Source: Gracilaria domingensis
Lineage: Eukaryota > Rhodophyta > Florideophyceae > Gracilariales > Gracilariaceae
NCBI GenBank assembly: GCA_022539475.1
Contig: VCMS01000152.1
Location: 83,933 to 147,932 of the forward strand
Direction of reading: 5' to 3'
Length of the DNA: 64,000 bases
The notes beneath the pieces are model-generated. The model saw only the letters and a list, made by a program, of their open reading frames with translations, ran no database searches and was not told where the DNA came from. Below are positions 1 to 64,000 of this stretch, one piece after another (position 1 is the first letter of the stretch; every line of letters starts with the position of its first letter). The translations under genes and the position numbers were made by a program.

Positions 1-60
1 TGATCGAAGTCTTGGGACTGCTGAGGCTGAATGTCTTCAAATCGTCTCGCTATCCAGTGA

Positions 61-489
61 TCAGTTTTGTTCTTGCGAGCTACGCCACTCGCGCCATCCA
101 CCGTACTTTGTAATATCCTGCGTGACGATACCCTTTGACTGACATGCGGCACTATCTGCTGCCCATCCTTCGCAAGTGAAACCTTTTACAGCCGTATCGT
201 CGTCGACAAAAACTGTTCCGAATCCGAGGGGTGATGGGACAAATTTGAACAGGGCTCCAAGGTTTTCATCGGGCAGGTCCCATATTTCAAGTGATATTGA
301 GTTGCAATGAGATCCTCCAAGTGGATGATATATCATGCCAGGTTTGGTGGGAGAGCCTTCGCTGGAGAGGGCGTGCATTGTATAACGGGGGGCAGACTTT
401 GCGGCACGAACAAGCTTTGCTTGGAGATCGATTAGTTGATAGTTCAAGCGCCCACCCGACAGGTGAAGGCCACAAACTGCAAAATGCAT
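61..489 (-). CDS. allophanate hydrolase C-terminal-domain protein, 5' end unresolved
   Basis: The 142 residues match the C-terminal domain of allophanate hydrolase (AtzF/DUR1,2 type). That domain has a gamma-glutamylcyclotransferase-like fold and helps convert allophanate to ammonia and CO2. Visible family features are an 'AVCGLHLSGG' opening, 'RAAKSAPRY', 'PLGFGTV', 'VKGFTCEGW' and a 'DITKYGGW' end. The in-frame ATG at 487-489 lies beside a plausible acceptor (TTTTGCAG), so an upstream exon is likely; an open stretch around 529-650 ending in a GTAAGG donor is a candidate, but that donor does not join in frame. The catalytic amidase domain, about 450 residues in the family, cannot fit in the roughly 560 bp before the divergent UROD gene. 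This is therefore an orphan domain gene or a remnant. Family assignment is firm; gene structure is not. Confidence 0.6.
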   Translation of the reverse strand: MHFAVCGLHLSGGRLNYQLIDLQAKLVRAAKSAPRYTMHALSSEGSPTKPGMIYHPLGGSHCNSISLEIWDLPDENLGALFKFVPSPLGFGTVFVDDDTAVKGFTCEGWAADSAACQSKGIVTQDITKYGGWREWRSSQEQN

Positions 490-1046
490 GAGTGAGCTGG
501 TGGAGAAAGATGTCTAAATGTTCCTTACCTCAAGGATGCTACCAGCGCGATACGCTTTGCTCAGCGCATCCACATGTGTTGAAGGCGAATATCCTCTTCG
601 TTCTTGTTCTTCATCAATAAAAGAGTTCCGGGGTTCTTCTTTTGAGGTATGCTTACAGCAGAAGTGAGAGCTGATTTATCGCCGAATGGGATCCTTGGCA
701 AGAAGATATCTCGGCCGCACAGATTTGTTTGGAGACAGTGAGATTTGGAATGCCCCTGTCACATGCCCCTACGTAGCACATCGGGTGTGTGGTGTCCACG
801 GATTCCCAAGAGATCGCCAGCGAGATGACGCTTCGCGGGGTGAACGGTCGTTGTTTTTTTGGGCTTTTCAAAGGGTTGTGTTCCCAGTGCAGTTGAGCTC
901 ACATGGATCTTCATCTAACGGTGCACTAGGAATTCGGACGTGAATCTCGGAAACGTACCTTCGTAGTTGCCATCAACCACGATCTGTACTGCACCAAAGC
1001 TTTCTGAGCATTTCGGCTTCCATTCCGAGTCAGTATCACCGGAAAC
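490..1046. other. intergenic, divergent promoter region
   Basis: This stretch separates the minus-strand allophanate-hydrolase-like gene from the plus-strand UROD gene. Only short unconvincing frames occur; one on the minus strand at 529-650 could be an extra exon of the left gene. No clear TATA box seen. Confidence 0.4.
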
Positions 1047-2213
1047 ATGAGTGCCCAAGCCTTCGTTGCTCCAATATGGCCATGTAGCCTTCCCCGCAAC
1101 AATCTCTCGTCCAGATGCAACCGCAACGAGCCACGAAATGGCACGAAGACGGCTCCCATTGCTTCCGCTGCTGTGACCACAGAAGCGCCACTTCTAGTTC
1201 GCGCAGGACGAGGTGAACCCGTTCCTCGCCCGCCGGTGTGGATGATGCGCCAGGCTGGGCGGTATATGAAGGTATACCAAGAGCTAGCCAAGAAGCATCC
1301 CAGTTTCCGTGAGCGATCTGAGGTACCTGAACTTTCAATCGAGATATCTCTGCAGCCGTGGCGTGCGTTCAAGCCAGATGGTGTCATTTTGTTTTCGGAT
1401 ATTCTGACTCCACTACCAGGAATGGGTGTGCCTTTTGACATTCCAGATCGCGGGCCGGTCATTGACCCTCCGCTACGAACGAAGGAGCAGATCGAAGCAG
1501 TGCACGAGATTGACTGCGAGAAGACTGCTCCGTTTGTTCGGGAAACTCTACAGGCATTGAGAAAAGAAGTAGAAGGGCAAGCAGCTGTGCTTGGGTTTGT
1601 AGGTGCGCCGTACACCCTGGCAACTTACTGTATTGAGGGTGGTTCGTCGAAGAGCTATACGACGATTAAGAAGATGGCGTACACGGAACCAGAACTGCTA
1701 CACACTCTTCTGTCGAAGTTCGCTGATAATATCGCCGACTACTGCATTTACCAGATCGACTCAGGGGCTCAAGTTGTTCAGATGTTTGATTCATGGGCAG
1801 GTCAGCTCGCTCCGATGGATTATGACGTGTTTGCAGGCCCTTACCAAAAGCGAGTCGTCGACAAAGTTAAGAAAGCACATCCTGATGTGCCTTTCATTTT
1901 GTACATCTCACAGGGCGGAACCCTGTTGGAACGCATGGCAGGAACGGGAGTTGATATCGTTTCCATCGATTGGACTGTTGATATGGCTGATGCCAGAAAG
2001 AGATTGGGAAGTGAAGTCATGGTGCAAGGTAATCTCGACCCAGCAGTGTTACTAGGATCTAAAGAGTTAATTAGGGAGAGAACGTTGGATGTCATTCGCA
2101 AGGCCGGGCGGACTGGGCATATATGCAACCTTGGTCACGGAGTTATCCCGGCAACGCCCGAAGAGAATGTGGAGTGCTTCTTCAAGACTGTCCAGGAATT
2201 CTCATGGGACTAG
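1047..2213 (+). CDS. hemE: uroporphyrinogen decarboxylase, plastid-targeted
   Basis: A 388-residue enzyme that removes four carboxyl groups from uroporphyrinogen III to give coproporphyrinogen III in haem and chlorophyll synthesis. The first 50 or so residues are rich in Ser, Ala, Asn and Arg with few acidic residues, like a plastid transit peptide. The core follows with all UROD signatures: '[14 protein letters not shown]', '[14 protein letters not shown]' with the catalytic Asp, '[12 protein letters not shown]', 'QMFDSWAG', and '[11 protein letters not shown]' near the end. The frame is uninterrupted and of normal family length, and the ATG is the first in frame. No intron. ChlD of the same pathway lies 10 kb downstream, but spacing and other genes between argue against any operon-like link. 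Confidence 0.97.
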
Positions 2214-2453
2214 GCGCTTATACCAATTGCTCCCGTGGTGAGAATGCACGCAAAGGTTTTATATTAAACTCTGACTTGATTCTCTTGGCAGAGTTCCTTT
2301 CAATTCCGTTAGCGAACTTTGCTCTGCACTTGTATCACCTTTAAAACCGTCATGACCATCATGAGAGCCATTCATGTACGATGATGTGCACCATTTCATT
2401 ATGCATACTGTTTTAGCTTGTACCACAAATTTCCTACGTTGAAGGTAGATATA

Positions 2454-3776
2454 TCAAGTATTGTTCGAAGAACTTGACGCCGAAATGATGCGACCGTCCC
2501 AGTCCACAAGGATAGGTGGATCGTCAGGCATCACGAATTGTTCTTCATTTCCACGGAATATGGGGAAATCCGTTTTTGGTTTGTTCTTAGAATAATGTAG
2601 TCCTGCTTCTCTCCAATTGGCAGCCAAAGTAGTTCCGTCAGGAAGATTCGCCGTAACTGTGAAGTAACCCTTTTCTTCAACGAATTTAATCCACCATTGA
2701 CTCCACATTGTAGGCGCGAATCCGTTTACTTCTTGCTCCTTGTACCAGGATGTTGTCATGAGACCTTTCACGTATGGTTTTTCATTGCGGGCTCTCTTCT
2801 CTTCAAACCAATTTCTGAACTCCACCCATTGGTCTCGCTGAGGAGCAAAGCCCCATGTTCCCAAGAGCTTGTATTTGAACACTGTATGCTCCTCTGGGAT
2901 CTTCAGAGGTCCACTTGCGACACCTTTGATTTGTTTTGGCCGAAGAGTAGGTCTCTGTAATGTGAATGCACCTACATCCGCATCTTGGGCGTATGCAGCT
3001 CTTGCGACGCGAAGCCATTGATAGAAGGCTGGGGATACCTCAAGATCATCCTCAAGAATCACCGCAAACTCCGTTGTTTCTTCAGTGATATTCCATGTGT
3101 ATATCCACTGCTGGTACAAACCTGCATTGACTGCCCGTTTGTGAATAATCTTTGTACCATACTTCCAATCAATCTCTCGGCTAGCCTGCAACACACCTTC
3201 ATGAATACTGCCTTCTTTCGGTCTATCAATCCAGATGTCTAAGTCAACATGATCTTCCCCGAAATTTGCGAGATCCAGAGATTTCAACAGTCGTCGAAGG
3301 GATTTTTCTCGGTCCATTGTGATGACAATCATTCGAGCAAAAGGTTCCTCTGCTGCGTCGAAAGTTGGAGACTTCGTCACCTCATCCTCAATTTTGGGAG
3401 TGACAAGACTGATGTCCTCCTCCTTCTTATCTGTTGGGGCTGATTTTGGTATAAAGGCTTCGCTTTCGGAAACTAAAACGGCTGGGTAGTCATGCACACT
3501 AAGGGCCTTGATTGGTGGAGCCAAGGACTGCGAATCGGCTTTGGTTTGATTTTGATGTAGAGGAGCGATACCCATCAGTGTGTGGAGAGCCATCATAGTC
3601 AGGGATGCTGATAAGAAAAAGATTATTACTCGCGAAATCAAAAGAGACCTAGAAGTTGGCAAAGTAGCTCCCCTCTCCTTCGTAGTCTTGACAGTGAGAA
3701 CGTTGATCACAGAATCCGATAGACGCGCCATTCGCAGTCGAAGCGATGAAGGTGGATGCCCTTTCTGAGTCGACAT
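2454..3776 (-). CDS. type II membrane GT-A glycosyltransferase (GnT-I/GT13-like)
   Basis: A 440-residue protein with a short basic cytoplasmic tail, one membrane segment at about residues 45-68 ('RVIIFFLSASLTMMALHTLM'), a low-complexity stem to about 145, and a GT-A fold catalytic region. Key signs are 'MIVITMDREKSLRRLLKSL' at the nucleotide-sugar-binding start, 'AVNAGLYQQW', and the metal-binding acidic motif in 'ILEDDLEVSPAFYQWL', which resembles the EDD motif of N-acetylglucosaminyltransferase I. Topology suggests a Golgi enzyme. The sugar donor and acceptor cannot be read from sequence. It is convergent with UROD, 240 bp away. Start ATG at 3774-3776. Confidence 0.75.
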   Translation of the reverse strand: MSTQKGHPPSSLRLRMARLSDSVINVLTVKTTKERGATLPTSRSLLISRVIIFFLSASLTMMALHTLMGIAPLHQNQTKADSQSLAPPIKALSVHDYPAVLVSESEAFIPKSAPTDKKEEDISLVTPKIEDEVTKSPTFDAAEEPFARMIVITMDREKSLRRLLKSLDLANFGEDHVDLDIWIDRPKEGSIHEGVLQASREIDWKYGTKIIHKRAVNAGLYQQWIYTWNITEETTEFAVILEDDLEVSPAFYQWLRVARAAYAQDADVGAFTLQRPTLRPKQIKGVASGPLKIPEEHTVFKYKLLGTWGFAPQRDQWVEFRNWFEEKRARNEKPYVKGLMTTSWYKEQEVNGFAPTMWSQWWIKFVEEKGYFTVTANLPDGTTLAANWREAGLHYSKNKPKTDFPIFRGNEEQFVMPDDPPILVDWDGRIISASSSSNNT

Positions 3777-4539
3777 GTTAGTGAGCGTGTGCTAGAAAGA
3801 CTTGCCAAACTTCTGCAAAGAAGGCCTTTGTTATTCAATATCACTATCGTGGATTCTGGTAAGCCCCAGTTGTTCGTATACACGAATCGATATATTCTCC
3901 CTCAAAAACCCCACAAAACCTTCAGAAACGGTTCCGGTAATTAGTATTCTTGTGCTTTGTCAGAGCCTGCTTCTTGAGAACGAGCTCTACGAAGGTTTGT
4001 CTTCAGGAAGAGCTTCGAATACTCGATTGGGACTGCGCTGTCACCGGCAGCCACATCCATCAGGCTTTCCCTATTGGACGTGGAGCAACACTGCTGGGCG
4101 CTCTACGCAGTGGGTTTCCGTATTTTAATTTAAAAAGCTGTCATAAGGATGTGTGTGCACTCGACTGTGCATTATGCGAACCATGTATGCAAACTAGAGA
4201 GGACTTCATAATCAGGTATTAATCATTCCCCAGTGCGAGGTCTTCTCTCTCTCTATTACATTACGGGCGCAGTAGTCATTCAGAATGACTCGTTCCTACT
4301 TGCTGCAGTGTTGACCAGTTCTCGACATGGAAGCTTGTTCCTAGTATAAGGATAGCCCATATGAAATGATTCAATGTGCAATACTGTAGTTTTCCTTGCT
4401 ACAAAAATGATGGCGACGTTATTGCTCCTCTCCAGGACAACAAAGCTTTCCACCCCTCAATTATGGAGCCTCAGTCTGCGAATCCGGCTGTGAAACACAA
4501 GTCTATCTTTCAACAGGCTGGATCAATACGGCATATACT
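3777..4539. other. intergenic, no gene seen
   Basis: About 760 bp between the glycosyltransferase start and the syntaxin stop. Small plus-strand frames here have no recognisable motif and no codon character of a gene. No structured RNA recognised. Confidence 0.4.
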
Positions 4540-5433
4540 TTAGAAGAAAAACAAAGACCGTCGTCGACTCATCCATTCCATAAACAATAAAGCAAACGTA
4601 AGTAGCAATGCAAGCATGGCCAATCCGTATTTCAAATTTGGTCGTTGTTGCTTCATTTTCCTAAGCTCCCGATTGCCGCGCTCGACGTGAAGAGTTGCTT
4701 CCACAGCGAGGTTATATATGGTTTCGATTTCTCTGGCTTGTTCCAACACTTTCGTAGCGAAAACGTGATTGAGGTTGGCAATCTCGAAAACAGTGCGTTC
4801 TGCTTCTTTAACTCTCTCCCTGGTTTCTACCAGTTCACTCACCAGTGTGGCGTTTTCTTGCGCAAATTGCTGCTCCAACGGGGCTATTTGGTCAATGTCG
4901 TCTACTTCTTCTTCTCCTCTTCTTCTCTCGCGGGCCATTTCTTGTGCTATGAGCGGGTCGTACTGTACTCTTGCACGTTCTTTAGCTGCAATCGCCTCCC
5001 TAATTCGCGCGCCTCGAAGTGTCTCCGAAAGTCTGCATACAGATTGCAAATTCTCATTGAGAATAACAACGACGCCCAGCTTGTGTGCCGGAAATGATGC
5101 ACCTGGGCTTTTTCGCAGTTCCGTAACAGCCGTTTCTTTGAGCTTTTCGATTTGATTCATGGCGGTGCGCAGGAATTGTGCAACTGCTGAATCAACCTGA
5201 TCTCGTTCACCATCTTTCATACCCCGCGTAGAGAAATCCAAATACCTCACTTTACACTTTTCAATGAATGCTTTCATGTCGAGAATTTGGGACGTGAGTC
5301 GAATCGCAAGCTTCGTAAACGCGTGTGGTTCAACTTCATTGCTCTGCTTTATAGGAACAGTGCCATCCTTCAGTCGGTGATGGGCAGCAAGAGCAGAGAG
5401 CAACTCGCTGGTTCGATCGACGGGAATGATCAT
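4540..5433 (-). CDS. ER Qa-SNARE, syntaxin-18/Ufe1/SYP81-like
   Basis: A 297-residue tail-anchored t-SNARE for Golgi-to-ER fusion. The start 'MIIPVDRTSELLSAL' corresponds to the conserved 'DRT' beginning of SYP81 and syntaxin-18; the frame extends upstream only with a GTG, so ATG 5431-5433 is chosen. A helical N-terminal domain (to about 150) is followed by a charged linker, a SNARE heptad region at about 190-260 ('QIAPLEQQFAQENATLVSEL', 'IETIYNLAVEATLHVERGN') and a single C-terminal membrane anchor at about 270-287 ('YGLAMLALLLTFALLFMEW') with a short Arg-rich lumenal end. Family length is about 300-335, so this looks complete. Confidence 0.85.
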   Translation of the reverse strand: MIIPVDRTSELLSALAAHHRLKDGTVPIKQSNEVEPHAFTKLAIRLTSQILDMKAFIEKCKVRYLDFSTRGMKDGERDQVDSAVAQFLRTAMNQIEKLKETAVTELRKSPGASFPAHKLGVVVILNENLQSVCRLSETLRGARIREAIAAKERARVQYDPLIAQEMARERRRGEEEVDDIDQIAPLEQQFAQENATLVSELVETRERVKEAERTVFEIANLNHVFATKVLEQAREIETIYNLAVEATLHVERGNRELRKMKQQRPNLKYGLAMLALLLTFALLFMEWMSRRRSLFFF

Positions 5434-6036
5434 AGCCTGATTGGTAGTCTGCGGTTCGACAGACTGGTTTGACCGCCGGAACACGTTTCGCAGAACTCAG
5501 GAGGGGGAGCGGGACAGAGAGAGGTAAAGAAGCATCAAACTGCGAATTCAATGCATCCAAAGACCCACATTATCAGCAACTAGCACATAGCAAGTTCATA
5601 TGAAAACGGTAGCACAAGCGTTATTGTTGCATAGCACGGATATCCTCACGGCGAGAGTTCAAGGTGCTGTGCGAATTATTCACTACGACAACAATGGAAT
5701 GACCCAACATGGGAATGATCGTATAGAGCATTGAATTTTGGCACCTATTTGGAAACCGCAGGTTGAAATTAATGCACTGCACGTCATATGTCTACGAAGG
5801 GCACACTTTTCACAGTTTTCTCTACTGCGCGTTCTCTACCGACAAATCTTCATGACCTGCGAGATACTTCAAAGTTCGAGCAACTCCTGGAGGAGCTAGC
5901 CAACTAGGAGGATGCGGCTCATCCTGCAGCTACGAAGGTAGTAGTCTAAGAGGGAGTGGAGAACATGATTTGCGAAATTTCTTTCCATGCAGCTTTTTCT
6001 GAAGGAACAATTCCATGTGCAGCATGACGGTCTCGT
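5434..6036. other. intergenic
   Basis: Divergent region between the syntaxin-18-like gene and the small heat-shock protein gene. No coding frame of note. Near 5997-6013 there are scattered GAA and TTC triplets, but not in a regular 5-bp phase. Confidence 0.4.
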
Positions 6037-6039
6037 CTA

Positions 6040-6062
6040 GAAACTTCTGGTGTCTTCTAGAA
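6040..6062. promoter_or_regulatory. heat-shock element
   Basis: Inverted GAA/TTC units sit at exact 5-bp steps: GAA at 6040, TTC at 6045, a degenerate GTG at 6050, TTC at 6055 and GAA at 6060. Four of five units are perfect, the classic pattern bound by trimeric HSF. It lies about 50 bp upstream of the TATA box and 180 bp upstream of the small HSP start codon. Confidence 0.85.
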
Positions 6063-6111
6063 AGTCCTCTCTTCGTCATCATGGAATGTTCTACTTCTGC
6101 CGCCAAATCTC

Positions 6112-6118
6112 TATATAA
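6112..6118 (+). promoter_or_regulatory. TATA box of small HSP gene
   Basis: The sequence CTATATAAGC, between the heat-shock element and an A/C-rich leader, 124 bp before the ATG at 6242. Position and match make it a good TATA element. Confidence 0.75.
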
Positions 6119-6241
6119 GCGCACTCACAACTCTTCGTAACAACAATTCCCTCCCTTTCACACAACCGTTCCACTACTCAAGACAACCAACTATCATCTG
6201 TACGACCTTAATTCTCTTCACTTCAACCACACTTTAAACAA

Positions 6242-6742
6242 ATGGCTCTCTCATTCGCAAGAAGTGTCGATCCTTTCTTTCCCTTCACTTCTTCCCGCAG
6301 GGAACTCCGAAGGCTTTTTGAATTTGCAGAAGAGATGGAAAGCACGTTTGATGCTTCGGATGCTGTTGAACACCTGACTCCGAACTATCGTTACCACCGA
6401 GCAACTGATGGTCTCCGCCTTGAAATTGAACTTCCTGGCGTAGCCAAGGAACACATCGAGATAGAGATAAATGGTTCGACGCTTTCTATAACGGGACAAC
6501 GTTTCAAAGCGGAGACGGCTATTTCTGAAGACCAAAACGGCGGAGATGAACAGAAGGAGGGCAAAGATATAACTATGGCGGACAAAAGCATAGTTAAGCA
6601 CGTCTATAAACTGCGCGTCAAGGTTGGGGACAATGTTGACAAGGACAATGTGAAAGCTGAGCATAGGAATGGCGTGTTGAACATGTACGTTCCATTCAAG
6701 GGGGATGGAGGTGTTCGTAAGATTGCGATTACTGAAAGCTAG
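6242..6742 (+). CDS. small heat-shock protein, Hsp20/alpha-crystallin
   Basis: A 166-residue ATP-independent holdase chaperone. The alpha-crystallin domain spans about residues 45-155: it opens with 'YRYHRATDGLRLEIELPGV', continues with 'EINGSTLSITGQRF', and ends with the 'RNGVLNMYVP' signature, where family members have a G-V-L. A charged insert (about 98-115, 'DQNGGDEQKEGKD') lies in the loop before the last strands. The C-terminus 'KIAIT' supplies an I-x-I-like motif for oligomer assembly. No transit peptide is evident, so a cytosolic or nuclear location is likely. The upstream phased heat-shock element and TATA box predict strong heat induction. Confidence 0.95.
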   Translation: MALSFARSVDPFFPFTSSRRELRRLFEFAEEMESTFDASDAVEHLTPNYRYHRATDGLRLEIELPGVAKEHIEIEINGSTLSITGQRFKAETAISEDQNGGDEQKEGKDITMADKSIVKHVYKLRVKVGDNVDKDNVKAEHRNGVLNMYVPFKGDGGVRKIAITES

Positions 6743-7639
6743 GTTGATCGATTTTGGATATTCTGAAACCGAACGTAGTCGAAAGTGACGTGTAAACCTC
6801 TGTTGTTTATTTCTTTTTGTAAACAGTGCTAAGAACGAAAAATACTCTGCCCTCAACTCTTCGATGTGCACATCTTGCCTCTCGAGGGCCGACATGAGCT
6901 CAAAAGCAGTCCAAAACCTAGTGACGAAGATACTATGACTAGGAATAAAGTAGGCACAAAGCTCCCAACACTGATGCATGCAGAAGTAGAAGAATTCTGC
7001 TCATAGGATTATGACTCTCACTAGCGTTCGAGAGTTCGACTCGATTACTTTCCACTTACCAACTGTCCTAGGTAACTACAAGCTCTTCTATAGTCTTCGC
7101 GTTTTGACCTTAGCCTCGTTAGCAAACGCCGATAACAGGATCCTGCGTGGCGATGCAGACCACTATAGCGCATGAAAACCGTCGTAGAAACCAATCCTGG
7201 ATTATTATTACATCCATGATAGCTCCACCTTCAGTAGAAGGCTCACTGAGAATTAAGAAATATAGACTCCGAAAGTTGTTGCTTTAAGGGCAGACAAAAC
7301 TGTATACAAAATGAAATTGCCAAGAAACCACATATCTATTTGTATATAAGTCAAGAAGTTCTTCCTTCGAGATGTTGAACCAAAACGATAGAATGTGCAA
7401 ACGAGCCAACGTGAACGATAATGGTCGTGCACAATGTACGAAAACTGGCAAAGCGATTGGATTAGGTCTTGTCTCTAACCGAGAATTGACATTGAAAATG
7501 GGGCAACATAGATTACGGCATTCACCTGTACGACATCGCAAAATGAACTTGCGGTACGAAGGGTTTTAGAGCACATTGTGCTACAATGAGAGCCTGTTTT
7601 CAAGAACGATCTCGATATCGTTTTCAGTTTCGGAAGGAT
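6743..7639. other. intergenic, no gene seen
   Basis: Nearly 900 bp between the small HSP stop and the 3' end of the NDUFAF6-like gene. Small frames (for example at 7372-7569) lack recognisable motifs. Confidence 0.4.
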
Positions 7640-8586
7640 TTATCTTCTCAAACGAGCAAGAAGCAATCTCATTTGTAACGAAAGCGGGTATGTTGTTCTC
7701 AAACCCTGCTCCAACCGCTTATCAAAAGGATTATCACCAGCTTTCTGTAATCGCCGTAAATATATATCGGCCATGAGTAACGGCCAAAACGCTTGCTTAA
7801 CTGGATAAGGCATCGAACTGCTCCTGACTTGTGCGACTTTCAAACAACGCCGTGCCCTTCTTGCCACAGTTCTGAATACATGTAGAGCATCACCCTCTCC
7901 TGAGATAAGCTCCGAGTGTGGGACTCCAAATTGTGCCACAAGATTTCTTGGCATGTAAGAGAGTCTGGACGCAGCATGTGCTGGTGCCCCACGCAAAATA
8001 ATAGATAGTCCCACTGCCGCCCCTGCCACCTTTGCTATGTTCCCGACATGGGGGGCTCCACCAAGAAGAAGGGCATGAAGATGAATTAGGGGTCCTTGCG
8101 TGCGTTCACCAAAGCTTTGGAGTTCAGGTATCGAGCTGAAATTCGGATACGACAAATCGGCCTCTCTCGCTTCGATTAAAGTGTGAAGGAGATCAAAGTT
8201 GACATGGGGAAATGAAGATATCGCTTCCGCAAGAACATCTAAAACCGGTGAGGCGGGGTTTGGGTTGGGATTCGAGAGAATATCTGCAAACTGAGAACGG
8301 AAAAACTGCAACCGGAGAAGGCCAAGATCTTCGTTTGACACACTGGAACGAACTATGATATTCTGTTGTTAGTCGAAGTTCCGCATTGGATCTGTCGATT
8401 ATGATACTACTTACTGTTGGCTAGTTCGATATTGAAAGCTCGGATCGCAGCATGAGCTCTTGAAACAGATCGAATTTGGAGTAGATTAGCCAAGTAGTTT
8501 TCGTTGTCATTGTTGCGAAGGAGAGCAAGGGTGTAGGCGAGATTCTCTTGAGTCGCAACGTAAGGTACAGCCTTCGCGTCAAACAT
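7640..8586 (-). CDS. NDUFAF6-like complex I assembly factor (squalene/phytoene synthase fold)
   Basis: Two exons, 8415-8586 and 7640-8352, give 294 residues. The 62-bp intron (8353-8414) has a GTAAGT donor, a GACTAAC branch site and an ATAG acceptor, and joining restores 'RAFNIELANIRSSVSNEDLG', which aligns with NDUFAF6 ('RAFNVELAQV...'). Other signs are 'NYLANLLQ', 'LLRLQFFRSQF', 'GLSIILRGAP' and 'RNLVAQFGV'. NDUFAF6 proteins assist mitochondrial complex I assembly and lack the Asp-rich catalytic motifs of true phytoene synthases, as here. ATG 8584-8586 starts close to the conserved region and offers little presequence, so a further upstream exon encoding a mitochondrial presequence is possible. 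Confidence 0.85.
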
Positions 8587-9425
8587 TGTGCCAACTTGCG
8601 AGTACGGGTATAAATGAAACAAATCTCACAATATTTCTGCTCTACGCTTGGCACCAAGTTGGTACGAGTGGGAGATACGAACGACACAAAAGTCAGAGCT
8701 TGCCATATACAAAATCCTTGCTTGGTTTTATGATGTTTTTGGGCCATGCAGAGGGCTACAACATCCTCACAGATCGCCTCTCCAAGATTCTTGCATACTA
8801 TGGACAGCATTGTCTACCGTACACATGGTGATCATAAGCTTTTGGACGAGGATCAGGGTTCAAAGAGAGAACAATCTCATGCAAAAAGGTGTGCGGGGTT
8901 CTATATGGATTTTCGAGATTAGACAAAAAGAGTTATTTGCAACATACAATATAGACCATGATGGTCTTCTTTTTCATCTTCTCGATATTCTGCACACATT
9001 ACGAGTCTCTTTGATCTAACAGGGGTACAGAGGTTGTTGTGGCTGACCGTTCAGCTATCTTTGCAAGTTTGCAAATGGTCCAAAACAACATGTTTGCAAG
9101 CATAGTGGTATAGTTTTACCAGTGCAATGTACGATACTGGACAGCGATAACGCTAATTCGATGCCTCTTGTGAGCAGCCTTTCTTCGTACACCTAGCTGT
9201 TAAGTGGCGCTCAGTGAGCGCAGTATCATCAGTCCTTGTCAAGATCAAGATCTTCATGATCACCGCTACTCACATGTAACAAATCAGAGTTGTTCGAAGT
9301 ACGTGATCATATGCGAACTTCTTCGACGCCAATGGAATTTGGCCATGCAATTAAGTTCGCTTCCGGTTTAGGATATGTTTAGTGCGAACACAAGGTTAAA
9401 AAGTAGAATAAGTGCAGCTGCATAT
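8587..9425. other. intergenic, no gene seen
   Basis: About 840 bp between the NDUFAF6-like gene and the TerC gene stop. May include an unrecognised 5' exon of the NDUFAF6-like gene; otherwise nothing supported. Confidence 0.4.
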
Positions 9426-10505
9426 TTACACGCTATTTGATGGTGAAAGAGGGGCATCTTTGCGCTCAGGTAGGAGCAGTGACAAAACGATGCCCACGGC
9501 CAATGTGACAGTTACGACGGACAATGAAACGGCCACCCCAAAATCAAAGCCAAAACAGCCCGCAATCATCTTAGCGCCGATGAATGCAAGCACGATGGAC
9601 AAGGATTGTTTGAGAAAGCGCAGGGTGCCGATAGTATTGGACAGGACAAAAAACAAGGAACGCAAGCCCATGATGGCAAGAATGTTACTGGTATAAACGA
9701 CAAAGGTGTCGCCTGATATACCCAACACAGCCGGCACGGAATCCAACGCAAAAACAACGTCGGACAGTTCTATGGCTACCAGAACGACCATGAGCGGTGT
9801 GACCATTGTGCGAGTGCCGTCGTGCACTAAGAATTTATCGCCTGCGTAATATTCAGTCACGGGAAGCACGTTGCGGCTGAAAGCAATGATTCGATTGTCC
9901 TCCAAATCTGCGTCGTCGTCGTCCTCCAAGAGCAATTTGACTGCTGAATATATCAGCAGTATGGCGAAGGCAATGGCAAGCCATTGAAATTTGTCAATGA
10001 GTGCCTTGCCCGCCACGATCATAATTCCGCGCAGAACCATTGCCCCCACGATTCCATATCGCAACACAGTTTGCTGTGTATCCCTCGGCACCTTGAAATA
10101 ACGAAAAATGAGAAGAAACACGAACAAGTTATCCACGGACAAGGAATACTCGACAATGTACGCGGTGGTGAACTCCAACGCTCGCTGCCATCCTCGAGCG
10201 AACGCGACAGTGACAGCAACAACGGCAGCAAGAAACACCCAAAACAGCGTTTGCAGCACGTGCGGCGTCGGTAACGGTAACAGGGACACTGCAGACACAG
10301 ACTTATTCTTGCTCTTTGCGTGAGAAGGATCCGAACGCGATGCGGCTGCTGCGGCGCGAGACACGGTCTGCGCGCCGTTTTCTAGCGGAGGAAGACGTGA
10401 TAGCATGCGGCCATGTGAGTTTGAGCGAGGGAGGGCGGAATGATAGGCAGTCGGGGGGCGGTCGATGGCCTCGACAGAGTCCGCCACTCGCGCTCGCGAC
10501 GCCAT
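9426..10505 (-). CDS. TerC family integral membrane protein, probably thylakoid
   Basis: A 359-residue protein. Residues 1-80 are Ala/Ser/Arg-rich with few acidic residues, consistent with a plastid transit peptide. From about 85 there are eight or nine hydrophobic segments. The TerC signatures 'VEYSLSVDNLFVF' (about 118-130) and 'IELSDVVFALDSVPA' carry the conserved intramembrane Asp residues thought to handle metal ions. An acidic loop ('LLEDDDDADLEDN') sits between the halves. In plants the homologue (AtTerC/PDE149) is needed for thylakoid biogenesis and the family is linked to manganese transport; the same role is inferred here. ATG 10503-10505. Confidence 0.93.
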   Translation of the reverse strand: MASRARVADSVEAIDRPPTAYHSALPRSNSHGRMLSRLPPLENGAQTVSRAAAAASRSDPSHAKSKNKSVSAVSLLPLPTPHVLQTLFWVFLAAVVAVTVAFARGWQRALEFTTAYIVEYSLSVDNLFVFLLIFRYFKVPRDTQQTVLRYGIVGAMVLRGIMIVAGKALIDKFQWLAIAFAILLIYSAVKLLLEDDDDADLEDNRIIAFSRNVLPVTEYYAGDKFLVHDGTRTMVTPLMVVLVAIELSDVVFALDSVPAVLGISGDTFVVYTSNILAIMGLRSLFFVLSNTIGTLRFLKQSLSIVLAFIGAKMIAGCFGFDFGVAVSLSVVTVTLAVGIVLSLLLPERKDAPLSPSNSV

Positions 10506-10981
10506 GAGCGCCGCGCGCGGCTGAATTGCGCGCGTCTTTGGCTGCGGGGCGCCGGGCCTTGCTCACATCGCCGGGTCGGTGTCACGCTCCCTGTTGTGTA
10601 GAGCCCTCTGCGGAACACTTTGCCGTTCGTCGCTGCCGCTGACAGCCGCATTGTCATGCCATCTCAAACGATGTGAGCAGTTGTTTTTATGCCACGAACA
10701 GTTCAAAAGCAAAAAATTTATCTCGTTAGGGAATATTTAAAATTCCCTAACGAGACAAATCAATTATTTTAGTATTGTCCCACAGCTCGAAATGCCTATG
10801 TACGAAGATACCATAAAACACGACTGTTCGTCAAAGCCGTGTCAAAACCTATTCATCCTGGCTCAGAATGTTTTATCCCTTTTTGTCCTTCTATACCAAT
10901 TGTGTCTTGCATCGGATTCTTCCTCTCTCAAGTCCCACAACATTGTTTATAAGGCCATCACCAGAAACCCATCATTTGTTC
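10506..10981. other. intergenic with perfect palindrome
   Basis: A GC-rich leader of TerC gives way to AT-rich DNA. At 10721-10755 two perfect 14-bp inverted arms (TCTCGTTAGGGAAT and its complement) flank a 7-nt AT-rich centre. No gene seen. Confidence 0.6.
10721..10755. repeat. 14-bp perfect inverted repeat, 7-nt spacer
   Basis: Arms 10721-10734 and 10742-10755 are exact reverse complements. It could be an operator-like site, a hairpin or a miniature element end. Only the symmetry is directly seen. Confidence 0.8.
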
Positions 10982-11801
10982 ATGCCAACCTACGCACCTT
11001 CTACTCAGACACCACCTTATCACGTATTTCTTATCCATGCTGGAGAAGACAAGGATTTCATAGCCTGGCGCGCTGTGGAGACGCCTTTCTCAACGCCGTC
11101 TCTCCGTTTTTCTTGACGAAGAGTCCTTTCGTCTCGGCGACCACTGCACACAGGTCATGATCCACGCTATGGAAACCGCCCCTGTAGGTATCTTCATCAT
11201 GAGTCCCGAATTTGTGGCCAAACAGTGGCCTATGCGTGAGCTTTTGACTTTCGTCCGACGTTTTCAACGCGCCAAGGACGCTGAAAAGACTCCGCCTATG
11301 CTCATTCCTGTCCTCTACCGTTTTGCTGTATCAACGACCTTTTCTCTCGTCAGGGTCGTTTCAAGCGTGCATTAGATGAGGTTACATCACGAGAGGAGAT
11401 AATGCATGCATTGCATATCTCAGCCACTCTCTGGGCCATCCGCAATGAACGAGGCGTGACAAACTCCGGAGAGCCCTGAAATGGCCTCTGAAAGAGAATG
11501 TTTTATTCAGATGATTGCAGAGAAAATTTTGGGTCGGTTTGGAGAAGAAAGACCTGAACTATTGAGGGACGGTCAACATGGACGACAACAAATTAATGAT
11601 GTTTCATCCAGCGTGGTTCCGCTCTATCCACCCAGAATAAAGCAAGAGTGGGATTCGCCCGCGGCACAGAGGACCGAACTGGAACCGAATAACGCGCAAA
11701 AAAGAGAGGACGAGTGTCTTTTGGAGATCCGTACGATACCTGCAGCCCACATATGCCGAAAACCCAACCAGAGTAGCCACAGGCCGCCCTATTTCAATTA
11801 G
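10982..11801 (+). pseudogene. TIR-domain protein gene, frameshifted
   Basis: From ATG 10982 the sequence reads 'PYHVFLIHAGEDKDFIAW', a TIR-domain first strand and box 1. A 1-nt shift near 11060 moves the match to another frame that continues 'ALWRRLSQRRLSVFLDEESF', 'HAMETAPVGIFIMSPEFV' and 'WPMRELLTFV' (TIR boxes 2-3). A second shift near 11325 is followed by 'INDLFSRQGRFKRALDEV', and a third near 11477 by 'MASERECFIQMIAEKILGRF', which resembles the segment joining TIR to an NB-ARC domain. No NB-ARC domain is recognisable downstream. TIR domains signal or cleave NAD in immunity. Three 1-nt breaks suggest a pseudogene, though assembly errors are possible. Confidence 0.75.
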
Positions 11802-12221
11802 CGGGTGGATTGGCTCCGTTACGGGATTGTTTTCTTGGATTTATTATGTGGACTTCATGCGGAAATCTTTTTGATTAGTAGATTAGTAATATGCTCACCG
11901 AACAAGGGCGACGAAAACTGCAAAGAATGCAGAGCAAACAGATTACGAAACCCGTCTTGATCAGCGTGCCTACGAGTTTGGTAACTGTTGAGTCAACAGT
12001 GTTGACCTGCCATTCGAAAATACTACGAATGTGCTTTGGATGCATCCACTCCCATTCAGAATTTGAATTTCAAACGATTGCCCTCAGATAATTTCCTGTT
12101 CCAGTCTCCCTGTCTGTGGGCCACGACAGAGCCTCACCCGTGTAATCTTGGCGTTGCCCCACTGCTGTCCACGTTATCTGTTTCCCGTAGATACAGATCT
12201 CGCATTCCGTGACCTCGCTGC
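11802..12221. other. intergenic, ChlD promoter side
   Basis: About 420 bp without a supported gene between the TIR remnant and ChlD. Confidence 0.4.
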
Positions 12222-14579
12222 ATGCCTCCGCCATCTCGACTGCAGCCCCCGTTGACCCGCACGTTCATTTCAGCTCTCCGTCCGTCGGCTCTGATCGGCA
12301 CTCCCCTCCAGTCCAGCATGCCTGAGATGTCGCCGTCGGCGCCTTACCCCTCCCCATCGGCTTTTGTCCCCGCCATCCCGCTCCCCCCGCGTCGCCGCCG
12401 CCCACGTACCGCCCACCACTGCGTCCCGGTGTGCACTCTCTCAGCGCAAGACCCGCAGACCAATACCGCCTTCAACACTCCTGCACAGCGTGCCGCTGCC
12501 GCTGCCGCACTCGAGCAAACTCAAAATGCTTCAGCGCCAGCCGGACGCGCGGAGCAAGACTCCTCACGCGTCTTCCCGCTTAGCGCCGTCGTCGGTCAGG
12601 ACTTTGTCAAGTTGTCACTGCTCTTAGCTGCCGTCAATTCGCGCATTTCTGGCATCGGTATCAGTGGACGGCGCGGTACGGCTAAATCGGTAATGGCACG
12701 TGCCATTCATGCACTCCTTCCACCCATTGAGGTTGTTACTGGAAGCTATTTCAACGAAGAGCCGCCTCCTCTCCCGGAGGCATCCAGCATGGCCGATGAT
12801 GCACCGGATCCGAATCGCGCTGTCATTCCAGCACCGTTTGTTCAGGTTCCTCTCAATGTCACTGAGGATCGTTTAATTGGATCCGTCGACGTCGAACAGT
12901 CGGTTAAGAAGGGCGAAACAGTCTTTCAGCCGGGCTTGTTAGCCAGCGCTCATCGCGGCGTGCTTTACATTGACGAACTCAATCTTCTCGATGATGGTTT
13001 GGCGAACATACTTCTGGAAGTCATATCAAGTGGCGTTGTGCGCATTGAACGTGAGGGCTTATCTGTATCACATCCATGTCAACCACTTGTCATTGCTACA
13101 TATAACCCCGAAGAGGGCCTCGTGCGTCCGCATTTGCTCGATCGACTCGCAATCAATCTTTCTGCCGATGCTGTCCCGTTGTCCTTGGAGCAAAGAGTTG
13201 CTGCTGTAGAATCTGCTACGAGCTTTAGCGATAATCCGACCAGCTTCGTCTCACGCGTGCTTGAGGAGACCGACCAAATGTCTACTAATATTGTACTTGC
13301 GCGTGAGTACTTGCAAGATGTCTCGATATCCCAAGAGCAAATGACCTATCTCGTGACGGAAGCGGTGCGGGCAGCGTGTCAGGGTCATCGTGCTGAGCTG
13401 TTTGCGTTGGAAGTGGCGAAAGCGGCTGCGGCTTTGGATGGCAGAGATAGAGTTTCTGCCGATGATCTCAAGACCGCTGTGCGACTGACCATTCTCCCGC
13501 GCTCTCTGGTTATGAACGACAGTCAGATGGAACAGGAAATGGATGCTCCGCCGCCGCCGCCGCCGCCGCCACCCCAGAATCAGGATGAAGATATTGACGA
13601 TGAGCTTCAAGAGGAAGACGAGATTGACGACCAGGATCAGTCGGAAGAACAGGAAGAGGAAGCTCCCGAGCTTCCGGAAGAGTTCATGTTTGATCCTGAA
13701 GGGGTGGTTATGGATCCGGAACTTCTTGAATTCAGCAAGTCACAAAAGCAAGGTAAGGCAGGTGGAAGAGGCCTTGTCTTCTCCCAGGATCGCGGGCGAT
13801 ATATCAAGGCAATGTTGCCCCGTGGAGGCACTCAACGTCTTGCGGTCGATGCGACGCTACGTGCCGCTGCTCCTTTCCAGAAAGCAAGGCGTAAGAGGGC
13901 ATCAGGCAAGAACCAACGCAAAGTGTTTGTTGAAGAATCCGACATGCGCGTAAAACGTTTAGCGAGGAAGGCCGGTGCTCTTGTTGTGTTCTTGGTAGAT
14001 GCGAGCGGCTCGATGGCATTGAATAGAATGAACGCGGCAAAAGGTGCTGCCATTCGACTGTTGACAGAGGCTTATCAGACAAGAGACAAAGTGTCCCTCA
14101 TACCTTTCCAGGGTAATCGAGCTGATGTGGTACTACCACCGACAAAAAGTGTCACGATGGCGAAGAAACGTTTGGAAACAATGCCTTGTGGTGGGGGTTC
14201 GCCCTTGGCTCATGGCCTGATGCAATCCGTTCGAGTGGGTGTCAATGCGCAGAAGAGTGGTGACATTGGAAAGGTTATCATAGTATGCATCTCTGATGGC
14301 CGGGCCAATGTACCGCTTGCGATCAGTGAAGGTGAAGAATTGGAAGAGAAGATGAGCAAAGCTGACCTAAAGCAGGAAACGTTAAACATTGCGAAACAGA
14401 TTGCGGCTTTATCTGGGATTGAGCTCTTGTGCATTGATACCGAGAACAAATTTGTGAGCACAGGTGTTGCGAAGGAGATTGCGAATAATGCAGGTGGCAC
14501 CTATCATTCTTTGCCAAAGGCTACAGATGCTGCGGTTGCAGGTGTTGCCAGTTCAGCGATTGACGCGATGAAAGCGTAA
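12222..14579 (+). CDS. chlD: magnesium-chelatase subunit D, plastid
   Basis: A 785-residue AAA+ subunit that, with ChlI and ChlH, inserts Mg2+ into protoporphyrin IX, the first committed step to chlorophyll. The N-terminal 100 residues are Pro/Ser/Arg-rich and form a plastid transit peptide. The AAA+ domain carries a degenerate Walker A '[11 protein letters not shown]' (about 146-156), as usual for ChlD, and '[20 protein letters not shown]'. A Pro9 tract near residue 442 and an Asp/Glu-rich linker lead to a von Willebrand A domain with a MIDAS motif 'DASGSM' (about 593-598) and '[12 protein letters not shown]'. The frame is intact and intronless; length is normal for plastid ChlD. Confidence 0.97.
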
Positions 14580-15629
14580 ATCAATGGCCGACTGTTCGCT
14601 CACAGGGTTCCGTCAACTAAAAATGGTAGTATTTCCCGCCATATTTCATTTTGTATTGTCCAGCGAAAGTGGTGATGCCATACTTCTGAATGCAATCTGT
14701 TCATCCGAAGCCTTTCATAAAAGCAATCTCGGTATCTTTATATCTTTACGGCGGGGCATAAAGGGGTCGTTTCAGCTTCTTCATTTTCCCCGTAGGGGCT
14801 AACCCTCAAGGTCTTACAGCTTATAATTTCGAGCCTGCAGGGCTATATTGTTCTCAATCTTCAATGTGACATTCAATGGTTGCTGTTGTCAGTAGGATGT
14901 TTTGCTGCACTAAGCGCGGTGGCGATTGATGTTCTTCTGCGTACCCATGGAGGACCATATATGTTCGTACACATAACGACTAGATCACAGAAGTGAACCC
15001 GAATTAGTTCAGTGTGCTTTGTCCAGCAAGAATCGAAATATTCGGGACGCAAACTGCCTAGCGCGAAACGTTCAGCAATTTCAAACATCTGCGGGAATTG
15101 CCCCTCGAAGAGTTATAATAACATGGGAGGGGTCTACCAAACTATCCTGACACCCTGATTCACAGACACTGTTCATGATTCAGAAATCATGTCCCTCACG
15201 AGGTCCTACATGGCGAAACGCGACACCTGGTACGTGTAGTGAGCGACAAGAAGCCATACGGGCCATGTTTCCGTACCTTTAGAGACATGTTTAGGGGTAC
15301 CCTCCTAAGAAAACAATTTGAAGCGGTTCTGGCCCCTTTTCAAGACCACGCGCAAGATTTAAGCTCATTTCAGAGCATGGTGTCTAGAAAGATGGCTTCA
15401 CGCGCTCATTCCCCTGAGAAACTGATGCCCCGTGTTTCTGTACTTCTTCTTTAATCTTTACAAGGTTCAGCCCTGTCTTGGGTTGAGTGAAACGTTTGAT
15501 TCATTCAGAGTTTCTGCGCCCGTTGAAAAAGGTCGACTATCTGATATTCTAAGGCATATTCTTTGCAGGTCATTCGCGTCTCCTTTCGTTTTCGTTCAAC
15601 CGTAGTTCTTCGGAAATCCGATTAACAAT
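14580..15629. other. intergenic, no gene seen
   Basis: A 1.05-kb stretch after ChlD. Frames are short and carry no recognisable motif; no structured RNA recognised. Confidence 0.4.
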
Positions 15630-16001
15630 ATGACAAGCCAAGAGTCTCCTGCCGATGATGGAATGCGCAATACTCTTTCCCAAACCAAGCATCTCTCGGA
15701 AGGTATTCAAAAACCTCTTCCAAGAAGAGTGGTTTCGTTTTCCCCGGTCATTTCAACTCCTATAGATGACCTCCAAGAGGAGGAAGGAGAAAAGATTGTG
15801 ATTGTTGGAAAGGAAGACGAGCAGATTGACGTTGGTTCGTTAGCAGAAACACCAAAGGAGCCAGTGCCCACCACTCCGGTAACCCCGTCTACTCCCGACT
15901 CGTCGCAAAGAATCCGAAAGAAGCTTCCACGTGCGCCAACGCCACATCCCAAAGATTTCCCGAGACTGTTCCTCGAAGGAGAAAACCGCCAATCCAGGTA
16001 A
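15630..16001 (+). CDS. small hypothetical protein with RVxF-like motif
   Basis: A 123-residue Ser/Thr/Pro- and Glu-rich, probably disordered protein that I do not recognise. 'RRVVSFSPV' near residue 36 fits the protein phosphatase 1 docking consensus (RVxF), and several T-P and S-P pairs ('TTPVTPSTPDSSQR') could be phosphorylated. It ends at TAA 9 bp before the convergent RlmH stop. A possible donor (CAG|GTAACA) overlaps the stop codon, so the frame could be a first exon. A PP1-regulatory role is only an inference from one short motif. Confidence 0.45.
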   Translation: MTSQESPADDGMRNTLSQTKHLSEGIQKPLPRRVVSFSPVISTPIDDLQEEEGEKIVIVGKEDEQIDVGSLAETPKEPVPTTPVTPSTPDSSQRIRKKLPRAPTPHPKDFPRLFLEGENRQSR

Positions 16002-16010
16002 CAACCCATT

Positions 16011-16689
16011 TCATTTGTGGTACTTGCTATTCTTGCGAATTTCCGTCGCCCGGTATAGCTGCTCGTATATGAACAGGCGAACCTTTGGACGCCATAGTTT
16101 GTTCCGCTCGTTAGTTTGTGTTTGTAAAAATACTCCTGGGACCGGGGACAATGAGTGTTGTATCTTATTTCCTTACCATCTTATGAGTAAAAGTTAGGGG
16201 ACTTAGACTGACTTTTCGAACCCGCGAGCCCTTTGTGGACGAAACGTCTTGGGGCAATCCATCTTCATCTCCTATGACGATGGAAAGACGACTACCACCC
16301 TGTTCTAGAGCTGCGAACACCATCTCCGAAAAGTGAACGCTGTCGCGTGGCATGCTACCCTTTTCATCCATAAGCATAACAGATTCGCGCTGAGAAAGCT
16401 CTTGCACCATCTTTGAAGCCGCTTCACGCTTTACGGACTTTTCTTGAACTGATATTACCCTCGACATTCTCTTGGTGTATTCTGAGACCAGCGGGTCAAA
16501 CACTGCATCTTTTCCTCTTTTCTTTCCTATGGTTACGAGATTGACTTTTAGTTTCGCCTGAACCGTGATCGCTCTTGCGTACCGCTGGAGACGAAGATCC
16601 CTAGATGTCTTTCGCGCAGTGCTAAGTCGGTTGCGTAGAAATGATCCGTTCAAAATGGATATTCCTGGAGAAGGACGCAGAAGAAACAT
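16011..16689 (-). CDS. rlmH: RlmH-type rRNA pseudouridine methyltransferase, organelle-targeted
   Basis: Two exons, 16177-16689 and 16011-16082, give 194 residues. The 94-bp intron (16083-16176) has an ATG|GTAAGG donor and a CCAAAG acceptor; splicing restores 'LTFTHKMVRLFIYEQLYRA' and the family's ending 'SKYHK' (RlmH ends in YHK). RlmH is a SPOUT (alpha/beta knot) enzyme that N3-methylates pseudouridine in helix 69 of the large rRNA. The first 60 or so residues are Ser/Arg-rich, a likely organelle presequence, before 'LKVNLVTIGKK'. The SAM-loop 'IGDEDGLP' replaces the usual IGGxxG. ATG 16687-16689 chosen; the frame extends upstream only from a GTG. Confidence 0.9.
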
Positions 16690-17520
16690 TTGACAGCCAC
16701 GATTTGAACATAGGAGCCCAGGCCGATTTGCAGAAGCCCTGTCTAGTAGTCTGTCAGATCTGACAAAAAAAATTGATCGTCTCACAGCGAATTTTACGAA
16801 GATGACGGCTGCACCGTAAAGCTCTTAAGGGCTCTTCGAATGCAATGATCTAGCTCTCACTTCAGATGCGCTGCCTGAAGAGGAAGCAGAGTGACACGTG
16901 AATTCCTTTCTGTGCTATCCAACTTCCCCAGCAGAGGAGGGTCAAAAAGGTTGGGAGGATAACAGGGCTATGCTAACGATATCCCTATGATCACTGTTGT
17001 GCGCTCCTTTCAAAGGAGTCCTTTGTATAATGGAAGTGCAATTTTTGCATCTTGCACTACTAGGCGGGCAAAATGCAGATATCGAGAACGCGATTGACTA
17101 GAATTGCTAACTACGATCATGATTGTGATGAATGATTGGCATTGATGCTGCATCACAGGATCATCCTCACGATGCTCATGATGATCATGATGAGGACTAG
17201 GCTAACTTTGAACACTGGAGCAGAGATTCACTGCGATGGCATGTCGAGGACAGAGATTCCCCTCAGGCGGGCGAATGGAAAGGCCAACTTGGCCGCTGGC
17301 TTTTCAAGCGTTGAGATTGGCTGAAGCGAATGAACCTGAGGCGGTGCTTTCTCACGCTTGTCATACCGAGTTCGTTGGCCGTACAAAACGCCAAATATTC
17401 TCCGCTCACATGCAAATGCCATTTTAGTCGTCGAGTGCTCGCGCCGTTTTTCGCTCGGACCTGTTTGCGTGAACCGCTCTCGGGCATCACACACCACCAC
17501 CTACCTACTGCCAAGCTGAC
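16690..17520. other. intergenic, RlmH/HPRT divergent promoter
   Basis: About 830 bp. It contains a short palindrome (CTCCTTTCAAAGGAG near 17004) and an ATCATGATGATCATG-like simple region near 17160-17200. No supported gene. Confidence 0.4.
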
Positions 17521-18078
17521 ATGGAAAGCGGAGGACCTGTGCCACCCGAATGGGTGGGCTCCGTCTCCGAGGTGTTGATCGGGTCAGCAGACATTGCAAA
17601 GCGAGTCTCACAACTCGGAAAGACGATATCCTCCAAGTACGAGGGGTTGAACCCGCTTTTCGTCGTCGTGTTAAAAGGGTCGTATATGTTCGCCTCAGAC
17701 CTTTCCCGCTCCATGAACATCCCTCACGAGCTCGAGTTCATCCGCGCAAGCAGCTATGACGGAACGGAAAGCAGTGGAAAGGTGCGCATCAACGGTTTAC
17801 AAAACACAAAGCTGTACGGCAGACACGTGATTGTCATCGAGGATATTGTCGACACCGGACTTACTCTGAGTCGGTTATACGCACATTTTGAGGGTGCTGG
17901 TGCGGCTACGATTAAGACATGCTCGTTTTTGGAAAAGGAGACGGTGCGACGAAAGGCGGATGTTCCGACGGTTGATTTTGTGGCGTTTCATATCCCAGAT
18001 AAGTTTGTGATTGGGTATGGTCTGGATTATGAGCAGCAGTATCGCCATTTACCTTTTGTAGGTGTATACAAGCAGTAA
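17521..18078 (+). CDS. hpt: hypoxanthine phosphoribosyltransferase
   Basis: A 185-residue purine-salvage enzyme that makes IMP or GMP from hypoxanthine or guanine and PRPP. The PRPP-binding signature 'VIVIEDIVDTGLTL' (about 103-116) is exact for HPRT. Other family features are 'VVVLKGSYMFASDL' (PPi loop), the flexible-loop 'SSYDGTESSGKVRI', and 'FVAFHIPDKFVIGYGLDY' near the end, where the base-binding Val/Asp lie. No targeting peptide, so cytosolic. Length and intronless structure are normal. Confidence 0.96.
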   Translation: MESGGPVPPEWVGSVSEVLIGSADIAKRVSQLGKTISSKYEGLNPLFVVVLKGSYMFASDLSRSMNIPHELEFIRASSYDGTESSGKVRINGLQNTKLYGRHVIVIEDIVDTGLTLSRLYAHFEGAGAATIKTCSFLEKETVRRKADVPTVDFVAFHIPDKFVIGYGLDYEQQYRHLPFVGVYKQ

Positions 18079-18380
18079 GATCGCATCTGAATATGAGAGG
18101 CCATTGTGGTATGCAACTAGTCGACGGGTTGTAATGCTTCCCAGATGGGGCAGTCCATCGTCAAAAACCAACTCGCAAAGGCAAGCAACAGACTACGGGT
18201 TTCAGAGAGGACATGTGAATAGTCAAAAGCTACGAACGCTGACGAGCCAAAGCACTTTTTCAAACACAAAAAGTTGTAAAACACAAACCAACATGCGCGC
18301 TCTTGTACAATTGTTAAGAAATAGAGAGAGAGAGAGGGGGGCGGCGGGGGAGAGGCGACAAGTCCAAAGGAGGTAGAGTT
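18079..18380. other. intergenic, convergent genes
   Basis: About 300 bp between HPRT and Tic22 stops. Includes a (GA)n microsatellite run followed by G-rich DNA at about 18324-18355. No gene. Confidence 0.5.
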
Positions 18381-19382
18381 TCACTTGTTTTGTTGAGGAT
18401 TAACAGGATTCTGATGCAACCTTGCTTGACCGGTTGGGCCTGCCTGTTCCTTCGACACATACTCAACGGAGGCGCGCGGCGCAAAGAAACCCAACTTTCT
18501 CAACTCAGGTTGTTCGTCACTCTCCATTTGTTGAATGATGTATAACAAATTCCCAACAGCGACCGGAGCGCTGTTGGGCAAATCCTTGTTCGACTCCCTC
18601 AACTTTGCCCAAGAAGCATCCAAATCCTCCTTGGTTAGAAACAAGGGAACAATATTCTCGTTGCCCTTTCTAAGAGTGAGTCCCTTGGCCACAAACACAG
18701 GCACGCCCTGCACGGCAGACGAAAGTCTCATCTTCCGTTGCAACCCCTCGGCAGCCTTGACTTGTTTCGAATCTGGGTAAAACCGGAACACCATTGTCAT
18801 CTCCTCGCCACCTGAGCCACGAATTCCAGACGGTGTAGGTTTTGCCTTCACCATCTCGTAAGCCTTATCCAAACCCATGATGTACACGCGTGCATCCGAG
18901 GCGCCGGGATTCTTTTTCATGTCTTTCAACATGTTTAAGGCGTCATGGTGGGAGAAGAATATGAGACCGATTTGACTGCCCGAGCCGTCCATCTTGGCCA
19001 GATACGGCTGCCCCGATGCATTGGTGACAGCGAATACGGGAACCTGTGACAACTTTTCGGACACGGTTTTCTTGGAGAACCTTGCGGCGGCAAGAACAGG
19101 CTGGACGAGAGCTGATGTTACAGAGAGGGGCGTTTGTGGTGATTGAAGTTGCGTTTGAAGCACGGGGGATACAATGGTGGCGAGCGTGGCAGCAGTGGTA
19201 GACAGCGCAAACGAACGCCATGGAAAGCTCGGCGGCGCCGTCTCGGAGGCAGTGCGTTCCGACCGCGCAGGCTGGCTCATGCACGGCGTGCCGGCGGCGC
19301 GCGCGGCGCGACGCGGACTGAGAAGCGGCACGCGCGACAAAGACGGGCTGGAAAGCGGCGTGGGCGGGCTGGTGAACGCCAT
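18381..19382 (-). CDS. tic22: Tic22-like plastid protein import component
   Basis: A 333-residue Tic22 protein of the inter-envelope space, a chaperone-like import component also found in cyanobacteria. The N-terminal 95 residues are Ser/Pro/Ala/Arg-rich with a hydrophobic stretch, fitting a transit peptide. The mature part has 'VPVFAVTNASGQPYLAKMDG', 'GLIFFSHHDALNMLKDMK', 'VPVFVAKGLTLRKG' and 'VPLFLTKEDLDASWAKLRES', the two repeated Tic22 halves. A 'QQMES' and a Pro/Gln-rich tail close it. Start ATG 19380-19382; intact and intronless. Confidence 0.93.
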   Translation of the reverse strand: MAFTSPPTPLSSPSLSRVPLLSPRRAARAAGTPCMSQPARSERTASETAPPSFPWRSFALSTTAATLATIVSPVLQTQLQSPQTPLSVTSALVQPVLAAARFSKKTVSEKLSQVPVFAVTNASGQPYLAKMDGSGSQIGLIFFSHHDALNMLKDMKKNPGASDARVYIMGLDKAYEMVKAKPTPSGIRGSGGEEMTMVFRFYPDSKQVKAAEGLQRKMRLSSAVQGVPVFVAKGLTLRKGNENIVPLFLTKEDLDASWAKLRESNKDLPNSAPVAVGNLLYIIQQMESDEQPELRKLGFFAPRASVEYVSKEQAGPTGQARLHQNPVNPQQNK

Positions 19383-20017
19383 GGCGAAGCGCGGCTAGCA
19401 CAGCGACACGCGAGGGCGGGCAAGGCACAACAACGTCGCCGGCGGCAGCGGCGTAGATCGAGCGGATCGCGTGCTCGCGCGCAGCGCCTCGCGGAGATTG
19501 CGCGCGCGCGCGCACAGCCGCAGCCGCGGCCGCTCGGATCTGCGCGAGTTGGCGCGCGGGGGCGGCGCGTCACGTGCACTGCCGCCTTGCCATCGTGCCA
19601 GCTTGACGCCTTGTGCCATGTGCCGCCGCGCGCCTGTCAGGCGGCCGCGCCCGTGCGCCGCCTTACAGCGCAGCCGCGTCACGCGTGACACGGGGCGCGC
19701 GGAGACGCGCTCAGCTGCTCCTACTCGCGAGTCGGGTGCCACCGCATTGCACGCGCGCACCACGCGCGTAGCCTCGCGCGAGCAAACTGGATCTGTCGTG
19801 GGCGCGCGCAGTGAGCGAGCGGAACTGCACCTGCGTGCCGAACCAGCACTTTAATCTATCATACCACCTTAAAAACCTCTTTCGCAGATAGCTCCTACTC
19901 CTAACCTCTAGATTGTGTACATATATTCAACCCAACACTTTGTAGGCGCCCTTCCCAAATACCTTCGCATAAGGAAACAGCATTCCCCCCAAGTGAAAGC
20001 AAAGAAAGAAGCAGACG
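19383..20017. other. intergenic, GC-rich with GC dinucleotide runs
   Basis: The Tic22 promoter side, about 635 bp, very rich in GCGC runs. Long open frames in several phases here reflect base composition, not genes. The last 150 bp, toward the repeat-protein gene, turn AT-richer. Confidence 0.5.
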
Positions 20018-21400
20018 TCAGCACTTCTTCTTGCAGACGTTACAACACGTGATATATATCTTCACCACCGTTCCACATCCGTCCGGTTTACAGATCTCGA
20101 TACACATTTTCGACTTACTCTTACTCTTACATCCGCACTTGTCCGAACTTGAACTCGACTTTGCGGAACGCACCCCGCCACCACTGCCACTGCCACTGCC
20201 ACTGCCACTGCCACTGACACTTGCGCTCTTCGACGCCGAAATGCTAATGCTCTTCGAAATTGACGCACTTCTAGAGACACCTTGTTCCGAGGCCGAAATC
20301 GACTTGGACATTGACACCGACACCGATGCAGACCCATTTCCACTGCCGCCATTTCCACTGCCTCCACTGCCTCCACTTCCGCCACTTCCGCCACTTCCAC
20401 TGCCATACGAGCCACCACCCTCCGATGCTTGAGACGCCGACTTTGTCCGCGTGCCACTACGAGTAGCAGACTTGGACGCTGACGCTGACGCCGACGCCGA
20501 CGCCGACGCCGGCTGTGACGCCGATGCCGATCTAGACGCAGCAGTGGCGGACCGCGACGCCGCAGTGACCGTCTTGGACACCGCAGAGGCTGATTTGGAT
20601 GCCGCCGTAGCCGACTTGGACGCGGCGCTGGCGCTTTTAGACGCGGCAGTGGCCGATTTCGAGGCGGCGCTTGCGGATCGGGAGGCGGCAGTCGCGGATC
20701 GGGAGGCGGCAGTGGCCGACCGGGAGGCGGCAGTGGCCGACCGGGAGGCGGCAGTGGCCGACCGGGAGACGGCAGTGGCTGATCTGGACGCGGCAGTGGC
20801 CGATTTCGATGCAGCAGTTGCAGATTTGGATGCAGCGGTTGCAGATTTGGATGCAGCGGATGCAGATTTGGAGGCAGCCGTGGCAGACTTGGACACAGCG
20901 GTGGCGGATTTGGACGCGGCGGTGGCGGACCTGGACACAGCGGTCGCCGATTTGGAGGCAGCGGTTGCAGATTTGGAAGCAGCAGTGGCCGATTTGTACG
21001 TGGCAGTGGCAGACCTGGAAGCGGAAACGGCAGTGGGCGATTTGGACGCAGTGGCTGATTTGGAAGCTGAGAGCGACTTGGAACCACTGGGCGGCAGTGA
21101 AGCAGACACGGCCGAAGAAACGGGTTCCGAAGCTTGTTCCGTAAGCGAGCGATCGCAATGGCAAGAGCTTGATTTGGTCATCTGGGGTGCGGTGATGGTG
21201 GGCAACAAGGCGCTGTTGAAGTTGGTCTTCTGTTGAGCGGCGGAGGAGGCGGTGACGGACGTGGACGCTACGGAGGTGCGATTGGTTCGCTTGCGATGGG
21301 TGGAGGATGGCCGTTTTGAGGAGGCGGTGGAACGGAGCTTGACGGCGCGTGTTGCGGGAGCACGGCGACGCGGCGCGCCAGCGGCGCAGTTACAAGTCAT
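20018..21400 (-). CDS. SATAASK heptapeptide-repeat protein with Cys-rich tail
   Basis: A 460-residue low-complexity protein of unknown function. After a basic Ser/Thr/Arg N-terminal 90 residues come 22 tandem copies of a heptapeptide with consensus SATAASK/R (variants SATAVSR, SASAASK), then Ser/Ala runs, a Gly/Ser block ('GGSGGSGGSGGSGNGG'), 'SGSGSGSGSG', and a Cys-rich end with 11 Cys ('KCGCKSKSKSK' to the final 'CCNVCKKKC'). The repeat is 21 bp in DNA. Such proteins are often wall or extracellular matrix components, but I see no signal peptide in this frame; a spliced signal exon may lie upstream. ATG 21398-21400 chosen; the frame extends further only from TTG. Confidence 0.6.
   Translation of the reverse strand: MTCNCAAGAPRRRAPATRAVKLRSTASSKRPSSTHRKRTNRTSVASTSVTASSAAQQKTNFNSALLPTITAPQMTKSSSCHCDRSLTEQASEPVSSAVSASLPPSGSKSLSASKSATASKSPTAVSASRSATATYKSATAASKSATAASKSATAVSRSATAASKSATAVSKSATAASKSASAASKSATAASKSATAASKSATAASRSATAVSRSATAASRSATAASRSATAASRSATAASRSASAASKSATAASKSASAASKSATAASKSASAVSKTVTAASRSATAASRSASASQPASASASASASASKSATRSGTRTKSASQASEGGGSYGSGSGGSGGSGGSGGSGNGGSGNGSASVSVSMSKSISASEQGVSRSASISKSISISASKSASVSGSGSGSGSGSGGGVRSAKSSSSSDKCGCKSKSKSKMCIEICKPDGCGTVVKIYITCCNVCKKKC
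20600..21030. repeat. 21-bp tandem repeat array
   Basis: About 22 degenerate copies of a 21-bp unit coding SATAASK/R on the minus strand. Because the unit is a multiple of three with few A/T-starting triplets, other frames on both strands also stay open. Confidence 0.85.
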
Positions 21401-22367
21401 TTGGTGGACGTGATTGAAAGAGACGGGACGGCGGGTGATGGACGGGGCGATAGGGAACAGCACAGTGCAAGGGACGAATGGGGACAAGTTATTGCGGATG
21501 GACGAATGCGGCGCGGATGGTGGTTGACACTAGATGAAGGGGTTGAACACATGCCAAAGCAAAGGGGGTTTTATGGGGGCGTGCACTGACGCACGGCAGT
21601 GGCGCGGCGACGCACGCGCGCGGCGAAAGAGGGGGAGGTTTTACTGCTCGGGGGTGTTGGGGGGGGGGGGGCGCGGGGAGGAGGCAGTGGGGGGGGATTT
21701 GAGGGGGACATGTCTATGATAGGCACGGCGGATGAAAAAATAGCGCGCGTTGATGACTTGGATGCACGCGGCGGCAGCAGGTGACGTGACTTGCTTGCAT
21801 CACGCAAGAGCGCAGCCGTGCGCAAGAGCAAGTGAAGCGTCGCGCGCCGGCGGCCATTGGCGCCTCGCCGCGCACACTCGCGACAGAGGTGAGGAAGACG
21901 GAACGCACGGAGCGAGTGCGGGCGCGGCGCGCGGTCTCGAGGGCGCGCTGCCTTGGCGGGGCGGCGGCGGTGCGGACGGGGGTGGGGGGGCTGGGGGGGG
22001 GAAGGGGGGGGAGAGTGGCGGGGGGGGCGGAAGGCGCCCTTCGCGCCCGCCGCGGGGGGTGAGCCCAGGCGGTGCCCTTCACGCGGTGTGACGGCGGCTG
22101 CACACACTCGCTGCCGAGCGCTTGCGCTACGTTCGCCGCGCGACAAGTCATGCGTCACGTGGTCCACAGCGCGCCGCCGCCACTTGTCGCCCGCCCGCCA
22201 CGCGCGGCAAATGGTCGCAATTGACCAATTGCGCGCCGCCGCCTTCAATTGAGCTGCGCCCACAAACGCCACGTGGCGGGGCGCGCATCGGCGCGATCGC
22301 GGGCGGCAGATGTCGGCGCCGCGGCGCGGCGCGCGGCCGCGCGCCCTCGGGCGCGGCGGCGTCGGCG
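21401..22367. other. divergent GC/G-rich promoter region
   Basis: About 970 bp between the repeat-protein and elongase genes. It holds long G runs on the plus strand near 21655-21710 and 21975-22035 and GCGC-rich blocks. Frames here are compositional. Confidence 0.5.
21978..22011 (+). promoter_or_regulatory. G-quadruplex-forming motif
   Basis: Four consecutive G runs of at least five, separated by 1-2 nt (loops T, CT, AA), which meets and exceeds the usual G4 rule (four G3+ runs with loops of 1-7). It lies about 360 bp upstream of the elongase start. Confidence 0.7.
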
Positions 22368-23240
22368 ATGGAGCGGCTCATGGCGGCGCAGTGGCTGCGC
22401 GCGCGCGCGCTGGACAGCGGCGCGCAGGCGCGCACGCTGCGGGAGACGGTGACGGGCGCGGTGTGGCCGCGCCACGCGCTGATGCACCCCGCGCTGCCGC
22501 TGCTGTGCATGGCGCTGTACCTGGCGTCCATCCCGCTGCTCAAGGCGCTCTGCGCGCGGCTGCGCACCACGGGCAAGTCCGCGCCGTTTCGCGCCGCCGC
22601 GCTGGCGCACAACCTCTTTCTCATGGGCTACTCGCTGCTGACGGCGCGCGCGGTCATCCCGCTCACGCTGTCGCATCTCCGGCGCAACGGCGTGGTCTCG
22701 CTGTACTGCGGCTCGTCGCTGTGGCGCGAGGGCTTGTCCGTGCTGGGCTTCTTGTTCTACTTGTCAAAGTACGTCGAGTTGATTGATACCTACTTGCTGA
22801 TCGTCAAGCAGAGGGCGCCGTCCTTCCTTCAGGTGTACCACCACGCCATCACCATTTACTGCGCCTACCTGCTGCAGATCTCGCACACCTCCGTCACCTT
22901 TTTGTTCGTCGCCTTGAATGCGTCCGTGCACACCGTCATGTACGCGTACTACGCCTTGTCCACGCTTTCAATTCGCTTCCCGCTGAAGAACCTCATCACC
23001 GTGATGCAGATGGTGCAGTTCGTCATTGGGATCCTTCTCGCCTCGCCCATGTACTTCTTACAAAACGGACAATGTGCGTTGCCCTCGCAGAAATTCGCTT
23101 TACTCGCCATCATTCTGCACGCCATCTATCTTCTCTTTTTGTTTGCCAATTTCTACGTGCGCACCTACACAAAGTCCAAACCCGCCGCCGCCGCCGCCGC
23201 CTCCGCTGCTGCTGCTGCCGCCAAGACAAAAACCACATAA
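22368..23240 (+). CDS. fatty-acid elongase, ELO family (PUFA type)
   Basis: A 290-residue ER membrane beta-ketoacyl-CoA synthase that performs the condensing step of fatty-acid elongation. ELO signatures are 'FYLSKYVELIDTYLLIVKQ', the histidine box in 'FLQVYHHAITIY' (about 154-165), 'LNASVHTVMYAYY' and 'MVQFVIGI'. The box begins with Gln (QVYHH) rather than His, as in many polyunsaturated-fatty-acid elongases. About seven hydrophobic segments. A poly-Ala, Lys-rich tail ('AAKTKTT') could be an ER-retention end. The frame runs open upstream to 22122, but that part is GC-driven; ATG 22368 fits the family's length. Confidence 0.9.
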   Translation: MERLMAAQWLRARALDSGAQARTLRETVTGAVWPRHALMHPALPLLCMALYLASIPLLKALCARLRTTGKSAPFRAAALAHNLFLMGYSLLTARAVIPLTLSHLRRNGVVSLYCGSSLWREGLSVLGFLFYLSKYVELIDTYLLIVKQRAPSFLQVYHHAITIYCAYLLQISHTSVTFLFVALNASVHTVMYAYYALSTLSIRFPLKNLITVMQMVQFVIGILLASPMYFLQNGQCALPSQKFALLAIILHAIYLLFLFANFYVRTYTKSKPAAAAAASAAAAAAKTKTT

Positions 23241-23258
23241 GCAACCCCGCAGCCCATA

Positions 23259-24950
23259 TCATAATCCATCTCTCAACAGTTTCATCTGCTGTCGTTCAAC
23301 CTCCTCAAACAGCGCGCTGCTTCGGTCTTCCCGTTGCTTGAGCACCACGAAGCAGCTATTTTCCTGCCTCGCTCTCCCTCTTCCCTGCACGAACGACACC
23401 GTGGATTGAATCGCATCGAATCGAATGACACAATTTGCTGCGGGAATGTCCATCCCTTCCTCTGCCACGCTCGTGGCAACCAGCAGATTGATCAAGCCGC
23501 TTGCAAACCGGTCGAGGGTCAACGCCGCCTGCGTCTTTGACACATGCAGCATCGGTGAAGCCGCCGAGCTATGCGCGTAAATACATCCCACCTGGAACAG
23601 TTTTGACAAATGGGCGTCTGTCTGAATAAAATGTTGTAGGATATGGGTGCTGATTCTCTGTTGCACAAACACAATGCCGCGAAATTGGTGGCCACACTGC
23701 ATGTGATGGCGCTGCTGCTGCAGCAAAACTTGCTTCAAAACGTGCAGACGCGGAAATGTCCTGGGCGCGTGTTTCCAAAAATGAGTAATTACGTGACACA
23801 CTTGAGACGATTGGGCCCACACAGTTCGGTAGGTATACACGTGATTGCATTGCATCATTTTCAAGTACAGCACACATGCGAAGTCGTCTTCCTCCCAGCT
23901 GATGATGAGCATTCGAAGCGCCTCATACCAGTGACACAGCTGCTCATACATGCGTCTCAGCGAGCTGCACTTACACCTGGTCGCGCGGCGGTACGCGTTG
24001 GAGCTCCACTTTCGAATGTTGCGAACATCTTGTAGTTGCGCGTCAAAGCGATCTTCGGCTTGCAGCACGTGCTCCATGGCGCGCACAACACAAAGCGCCA
24101 TGGAGGCCAACACGGTGGCCGACCCGTCCTCGCAGCGATCCAGAAACATGTCCAGCATGAGGTGCGGCTGTCGGAGATGGTCTGGCAGCACGCCGGTGGG
24201 AATGCAAGCGGCTTCCAGCGATTGGTGCGGAATCAACGGCTGCGAGCAGTTTGCATGGTGTCCGCCCAGCCGCAACTCGTGCGCGGTGGCAGTCTCGATG
24301 GCATGGATGCGCAGCTCGTCGCAAATGTCCTTCAGTTTGACTGCGGCGTCCGCAATACTGACCGCGTACGTATACGACGCCGTGAGGCCCAGCACGCGCG
24401 GCTGCGCGCCGCAGTCCCGGAGCTGCAGCGCCAGCGTGCGGTACGGGTGCTTCTTGAGCATGTGGTGCACCTCGTCAAACACAACGGTGCGAAAGCAATG
24501 CCAGCCCAAGCGCGGATCCACCTTGTGCGCGGAGTGGAACGCCATGGGCGTGCTGACAACGACGTGCCAGCGCTCCGGCAGGCCGCGGCCGCCATGCAGC
24601 GACGCCACGTGCCACCCCGGCAGCTGCGCCGCCAGCGCGGCCGCCTGCTGCTTGACGAGCAGCACGGTGGGCACCAGAAAGACGGCCGGCGGCTGCAGCG
24701 CGCGCACGGCCTCCGCGGCGATGAGCGTCTTGCCCGCGCCCGTCGGCAGGATGACGAGCGTGTTGTGCGCCAGCGCCGTCTGCAGAATGCGCGCCTGGTA
24801 GCCGCGCAGCGGCAGCGCGTCCGGCGCCGCGGCGCGCGGCGCGTGGTCCGTCTGCGGGGGCGCAGAAGGCGCCATCGCGTCGGGCGTGCTCGCGTCGGCC
24901 GTCATCGCGGCCGATGAACTGCGCGCCGAGCTGCGCCGGCCGCGCCGCAT
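23259..24950 (-). CDS. Dicer/RIG-I-type DExH helicase, stand-alone
   Basis: A 563-residue superfamily 2 helicase. Motifs in order: 'LRGYQARIL' (Q-like), Walker A 'LPTGAGKT' (about 68-75), 'FLVPTVLLVKQQ' (Ia), DEVH (159-162), 'LTAS' (III), then a family-specific insert (about 200-400) and the C-terminal lobe with 'FASGLINLLVATSVAEEGMD' and motif VI 'QGRGRAR' (about 522-528). The motif VI context and insert resemble Dicer and RIG-I helicases. The protein stops 35 residues after motif VI, so no PAZ, RNase III or RIG-I C-terminal domain is fused. A role in double-stranded RNA sensing or small-RNA handling is an inference. Its 3' end is 18 bp from the convergent elongase stop. Confidence 0.85.
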   Translation of the reverse strand: MRRGRRSSARSSSAAMTADASTPDAMAPSAPPQTDHAPRAAAPDALPLRGYQARILQTALAHNTLVILPTGAGKTLIAAEAVRALQPPAVFLVPTVLLVKQQAAALAAQLPGWHVASLHGGRGLPERWHVVVSTPMAFHSAHKVDPRLGWHCFRTVVFDEVHHMLKKHPYRTLALQLRDCGAQPRVLGLTASYTYAVSIADAAVKLKDICDELRIHAIETATAHELRLGGHHANCSQPLIPHQSLEAACIPTGVLPDHLRQPHLMLDMFLDRCEDGSATVLASMALCVVRAMEHVLQAEDRFDAQLQDVRNIRKWSSNAYRRATRCKCSSLRRMYEQLCHWYEALRMLIISWEEDDFACVLYLKMMQCNHVYTYRTVWAQSSQVCHVITHFWKHAPRTFPRLHVLKQVLLQQQRHHMQCGHQFRGIVFVQQRISTHILQHFIQTDAHLSKLFQVGCIYAHSSAASPMLHVSKTQAALTLDRFASGLINLLVATSVAEEGMDIPAANCVIRFDAIQSTVSFVQGRGRARQENSCFVVLKQREDRSSALFEEVERQQMKLLRDGL

Positions 24951-25400
24951 CGGCGCGGCCGCCCTTCATATGAGGCTGTTGTGCGCTGCTCTGCGCGTCC
25001 GTCGCTGTTCGCACGGATCAAAAAAGCGCGCCAAACGGCACATACGCCGCGCCTGTTTACAGCGTCGTCTCCAGTTTCGCGCACGCCGCTCGCTGCCGCC
25101 GCGAGCCGAGCGCTTTGGGCAGAAAAGCTGTTGTTTCAACTGGAACAAAAATTTTTCTGCCGACGTTTTCCGCGTCTCGTGCTGCGCGCTCGACGCGGTC
25201 GCGCGCCGCCTGTCCGCTCGCGGCCGCGCGTGCGGTCGAGCGCGCGCCGCGCGCTGCTGCATCCGAAGGTAACGCGCGCGGCGCCTGTCTGCTTCACAAT
25301 GTGAAGTGCGCCTCGCTTGCATCCGCCATGGACGCGTTGAAGAAGCGCGCGCGCTCGTCGCGCCGACACACCCGCCCTGCCCCGTCACCCTAGCATTAGC
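24951..25400. other. bidirectional promoter region
   Basis: A 450-bp GC-rich stretch between two divergent genes, interrupted by a short A/T-rich patch near 25125-25160. No gene. Confidence 0.5.
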
Positions 25401-26435
25401 ATGGTGCCGAGTCGACGCGCCTTCGTCGCGCACGCGCCGCTGCAGCACCGCGCCCGCGCGCCGCTCGCGCCGCCCCGCGCGCCGCGCCGCGCCTCGCGCG
25501 CCGCGCCGCTGCGCGCGCGGCGCGCGCGCGCGCAGCTGTCGGAGGCGTCGCCGGTCGGCGCGTCGCCGCCGTCGCGGACGGTGGTGGCGGGCGGGCGACC
25601 GGCGTTCACGTCGCTGCTAAGCAACTCGTTCCTGCTGTCATGCGACGGGCTCAGCCTGCTGGTGGACCCGTGGCTCCGCGACGACCTCATCTTCTTCCAC
25701 CCGTCGTTCTTCCGCGCGCGCAAGCCGTGGTCGAGCGCGCTGGCGGACGCCGTTGTGGTGCGCGAGCTGGACGCCATTGTGCTGACGCAGGCGTTGCCAG
25801 ACCATGCGCACGCGCCCACTTTGAACGCGCTGCCGAAGCATATCCCCGTCATAGCGCCGCCTTCGGCGCGCGCGTTGCTGCGCTCGTTGCGCTTTGAAAA
25901 CGTGCTTGAGCTGCCGATCGGGCGCAGTGTTTCGCCGTTTGCGCACGCGCCCTTGTTTAGTGTGCGCGCGTTGAAGGGCGCCGTGGTCGGACCGCCGTGG
26001 TCCACGCCCGAGAACGCGTACATGTTCACGTTTCAACGCAGCGAGCAAGCGGCGCCGTTCCGCGTGTACCACGAGCCGCACGGCACGTTTGATCGGCGCT
26101 CGTTGGCGCCGTACGTTGACGCGCTGGACGTGGTGATTTTGCCGGTCGTGTCGGCCAAACTTGAGAGTCCGATTGGCTCGTACTCGTTAATCAACGGCTC
26201 GCCAGAGGCGCTGCAGTGCTGCGAATATATTCGTCCCAAGACGTGCGTGCTGTTTAATAATGCTGGCGGCGAGTACTCCGGCCTTCTTCAACGGGTGCTT
26301 ACCACCGAGGGCAATGCCCAGTCGTTCATGCAGCAGCTGAGCAATCATCGCACGCTCGCAGGCATGAATGTGGTGTTCCCGGAACTTGCTGGCAAGCCAT
26401 ACACGCTGGACGCTCCTGCACAATTGTTGTCGTGA
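25401..26435 (+). CDS. metallo-beta-lactamase-fold protein, plastid-targeted
   Basis: A 344-residue protein. Residues 1-55 are Arg/Ala/Pro-rich with no acidic residues, a strong transit peptide. The rest resembles UlaG/At1g29700-like metallo-hydrolases: 'SFLLSCDGLSLLVDPWL', 'DAIVLTQALPDHAHAPTL', 'VIAPPSARALLRSL', 'YHEPHGTF' and 'VVILPVVSAKL'. The canonical HxHxDH zinc site is reduced to 'QALPDHAH', keeping the Asp-His but lacking the first two His. Activity and substrate are unknown. ATG at 25401; intronless. Confidence 0.8.
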   Translation: MVPSRRAFVAHAPLQHRARAPLAPPRAPRRASRAAPLRARRARAQLSEASPVGASPPSRTVVAGGRPAFTSLLSNSFLLSCDGLSLLVDPWLRDDLIFFHPSFFRARKPWSSALADAVVVRELDAIVLTQALPDHAHAPTLNALPKHIPVIAPPSARALLRSLRFENVLELPIGRSVSPFAHAPLFSVRALKGAVVGPPWSTPENAYMFTFQRSEQAAPFRVYHEPHGTFDRRSLAPYVDALDVVILPVVSAKLESPIGSYSLINGSPEALQCCEYIRPKTCVLFNNAGGEYSGLLQRVLTTEGNAQSFMQQLSNHRTLAGMNVVFPELAGKPYTLDAPAQLLS

Positions 26436-26628
26436 ACTTGTACAAACACACGTAAAGAAGCCAACTGTTTAGACCATGCATCGCACACTATCAAGTTGTT
26501 TCTGTGCACTCTTTTGTTCTCTAAATGCTACTCTTCTGTCATACCTAAAGAATGACTACAGCGCCGTCGTTGCGGTACATCCCCCTGTAGAGAACGCGAC
26601 ACGTCAGATGCTAAGCAGACGCGTTGCT
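26436..26628. other. convergent intergenic spacer
   Basis: Short spacer between the metallo-beta-lactamase-fold and calmodulin genes; no feature seen. Confidence 0.4.
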
Positions 26629-27430
26629 TCACGGGCCGTAGCCCATCATGCGGATAAACTCGGCTATATCGATCTCCTACAGAGACGCAAGAGATGGTAG
26701 AAACGATGCGCGCGTTAGCTCCCACAAGCAATAAAAGCACCCGCACAAAATTAACGCGAGAAAAAGAAAAAGCAAGGAATGGAAGCACGTACTCCGTCGC
26801 CGTTTGTATCCGCCTCACGAATCATTTCCTCCACCTCAGCGTCGGAAAGCTGTTCTCCCAAATTGCTCATCACTTGTCTCAGTTCCTCGGCGGAGATTTT
26901 GCCGGAGCCGTCCTTGTCAAACACCTTGAACGCCTCCACAATCTCCGCCTCAGAGTCCTTTGTCTTCATCTTGCGCGCCATCAGCGTGAGAAACTCGGCA
27001 AAGTCGATGGTGCCACTGCCGTCGGCGTCCACCTCGTTGATCATCTGACGCAGCGCGTCTTCGGTGGGATCCTGCCCCAGATTGCGCATGACGGTTCCCA
27101 GCTCTATGGTGGTGATCGAGCCATCGCCGTCCTTGTCGAACAAGGCGAATGCCTGGCGTGGTGCGTCACAGTTACGCGTGCATGGAAGGAGAGGCAAAGG
27201 TTAATACGTTGTTTTCGGCCTATGGGTTCGTTGCTGTTTGTAGCAGTGGCGGACGCCAGATGTTTGGCGCCTCTGGTTGGTCGTTGGCGACCAACACGCA
27301 CCACGCGGTGGACGACAACACATGCCGCAATCGCAAGCGGCAAAACAGACGCGCAGCGCGATGAACTTACCTCACGAAACTCCTTGATGGTCTCCTCAGA
27401 CAGATCCGGCGCTGCGTTCATTCCAGCCAT
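26629..27430 (-). CDS. CaM: calmodulin
   Basis: Three exons: 27371-27430, 26793-27152 and 26629-26676, giving 155 residues. Intron 1 (27153-27370) is GAG|GTAAGT to CCAG; intron 2 (26677-26792) is GGA|GTACGT to TGTAG. Splicing restores '[19 protein letters not shown]' and '[18 protein letters not shown]'. Four EF hands are complete: [36 protein letters not shown] and DTNGDGEIDIAE, each with acidic positions 1, 3, 5 and 12. It has six extra N-terminal residues ('[13 protein letters not shown]') and an unusual end 'RMMGYGP' in place of the common MM(M/T)(A/S)K. Cytosolic Ca2+ sensor. Confidence 0.95.
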
Positions 27431-28077
27431 GTTGGAGAAGCAAAGCACGTCACGAGAACGCGAACAAGCAAGCAGCAACACTCGGGCGCAAGAAAAGAGA
27501 AGCAGCGCGTTGCGGTAGCCACACAAGCAAAGCGCGCGCAAGCACACAAAGAGGCGCGCACGCGAGGCAGACGCGACGGCGAAAAACAAGGCGCTCCCTC
27601 CAGCAGGCGCGCTCACAAGCGTCGGAAGATCGGCGCAACGCTCCACAAGCGGCAGCACGCGCGGGGCGGGAAGGCGTGGAGGTGAACAGACGGCGGGCGG
27701 CGGGCGCGACGACGTTGCGGCGCGGTGGCGGTGGCGGAGGCGGCGGAGCTACGCGCAGGCGCGGGCGCTCGCCAATGAATGCAGCTGAAGTGCAGCGGCG
27801 GAGCGCCGTGTGCCCCCTTGCTACGCGGACACGCAACGGCAGCGCGCCGCGCATTGCTGGCCCGCGCTTGCGCATCGAGCAAAACGGCGCGCGCAGATTC
27901 AATTGCCAATTGACCGTCGAGCACGTCATTTACCGCCCGCAAGTTGACTGAGCGTGCTCTTCTTGGTTACATACGCCCACCACCGCCGTCTCGTCTGCTC
28001 TTCGCTTGATCCCCAACTCCCCCCCTCCCTCCCCGCATTTCGCTGCGCGTCTCTGCGCGACGTTCGCTGCCGTCACC
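27431..28077. other. divergent promoter region
   Basis: About 650 bp, GC-rich, between calmodulin and signal peptide peptidase; the SPP leader is C/T-rich. No gene seen. Confidence 0.4.
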
Positions 28078-29256
28078 ATGGCCCCGAAATGGGTTTCCGC
28101 CTCGTACGTCGCCCTTGTCTCCCTCCTCGCTGCGCCGTTGCTCGTCCCCGTGCCCATCGCCGCGCAGATGATGGGTCTGTCTACCGTCATAATCATCATC
28201 TCTTCGTACAACGCAGCAGAGCGCGAGCGGAAACGGCGTCGGGAAGGCGACACTGATCCGCGCGATGTCATCGGCAGGGATCAAGCCATGCGATTCCCGC
28301 TCGTCGCGTCCGTCGCTCTGTTCGGAATGTTTCTGGCCTTCAAGTACCTCCCAAAGGAATGGGTCTCATTCCTGCTCACCATGTACGGCATCACCTTTGG
28401 AGCGCTTGCCTTCGCGGGCGTTTTGGGCACTTACTTTGAGTCTGTCAAGCAATTGCCGCCGCTTTTCAAGAAACAGTACGGACACAAGGACTACCTTACG
28501 CTTTCTTTATGTGATGTACTGGGTGTCATTTTTGCAGTTCCGATTGCTGTGTGGTACTACAAAACCCGCATGTGGCTGCCGAACAACATTCTTGCCGTTT
28601 CATTGGCTCTGTCCGCCATTGACATGCTTGCCATTCCAGACTTCAAGAGCTCCGCCGTCTTACTGCTTGGCCTCTTTGTATACGATATTTTCTGGGTCTT
28701 CGGTTCAAAGAGCGTCTTTGGGTCCAACGTCATGGTGGCAGTTGCCAAGCAGTTTGAAGGTCCGATTAAGCTCATCTTTCCAAAATTCCTTGGAGCCGGA
28801 CCGAACGATACCTCTATGTTGGGCCTTGGAGATATCGTCATTCCAGGCTTATTCATCGCATTGATGCTTCGTTTTGATATCAGGCATTGCAATCTATCTC
28901 AGGCCATCCCTTCGCGTTTACCGTACTTCTTTAGCGCTGTTTTGGCCTACATTGCGGGCTTAGTTGCAACTTATGCAGCCCTGACTGTGTTTGAAGCCGC
29001 TCAGCCTGCCTTGCTCTACCTCGTTCCCTCCTGCCTACTCACTGCGTTGGGTATGTCAGCTGTCAAAAGAGAAATGGTAGAGCTCATTGCGTATACAGAG
29101 GAAGAGGAGGACGAGAAAAGCGCAGCCAAAAAGGGTATGACAACTGCACCGGACTCTAGCGCTCCATCAGCGGATGTAACGGCTGCTTCGGGCACCGAAC
29201 CTTCCACTTTATCATCGTCAACTACAGAGAACTCGGAATCAAAGAAGGACCAATAG
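28078..29256 (+). CDS. signal peptide peptidase (intramembrane aspartyl protease)
   Basis: A 392-residue ER protease with about nine membrane segments that cleaves signal-peptide remnants. The catalytic motifs are YD in 'LLGLFVYDIFWVFG' (about 196-209), GLGD in 'SMLGLGDIVIPGLF' (about 246-259) and PAL in 'QPALLYLVP' (about 310). The Lys/Ser/Glu-rich tail ends 'SESKKDQ', lacking a KKxx signal. ATG 28078 has a good context (CACCATGG); the frame extends to another ATG at 28006, less likely. Convergent with TAF9 at 157 bp. Confidence 0.96.
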   Translation: MAPKWVSASYVALVSLLAAPLLVPVPIAAQMMGLSTVIIIISSYNAAERERKRRREGDTDPRDVIGRDQAMRFPLVASVALFGMFLAFKYLPKEWVSFLLTMYGITFGALAFAGVLGTYFESVKQLPPLFKKQYGHKDYLTLSLCDVLGVIFAVPIAVWYYKTRMWLPNNILAVSLALSAIDMLAIPDFKSSAVLLLGLFVYDIFWVFGSKSVFGSNVMVAVAKQFEGPIKLIFPKFLGAGPNDTSMLGLGDIVIPGLFIALMLRFDIRHCNLSQAIPSRLPYFFSAVLAYIAGLVATYAALTVFEAAQPALLYLVPSCLLTALGMSAVKREMVELIAYTEEEEDEKSAAKKGMTTAPDSSAPSADVTAASGTEPSTLSSSTTENSESKKDQ

Positions 29257-29412
29257 TTGCTTCTATACGATCTAAACGGCTCCGTCAATATTTGAGCGCA
29301 AGCGAGTACAATCGGCCCGTGCACCTCCTTCCCCGTAAAAGCAGAAAACACAAAACCCATACGTGGAGTAACGGTGACAAAACATTCCAATTCGCGAAGC
29401 CCAGGTTGCGTA

Positions 29413-30303
29413 TCAAGAGGGTGGGGGTTTTTGAGTTGGCGGTAAGATAACATTGCTAGCAGCGCCGGCGTTTTGTCTCCCCGGAGATTGCGTGCTCAAG
29501 GCGGCAGACCCTGGTTGGCTCCATATGGGTGACGTCGTTGGCTGCGTCGCAAGCATAGGTGCAGAAATCGTTTGCATCGCCGGAGCTTGCTGTGAACCAG
29601 CGAGATTCACAGCAGGGGCAGATGGGCTTGCACTCGGATTAGTTTGAACAGAACTTTGTTGCTGTTGAAGCGAACGGTTCGAAGATGGAGAGTTGGTGCG
29701 GGCGGTTACCTTGGCTGGTGACGCCACTTTCTTAGCGGGACTGTTCGTGTTTTTGGCAGTGACGGGCGCCGTCGGGTTGCTAGAGCCAGAATTTGGACTT
29801 CTGTTGATTACAGGCGGTGGCTCAGTGTGCGGTCTCTGATGCGGACTGAGGCGTTGTCGTTTGGGACTGGCTCCCGGTGGTCGTGTCGGGCTGCTCCGTT
29901 TAACTGGCGACGCTGGGTTCTTGTCGAACACGTAGTCATAGTTTTGTTCAGTTAATTGAAACTCCGGCTTTGGTAACGACAAACCTGCCATTTGCTCGAT
30001 TTGCGGTAGAGGAACACTGTTTCTTTCGGCTGCTATACGCATGGTGACCTCCCTCGGCGGCGGTTGAAGAAAACTGTGTGAACATGTTGACTTGATTGCC
30101 AACTTGATATCTTCGGCGTCGATCTGCGTCTTGAAAGTGTGTTCGCAAACATTCCTTGCATCAAGTAGAACGCCGGATACATAACGATAAAGCAACTCGA
30201 GGAGTTGATTGACCACTCTCGGGTCGTATTGATCCACTCCCATGGCGCGAAGAATGGCTTCTATAATGCGAGCATCGCGGGGTTTGCCAGCCTGTGCTTC
30301 CAT
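29413..30303 (-). CDS. TAF9: TFIID/SAGA subunit TAF9
   Basis: A 296-residue nuclear protein. The histone fold spans about residues 10-75: 'RIIEAILRAMGVDQYDPRVV', 'NQLLELLYRYVSGVLLDARN' and 'IDAEDIKLAIKS'. The TAF9-specific 'REVTMRIAAERNSVPLPQI' follows. TAF9 pairs with TAF6 in TFIID and SAGA. From about 135 the protein is a disordered Pro/Ser/Asn/Gln-rich tail with Lys/Arg patches ('SPTRPPGASPKRQR') and a Gln run. ATG 30301-30303; divergent from the NSE2 gene. Confidence 0.95.
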   Translation of the reverse strand: MEAQAGKPRDARIIEAILRAMGVDQYDPRVVNQLLELLYRYVSGVLLDARNVCEHTFKTQIDAEDIKLAIKSTCSHSFLQPPPREVTMRIAAERNSVPLPQIEQMAGLSLPKPEFQLTEQNYDYVFDKNPASPVKRSSPTRPPGASPKRQRLSPHQRPHTEPPPVINRSPNSGSSNPTAPVTAKNTNSPAKKVASPAKVTARTNSPSSNRSLQQQQSSVQTNPSASPSAPAVNLAGSQQAPAMQTISAPMLATQPTTSPIWSQPGSAALSTQSPGRQNAGAASNVILPPTQKPPPS

Positions 30304-30958
30304 GCTGAAGGGTCAAAGGCGATGGGACGCGTTCTGCTCCGGAACAGAACGACACGCGACGCGGTAGTGAGTTGAACGAAAACGATGGTGCAGAGCAGTG
30401 GCTTCGTCTGAAACGAGGCCTTCCTCGCAAGTGTTGCGCGAGAGTGGTGTCGTATGCGCGAGAAGTTGAAACAAAACAGACCGGTACACTCGTTTCGTCC
30501 TCCGTCTTCTCCGCGGCCCGGACGGAATGGCAACAGCAGTGTCATCGTCGTAGGTCACCTACGGTAGGTGGATGGTCGTACCTTCGTCGTAGCCACCTAT
30601 ACGTGTACTTCTTTTCTGCGTTCTGGTTACAATTTACTCCGGTGAAGTTCATGATGTAGCGAATCACAGTGGTACACGTGGATTTCAACAAGCTACGATT
30701 CGCTACATTGTGGTTTAGCACCGCATATCAGAGTTCGCCACTGTGCCACAATCCCAAAATTGGCGCGATTTTGACATACTTGAACAGGAACACCGACGCA
30801 AACTCTAGCGCAACTGTCTGCCCGAAAGACCGGACGAAGTGAATCTCATCCTCAACAGTCCAAGTCTGGCTAATAGCCGACCTGGCCGTGTCTTGCTCGG
30901 AGAGCACAACTATAGCACAGTTCACTGCCTCCGCCTCACACAATTTGGCGCGATAGCC
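30304..30958. other. divergent promoter region with inverted repeat
   Basis: About 650 bp between TAF9 and NSE2. Exact 12-bp inverted arms (ATGTAGCGAATC and its complement) occur at 30654-30665 and 30697-30708. An upstream exon of NSE2 could start near 30839, since that frame is open. Confidence 0.5.
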
Positions 30959-31766
30959 ATGGACTATAGCCGGCTTTTCCAGACGTCCAGAACGAGATGG
31001 ACTTCCATGGAAGAATATTGCGATTACTCAAAAGCTGCATTGGTTCAAGTGGCAACATCAGTCGCATCAAACGACGAAACCCCTGTCGATGAGCGAGTCA
31101 AAAAGGTGCGTCAGAGCTGAATGCAACCGGTGTGAACATGAATGTCTAACCAGACCTGAACGAATCCTGTCACAGCTTAAGAGGTTGAAGAAGTGCGGTG
31201 ATCGCCTTGCAAAACTGAGCGTCAAGAGTAAATGCAGAGGAGCGATTTCGAAGGAACTCTTTGACGCGTCCAGAGACGAGGCTCTGGAACCGGAAAAAAT
31301 CAGGGGCATTTACCAAAGCGGCTTGAACACTACGAAGAGACAAACTACGAAAGCAACTTGTTCAAAAGATTTTGAGCTCAAGAACATCGACAAGATTATG
31401 AAGAAGATTACCGGAACAACCGACAACGATATTGAAGAGGACATGACCACTCAGCAAGCGCAGTCACTCTGTCCTATTCTCAAATGTGCACTTGATAATC
31501 CTATGAAGAATATGGTGTGTGGCCATGTGTATTCTCTTAAGGGTGCCATTCACCTGTTGATGCAGGCGAATGCTTCGAGCAGCAGAACCGTCCCGTCCAC
31601 GCTCGCAGAGGTCCCTGATCATTACTCTGCCAGATGTCCGCAATACGGATGCAATAAGCTGCTCAAGCCTTCCACATTGAAGCGTGATTTTGCAACCGAA
31701 TTGACTCAGAGACAACAGCAAGCTTCAACCCAAGAACCAGAGACAATGGAAATAGAAGATGTCTGA
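30959..31766 (+). CDS. NSE2: NSE2/MMS21 SUMO E3 ligase of the SMC5/6 complex
   Basis: Two exons, 30959-31105 and 31176-31766, give 245 residues. The 70-bp intron (31106-31175) has an AAG|GTGCGT donor, a GTCTAAC branch site and a GTCACAG acceptor; both sides are in phase 0. The SP-RING lies at about 155-225: 'LCPILKCALDNPMKNMVCGH' with the Cys/Cys-His pairs, 'VYSLKGAIHLL' and 'CPQYGCNKLLKPSTLKRDF'. NSE2 SUMOylates repair proteins from the SMC5/6 arm. The N-terminal helical region fits SMC5 binding. The start is uncertain: ATGs at 30839, 30959 and 31007 are all in frame. Confidence 0.88.
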
Positions 31767-31872
31767 TTGAACGAATTCTGTGGCGAACCGATCCAACATG
31801 AGAGGTGAACTGCTCGTCGTCAATTTGCTTCTGAGTGGAGGAATGCAAAGTATGGCAAGTATGGGTTATATC

Positions 31873-32489
31873 TTACGGTTTCGTCAGCCCAATGCGATCC
31901 GTCCAGCTGTATTGCTTTTGCTCGCGAGTGTTCATGCTTTTCGCTCGGGATGGGGGTGGTGGGGGGATTTCGTCCGCTCCACTTCCGGGATTGTCTGGAT
32001 CTGGAAGAGGAGCGTGAGGCTGCACAGATGAATAGTCGAAATCGTTCGGCAGTCGGGTCTTCCAATCGCCGATAAATGTTCGAAGCTCATCTGCGAGTCG
32101 AGAATCTGGCACTGCCAAGATCCGTTGTGCGTATAATGGACCTGCGGAAATGCCTCCGATGTATGCTCCCATAAGAGAAAAGAACGAAAGCCCGCCGTAT
32201 TTGATATAGCCGGGTAGAGGGCGCTTTCCTTTTCTCACTGAACCGCCAGAAGCGAGGGTTAGATAAAACCATATATATGAAATCCTTGGGTCAGTGTTAT
32301 GTGTCGAAGTACATCACGATAAAGCTCTAACCTACCACCTGAGAGAACTGCTGCGGTGGTCAAAACGACACCAACCCCAATGCCTGCTCGAGACAGAGCA
32401 ATGGTCATGACGTCAGAAACTGCATCTTTCTCCGCATCTGTAAGGTCATCCCATTTGAAACGTCGAAACGCATCTCTTCGAACGGTCAT
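31873..32489 (-). CDS. OCIA-domain-like mitochondrial membrane protein
   Basis: Two exons, 32336-32489 and 31873-32237, give 172 residues. The 98-bp intron is G|GTAGGT to GTTCAG (phase 1) with a TCTAACCC branch-like site; splicing joins 'TTAAVLSG' to 'VRKGKRPLPGYIKYGG'. Two hydrophobic segments, 'GIGVGVVLTTAAVLSG' and 'LSFFSLMGAYIGGISAG', with 'KYGG' between them and 'RLADELR' after, match the layout of OCIA-domain proteins, which sit in mitochondrial or endosomal membranes and affect complex III assembly in animals. The tail is Pro-rich. The family match is by pattern, not by strong identity. Confidence 0.65.
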
Positions 32490-32646
32490 TGATAAGCAGC
32501 ACTGCTGATAAGTGTAGTTCTACCTTCGTATATATCTAATTACGGAAGAGCGCTGCAAACGGATCGCGTTGCGCGAATGCGCGCATATATCTCTTCGAAC
32601 GGATTGCTGGGCTGTAAAGGTAACTTACGAAAAGGTTGGTTTTAAG

Positions 32647-32685
32647 CAGAGTTCGATAGCTTGAATAAATTTTCTAGCTGCTGAG
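32647..32685. repeat. 39-bp direct repeat, copy 1
   Basis: Begins CAGAGTTCGATAGCTTG and is identical to 32964-33002. Here it extends into a perfect 13-bp hairpin (GAATAAATTTTCT with its complement, loop AGCTGCTG); copy 2 lacks the second arm. Confidence 0.9.
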
Positions 32686-32963
32686 AAAATTTATTCCATC
32701 ATGGCGTCCCCTCACAGTCCGTGACAGATTGACCACACGTAGAATAGTATTCAATGTGTAGACATAAATCCAACTCAAACTTGATTAGTAATGCCTGTGT
32801 GCATTATACTGGAATTCTACCTCGCCACTTACGTCTTCTGTCCTAAAAATCGTAAGTGAAATATTGCTGGAAGAGTCCACTCAGTACTACTGAGTCAGTA
32901 CTACTACTGACTCAGTAGACTCTACTGCACAGCAGGGCAGAACAGTAGACTCTCCCAGCAGAC

Positions 32964-33002
32964 CAGAGTTCGATAGCTTGAATAAATTTTCTAGCTGCTG
33001 AG
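32964..33002. repeat. 39-bp direct repeat, copy 2
   Basis: Identical to 32647-32685, starting 317 bp downstream. The pair may mark an old insertion or tandem duplication. Confidence 0.9.
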
Positions 33003-33153
33003 GCGGTGTCTAAACAGAGTGTGAACGTGAACGCGTGAACGCGTTAATTTTAAGTTTATGCATATAAATAAAGCGTGCAAGGCAGCACTCCACAGGAATC
33101 CGGACCTCATAAACTCTGTTCATAATATGCACTCCATCCGCTAAGATCACAGT

Positions 33154-33253
33154 GCACAACCAACGAGCCACGACGCAACGCCGCCGCAATTTTCAACTCC
33201 ATTGCAGCGCACAACCAACGAGCCACGACGCATCGCCGCCGCAATTATCAACT
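33154..33253 (+). repeat. 55-bp tandem duplication
   Basis: Two copies of a 45-bp core (starting GCACAACCAACGAGCC, at 33154 and 33209) at 55-bp spacing, differing by two substitutions, just at the 5' end of the transposase frame. Confidence 0.85.
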
Positions 33254-34525
33254 CGGAGATGAATTCGGTACTTCTCTCCTCGTACATCCAGGCAACTCAA
33301 CATCGTAATGTTGTTGGAATTGCCTGCCTAGCAATCTCCAAAGAGCTGCTTCGGAGTCATCAACGCGCCTCGACGAGGTCACACAAGCCGCCAAACGAAA
33401 CTCGCCGCCATGTAACTTTTGAGTCTATTACCGACTTTTTAAGTGACAGGGCATTCACTCACGATTACCGCATGAGCCGTAAGTCCTTCTATAAATTGGC
33501 TGGACTGATCAACCCTCACTTGGCCAAAAGTGATGAAATGGGTCGCCGTGCAAAGCGGCCTACTCTATCAGTTGAAATGCGTCTAGGAATTACGCTAAGC
33601 CGGTTGGCGGGTTGCACCGTAGACAAAATTCATCAACTGTATCGAACACAGCGGTCTACGGTGTACCACATTTTTTTTGGAGACATGTTGTGCACTATCA
33701 AAAGTGTTGCGACTTTCAGGTATACCGGAAGGATTCGAAGACTTATGCAAATTGTCGCGGGGATTCAAAATGTCCCGCGTAAAGATGAGCCCTCTATCAG
33801 GTTGTGTTGGATCGATTGATGGTATCACAGTGAAGATCAAGCCGCCAAGATATAACGCGCCGAAATATTGGTGCCGGAAAGGATACTACGCTATCCCCGT
33901 ACAAGCAGTTGTGGATTACGCCGGTCGCTTTCTCTTTGCGTCAGCAAAGTGTGTAGGATCTACACACGACTCTCTGGCATACGCAGCATCAAAGCTTTCT
34001 AACTTTCTGCAAGGCAGAAACCTAGGTTCAGAATTCTGGTTGGTTGGTGATGAAGCGTACGTGTGCACAGATCATCTTATAACGCCTATTCCGGCCTCGC
34101 AGGTAAAGTATTGGTACGAAAAAGCGTTTAACTACTTCTTATCCTCTATGCGTGTGCATGTCGAACAGGCTTTCGGGAGACTGGTTGCCAGGTGACGAAT
34201 GCTGCAGAGTCGTTTAAACTACAATGTACACATCAACGCAAGCATAATTATCTTATGCATGAAGTTGCAGAATTTTTGCATTGATGAAGGCGACGGCAAG
34301 CTCTCTACATTTTCTGTATCCGAATTGCGCGATATGGAGAAGGATATACGCGACTGGTACACTGCGTCAAAGGAAGGATTCGCGATGATGGGTCCATCGG
34401 ATGGTGAGGAGGACACGTGCTTTTCGGTAGAGAGATGTACAAAGAAGCGAGATCAAATGGTAGCGATTGTGCGACGTCGAAATCTAAAGAGGCCTCCTCT
34501 GAGAGGTATCCCAGAGCCTCTTTGA
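33202..34525 (+). pseudogene. PIF/Harbinger DDE transposase, broken
   Basis: A PIF/Harbinger (DDE_4-type) transposase in two frames. The first frame (33202-33675) has the helical N-terminal region ('MSRKSFYKLAGLINPHL', 'LGITLSRLAGCTVDKIHQLY'). At an eight-T run (33671-33678) the match shifts to the second frame, which has 'SPLSGCVGSIDGITVKI' (first D), 'CVGSTHDSLAYAASKL' (second D) and 'LVGDEAYV' (E-type region). At 34193-34195 a TGA replaces the expected Trp in 'GRLVAR-W-RMLQSRL'; the same frame continues to 34525. One frameshift plus one nonsense codon make it non-autonomous. No terminal inverted repeats found; the right end may be deleted at its junction with the SAC remnant. Confidence 0.85.
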
Positions 34526-34598
34526 TTTAAGTTGTATCGAGCAGGCGTTTTTCAAATTCGCACGCAAGTGGAAGACGTAAAAGACTCAACTTGATCGA

Positions 34599-36277
34599 AT
34601 GCCACATGCATGCAAATCATGGGCTGTGCGTACTATATATGGCTTTGTCGGTACGAGTTTGATGAGATTTCAGACGCCTGCTCTTGCCGCTGGCAGCGCC
34701 GAATTCACCACCACTCTCATTTCCAGACGTTCACGTCACAGAGCGGGTACCAGGTATATAACCAGAGGTGCCGATGCGTTGGGAAACGTCGCAAACTTTG
34801 TCGAGACCGAGCAGCTTGTATGGGCTGAGGAAACCAGTCATGTATACACTTCGTTTTCTTTAATTCGTGGCAGTGTGCCCGTGTTTGGGCGCCAGGATAA
34901 TGGTATAGCGAAGCCAAGCCCCGAGCTCGACGCTACCCTTCTTGCAAGTCGCACCGCCTTTACGGAGCATTTTGATACTCTAAACTTCAGAGTATCAAAA
35001 TGCTCCGTAAAGGCTTGAAGCACATGTATGGGTATGTATGCTCCGTCAGTCTGGTTGACCTCAATGGCAGCGAGAACGTTCTTGCTGAGACTTTTGAACG
35101 TCAAATGGACCTCTGTCTTCGCGCTTATGACAAGGAGAAATCACCAAAGTTAGTAGCGTTTGACTTCCATAAACATTGCGCTGGTAAGGAATACGAGCGT
35201 GGGCTTTCTATTCTTCTTGGGAAACTACGTCAGGACATTGACAGCTATGGCTTTTACGAGAGCGGCCATGACTTTCACGAGCTCAAATCACAGGACGGAG
35301 TGTTCCAAGTGAACTGCGTCGACTGCCTGGATCGGACAAACGTTGTAGAGTCCCTCATCGCACATGAAGTTCTGTCGATGCAAGTAAGAAGGGTGTTCGC
35401 CGGAGAGTTGAAAACGTCGAAGAACGTGGCACTACGTTTGTACAGCGAGTCGGAGGATAGATATAAACACCTGTGGGGGGATAACGCAGGCGCTATTTCA
35501 AAGCAATATAGTGGTACCGGTGCGTTGAAGACCGATTTTACGAGGACCGGTAAGCGCTCCATTACGGGTGTTATTGGTGACGGGGTCAAATCCGTCATGA
35601 GAATGTACTACAAGAACTTTGTGGATGAGAGCCGACAGGAAGTGATCGATATCCTGTCTGGCAATGTCATTCTGCGGAAGCCATTGTTCGGAAACGATGA
35701 AGAAATATCAGGGAAGAAGCCAGATGGGGAAGACATTGAGCGAAAGTCGAGTGATAGCATAACGTCGAAGCTGTGGTACTTTTTTGAAGCCCTTCGCGTG
35801 AATGCGGGAGGAGACAAACAGCCCGTGTTGATAGAGTTTTACGATTATCTCATGTACGTCTCAACGCCAGATGGGAAATGTTTCCAATATCCACGAGATG
35901 ATCTTGTGTCATGGAGCAAGTATGAAGAGCGTAAGACATCCGACAAGAAGATACCAGTGCGTTTGCGTTTGATGTACAAACCGTCTCATTTCTACCCGTG
36001 CACTGCGTCTCCTCTTGACTTGCAGTTTAAGAGAGGAACAACAGCGAGAGAGAGCTTTCTAAGAGCCCTTATTAAGTGGTCTGACCCGGCTGCTGGGCTG
36101 GTGCCACCCGGGACACCCATCCGCGTTAGAGTCATGCAAGGGAAGAAGGGGGACGAGTATCTGATGAAGGACTGGGGCCTTGCTCCTGATCCAGAGGTGA
36201 AGGATCTCATGAACGAGATTGTCGCTCTCTTAATCCCTGAGACAAATGTTTCTGCCCGTCGCAGCAGTTCCACTTGA
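34599..36277 (+). pseudogene. Sac1-domain phosphoinositide phosphatase, 5'-truncated and frameshifted
   Basis: The first part (34599-34981) reads 'TIYGFVGTSLMRFQ', 'LISRRSRHRAGTRYITRG' and 'GNVANFVETEQLVW', a Sac1 N-lobe end. A 35-nt fold-back insertion then shifts the frame; the match resumes at about 35015 with 'YGYVCSVSLVDLNGSENVL' and contains the CX5R-T active site 'NCVDCLDRTNVVES' (near 35312-35350), so the catalytic Cys and Arg are kept. The SAC N-terminal roughly 200 residues are absent, cut off beside the Harbinger remnant. The right part ends at a stop at 36275. The gene was probably synaptojanin-like, since an inositol 5-phosphatase fragment follows. Sac1 enzymes dephosphorylate PI4P and related lipids. 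Confidence 0.85.
34956..35014. repeat. 26-bp perfect inverted repeat, fold-back insertion
   Basis: Arms 34956-34981 and 34989-35014 are exact reverse complements around a 7-nt centre. The last four centre bases (CTTC) complement the GAAG that follows at 35017-35020, so 30 nt of the uninterrupted gene were copied in reverse. Confidence 0.95.
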
Positions 36278-38207
36278 TGTCGATTTCTCTGACTACGTCC
36301 TCGTCGGTGCGTGTGCTGTTTCACGAAGAGGTCCGGCCCTGGCCGTTCTTGTGACAAAGAGGCTTACGGCTTCCGTGATGACAGTCTCTGAAGCAGAAAC
36401 AGCGTCTTCTGGTGTGTTTGCTACCGGAGGGGCAGCAGGAATAGCACTAACTGCCGGTTGCACATCGTTTTGTTTTGTCAGTGCAAACTTGAGTGGCCGT
36501 TCACAGGTATACTCGGCTTTTTCGTCCTTAAATCTGGGCCGTCAGTCTTTTGATGTGAAGAATCAGTTTCATCACTTTACTCTTGCTGGTCAACTGGGTG
36601 ACATGGGTTGGGAGCTATCTACGACCTCACATGGTAGCCAAAGCGCCCGGCAATGGTCCGAACTAAAGGACGGTTCGTTTTGCTATACTTTAGAGAATAG
36701 AGTTTCAGTTTTAAGAAACTCTTTTCCGACTCTAAGATATGAAGACCGATTGCACTGTGCAAAAGATCATGGTCTTAGCTTCAGGAAATCACCAGCTTTG
36801 GTTTTAGCTGATGGAGTTGTGGAATGTCGCTCCCGCCCGATCAATACCGTAGATTTGCTCGAAAATCATCCGGACTTCGGGCTCTTTTTCGTGAGTTTGA
36901 GGTTCGAAGTCGTTACAATTCCTGATACAAGACTTATTCAGTGGGATTGTGGGAAGCTTCAAACACTGGAACGGTTAAATCGCGATTTGAAAGCACGGAA
37001 GTCTCGAGCACTAATCTTCACGCAAATGAAAAGGATGTTGGACATTTTGGAATCGTTTCTCAATCTCCATTGTTGTCGTTATCTTAGGTTAGATGGCACA
37101 ACAAAGACGGATGATAGACAGAAAGTAGTAGAAAGGTTCAACACTGATACGAGAATTTTTTGCATGATTCTTACAACCCGTGCCGGTGGTGTTGGGCTTA
37201 ACTTAACGGGTGCCGATACTGTGATCTTCTACGACTCTGACTACAATCCTGCAATTGACAACCAAGCCCAAGATCGAGCCCATCGTATTGGTCAGACGAA
37301 ACCAGTTCATGTATACCGTCTGATATCCGAGCAAACTGTGGAAGAAAGCATTTTAAAGCGAGCCATGGAGAAGAGAGCCTTAGAGCAACAAGTTATTTCC
37401 CAGGCTGGATTTACTACAGACGCGATTCAGAGAGCTCGGGGATTGTTGAAGGCAGATAATTCTGGATCTAAGAACACAGTCGGAGATGGATTTACTCTTT
37501 CAGGGAGCGCAGAGAAGTCAGGTACCGTCAAAAATGGTTTTCGGAGCAGTTCAGAGCCGAACCATGAGAGGAAACGACACACTACGCCAGAGAACGGGAA
37601 GAACGGGTCCATTTCTGAGAACGGCGAGAGACCGTCACCTGCGTCTGATATTCAAAGCTCGTGTGGGCAGTTTACAGGGTTTGGAGCTGGCAAGGCTGTA
37701 GAAGCTGTTCCTCATCAAGGCAAGTTGGAAGGAGGTTCAGTTGAATGTGGCAGTGACAGGGACATGAACGAGTATCAAACCATAGCTTCAAAACTCCTCG
37801 CGAGAGAAGATGAACGAGAGACAATGGCCCTACAGGTTGCTGAGAAAGAGAAGAGAGATCTGGAGGCTGAATTCAAGGACACTCCCATTGCAAACCAAAG
37901 CGGTTTGTCAAAGAGAACTGGTGTGCGTCCGCACGACTCCGAAGATCTTTGTGAGATAGTGCGCACAAGCGACTACTCAAGAGAATGTCCAGGAACGGTG
38001 GTGTGGATGCGCGGCACACGGGGTGTAAGGCCGTGTGAGCTGCCGAGTCGGAAAAGACGGTCGTTGAAGGTGCGGAGTAGTCCACGGCACTCTGTGGTGA
38101 AACCGAGTACGGAGACACGCGCAGTCCAGAAAAGGTACCACGCGCCTAGCCAGAGAGCCGGTGCAACGGTAGTGATATCGCCGCAGAACAGCCTGTGCAG
38201 GTCTTAG
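36246..38207 (+). pseudogene. chimeric ORF: 5-phosphatase fragment + SWR1/SRCAP helicase C half + LTR
   Basis: A 653-codon open frame built from three unrelated parts. Residues 1-125 match the middle of an inositol polyphosphate 5-phosphatase ('SFCFVSANLSGR', 'SFDVKNQFHHF', 'LGDMGWEL'), without the first or last parts of that domain. From about 220 comes the C-terminal lobe of a Swi2/Snf2 remodeller of the SWR1/SRCAP type: 'RLIQWDCGKLQTLERLNRDL', 'ALIFTQMKRMLDILESFL', 'LRLDGTTKTDDRQ', 'LTTRAGGVGLNLTGADTVIF' and 'QAQDRAHRIGQTKPVHVYRL'. The last 86 codons lie in the gypsy LTR starting at 37950. Whether any fusion protein is made is unknown; fragments of both parent domains are too short to work as enzymes. 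Confidence 0.75.
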
Positions 38208-38504
38208 ACAAGCTGGGTTCCTACTACGACTTAGGATCCGTGCCACGGGAAACAAGACGAAGAACCTAGTAGGAAGCACCTTGGTTTACTGTCATGGTGG
38301 CCACAGCCGAGCTGGCGAAAATAAATACCTATTCCGCCGTCGACACACACGTGTACGACTTACCGATCACGGGGCACTAGTTGCCACCGGCATACGCGTG
38401 GACTACTACTACTACTACTAATATGTCTACTACAACAACGCCATCCGGCGAGCGGGTTTCCTTACAGTGTCAACATTGCAACCGTCACGGCTCAGTATCT
38501 TACA
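37950..38504 (-). repeat. gypsy 1, 3' LTR
   Basis: 555 bp, beginning TGTGAGATAG and ending TATCTTACA (TG...CA). Near-identical to 47914-48464. Its left edge joins the SWR1-like fragment, and it happens to remain open in that frame to 38207. Confidence 0.93.
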
Positions 38505-38506
38505 GA

Positions 38507-38517
38507 CCCCCCTTCTT
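38507..38517 (-). promoter_or_regulatory. gypsy 1 polypurine tract
   Basis: On the minus strand AAGAAGGGGGG, two bases from the 3' LTR, where plus-strand DNA synthesis is primed. It fixes the element's orientation. Confidence 0.85.
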
Positions 38518-38705
38518 AGCTTGTTGTCCGTCCTCGGACAACCTCGCGTCTGAAACGCTGAAGTCCGCCTTCGGAGCCCGCTTCACATACCGCGCATCCG
38601 CCCTCGCTCTCTGTTCCATTAACTCCACGCCATACCGTGCTCGGGTCTCTTCGCCTTCCAATCTTTTCGTTTCGCCCTCGACGCCCGCTTCGGTTCATCA
38701 CGACA

Positions 38706-40448
38706 ATGCCACAGGTAGGGGGGCATTGGGTCAGTCCGGATACGGAGTTCGACCATCGCCGCCACCCGGGTCGCCTTTCAATCTCGCAGCGCCGGGTGAT
38801 TGTGCCGTACCCTGTGGATCAATACGTTGACACTTCGGCCGAGTGGTTTGACGCGACGCGCTTCGCTGCTCTCCCAGTCCGTCCAGAAGTCGGATACCTC
38901 GTCGGTAACAAGCGTCTACGCGACGGCTCGTGGGAAGCCCGATGGGGACATATGCGCATTCGGCTCGACGAGGGACCTCGTTTCTATGCGGTTCTTTCCG
39001 AATCCGGAGTCCCTGCTGACATGCCATGGGTCCGGTGTCCTCAAGAACGCGACTACCAGAGGCGCTTGGCTGCTATGCTCATCCGTCTTCGGGAGGAGTA
39101 TGATACGAACGACAGCGCATGTCCGTTCCCGCCACCTGGCCATAACCTTCTTGCGCTCATCGCATGGGAGGTTCCACTTGACGGCTTTTATCTCATTGCG
39201 GAGCGTGAGCGATGGGGTGATGACATCAGCGACGAGGCCCGCATAAGAACCGGCCACGGTGTATTCTTTGGTTGGCACAACCAGGAATTTCATGACCTCC
39301 TTCGACCGAAGCGGCGGGGTCTTTATCTTTCCGTCGCGGCGGAGGAAGAGTGTTTCAAAGTGTCACGGTACCTTTGCGTGCCAAGTCCTCCGATTGCGGC
39401 TTACTACACCGGTCTCATGCTCACCCACGAGCGGATGGGCTACTTTGTCCGTGCAGTGTTGAAGACGGAATGGTGCGTGTTGGCTTTCTTCGCGTTCCTC
39501 TACGCTGCCCGAGACGGATTACCGATGCAATTGAAGTTTAGCGACTGGCGCCTTGCACGGGACCCCGACTTGGATGCTCCGACCGGACGGCTGATGAAGA
39601 TTCCTTGCGAGCTAGTTCGCTTCATCCGCCTGATCGGTGTCCAGAACATTGTCCGTGGTACTGACTTTGGTGCAGCGGAGGCGGACGCCCTACTGGATTA
39701 CGTTGTACGCATCGACTGGGACAAGACGCCGAACCCGGGGTATCTTTGGTATGATTTCGAAAACGACCGCTTCCCGGATATTCCCAGACATCCTGCAGAG
39801 CGAGACGACGGACGCGAGTACAAGAATAATCCTCCAATTCTTCCGGAGTCGGATTGCATGGATGCTCCACGGCAGTACGCCGAGCACTACTTTCCGCAGG
39901 CGCGCGGCTTCGTTCCGGAGTGCATCGCCGGCGGCCATCTTCAAAACACCGATAACGGGAGTGTGGAAGGAGAAGAGATTGATGCCGTTCCCGTAGTGGA
40001 AGTTCCCACGCCGGTCAGGGCCCAGGACACAGAGGTAGCCCAGGTTTGCTGGATGAACATCCAGCCGGAGCCGGGAACTGTCCTCCAACATCTTCACGAG
40101 TCATCCGTGACGGATGCGGCGCGGGACTTGTCCGACGACGGCACTCATCTCTCTGGGCGTGTGTACAAGGCGTATCAGAGCCTTAACGCACGCTGCGAGC
40201 AGCTCGAAGAACCGATTTCGGACAGCATAGTGCAGGCCCTGCAGCGTGCCAGAAAATGGGTTGAAACCGCCAAACTTCTTGACCGCTTCCGAGAGACGGT
40301 TGCCGGAGATTTCGTAACCATTATGGATGCCGTGAAGGAGGGTGCTGAGACGATAATGCGTGAAGAAGAGATTCAAGAAGTGACCTCAGCGCAGCCAGAA
40401 AACAAAACATCGAAGATTGCATCAACAATGCCGAACACGGAGCATTAG
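38706..40448 (+). CDS. antisense ORF of gypsy 1 (unknown protein)
   Basis: A 580-codon frame on the strand opposite to gag-pol, between pol and the 3' LTR. I recognise no domain. Visible features are a hydrophobic stretch ('WCVLAFFAFLYAARDGLPMQ'), a region 'MKIPCELVRFIRLIGVQNIV' with 'RIDWDKTPNPGYLWYDF' after it, an acidic low-complexity part, and a helical, coiled-coil-like end ('QALQRARKWVETAKLLDRF'). The middle resembles the opposite-sense ORF at 53795-56119 of the second gypsy element (IP..L...IR, then V..(V/I)DW, then Y..YD). ATG 38706-38708 follows CACGACA, as does the second ORF's ATG; the frame extends to 38637 only from GTG. A retroelement accessory or regulatory gene is inferred. 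Confidence 0.8.
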   Translation: MPQVGGHWVSPDTEFDHRRHPGRLSISQRRVIVPYPVDQYVDTSAEWFDATRFAALPVRPEVGYLVGNKRLRDGSWEARWGHMRIRLDEGPRFYAVLSESGVPADMPWVRCPQERDYQRRLAAMLIRLREEYDTNDSACPFPPPGHNLLALIAWEVPLDGFYLIAERERWGDDISDEARIRTGHGVFFGWHNQEFHDLLRPKRRGLYLSVAAEEECFKVSRYLCVPSPPIAAYYTGLMLTHERMGYFVRAVLKTEWCVLAFFAFLYAARDGLPMQLKFSDWRLARDPDLDAPTGRLMKIPCELVRFIRLIGVQNIVRGTDFGAAEADALLDYVVRIDWDKTPNPGYLWYDFENDRFPDIPRHPAERDDGREYKNNPPILPESDCMDAPRQYAEHYFPQARGFVPECIAGGHLQNTDNGSVEGEEIDAVPVVEVPTPVRAQDTEVAQVCWMNIQPEPGTVLQHLHESSVTDAARDLSDDGTHLSGRVYKAYQSLNARCEQLEEPISDSIVQALQRARKWVETAKLLDRFRETVAGDFVTIMDAVKEGAETIMREEEIQEVTSAQPENKTSKIASTMPNTEH

Positions 40449-41071
40449 ATCGTGTCAGTCGAGAGCGATAATCCACTCTGTGGACAGCAATGCTGCTCAA
40501 ATAAACTCTTTGAATTTTTTGAGAGCTCCTGTACCGCCATGCACGAGCGCACGCTTGGTAACCGATTCGGTAATCAGTAATGCGCGTAGGGCGTGCGCGC
40601 TGGCACTCAAAAAATCCTAAGTATTTTGAGGGCGCCAGGAGCGCAAATCGCGTGTTTTCAGCCTCTGAAACGGCCTCGTTTCCGAGATATCAGGCAAAAG
40701 AGTAATCGCCGTTTTTGACCGTTTGCGGAGGGGTAATTTCCGCGACAGATATTTTGATTATCCTTGCAAGTAGCCTCTGGCGCTTCCAGGCGCTCCCTGC
40801 CGTATGCGGGCCTAGAGAGCATGCGCGCCTGGTGCTGTCGCTCCCCGTTGCATGGTGCGTCCTTGCTGGGCGCCGCCGCGTGCACCGCGTCCTTGCTGGG
40901 TTCTACAGCGCGTGCTGCGCATTGCGCAAAGTGCTCAAACGCATTCCGTGTGCCGTCTCCTTTCATCTGTGCTTCGTGTGCTGAGGCAATGAGCCGACAC
41001 GGAGAAGAGCGCTGCTACGAAGAAGCAATGTCAATTAGACATGACGCTGGAACCTGTTTTGAGAGGGATCA
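40449..41071. other. spacer between convergent antisense ORF and pol
   Basis: No gene. An imperfect hairpin at 40600-40638 (CTGGCACTCAAAA against TTTTGAGGGCGCCAG) sits between the two convergent 3' ends and could aid 3'-end formation. A 14-bp repeat (GCGTCCTTGCTGGG) occurs twice near 40857 and 40888. Confidence 0.55.
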
Positions 41072-44000
41072 TTACCGCTTCGGAGCTTCCTGCTTCCGAG
41101 TTGTTTGGCGCTTCTTGCCCCCCTTCTTAGATTTCGATGCGTCCTCGACAGCCATTCGACGGAAGTATCGTTCCACAAAGTTGTGTGGGATGTTCCGTCT
41201 TGGTTCCCACGTAGACTTCTTGAAACCGTACCACTTTACTCGTACGAGCTCCTCACCGTCTTCGGCTGTACCGTGGCCGGTGACCTTCTCCACGACCCAT
41301 TCTTTCTCCGTATCTGGGTGGGGTGTGGCCGCAGTAGGTTCGGATGTAGCCGGTGTCGGATCAGCGGGAACCGGAGTTTCAGCGGTACCGTCGTCAGTCG
41401 GTGCATGTTCGTCGCGTGACGGCGTGGGGTCAGATTCCGAGTGCGGTGCTTGTGAACGGGGGTCCATTTCCGTTCCGGTTGTACCATCAAGGCTTTTATC
41501 GGCAATGCTATCCCTTTCTTCGGAAATAGGAGAGGGTGCCGATACGGGATTAGATTCGGTGACGGGGGTGGGGGTTGCGCTCTCCTCGGAGACAGGAGTG
41601 GGCGCCGCCGTCACTCGGTCAATACTAACGATATCGTGCAACCCGTCGATGTCCAGTGTGACAGTGGTTTCAGTAGCACGAACGACCTTATACGGACCTT
41701 CCGAAGCCGGTAATAGTTTTTTGACGATATCTTCGTACTCGGTAGAATTCTTCTTCCGAGGCGGAGCGTCTAAGTAAACCATATCCCCTTCCTTAAAGGT
41801 CGGAGTGTACCGTATCCGGGAATCAAAGGAGGCTTTGTAGCGCTCCTGCGATTTGCCTAGTTTGGTGTAGGCAAGCTTGATTAGTTTCGAGATGCGGGCG
41901 CGTGTTACGCGACGGGATTCTGCCGTTGTCGGGTGCAGAGATGCCGTTTGCGGGAGAGCTGACGTAGGCTCGTCGAGCACGATCCCGGGGGGGTGCCGCG
42001 TAAGCGAGAGGTCGAAGGGAGTGAATCCGGTTGAGCGGTGAACCTGCAGGTTGTACCCGTACACCAACGGCTGGACCAACTTATCCCAGTCCTTCTGGTG
42101 CTCTGCTACGTAATGCCGCAAGCGGTTCACCAAAACCTTATTGAACCTTTCGGCCTGCCCGTTCGTCTGCGGATGATATGCCGTCGTGAGAGCGTGCGTA
42201 ATACCGAGATCAGCAGAGAGCGACTCGAAGTACTTGGCGACGAACTGCGGGCCATTGTCGGTGAGGAGGTAAGTGGGAATCCCGTAAGGGTAGACCCAAT
42301 TCTCGAGGAACGCGATAGCGATATCAGCGGCCTTCGTGTCCGACAGCGGTATGGCTCGAGTGAGCTTAGTAAAGCGGTCCGTTATCACCAATATGTATCT
42401 CTTTCCGCGTCCGGTTTTCGGCAATGGTCCGAGTATGTCCATGGCCACAAACTCGAAGGGACCCGTTGCCGGGAACAACTTCAAGTATTTTTGGTTCCTG
42501 AAATGAGTTCCGCGAACGGCTCGACACGGTTCACACCGAGAGACGGTCTCAAATACATGCTGCGACATGAGTGGCCAGTAGAAATCCCGACGTAGGGTGT
42601 AGTACATCTTGATTGCACCGGGGTGTCCAGCCAAGCGTTGGAAATGAGCGAGTTCAAGAACTCTTTCCCGTAGGGACTCCGGTACGACTCTCTGTACTGC
42701 TCCGTCGATCGGTGATATTCTGCACAGTATCCCGGAACGGTTGTAGTCAAACTGGGACTTAGGATCTCCGACGGATTCGGCCTTAGCTTTGCAGAAAGGG
42801 TCCCTCGCCTGGGCGGCAATGAACTCTTCAACCGTTATCGGAGTGACGTCAGGTTGCTCCGGGACGGTTGTGAATACATGCAAGGGCTCACCGTCATCGG
42901 TGATTGTTGGCCAGTTGATCAGCGCGTCCTTGATGACTTCTCCGTTAACGAGGACATCTGCCACAACATAGTCCGTGTCGGTCTCCATCTCTTCTATGAA
43001 CAGGCATGGGATTTCATCCTCCAAAGGCGTCTCATCATTTCCGTCGGTCGGCATCCGTGACACTGCGTCGGCAGGAAGATGTTTTATGCCGGGTCGGTAG
43101 TGCACCTCAAAGTCAAACTCTGCGAGGCGTAGACGCCACCTCGCGAGTCTTCCCGTAGCGTCGGTTATATTGAGGAGCCAGCGCAAAGCGTTGTGATCCG
43201 TTCGAACTACAAAACGTTGTCCTTCCAGGTATGGCCTTAGAAGTAGCATGCTCCATACGATGGCCAGGCACTCTCGCTCAGAGGTGCTGTAGTTCCTTTC
43301 CGGCGCGGTTAACGAACGGCTCCAGTATCCGATTGGGCGGTAGTCTTTCTCGTCTTCTTGCTGCTGTAGCAGAGTACATCCGACTTGACGGTCACAGGCG
43401 TCCGTCTCCAAGATGTAGGGCTTTCCGGGTTTCGGTAAAGATAGAATTGGAGGGGAGGTGAGCCTCTTCTTCAGTTCTTCGAACGCCTCCATATCTTCTT
43501 CCGAGAACGGTTCGAGGTCGACAGGTTGGTCCTTCTCAAGCTTCCGGTTCAGCGGGTGGGCGATCCTTGCAAAGTTCGGCACGAAGCGTCTGTAGACATT
43601 GGAGAGACCTAGGAACGCCCGGAGCTCGGTCTGTGTCCGTGGTGGTTTAGCTTTTGTCACAGCGTCACAAGTCTTCGACGCCACTTGAAGCTTCCCGGGT
43701 CGGATCACATGTCCCAGGTAATCAACTGCTGACTGGAAGAAGAAGCACTTCTTCAATTTCAGTGTTATTCCGGCTTCTCGGAGTAGGTCAAGTACCTTAG
43801 CTAGGTGTCGGTAATGATCCGTGACGGAGCTCGAGTAGATTATGACATCGTCGAGATACACGATAGCAAATTGCCAACGAACCTTATTCAGGATGACATC
43901 TATAGCTCTTTGAAACGTCGCAGGGGCGTTCTTCAAACCAAATGGCATCCGAATAAAGCGGTAGAGACCCACGTGGGAGGTGAAAGTAGTTTTGTCCCTA

Positions 44001-44303
44001 TCGGGCTTGTCTATTTCCACTTGCCAATACCCCGAGTTGGCGTCAAGGGTAGAGAACACTCTTGCGTCTCCCAGTGAATCAATGCATTCATCCATCCGTG
44101 GTATCGGGTAAGAGTCACGAACTGTGACGGCGTTGAGCTTTCTGTAATCGATGCAGAAGCGCCAGGAGCCATCCTTCTTCAAGGCGATGACGACGGGGCT
44201 AGCCCACTCTGCCGAAGACGGTTCAATTACTCCTTCCCTCAACATCTTTGTGATTTGCTCCTTCTCCCATTCTCGGGCCTTCTGACGGGATCGGTAAGGG
44301 GGC
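41072..44303 (-). CDS. pol: gypsy 1 pol: RT-RNase H-integrase-chromodomain (partial, enters gap)
   Basis: About 1,077 codons with no stop from the assembly gap to 41072. Reverse transcriptase: 'GVIEPSSAEWASPVV', 'FSTLDANSGYWQVEI' with the motif A Asp, 'MPFGLKNAPATFQRAI' and the 'VYLDDVIIYS' active site. RNase H: 'LETDACDRQVGCTLLQQ' and 'LRWLLNITDATG'. Integrase: a zinc-binding part ('HFQRLAGHPGAIKMYYTL', 'CEPCRAVRG'), then 'MDILGPLPKTG', 'LTDNGPQFV' and 'YHPQTNGQAERFNKVL' (D, D, E). Chromodomain near the end: 'EWVVEKVTGHG', 'VRVKWYGFKKSTWEPRRNIP'. All catalytic residues are present, so pol appears competent where sequenced. The 5' part of pol (protease) lies in the gap. Confidence 0.95.
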
Positions 44304-45185
44304 NNNNNNNNNNNNNNNNNNNNNNNNNNNNNNNNNNNNNNNNNNNNNNNNNNNNNNNNNNNNNNNNNNNNNNNNNNNNNNNNNNNNNNNNNNNNNNNNN
44401 NNNNNNNNNNNNNNNNNNNNNNNNNNNNNNNNNNNNNNNNNNNNNNNNNNNNNNNNNNNNNNNNNNNNNNNNNNNNNNNNNNNNNNNNNNNNNNNNNNNN
44501 NNNNNNNNNNNNNNNNNNNNNNNNNNNNNNNNNNNNNNNNNNNNNNNNNNNNNNNNNNNNNNNNNNNNNNNNNNNNNNNNNNNNNNNNNNNNNNNNNNNN
44601 NNNNNNNNNNNNNNNNNNNNNNNNNNNNNNNNNNNNNNNNNNNNNNNNNNNNNNNNNNNNNNNNNNNNNNNNNNNNNNNNNNNNNNNNNNNNNNNNNNNN
44701 NNNNNNNNNNNNNNNNNNNNNNNNNNNNNNNNNNNNNNNNNNNNNNNNNNNNNNNNNNNNNNNNNNNNNNNNNNNNNNNNNNNNNNNNNNNNNNNNNNNN
44801 NNNNNNNNNNNNNNNNNNNNNNNNNNNNNNNNNNNNNNNNNNNNNNNNNNNNNNNNNNNNNNNNNNNNNNNNNNNNNNNNNNNNNNNNNNNNNNNNNNNN
44901 NNNNNNNNNNNNNNNNNNNNNNNNNNNNNNNNNNNNNNNNNNNNNNNNNNNNNNNNNNNNNNNNNNNNNNNNNNNNNNNNNNNNNNNNNNNNNNNNNNNN
45001 NNNNNNNNNNNNNNNNNNNNNNNNNNNNNNNNNNNNNNNNNNNNNNNNNNNNNNNNNNNNNNNNNNNNNNNNNNNNNNNNNNNNNNNNNNNNNNNNNNNN
45101 NNNNNNNNNNNNNNNNNNNNNNNNNNNNNNNNNNNNNNNNNNNNNNNNNNNNNNNNNNNNNNNNNNNNNNNNNNNNNNNNNNNNN
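44304..45185. other. assembly gap (882 Ns)
   Basis: Unknown bases within pol of gypsy 1; frames crossing it are not informative. Its size may be an estimate. Confidence 1.
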
Positions 45186-45895
45186 GGAGCCTTGATCGGT
45201 AATAACTGAGACTCCATCCGGGCGGTTAAAGCGGGGTGGTGTACAGGTTTGGGGATGCTCTTGTGTCAGACCTTGTTGATCAATCCGTGTTAGGCGGGGC
45301 CTTGTGATAGAGGGCTGGTCAGGATTTGTAGTTCTGACTCTAAACAAGTAAACCGGTTTCGGAAGTGTCAATCTCACAGTTCAACACTTTCATGATGGAG
45401 TCTTCTTCGCACGGCTTTCCGTTCAACGGCTGGACCTCTTGAGCTGTCATCCTTGCAGGGCGCGCGCTATACGCGTCCTGCTGAGTCGTTTTCCTCCTCT
45501 TCAGGATGATGTGGGTTCTTCCTCCTTGCAGGATAAGGCCGAACGGCGGGGACTTCTATTGGTGGTTGAGAATTCCGGGATCGAGCGGTATTGTCGGCGG
45601 AAACTTCCCGGCTACCGACATCCGGGTCGACGTCCCTGGTCCAGTAATGGGCATCCGAGGGCGGGAAATAACTTCATCAAGCCGAATGGGTGTATTTTGC
45701 TCACGTTGCTGTAGCAACTTGTTCCGGACTTCGGCAGGCATCATCGCAGCAGGGCGGGTAGTTGATCAAGCATAAACGACATGCTGGGTTCGGTCGCGGG
45801 TCAAAGGATTGTCGAGGGCGTTTGGTATGCCGAGTATGGTGTTGAAGGCTCGTGCTCTGACCCATCTGGGGAGGTGAAGCGGTACTGTGCTGGTA
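45186..45895 (-). other. gypsy 1 gag-pol junction region, degraded
   Basis: About 700 bp between the gap and the recognisable gag. Frames are short. It presumably held the end of gag and the start of pol, but nothing is recognisable enough to name. Confidence 0.4.
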
Positions 45896-47816
45896 TCAGA
45901 CGGGGAAGGAGACGCTCGGCGAGGGCAACACTGCTAGGGCTTCCAGCTGGTTTTTACTCGGACCTCGTCTAGTATCCGTTTCGGTAAGGAGAGCTCGCGT
46001 ACGCGACTGCGTCGCGTCACGGGCTTTCTCGACTCGTGGAATGACTTCCTTTCGCCACGGTGAGTATCTCCTAGACGTTCTGCAATAGTCAACTGCCTGA
46101 ATCCGATCTTCGGGTGTGTTCAGATGATTGCGGACGCGGCCGCGGATCGCTGGTAGTAAACCTTCCACGAATAAAGCCTTCAACGCGAATCAGTGAACTG
46201 TTACCGCAGCGGAGATTCTTCTTCCCAAGCGGTCCGCAGAATTCACTTTCCGTAATTCCGGAACTCTGCCGATAAGTTGTTATATGGTGATACGCTTCCC
46301 GCGATGACTTCGTCAGTAGCGTACGTCTCCAGGAGATGGTTCACGCACCTCCGGATAGGATCGTAGAGCTCATCGTCCTCATCCGAATCCACGGCTCCTG
46401 ACTCGCCCGAGATACGGTTCTTGACGAGCTCTTAAGCCGAGCTGGATGTGAAAACTGAAGAGCCAGAACTTGCAAGCTTCCTTCTGAATTGCGTTCTGTT
46501 GCATGCGGGTTCTTCAACGTTCACTGGAGAAACTTGAGGACCGTGAATCGGATGTTCCCAACTGATTCTCGGGCAATCTGCAATGCCATCCGTTTAGCGG
46601 ACTTCGCGACTGTCCGGGCCACTTTAGCATTGTACTTTCCGGAACGGTTCATCAAGCGGTAGGTCTTGAAGCTCAGGACCTTGGCGAACTCCCGATTGTT
46701 CGGCTTGATTCGCCGGATACGGGAGACATCAGATTCGTCTTCCGTATCACTGGATTGACTCGAATCAGAGTCAGAATGCTCCGAGTCGGTATCGGAGTCG
46801 GAGTTTCCATAACGAGTATGACGCGACCCTCGACGCTTCCTATTACGGTTCTTCCTTTTGTTACGCTTCTTTTTGTCCGGGTTCGGGATGACGTTCGGCG
46901 TGCCCCGCGCAGTCTCCCTACTGCGGAGGAGGCCATCCGAATCCGGTACCAGAACTGGATCGACGTTCGACGTGCCCCGCACAAGTTCTTGATTGTGGAG
47001 GAGGCCATCCGAGTTCGGGTTCATCCGAGCCGGTAAGGGGTTCGACGTGCCTCGAATGGTATCTGCTTCATTGAGGAGCCCTTCCAACCTCGGGTTCGAG
47101 CGACGTTCGACGTGCCCACCGCGATCTGCCCATCACCGGGGAGGCCGCCCGCATTGTATACTTCATCCCCTTGAGGGTTCAGCGCGAGTTGCCCTGTCGG
47201 GGTGACCAAGTTGCTGCACCACATCCCTTGCCGGTGGAGGTTGGGGGTATGATCCAGCAGGCAGTAGGCGATGCCTGCGGAGTTGGTTCGCGACTTCACT
47301 TTCCACAGTTTCAACCACCACATCGGTTACAACCGAAGCATTCCGAAGACGGGTGGACACAGTCTCCACGATCACAGGGAGCTGCGTTTCTATACCGGAC
47401 CGGACCCGTTGTTCAAGGACACTGTCTACCTGAACAGGCACACGATTAGAGAGTTCCTCCGTTAACCACCTCTCTAACTGGGGTAGGAGGGAGGCAAAAT
47501 CCGAGACGGTCGCTGCGTCTAACATGGCGGAGATTGCCGATTCGGGGCCACGGGTCTGCACACGAGGTGCTGGTCCAGGGTCTCCTCTTCCAACTTCCGT
47601 GTTCTGGGGTGCTTCTCCGGTGCGGCGGAGCAAACGCTCCGGGTTATCCACTTGTGGTACGAGTCCTTGCGGCTCACTGCGGCTACTGTTCGACCGCGGG
47701 GGCGGCAGAGAGAGCGCAGGTGGGTTCGATTCGGCCCTGCCGGTAGTCACACGAGCCGAAACAGACTTTGGACGAGCAAGCTCGTCGAGCCGAGAGGACT
47801 TCGACTTTGAAGACAT
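45896..47816 (-). pseudogene. gag: gypsy 1 gag, broken
   Basis: Gag sequence is spread over at least three frames: 47816-47163 (Ser/Pro/Arg-rich start, ATG 47814-47816), 47087-46521 (a Lys/Arg block, 'NSDSDTDSEHSDSDSSQSSD', 'VLSFKTYRLMNRSGKYN') and 46183-45896 ('ALFVEGLLPAIRGRVRNHL'). The segments align in order with gag of the second gypsy element ('DSDSSQSSG', 'LLSYRYYRLEDSSLNR', 'LFIKGLNPAIRTLV'), which shows they are parts of one gene. Stops and shifts between them mean this copy cannot make an intact Gag, in contrast with its intact pol. Confidence 0.75.
46895..47180 (-). repeat. tandem repeat in gypsy 1 gag
   Basis: Three or four degenerate repeats of roughly 80-90 bp, each with a TTCGACGTGCC-like core on the plus strand. 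On the minus strand they code variants of 'GLL-(E/N)-x-(A/T)-x-RGT-(S/P)-NV' ('LVRGTSNV', 'TARGTPNV', 'TIRGTSN'). Confidence 0.7.
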
Positions 47817-47893
47817 GAGGGGTTGTGAAGCTTTTTAGGCTACTCCTTACTTCCGATACGGCAAAAACGAATCTATTCTTCCACGAGAAACCG

Positions 47894-47911
47894 TTCTAGG
47901 TCGGGAGACCA
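47894..47911 (-). promoter_or_regulatory. putative gypsy 1 primer-binding site
   Basis: Two bases inside the 5' LTR, the minus strand reads TGGTCTCCCGACCTAG, with the TGG expected opposite a tRNA CCA end. The matching tRNA was not identified. Confidence 0.5.
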
Positions 47912-47913
47912 GT

Positions 47914-48464
47914 TGTGAGATAGTGCGCGCGAGCGACTACTCAAGAGAATGTCCGGGAACGGTGGTGTGGATGCGCGGCACACCGGGGTGTAAGGCCGTG
48001 TGAGCTGCCGAGTCGGGAAAAGACGGTCGTTGAAGGTGCGGAGTAGTCCACGGCACTCTGTGGTGAAACCGGAGTACGGAGACACGCGCAGTCCAGAAAG
48101 GTACCACGCGCCTAGCCAGAGAGCCGGTGCAACGGTAGTGATATCGCCGCAGAACAGCCTGTGCAGGTCTTAGACAAGCTGGGTTCCTACTACGACTTAG
48201 GATCCGTGCCACGGGAAACAAGACGAAGAACCTAGTAGGAAGTACCTTGGTTTACTGTCATGGTGGCTACAGCCGAGCTGGCGAAAATAAATACCTCGTC
48301 CGGCGTCGCCACACACGTGTACGACTTACCGATCACGGGGCACTAGCTGCCACCGGCATACACGTGGACTACTACTACTACTATATCTACTACAACAATG
48401 TCATCCGACGAGCGGGTTTCCTTACAGTGCCACCACTGCAACCGTCACGGCACAGTATCTTACA
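47914..48464 (-). repeat. gypsy 1, 5' LTR
   Basis: 551 bp with TG...CA ends, paired with 37950-38504. It contains a trinucleotide ACT run near 48368. Its right edge cuts into the copia element. Confidence 0.93.
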
Positions 48465-48505
48465 AGTAGCTGAACGGCGATCGTACGATGAAAATCAAGT
48501 TTAAG

Positions 48506-49088
48506 CTAAGCAGCAAGTGTGGTGGCTATATCAAAGAGATCAGAAAGTGCGATAACTTCCCCGAATATAGCCGAACGTGTAATGCGGCGTGCTTTGTACG
48601 ACTTAAAGCTAATGGGGATGACCTTTCCAGTATGATCACCGAAAAAACGTATATGTCCTAGTTGCGATGAGAAGTTAGCATTATTAGCAAATGATGAATC
48701 GGAGTATCCAATGATGCGAAGAGAGTTTGGGTCCAGGGAGGGGAATTGAATAACCACATCATGAGCCTTGGCATATCGTATGGCACGGTTGAGTCGTAAG
48801 ATGATAGAAGAACTATTCTTGCGGAACATTTCTTCAGTGACTTGCGCCATCTGAGAGATTTCGAATGAACAGTCGGGGCGAGAGTTGTCAGGCCAAGCCA
48901 GCTTCATTCGCATTGACCGAAACAGTTGAAAGCTGGCAGTGGGTTGCAATTCTTCCATCTTCCGTAGGTAGCTCGGTTGGTCCATTCGGATGGTTCCGTA
49001 GGAGTTGCGTGAAAGGTTGAATCCATTGAATGGGCTTGGCAGATGTTGATCGTCTGTCATTTGAAATCACTCTTTGCTTCTGCTGCAA
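48506..49088 (-). pseudogene. copia RT end and RNase H, truncated
   Basis: Contains 'SFEISQMAQVTEEMFRKNSS', 'RAIRYAKAHDVVIQFP' and the copia RNase H core 'RIIGYSDSSFANNANFSSQL' (first catalytic Asp in GYSD) followed by 'GEVIALSDLFDIATTLA' before a TAG. The last part of RNase H is missing. Confidence 0.8.
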
Positions 49089-49979
49089 GCCCGATTTATA
49101 TTCGTCGTTCCCAGGTCTGATCCAGTCGTCGACATCATGTCGTGCTATGATAGCAACCAGAGAGATCTTTTAGCAAGCGTTCGCCAAGCATAACGTAAAG
49201 GGCTGGGCTGAGCGTAGTGGGGTCATGTGAAGGTCCTCGCGGTGATGTTGGTTGATGGTTCTGTACCATAGGTCGCCGGATTCACATAGTCCGTATAATG
49301 GCTTCAGAACTTGTAGACACTGCGAAGGATTTAGCTCGAATTCTGGTACGGGCTTGGTGATGAACACATTGCGCGAAAGTAGCTCGGCTGATTGCAGATA
49401 TGGTTGACGTATGTCAGAGGTCCACATGTCAAAACCGTGCAATGCAGCGAGGGCTAAAAGAAGACGAATCGATTGCGGTTGAAGCGTGGCGGAGTTGTGA
49501 ACCATCATGTTCTTCAACTTATCCCGATGTCCTCCGATAACGTAGCGTGCACGGTACTTGACCTTGCCGTCTTCAGTGGAATTAAGGGCGAAAACGAATC
49601 TGCCAGGCCGTATGCTGGCATTGCTTGGAACTTCTTCACGAAGAATGGTCTTGAAGGTTCCACGTTCCAGCAGGCCGCGAATCTCTGAACGCTTTGCACC
49701 GTCTATTTCTTTGGAATGTACTCGAGGGTCTCCCTTATCCAAGATCTCTGTGAGGTAGAAATCCTCTTCTTGTGGCGATCGAAAATGAGAGAGAGAGTCG
49801 TTCAAATTGCTGAAGAAAGAATTTGCGAGCGTCTCGGGTTCGTAGTAGGGTTTGACTTGTGCTAATCCAAAGGGCTTAGCGGCTTCAATTCGGTCTTCCT
49901 GAACATAGAGGAGCTTCCTGGATTCATCGATGGCTTCGACAGTGAAAGGGCCTAACCATTCTTCAATGAGATTTTCCAC
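49089..49979 (-). pseudogene. copia reverse transcriptase, frameshifted
   Basis: The frame has '[20 protein letters not shown]', '[20 protein letters not shown]', '[19 protein letters not shown]' and '[18 protein letters not shown]', the copia RT fingers and palm, with the motif A Asp in '[10 protein letters not shown]'. After a stop at 49170 another frame reads 'DVDDWIRPGNDEYKSGLQQ', the (x)VDD active-site region. At least one frameshift makes it inactive. Confidence 0.8.
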
Positions 49980-49991
49980 GACCTTCTCCCT

Positions 49992-50606
49992 TTACACCAG
50001 AACTCTGTTGCCAACTGGGTAGACTTGGTCGGCCGCATGTGCGGTTTTGTGACGCAAAGCTCGTTCAACCCGAAGTTTGGCCATGCACTTCTGCATTTCT
50101 GCACGCGCTGTCATCGCTAGTTTGGCACGGCTTGCTAAGGTACCAAGTGCGTCTGGGGTTTCGGAGCGCGTGTGCACTGGCGGGTACTCGCCAAAGACCA
50201 AAGCCGAAGAGACTAGACCTTCTGGTCCAAGTGTGTCATTCATTGACTTGACGGCGGCGGACAAAGCGAGCTCCGGCTCTGTTCGCGGGTCTTGCGCCAT
50301 TATCTTGCGGTAGGTTTGCCGCACTGGCTGATGGTATGGCTCACCTATTCCCAAGCTAAAGTGAGCTTCGACGCCAGTCCTGTCGACCTGAATGTTCGAC
50401 AGGGAGGCAATGTCAATGAAGAGCTGACCGAATGCGCTTTCTGGATCGACAAGCAGACGGTTGGGCATACCTGTGTAGACTGTGATCCAGCACAGTAGTA
50501 TCTTCTTCCATATAGTCTTCGTAGAGACATCTGACAAGAGTACTGCGGCAGAGAAGTGCGTTGCTTCGTCAACGACATGTAATATTGGTTTCCCGTGAGT
50601 ATACAT
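49992..50606 (-). pseudogene. copia integrase core, broken
   Basis: An rve-type integrase core: 'PILHVVDEATHFSAAVLLSD' (first D), 'MPNRLLVDPESAFGQLF' (second D), 'GIGEPYHQPVRQTYRKIM' near the E position, followed by a Lys/Arg-rich end. Separated by a frame break from the zinc-binding part upstream. Confidence 0.75.
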
Positions 50607-50648
50607 GATGTCGATCAGAACGCGCTCATTGAACCGTACATTCTCTGC

Positions 50649-51332
50649 TCAAAACGAAACCTTCAGGCGGGATGGTGCACTCTGGATCCTCTGACAAGGG
50701 TCACAACGCTTGTTGAGGTCTCGCAAAATTGTCAAGGTCACGGGCGTGGCTTCTTCTCGGTGAGCTTTCTTGAGAAGTTGGAACAGCTTGGTGGCGGACG
50801 CGTGAAAGAATTGGCGGTATAGCTTGTACAGTTGTGCCCTAGTGAAGAATGTCCGGAATGGTAAGTGGATTTTCACGAATACGTACCTACGTCTTGCACG
50901 ATGGAGTGGTATAGACCAATTGTCGACGTAGTTCTCGGTGCCGTCTTCAAGGGTGATGCGTTCTCGTCGAATCAGGCGGTTTGCTACTGTGTCCGCAATG
51001 AGTGACTCACGGTCGAGTACATCCATTCCCAGTAAGGCTGGTATATTGGCCTGTACTACGTCCATAGTGACGAAGATTGGGGGAACGTTTGGCGGTGTGG
51101 CAATCTGTAGGGTGATCTGGCCAATCGAATTGAACAGTGCATCAGCGAACCTGAATCGTGTGTGGGATGGAAGTTTCTCCAGCTTCGGGACAGGGAGTCT
51201 GTTGTCGGCAAAGATTCGTCTTAACTCTTTGATACCAACGACAGAACGAGGGGCTCCAATATCTACGCAGAAGCCATTCATACGTGACCGATTGCGTGAT
51301 TGTGAGAGATTGGATATGTGGATATGGGTCAC
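50649..51332 (-). pseudogene. copia protease and integrase zinc-binding region
   Basis: The protease active site appears as 'GFCVDIGAPRSVVGIKEL' (D-I-G-A). Later 'LYKLYRQFFHASATKLFQLL' and 'RDLNKRCDPCQRIQSAPSRL' are the His/Cys zinc-binding region that begins the integrase. Breaks flank the frame on both sides. Confidence 0.75.
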
Positions 51333-51439
51333 ATTGATCTCGGTGATGTAACTACTTAATTTTCGCCTCGGTAAGGTACTTCTATGCGAAGCACCCCAGC
51401 GTGCGGGGCGACGGGGTAGAGGCTCAGTACTACGCCGCC

Positions 51440-52825
51440 CTAGTGAAAAGGCGGCGCATCCCCTGAGTTGTAATTGACGTTATTGCTAGTCATTGAGGCA
51501 GAAACATGGTTGGTGAAACATTCTCTGTCGAGGGCTTCCATTTCGGAAGGGCCTGCTTGCGCTCCATCTGCAGCTAGCTCGTCAAACAGTCGAATCTCTT
51601 CTGCATTTGAATCGTCATTGTCGCTTGAGACCACTACGTCATCAGCTTGTTCTGAGTTCTCTCTCTCCATTGCCAAGACGAGATCTGACACTATGTATAC
51701 CGCGGACTCTCCGCTCTTGATACGCTGGCGTATATAGTGACGAATCGAGCCGAGTTTTCATTTATGTCCGGGATGCCATGGAGCATGGCATTTGTGACAT
51801 TCGTTACGGCGGCAACTCTCCTCGAAAGTTCGGGGGAAGGATTGCCAGCGGCTAGTACGACTTAGTGCATTAACTTCGTTGCGGGGGGGATGCTTGCGCA
51901 CAAACTTCGGGTTTCTGCCATACTGTTGGTACAAAGTGTCTTTATCAATGACGTGGGTGTCGGTCTTGCGAGAGACTTCCTTAATCTCCTCCTCGAGGTT
52001 CTCTCTAAGCGCAGTGATGAATCCATTGAATGTGTACTTGGAGGTGACAATGTTGCTAATTGGGAGCTTCGACCATTCAACACCGAGTACGGCCTTGCGA
52101 AAGAAACCAATCCTGTGGTCTTGGGATCGGAAGGCGGGGGGGCATTGTGGGGAGAGTTCCTCGATCATTGTGACTATCTTTTTTAGTCCCTTAGAGTGTG
52201 TAGTGATCTCATTCTCCATCATAACCTTCTCGATGCGAAGAGTGTTAAGAATGCCGTAGATCTGAAGCTGACGAGCATTAATATTATACTCGGCCGTCAT
52301 CATGGTGGCCATTTGTTCAAAAGACATGTCGTCACGAGCATTGTGAAAGAAGAAAGTACGAGCAGGGCCATCTAGGACCTTAGCGAAGTAATCAGCCTTC
52401 TGTGCCGTAGACAGGCGATGCTGACGAGCACAGATATTATATTCACGAAGTGTAAGTTCAATAGACTGAGAGAGCTCTCCAGTGAAGCGATTTTTTTTAA
52501 AGTGCTGTGAAACATAGTTCGCCTTACGCGTGTCCTCTCCAGTGCTGCTATTGCGTGCAGTCTCGCTAGACTGGATGTTAACCGGTACGTCTCCTTCGTT
52601 TTCAGAGTGTGATCGACCGCGTTCCACAACCGGAACTTCCGGCTCTTGGTCTTGGAGAGGTACAGAAGGATGACGGTGCGGATCAATGTCCACCTGAGAT
52701 CCCAGTGTAGGAAGGATGTCCGTTAGATTACCCCGAGGTTTATGGTGGTTGTGGGTGGGATTTTTAGCCTGATCAAGCGCAGAAGGTGAACGACTACGGC
52801 GATAGAGATCTACAACTGCCTTCAT
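51440..52825 (-). pseudogene. copia gag, stop in the zinc knuckle
   Basis: Gag frame from ATG 52823-52825 ('MKAVVDLYRRSRSPSALDQ') with a capsid-like helical part ('NRFTGELSQSIELTLREY', 'KADYFAKVLDGPARTFFFHN') and a CCHC zinc knuckle 'ECHKCHAPWHPGHK' in which the last Cys is replaced by TGA at 51758-51760. Beyond the stop the same frame stays open to 51440 with an acidic stretch ('NSEQADDVVVSSDNDDSN'). The stop thus looks like a single-base loss of the knuckle Cys. Confidence 0.8.
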
Positions 52826-53218
52826 GGTGTCGAACGACGCATCTAAGAAGTGCATGAACCAAATATGGGTAACCAGAGAGCGATTGGTGGTCTCACGCTG
52901 TCGTGCAAAACCTAGAGATGGGAGTGACAGGCAAAGGCGGTTCAAACCTTCCCTCTTAGAGGTAAGCACAGCGAATAGAGCGCTCCCACGGAGTGCCAAG
53001 GCTAAGCCGGTCGTAAGCCCGAGGCCAATCCTTCCCAAGCAATGGAGGGAGCGAAGCAGCGAAAAAGACGCGTCCAGCGGTAGAGAACACACGATACAAG
53101 TCAGCAGTAGCGTCACGTGCGTAGCAAGCGGTACCCACGAGTGTGGCGATGACACGCGAGAGCGGTAATAGCCCACGTGAGTGTGTCGAGCCACGAGCGG
53201 TATGCACCGGTACACCAA

Positions 53219-53715
53219 GTAGTGCTACCTGTATAACAGGGACAGAAATAAAGAAAACACACCCAAAGTAAACACGCGAAAGCGGTAGTGGTGTTAATGG
53301 TGCCGCGAGGCGGATAAAAAACCCGACACACGGTGGTGACTCTCCGCAAGGAGACTATCACGCACCGAGGGGGGTAAGTTAGAGCCGAACACTCGGTTGT
53401 TCCGTTTACTTCCCCAGCACTGGGTGCAGCTCAACCTACTAAGTACTGAAGTGGGTTGGCCCACTGTCAGTGTGGTACAGCAGATATGCTACAAATATCT
53501 ACTTCAAATGCCCCAATGAATGGGTGCAAACCTTTCACACGTGTGTGACTCACCAGCTAGGCCGTGCACCTCAAAACACTAATTCTAATATTAAGTATAC
53601 CCAAGAATGGGCTGACCTCACCAGTTATTCATACTGTGTGCCACCGCCTCCCGGCATCGCCGTGCATATTATGAATCGCATCAGCGACGGAGTATCGCAA
53701 TCGCGTTGCACTACA
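53219..53715. other. probable LTR sequences (copia 5' side and gypsy 2 3' LTR)
   Basis: About 500 bp without genes between copia gag and the gypsy 2 purine tract. By position it should contain the 3' LTR of gypsy 2, ending CACTACA at 53715, and perhaps copia LTR remains. Left LTR edges cannot be set because the partner LTR is outside the window. Confidence 0.5.
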
Positions 53716-53719
53716 TTTA

Positions 53720-53728
53720 CCCCTCCTT
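53720..53728 (-). promoter_or_regulatory. gypsy 2 polypurine tract (putative)
   Basis: Minus strand AAGGAGGGG, four bases inside the inferred LTR end at 53715 and followed by CTAA-like context as in gypsy 1 (CTAAGAAGGGGGG). Confidence 0.6.
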
Positions 53729-53794
53729 AGTGTGCGAGACGACCCCGCGAGCGGTTTCGCTTTCCTCCTCTGGAGTGCATTTAAGCACGACACC

Positions 53795-56119
53795 ATGACG
53801 GTCTCCAATCCGGCCTCCCCGGTCTCTTCTAACGGCGACTCCGGTCAACCCCTCTCCACGCGTACTGCGGTAGTGTGTCCTCCGATACCTCGGCGCGCTC
53901 TCCCTTCTCTCTCGCTTCCAGCGCTTTCGTCTCTTCCTCGCGCGCTTCCTGCGATGCCGAACCCGAATCAGGGTAGCAACCAACCGCTTGGCGGGTCTCA
54001 GAACCAATACGTTGGTAGTTTCGCTGGGCCGTCACACCCTTCATCCTCTGGAGTGCCTCTCTCACAGCCGTCTTCCGCTGGCATTCCATTTCCGCAACCG
54101 GTCAATCCGGGATTTCACACGGCGCCTCTTCCCCAGACGGGTGGTCAACTTCCGCCCCCGGCGTTTGTACCGCAGTGGAACTGGATCGCTCTTGCTGTCC
54201 CGGTCCAACCGGTAGTCAAGCCGCATGCGGGCGTGTGGGCGTCGTATGACGAACTCGACAACGTCGACCCTCACAGCAATCCCACACCGTTCTTACGGGC
54301 TCCGTGGTTTCATCCGCAAGGCGTGACCAATCGTTCCCTCGTCGAGGCGTATGCCGATGGCAGTGGTCACCTCCCAGGAGGCGTGAACGTCTGGATGACG
54401 GTGAAGTTCGACTGGCATTACCGGATTACCGTGACTACCAACGCGCTCGTCCACCATCGTAGTCAGTCGCACAACTCCGCTCGGGCGGCCATGGTCCGCG
54501 TAGCGCACATGCGAATGTTTCGCACGTACTCAGAGCGCCCGGTTCTGGTGAACTTCCGTTTCGACGTGGACTTCTTCCGAACACTCGGCGAAATCCAATA
54601 TGGAGAGAATCTTGCCCGGCTCGCCGGTGTGGTGGAGCGTTACCAGAACGTCCCCGTTCACCAGGATCTCCTGTGCTGGACTCTCCCAGGCGGAAATACT
54701 GGAGTGCTTCTGTCAATAAGACTTAATTCACGTTTCAAGAAGAATCCTTTAGGAACTCTGTTAATTGAAGAAAAAAATAACATATCGAATTTCTATTGAG
54801 AGATGGCAAGCCAAAAAATTTGACATGTAATTGCCATTGTAAAGATATTGGAGTACTAAGAAAAATTTGCACATATAGGAATCGGATTGAAAAGCTAATG
54901 AACGATAGTTCCGCCTTGGCCGTCCGCTCCTGCGTGCAGAATTTCGACATCTCCCACGCGTGCCGCGGTCCAACTACCTTCAAACAATGATCCGTTCCGA
55001 ACGACGTGCTCGCTTCCGATGGGGTTACCTATCCCGTATCAAAACACGGAGTCAAACCGGATTCTTCCGGGCCACATGCGTGGGAGATATGTTCCTCTCC
55101 CCTTTGTGTGGGCGTCGGTGGAGGTCTGCCGTGGCTGTTACGTGGAACTCTCCTCCTGTCTCACGTATGTGGGTAGTAGGCTCGTGACAAACCCGTTTAC
55201 GGGATGGTGGAGCGTCGTCCTCACGGGGTGGGCGGCGCGAACAGCGGTGTATCTCCTCAACGAGTTGTATGGCCAGTATCGACTGTGGTTTATTCCCCCG
55301 CGCTTGCTGCAACTCATCCGAGCTTTGGATCTCACTATCCCGCTTGGCGGTAATGGAAACTTCTCGGAAGTCATGTGCCTCTTGCGAGTGATTGATGGAG
55401 TCGACTGGGGCCAGGTTCCTTTTTCGCAGAGCGCACGGGACGAAGGCGATTCCGCTATTGATCGGTCCCCGGGTCGCAGGTCCCCACTGTCGGGTGATTA
55501 CATCTATTACGACACCTGGACACGGGTGGCGATTACCAACGCCGAGGTGGAGCTCCTTCGGAACGCCGAGCGAGTCATCCCTCCGGGGCACCCTACGGGC
55601 TTCATCATAACTGATGAGTTCTTTCACCCTGTTCGGGACCAGAACATCATGGTTGACGACGCCCCCGATGACGGTGACGAGTACGGCGACGACGACTTCG
55701 CGGCAGCTCCGGTGGAGGGGACAGTACCTGCTTCAGCAGTGCCAGGTCCCCAAGCGGGTGCTAACGCGGCCTTCCCGAGCCTGTTGAATCTTCCTTCTGC
55801 GCCTCAAGCGGTTCCTGGGCTCGCAGTGGCTCCGGTGCCTACGCCTGTGGTCACTCCTGCGCCGATGGCGGTTCCTGTACCGACACCAGTGGTTGTCTCG
55901 ACTCCAGAGGAGAGTGCTGCCCATTCTGAGATGGCGGCGTCGGCTGCGCCGAACGAAGCCGCGATCGCGGGTATCTCTGACGAAGCACAGGCTGCCGTGA
56001 TTGCTCAGTTCCTCAGCGAGGCTGGTGTTTTCGACGCGCCGTCGGGTGACGTGTGGCAAATGCGCGATGCGCTCATTGCGCAGCTCGCGAACGCGAACAA
56101 TGAGCCTGGTTCCGAGTAA
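53795..56119 (+). pseudogene. antisense ORF of gypsy 2, interrupted by AT-rich insert
   Basis: A frame opposite to gag-pol, from ATG 53795 to about 54695, then an AT-rich insert, then open again from about 54908 to TAA 56119. The N-terminal 120 residues are Pro/Ser/Gly-rich; the middle ('WWSVVLTGWAARTAVYLLNE', 'LWFIPPRLLQLIRALDL', 'VIDGVDWGQVPF', 'DYIYYDTWTR') parallels the gypsy 1 antisense ORF; the end is Pro/Val/Ala-rich. Without the insert it would be roughly 700 codons. No known domain recognised. Its 3' end is convergent with the chromodomain end, 474 bp away, as in gypsy 1. Confidence 0.75.
54696..54908. other. AT-rich insert of possible organellar origin
   Basis: About 30% G+C by hand count over 54711-54900, against well over 50% on each side. 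It is flanked by short inverted octamers (AGGCGGAA at 54688-54695 and TTCCGCCT at 54909-54916) and breaks the antisense ORF. Composition suggests plastid or mitochondrial DNA; no gene is identifiable. Confidence 0.6.
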
Positions 56120-56593
56120 CTCGTGCAACTTCTCCTTCATGAAGTCCCTCCTAGGTAATACCCATTAGCTAGGCAGTTGCGGGCTCGAGTAGCGAGCCGC
56201 AACATAGTTACGATATCCAGTAAAATTGTGACTTCTCTTGACTTCAAGGCTTCTTTCCTTTCTCAAGGTAAATACTTCATAACTTCTCCCTTTCCGGGTA
56301 ATCTTCCTCTTACGAGTTTCCATTTCCTCTTCATAGAGTTCTTCTTTCTCTTCTGAGCTTCATTTTCTCTTCATAGAGTCTTCTTCCTTTTTAGATTGTA
56401 TCTAACGTCTCCTCTTCCGGAGAGCATAACTGTTCGAACTTCATCTGTCCTCTCCATAGAGTGTCTCCTCACCACGCGAGTAGCGGTACAGTACTCCTCT
56501 GGAGGTTGTCGCAGTGTTCCTAGATTGAGTGTCGTCGTTCTTAGGACCGCTCGTGCGCGGTACGCTATGAGCCTCCGTTTCCAACGACGTGTG
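56120..56593. other. spacer between antisense ORF and gypsy 2 pol
   Basis: No gene. A C/T-rich stretch at about 56230-56400 contains several CTTC/TCTTC clusters (CTCTTCATAGAGTTCTTC repeated near 56327 and 56367). Confidence 0.5.
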
Positions 56594-58508
56594 TTAACCG
56601 ACCATTGCCTGGTGTAAATTAGCCGGCAACACCTTGTTAGTGCGACGGTGGTACTGCACGATCTTCGATCGCGGTAGGTGCTCCACGGGCTCGTCTGAGT
56701 CCCGCGACGGCAGATAGCCATACCAGCGTACCTGGTACTGAACATACCCCTTCGGGTTCCAACTGTGTCCCAAAATGTGGTCTACGACGAACTCTTTCAA
56801 GTATACGCCCCTCTCGAGCTCTTCCTGCAAAGGATCGTCAGCGCGCCGCGGCGGTGCCGTAACATCGTCACTAGCGGTGCTGTGAGTTTCTCCTGACGCC
56901 TTCGGCGGTAGACTTGTCCTCTGCTGAGTGTTAGCTTCCCGTTTCCGGGCTTCTTCAAGCAGCTTCGCCGCTTCGGCGGGTCCGCGAATGGCTAGTTCAT
57001 GCGGTAGTTCCCGTCCTGACGGTGAAGGCAGACGCAGAGGCGGATTGTTCACCACGGATCGTGCCGGTTCACGTGACGACACACGACGTTTCGCGGTGGT
57101 GGCACTGCCACGCGCGGTGATTGGCCCACTGTGTGGCGCACGCTGCGCGCCACGAGATTTGTGGTGCACAAGCGCTTCTGCGCCTGCAGTGTGTGTTTTC
57201 CCTAAACCAGAGCTGTAATATGTATCTCCAACGAGCGGTGCGCCTTCATGACTTAGCGAAGCGTCATGACGTGCGAATTGCGACTTCCCCACGGCTGGGT
57301 GCAACGGTTAAATTACCATTGCCCAAACCGGGCTGCTTGATCTCCGCTTCAGCGAGCGTCTTTTCTTCTTCCTGCTCTGCAGTGTCAAGGATACTGGGAT
57401 CTGCCGTGACTTCCTTACTGCGTGCCTGCGATGGCGGTGTGTGGCGGTCATCCGCGACGGTTTGCGGCGATTGCGCGTCCGGAGTACTCCATGTGGTAGT
57501 ATCCAGCTTTGCTGTAGCCGTGTTCTGCCGAGAAGTCGGGTATTCAACGTCTACTTCCGGCCTTGCAGATGGAACTTCGCGAACGAGAGCATGCTTCGTG
57601 TCCTGCGTCCTCGGGACGGTAGGCGCGTGTTCCAGCAACAATTTCCCAAGCGGGTGAGCGATACCAGTATCCTGGGACAACCTCGAGTCCGTTCGTTGCG
57701 TGCGGTATCCTTCCGAAAGGTCGCGATCCTTCGTACAAGGTTGTGCATCCTCCGCGGAGTTCTGCGCTACAGCGGCCGACTGCAGCGCGTCCTTCGTGAC
57801 TTCAACACGCGATAGCGGGTGATCCTTCCCACTGACAGTAGTATCCGTAGCAACTACGTCTTCGACGGGGTCCTGAGGCGACTCCGCCTCCTCTTCATTA
57901 TCTTCCCGTGAATCACGGTGCTGCGACGGTAGCGACACCGGTGACTCCCTCTCCGCGACGACGCGTGAATCCTCCTCCCCCTTTTTCGGTGGAGCGATAC
58001 GGAGAGCAGTCATCACGTCTGTTGACGATGTAATAGACGCTGTGAAACGCGACTTCACCAGCGGTGTATGTTCCGATGTTTCGGCTTGCGACGATATAAT
58101 CGGTACCTCTGCGAGACTCCTTGCAGGGTGGCGAAGCCCTACAGTAAGTGTAGTGTTCTGCGACGAGATTTCTCGGTTCTGTGTCTGTCCAGCTTCCTGC
58201 TGTGAATCCGAAACTACTTTCGTGTGCACGGTTGGGCCCTGCACAACGCGATCGCGGGAGAAACGCTCATGGGCGTCGCCAACTTCCAGTACGACTGTGT
58301 CCGTATTCACGCTAATAACGTGGTATGGACCATCAGAGATGGGTGAAAGCTTGTGGCGCCTCTCCTTTTCAGGGTTGTAGTACTTCTTCCTGACAAAGGC
58401 GAGGTTTCCCACTTGCAGTGGCGGTAGTGGTCTCCGTACCCGAGCATCAAAGTTCCGCTTGTAAACGTGTTGTGCTTTCGCCATTGACGACCTGGCGACA
58501 GGTACCAT
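56594..58508 (-). pseudogene. gypsy 2 pol C-terminus: linker and chromodomain, frameshifted
   Basis: Frame 58508-57264 begins 'MVPVARSSMAKAQHVYKRNF' and 'FVRKKYYNPEKERRHKLSPI' (integrase C-terminal, SH3-like GPY/F region with 'SDGPYHVISV'), then a long Ser/Thr/Asp-rich linker. Frame 57304-56594 ends with a chromodomain: 'LKEFVVDHILGHSWNPKGY', 'QYQVRWYGYLPSRDSDEPVE'. The two frames are separated by a shift near 57280. The chromodomain has SDEP where the family has TWEP, so an aromatic cage residue is lost. Confidence 0.8.
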
Positions 58509-58526
58509 GTTGGTTAACCACTGCTT

Positions 58527-59375
58527 CTATTGCAGGTAGTGATCCCGTATTGACAGTGACGTATCCAGCTTTGCCGATGGTTCAACCGCAACTGGCGGTG
58601 GTGTCCGTGAGAGCACGAGCTCAAAGGGCGATAAACCAGTTACTCTGTGAACTTGCGTATTATACGCATACGTCACGGTATCCGTGTAGAGATCCCAAGT
58701 TTTCAGGTGTTCAACAGTATAAACCCGCAACGCGGAGAGCATTGTCCGGTTAAACCGTTCGATTTGCCCATTGCATTGTGGATGATACGTCGTCGTGAAG
58801 AGATTCTTCACGTCGAGTATCCGACAGACATCCTGGAAAAAACGCGCAGTAAACTGCACACCATTATCCGAAGGGAGATTGACCGGGGGACTGTAGACCA
58901 CAACCCAATGGCGAAGGAATGCCTCCGCAACACTGCGTGCTGTAATCGACTTCAACGGAACTGTCCGGACTAGCTTACTGAATCTATCGGTAATAACGAG
59001 TAAGAACCGATTTCTTCGGGAAGTACGCAAGAACTCACCGAGTATATCGATGGCAATAAACTCCAACGGCGCCCTTGCGGGGAATAACGTTAGTATCTTC
59101 GCATGGCGACGCTGCTTCACTCGCTCGCGAGCACAATGTGTACACGCCTTCACGGTGGTGTAGCAGTCCAAAGCTAACGCGGGCCAGTAGAAATCCCGAC
59201 GCAGTGTCGTGTATAGCCGCTTAGCGCCCGGATGCGCAGCCATCCGCGAGTGATGCGAGAGGTGCAGTACCCTTGTTTGCAAGGAGTGAGGAACCACAAT
59301 CTGTGGTTTAGACCGAACTACTCTGACGAGGTAGCCTTGTGGGTTTACCCCAAAAGGGAATCTTCGCACCACCAT
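58527..59375 (-). pseudogene. gypsy 2 integrase, stop-terminated
   Basis: Has the zinc-binding part ('HHSRMAAHPGAKRLYTTL', 'CTHCARERVKQRR') and the catalytic core with D, D, E: 'IDILGEFLRTSR', 'LPSDNGVQFTARF', 'YHPQCNGQIERFNRTML'. It ends at TAG 58527; the same frame continues at 58508, so this is a nonsense mutation. The 5' end joins the RNase H frame by a shift at a C4-A4 run near 59350. Confidence 0.85.
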
Positions 59376-62124
59376 TAATCTGGGCGCGTATCCTCGTACA
59401 GAACGGGTCAGTCTGTTGTTCTCTCACCATCACCTCTGGAGAAATGGGGACGAATGTACCGGATTTCAGATCTTCACCGTCTGCGACGAGCAAATCATCA
59501 CAAATATCGTCCGACACAATGTCGTAGTCCTCATCGCCCTCCTCAATGAGGAAACAGGGGATATCTTCATCATCGTCATCGACGAGTAAGGCTTCGCCTT
59601 CCGTTCCCAAACGTGAAAGGGCATCCGATTGTGCGTTGAGCGAACCCTTCTTGTAGGTGACTTCATAATCAAATTCGGCAAACCGAAGACGCCATCGCAT
59701 TAAGCGTACAGAAGGTTCTGTGACTGACATTAACCAACGTAATGCGGAATGATCCGTATTGACGGTAAAGTGTACACCCAAAAGATATGGTCGTAACGTC
59801 TGCAAAGCCCATACCATGGCGAGACACTCTTTCTCAGATACCGAGTAATTGCGTTCATGCACATTGAGCGTGCGTGACCAATATCCGATTGGTTTGCGTT
59901 TCCCTTTGGGCGTAGTCTGAAAGAATGCGCAGCCAATCTGGTAATCACTCGAGTCCGTATCTATGGTGTATGGCAACCCGTTCCTCGGTAGTGCCAACAC
60001 GGGTGCCGTAGTAACAGCCTCTTTAAAAGAGTTGAAAGCCTCCACTTGCGTGGGGGTAAGTAGTCCCAATTTGGGCGGTTGTCCCTTCTTCAGGAGTTCG
60101 TTGAGCGGTCCCGCGATCTTCGCGAAGCGAGAAATGAACCGTCTATAGACGTTGAAAAGCCCCAGAAAAGAGCGTAGCTCTGTGTGTGTAGTGGGGTGCT
60201 TCGCCTCTTTGAGGGTCTTCACGCGAGCTTCCTCGATCAGCAGCTGTCCCGGGCGTATGACATGGCCCAGGTACTTCACTGAGTCAGTGAAAAACTCTCA
60301 CTTCCTCAACTTGAGTGTGATTCCTGCATCCCGCAAAGCGGTCATTATCTCCCGAACATGTTCGAGGTGATCGTCCAAACTGTTGGAAAACACGATGATG
60401 TCGTCGAGGTATACCAAGCAACTCCGCCATTTAAAGCGAGCTAACAAAATGTCCAGAGCACGCTGAAACGTAGCGGGGGCGTTCGTTAACCCGAACGGCA
60501 TACGCTTAAAGCGATATAGTCCTGAATGACAGGTAAACGCGGTCTTGTCACGGTCTTCCGGTCCAACTGGTACTTGCCAGTAACCCCAGTTTGCACCCAA
60601 AGTGGAGAACACAGTAGCATCGCCAAGCGAGTGGATATACTCGTCCATACGAGGTATGGGGTACACGTCCTTGACGGTGACATCGTTCAAGCGACGATAA
60701 TCAATACAAAAGGGCCAGGACCCATCGGGTGTCGGAGCCAGTACAACTGGAGATGCCCACGGCGACTGAGCCGGTTCTATCACGCCAGCGCGGAGCATTT
60801 TGTTGATCTGAAACTCTTCCTCTTCGCGTGCTTTCGGGCCTGCCCTGTAAGGGTGCTGAGCAATCGGCTTGGTCTCCGGCAGGAAATCAATCCGGTGTTC
60901 CGTTGTTGAAACCTCTCCGAGGGAACCATCTAACATTGGTGTAAACTCTCGCAACATGTTGCGCAACTTTTCTCGGTGTGAAACCAGTACATGACGGAGA
61001 TTCAATTCTTCTAACTCCTTGATAGGGTCAATCTTGTCATAACTCGTAGGAACGGTTCTAACTTCCGAGTCATTCGTGTGTTCAACCGTCTGAGACGGGT
61101 CCGGCGCGGACGAGCGCGACGGGTCTCGCTCCCCTTCCTTAGGGTGAAGCACACCAGTGCGTTCTTCAGCAATCCCGAGCATCTCGGGGGCACTCGCCTT
61201 TGTGGGGATCAATGCCGTAGGGTGCGGTAAGACAGTACCAATTACTTGGTTCTTCACCAGATACCGGGGCTTCTTGCTAAAGTTGGCCAACATAACCCGA
61301 AAGGGGTGATCGCTGTTGATTTGAACAACTCCGTTCGCCAACGCGACCTGATACTTCTCGTAGAACGAGTTCAATGGTTGAACAACTCGCAAACCACGCG
61401 GAGCAGTTGTAACATCAACCCAAACCTGGGATTCCGGCGGAATAGAAATTGCACGCGCTACGCGGAGCTTCGGCGACTCCTTCGGAGGTGAGGAATCCTG
61501 TAGAGGAGCGGGTAGTGGTACCAGCTTAGCCGACGCCCGGCGTAATGAGCGACGAACAATCGATACAAACGAACCGTCTTTCATTTCCACTTCAAGCGCA
61601 CACGGTCGTATGGCTCCGACATATCTGTCGCAGAAGTCACACTCTAAAATGACAGGGGCAGCGAGCGTCTTGCAGACGATGAATTCCACTTGCTCGATGC
61701 AGTTACCAATCCTGACAATCAGTGAGACCATTCCAGCCGTTTGTAACGGGTTATTATTCGCATCTGCCACGTCCATGACGGGTCCTTGACGGACGCGACA
61801 ACGGATTTCCGGCGGTGGCAACGATTCAACAATAAAGTTGGGGCCTGCACCTGTATCCAGGATGGACAAGTGACGCACCAAATATTGGGTGGATAGCCCA
61901 AGGTCAGCAAAGATCTTGTAGTTTCGCTTGACCATTACCATGACTCGATCCGGGATCTGGTTGTTCCTGAACCGTATCCACGGGCGACGCAACACCCCAA
62001 TGGTGGTAGAGTCCACGTCTAAGACGGTCTGTTTCCTCGAAAGGATTCTGACCGGGGAGCGAGGCGGTGACGCCTCGGGCGCCGTAGACCTCAACTCGGG
62101 CGCCGCTCCATTGGAGACTCCCAT
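59308..62124 (-). pseudogene. gypsy 2 protease-RT-RNase H, inactivated
   Basis: Protease: 'HLSILDTGAGPNFIVESL'. RT: 'AGVIEPAQSPWASPVVLAP', 'MPFGLTNAPATFQRALDI' and 'LVYLDDIIVFSNSL'. Motif A reads 'FSTLGANWGYWQV' where gypsy 1 has 'FSTLDANSGYWQV', so the catalytic Asp is Gly. A TGA at 60298 replaces the Cys of 'LKL-x-K-C' seen in gypsy 1; the same frame continues with 'KYLGHVIRPGQLLIEEARV' and RNase H ('TIDTDSSDYQIGCAFFQT', 'LRWLMSVTEPSVRL'). Two independent lesions make it inactive. Confidence 0.9.
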
Positions 62125-62126
62125 AC

Positions 62127-63930
62127 TCAGTTTAACGGAGTTCCATCCGTTCTAACGGGAACGGCGTCCTGCGCAGCAGGGATCTTCACAGATTCCTGTG
62201 GAACGGCGGCAGGACTACCCGCAGCAGCGGCTGCCGCTATGGCTTGAGCCGGTGAAACATTGACCTGAGTCGGACCGGAGTGCAGTAACGCAGCCAGTTC
62301 TGCAGCAGACACCCTTCGGGGGTACTCAGCTTTCGCACGCAGATATGCGGTTACCGGCACTGACGCTTGTTCGGCGGGGGTCAGCGCTTCGAAATTTGCC
62401 ACAACCGTGGGCATTTCCCTCATCGAGAGGTTACAGTTCGGAGCTGCATGACCGTGGCTGCAACACATGAAACAGATCAAAGGTGGTCTTCCGGAACTCC
62501 GTGGGTCTTGAAACTTCACCGTTCGCGGGTCTATCCAACCAGGTTGCTGGTAACGACTCCCGGAATAGGGTACTTGAGGACTGCGAACGCGGGGACGGTC
62601 TGCGTACAGCAGCGCATCTTCCGTATTCGACGAAGCTTCTGAAGTAGAAGGCAACTCCGTAGTCGGATAGACACGATGTCCGCCTGTGCGAGGTGTAAGT
62701 TATCCACATCGTGGCCAGAAAAGTCCTGCGGTAGCAGTGAAGCTGATGACGACCCTCCTTCGAAGTGCAACGCTTTGGTTGAAACCCGGTATCCGGTGCG
62801 TGCGCGCAAGGCGTCTCCCTCCGCCTTCGCGTACTGCACTTACTCCAGATAGATAGTCTTCTTCCGGTCCTCCCGTCGCTGGGCAACCAGAGTACGAATA
62901 GCCGGATTCAATCCTTTGATAAACAGCGTACAGCGCTCGCTAGAAGAGTAAACGTTGCAAAAACGGTGGAATGACTTATTCAGGCCTACCGAGTACTCGG
63001 TTTCCGATTTCTTCGGGCGTTGTTTCGTCTCCCGCAATGCGGTGATTGCTTCCTCGATAGAGGTATTTGTCGCATACGAGCGCAACAAATACTGCACGGC
63101 TTCCGGCCAGCAGGTGACCCCTCCTTCAGAGGCGCGAGATGAACCTCTTACAGAGTTGTACTGATCTTCAGCGAGTCCACGTAGAAAATACGGTAAGGCA
63201 AGATAAGCTTGCCCCTCACTCATGCCGAGGATGTCAGCTTCCACTACAAAGCGTGAAAGAAAGTCAAGCACCAAAATGGGATCCTCCCCAGTGAACAACT
63301 GGTTGCGAAAGGTTAAGGACATGCGTTTGATGCAGTCCTTCACCTTACCCGTGCCACGGGGCGTCCGATTCAGACTTGAATCTTCCAAACGGTAATACCG
63401 GTAAGATAACAACCTTTCGAACAAGGGATTCGTCGACTCCAGTTCCCTCAAACCTGAGTGCTTTCGACCCCGTTTCCGGGTACCAACAACACCATATGTG
63501 GACGTAGAACTCCGCGAACGCGTAGAACGAGCGCGACGTTCACTGTCTCTTGACGAGCTCGATGATAAGGAACCCGCCGAGCGGTTCGAAATACCAGAAG
63601 ACTGTGACGAATCCGAGTCATACTCGTCAACATTCCTCTTCTTAGAGCGACTCTTCCCGGACTTCCGGTCACGTGTACGATGAGACTCTCCCGCAAAAGC
63701 GGCAGCAGGGCCGTCATCCTCACGGATGGTGGCCTCTAACGTCTCAAGACGGCCAAGAATCCGAATGAACTTCGTGTCAACCTCCTCGGTGAACTGGGAT
63801 ATCCTTGAAGAACCTCCAACAGAGCATTAACATCCTTCCGTAAAATACGTAGATCATCTGATACACCTCCGTTGAGGGCTGCGTCAACCTTCAAACGAAA
63901 GTCTGTCGACCTCAGAAACGAGTGTTTCAT
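62127..63930 (-). pseudogene. gag: gypsy 2 gag
   Basis: An open frame without a clear ATG runs from about 63700 to 62840: a Ser/Arg-rich start with 'YDSDSSQSSGIS', then 'LLSYRYYRLEDSSLNR', 'FTGEDPILVLDFLSRF' and 'LNPAIRTLVAQRRED', a retrotransposon capsid. After a break, 62654-62127 supplies a CCHC zinc knuckle 'CFMCCSHGHAAPNC' and a Pro/Ala-rich end. It is homologous in order and motif to gypsy 1 gag. Gag packages element RNA into virus-like particles. Confidence 0.8.
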
Positions 63931-64000
63931 GAGAACTCCTCATGACAGTAGTCTGAGCCGCAAGCACACGAACTTGAGGCTCCAACTCGTTACGAGCACA

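Follow-up and report, generated by a model that had tools for sequence, protein, structure and literature searches.

Two open reading frames in Ty3/gypsy retrotransposons of the red alga Gracilaria domingensis, ORF1 in gypsy 1 and ORF2 in gypsy 2, were found to encode one undescribed protein family; both genes are antisense to gag-pol and occupy the segment that separates pol from the 3' LTR. The host elements bear a chromodomain; the protein family is old and under purifying selection, and its gene is cassette-like, varying among otherwise similar backbones and sometimes absent. We infer, with a probability of roughly 45%, that the product acts in trans in the nucleus, as an accessory or anti-silencing factor.

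Antisense genes of gypsy 1 and gypsy 2

The window (the whole stretch of 64,000 nucleotides that was analysed) holds these features:

37950..48464, minus strand: gypsy 1, whole, LTR to LTR, delimited by the LTR pair
37950..38504, minus strand: gypsy 1 3' LTR, with ends TG..CA; copies elsewhere lose the match at 37949/37950
38706..40448, plus strand: ORF1, the intact antisense gene of gypsy 1, 580 aa; residues ~1-410 conserved, then a variable acidic tail
41072..44212, minus strand: the part of gypsy 1 pol that was examined, with Pfam matches to reverse transcriptase (RT), RNase H, integrase and chromodomain
41156..41299, minus strand: gypsy 1 chromodomain at the integrase C-terminus (PF00385, E 8.9e-5)
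47913..48464, minus strand: gypsy 1 5' LTR, partner of 37950-38504
52899..53474, minus strand: region that is probably the gypsy 2 3' LTR, extent approximate (the corresponding part of the relative L071 matches at 86%); its partner would lie beyond the contig end
53795..56119, plus strand: ORF2, the gypsy 2 antisense gene, broken in the window copy (from frames and the alignment of relatives)
54682..54919, no strand: insertion of ~238 bp within ORF2, AT-rich, with in-frame stops, identified from copies that do not have it
58527..59375, minus strand: gypsy 2 integrase (PF17921 and PF00665)
60298..62124, minus strand: gypsy 2 RT frame (PF00078, E 1.2e-25)

ORF1 is a single open frame of 580 codons on the strand opposite to gag-pol, as the first-pass annotation had proposed. 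It starts 201 bp internal to the gypsy 1 3' LTR, and on its other side lies the minus-strand pol with the chromodomain match. Its frame runs for 628 codons without a stop, whereas the longest such run among 2000 mononucleotide shuffles was 303; together with the low dN/dS, this excludes a chance open frame. The two LTRs of gypsy 1 are 94.8% identical to each other, the 3' LTR being 100% like those of L001/L002 and the 5' LTR 99.1% like the L010 type, and gypsy 1 is a mosaic of two element types.

For ORF2, the frame of about 700 codons described in the first pass is broken in the window but whole in relatives. The insertion splits the window copy into two frames, one of 334 codons that begins with the ATG at 53795 and another of 366 codons from 55019. 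L032 has it too, whereas L033, L038 and other copies lack it, and the empty site was read in L038. One stop-free frame of 721 codons, 681 from the ATG, was found in 21 of the 28 ORF2 relatives (L033-L060). Relative to the gypsy 2 RT and integrase, ORF2 has the place and orientation that ORF1 has in gypsy 1, as the first pass had claimed.

The gypsy 1 chromodomain scores 22.8 bits, slightly below the Pfam cut-off of 25.1, and that of L071, a gypsy 2 relative, scores 29.1 bits, above the cut-off; no chromodomain match turned up when frame 57264-58505 of the window copy of gypsy 2 was scanned with Pfam. Both elements with a match, gypsy 1 and L071, carry the domain at the integrase C-terminus, and the chromodomain is the sole basis on which we call them chromoviruses; brown algal chromodomain lineages are reportedly not chromoviruses (available text of PMC12477816). 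Neither L071 nor L038 had an Rfam match that reached the gathering score.

One old protein family under purifying selection

Alignment of the two ORFs had been fixed beforehand as the test of their kinship, and we found the ORF1 and ORF2 families to be homologous (hhalign 97.2%, E 2.9e-11). In further support, a Gracilariopsis chorda protein, one of the relatives found in other sources, matches ORF1 (BLASTP E 6e-10); the window's own ORF2 pieces match ORF1 only at E 0.05 and 6.2. Both families do contain, and conserve, the pattern noticed in the middle of the two proteins (IP..L...IR, then ..DW, then Y..YD). The CACGACA noticed before both ATGs is a coincidence and no common signal: it occurs in 0 of 15 other rows within 60 bases upstream of the ATG, and the ORF2 relatives L033 and L038 have CACGTTG and CACGTCG at its site.

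In the G. domingensis genome (77.9 Mb), at least 251 loci of the family were counted. At 100 of the 102 loci with a pol match within 6 kb, the gene lies downstream of pol and antisense to it, the position that defines an aORF-3R (the antisense additional ORF of LTR retrotransposons); the pol side is seen across these 102 loci and the LTR side in gypsy 1. At the other 149 of 251 there is no pol match within 6 kb among the matches listed. No relatives were found in viral contigs, and the protein database gave none for ORF1 alone or for alignment A1 (7993 candidates scored each).

Selection on the protein and an open frame in other copies, both predicted from the two window copies, were borne out. 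Between non-recent, unsaturated copies, dN/dS was well below 1 and mostly within 0.09-0.45: it was 0.09-0.50 in 21 pairs of the ORF2 group F3, 0.22-0.45 in three pairs of F2b, and 0.10 between ORF1 and L007 at a dS of 2.6.

Cassette-like behavior and the proposed role of the product

We found elements whose LTRs and Pol are 95.3% and 94% identical to those of gypsy 1, yet whose antisense protein is only 53% identical; in the same comparison, synonymous sites of the ORF are saturated (pS 0.77), compared to a dS of 0.50 in the pol C-terminus. In a related subfamily, ~2 kb of non-coding DNA replaces the antisense gene in 40 copies. Across 138 integrase matches of the gypsy 2 type, 62 (68 after later searches) go with the gene and 23 with the non-coding segment, and the rest were assigned to neither. 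The gene-less subfamily amplified recently, as 21 of its 40 segments match at 99% or more; this fits action in trans, and fits a dispensable gene equally well.

A gene that is kept working by selection, yet is exchanged or missing, suggests a helper protein common to copies. Gene-less copies would be supplied by protein from other copies, and cassette exchange would place a different protein on a given backbone. Two features favor a nuclear, trans-acting product: 9 of 13 proteins have an acidic, variable tail, and 7 of 9 ORF1-type proteins carry a K-[KR]-x-R motif within their conserved part. Against it, all four ORF2-type proteins examined lack the motif, 4 of the 13 tails are not acidic, and 149 loci have no pol match nearby among those listed.

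As the first pass had anticipated, there is no recognizable domain. Pfam gave none that was convincing in 11 ORF1-type and seven ORF2-type proteins (cut at E 0.1), nor did PDB sequences give a convincing match. Weak matches to DHC_N1 (E 0.21) and Prominin (E 0.068), to apolipoproteins and others along the tail (E 0.21-0.87) and to one PDB chain (E 2.3) were judged compositional. AlphaFold models were unusable (pLDDT 33.9 for ORF1 residues 1-410 alone, 34.9 for P0002 with a 4-row alignment).

A direct role in replication or integration, as a nucleic-acid-binding, packaging or target-site factor whose antisense placement serves only timing or dose, is unlikely but has several points in its favor: the long-term constraint, the first 420 residues of ORF2-type proteins, which are basic (pI 9.6-10.1) as in nucleic-acid binders, and the RG-rich stretch that ends the tail in L063/L064, also as in such binders. 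However, the gene-less subfamily has amplified, and antisense placement uncouples the gene from gag-pol expression. Less probable again, the gene may be an accessory one that brings modest benefit, for example in conditional counter-defense, and is freely gained and lost; gene-less copies would then need no complementation. The existence of those copies agrees with this, as does the disruption of ORF2 in the window copy and in L032 at the least, but the full frame is kept in 21 of 28 ORF2-type relatives and dN/dS is low.

That the antisense RNA is the product and the frame incidental is largely refuted by codon-level constraint (the F3 ratios) and by conservation of the protein between sources, although retrotransposon antisense RNAs can act as RNA (a review, PMC7264820, in its available text) and gene-less copies have non-coding DNA at the corresponding place. 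An env-like or cell-to-cell movement protein would suit a gene placed between pol and the 3' LTR, and also the hydrophobic stretch of ORF1-type proteins, but is very improbable, since the gene is antisense, the mean hydropathy of that stretch is at most 1.81 in ORF1-type and just 1.0-1.4 in ORF2-type proteins, and an env-like third ORF is sense with transmembrane segments.

Relation to known antisense genes

In plants, an antisense ORF with pol on one side and the 3' LTR on the other is described for the gypsy elements Grande of maize (gene23), RIRE2 of rice, Retand of Silene (ORF4) and PvRetro13 (available text of PMC7264820 and PMC11963269). Like these, the red algal genes are present in many copies and conserved. 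Grande gene23 is characterized by a nuclear product expressed from a promoter of its own. In contrast, Retand proteins, from a non-chromovirus lineage, have Transposase_28 (PF04195), which Pfam scans did not find in the red algal proteins, and the red algal elements bear a chromodomain. Neither the exchange of cassettes nor a gene-less subfamily, both seen in the red algal elements, appears in the available text of these two plant sources. There is no detectable kinship to the Grande, RIRE2 and Retand genes, so the arrangement is known and the protein family appears new; the literature searched holds no such gene for red algal elements, in line with the first-pass annotation.

Outside plants, the fungal gypsy element Boty has an antisense ORF (PMC7264820, available text), and deltaretroviruses, an unrelated retroelement group, have antisense genes such as HBZ of HTLV-1, with a nuclear product (PMC11963269, available text); Boty is alike in having an antisense ORF in a gypsy element, and HBZ in arrangement only. 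The VANC proteins, which VANDAL transposons of Arabidopsis encode, counter silencing (PMC5735166). The likeness is by analogy only, to a diversified, element-encoded family that acts in trans on the DNA of its elements, and VANDALs are DNA transposons whereas the red algal family belongs to LTR retrotransposons. It is possible, though doubtful, that the red algal proteins are a large trans-acting anti-silencing or regulatory family that evolved independently of land-plant Tat elements, a shuffled cassette exploited by the gene-less subfamily in a VANC-like arms race.

The antisense genes behind pol in plant retrotransposons are an open puzzle, their function unknown (PMC7264820, available text). 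To find, at the equivalent place in red algal elements, a family with no detectable kinship to theirs suggests a useful arrangement with more than one origin. With different-cassette and gene-less copies in one 78-Mb genome, cis versus trans action and target sequences could be tested directly.

Two antisense genes and their relatedness

Both Ty3/gypsy elements of the window hold an antisense gene, on the strand opposite to gag-pol, between pol and the 3' LTR. These genes, which the first-pass annotation had taken to be homologous, are placed as follows:

37950-48464, gypsy 1, LTR to LTR, gag-pol on the minus strand
37950-38504 and 47913-48464, 3' and 5' LTRs of gypsy 1, 94.8% identical to each other
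38706-40448, plus strand, ORF1 (580 aa), between the chromodomain and the 3' LTR
53795-56119, ORF2, at the position in gypsy 2 corresponding to that of ORF1 in gypsy 1
54682-54919, AT-rich insertion of about 238 bp, splitting ORF2 in this copy

Gypsy 1 has reverse transcriptase, RNase H, integrase and chromodomain matches on its minus strand; the chromodomain match is slightly below the Pfam cut-off, and gag-pol is partly masked in the sequence data. Gypsy 2 has the same orientation, lies further along and extends towards the window end, which is the contig end (position 147932); no second LTR of gypsy 2 was found within the window.

Relatedness of the two genes was confirmed by profile-profile comparison of 11 ORF1-type proteins (alignment A1) with 7 ORF2-type proteins (alignment A2), which gave a probability of 97.2% (E 2.9e-11, 207 columns). 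By BLASTP, ORF1 did not match the window ORF2 pieces significantly (E 0.05 and 6.2), and it was matched by 23 of 32 ORF2-type loci (L031-L060, L068, L069; E 9e-4 to 8e-6 in a small database of locus ORFs). The ORF2-type profile detected three proteins in the database (E 1.8e-174, 1.5e-125 and 3.8e-120), one being 'hypothetical protein BWQ96_10156 [Gracilariopsis chorda]'; adding the three raised the profile comparison to 97.7% (E 1.6e-12), and ORF1 and the Gracilariopsis chorda protein also align directly (E 6e-10, 196 residues, 28% identity). Searches of the protein database with ORF1 alone and with A1 found no relatives, and none of the antisense proteins were found in viral contigs. The residue pattern previously noted as common to both ORFs falls within the aligned region; the CACGACA seen ahead of both ATGs is not conserved.

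ORF2 had also been read as open, which fails for the window copy and holds elsewhere: a single stop-free frame of 721 codons (681 from the ATG) is present in 21 of the 28 relatives L033-L060. In L033 and other copies, the two sides of the insertion align with no gap between them, L038 has an empty site, and L032, on another contig, carries the same insertion. By eye, the insertion ends are short, similar and inverted (..CCAGGCGGAA / TTCCGCCTTGGC..), and it is possibly a small non-autonomous DNA transposon. A minus-strand frame at 51758-53218, overlapping what is probably the 3' LTR region of gypsy 2, has a weak DUF1759 match (E 0.002, below cut-off).

About 400 residues of the antisense proteins are conserved and the tail is variable; in 9 of 13, the region after residue 420 is acidic (pI 4.1-4.9). 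The first 420 residues of the ORF2-type proteins (n = 4) are basic (pI 9.6-10.1), and K-[KR]-x-R occurs in the conserved part of 7/9 ORF1-type and 0/4 ORF2-type proteins. We found no convincing Pfam or PDB match, and no transmembrane-like stretch common to the 13. A 17-protein tree places P0002, which comes from another source, with family group F4 (support 100/100) and apart from F3, the ORF2-type group; barring horizontal transfer, F3 and F4 would thus have split before that source and this genome diverged.

Constraint and placement across the genome

Selection on the protein, as first suggested, was assessed by Nei-Gojobori dN/dS, with a pol yardstick that covered the C-terminal 175 codons. 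We found dN/dS below 1 in 36/36 F3 pairs: 0.09-0.50 in the 21 pairs of seven close sequences (0.09-0.30 in 20/21), 0.22-0.27 in 14 pairs against L068/L069 (dS > 2.2) and 0.62 for L068-L069. Group F2b had 0.22-0.45 (3 pairs); in F2a, dS was saturated in 6/6 pairs (pN 0.26-0.34). Among the 15 pairs of group F1, ORF1 versus locus L007 had 0.10 and four more L007 pairs 0.17-0.18 (all dS near 2.6), four pairs involving ORF1 were saturated, and six pairs of recent copies, with few differences, had 0.39-1.56, the tail of L017 being changed. Hence, the antisense protein has been under long-term constraint and drifts once a copy has inserted, the pattern expected of a transposon gene.

The family has at least 251 loci on 183 contigs (four merged searches of the 77.9-Mb genome). 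Against the pol matches listed (44 and 138 places), 149 loci have no pol match within 6 kb; at 100 of the other 102 the gene is downstream of and antisense to pol, and at two (contigs C442 and C292) it is antisense and upstream. Among the matches listed, 32/44 gypsy 1 type and 68/138 gypsy 2 type pol places have a downstream antisense match.

Recombination and probable exchange of the antisense gene

Gypsy 1 is a mosaic element with LTRs from different element types: its 3' LTR is 100% like those of loci L001 and L002, and its 5' LTR 99.1% like the L010 type. No target-site duplication was visible in the flanks inspected. Near-identical copies of its 3' end occupy different genomic sites (flanks of L001, L002, L004, L005 and the window all differ), and L006 and L009 have one common flank. 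Since the frame at 36246-38207, resembling by eye the C-terminal part of an SNF2-type helicase, runs at its end into the LTR, gypsy 1 seems to have inserted at the 3' end of that gene. Nearby, a frame at 35000-36277 has a SacI-homology (Syja_N) match just below the Pfam cut-off, and a minus-strand frame at 49170-49979 looks, by eye, like a copia-type reverse transcriptase.

Behaving as a cassette, the antisense gene differs between similar element backbones. Elements on contigs C204 and C340 have Pol 94% identical to that of gypsy 1 and antisense proteins 52-53% identical to ORF1; for one C18 element the values are 93% and 41%. Loci L010, L012 and L013 share 95.3% LTR identity with gypsy 1 and 90-91% over 368 bp of post-ORF spacer; dS is 0.50 at the pol C-terminus, and pS in the ORF is 0.77, which is saturation. 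Because adjoining segments differ in synonymous age, these results point to recombination, rather than fast evolution in place, behind the ORF divergence.

Gene-less elements and predicted function

Locus L071 (contig C176), the one element in which the gene-less layout was read, continues gypsy 2 pol with an open chromodomain frame. From ~2225 to ~4413 it has unrelated DNA, reaching 228 bp before the ATG position of gene-bearing L038, with no frame above 118 codons and no match to either antisense family profile or Rfam. This non-coding segment of ~2 kb, in the antisense-gene position, occurs at 40 genomic places (21/40 at >= 99%), 17 of them without an upstream integrase among the matches listed. 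Of 138 gypsy 2 type integrase matches listed, 62 have an ORF2-type gene (68 with further searches added), 23 have the segment at a uniform 2240-2250 bp, 0/138 have both, and the rest have neither among the matches listed. Given the 21 segments at >= 99% and the 23 integrase matches with the segment, the gene-less subfamily amplified recently. This fits a trans-acting protein, or a non-essential one.

In listings of the open-access literature, passages of PMC12477816, PMC11963269 and PMC4007536, and a term search of PMC6317226 that had no hit, we found no comparable antisense gene in red algal or chromovirus elements; an earlier description in the subscription literature is possible. Transposase_28 is present in 97% of Retand clusters, according to PMC11963269, whereas Pfam did not find it in the red algal proteins. 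The most probable role of the antisense protein, predicted from its orientation and constraint, the exchange of cassettes and the copies that lack it, would be that of a trans-acting nuclear accessory factor, perhaps with anti-silencing activity like that of VANC (PMC5735166).
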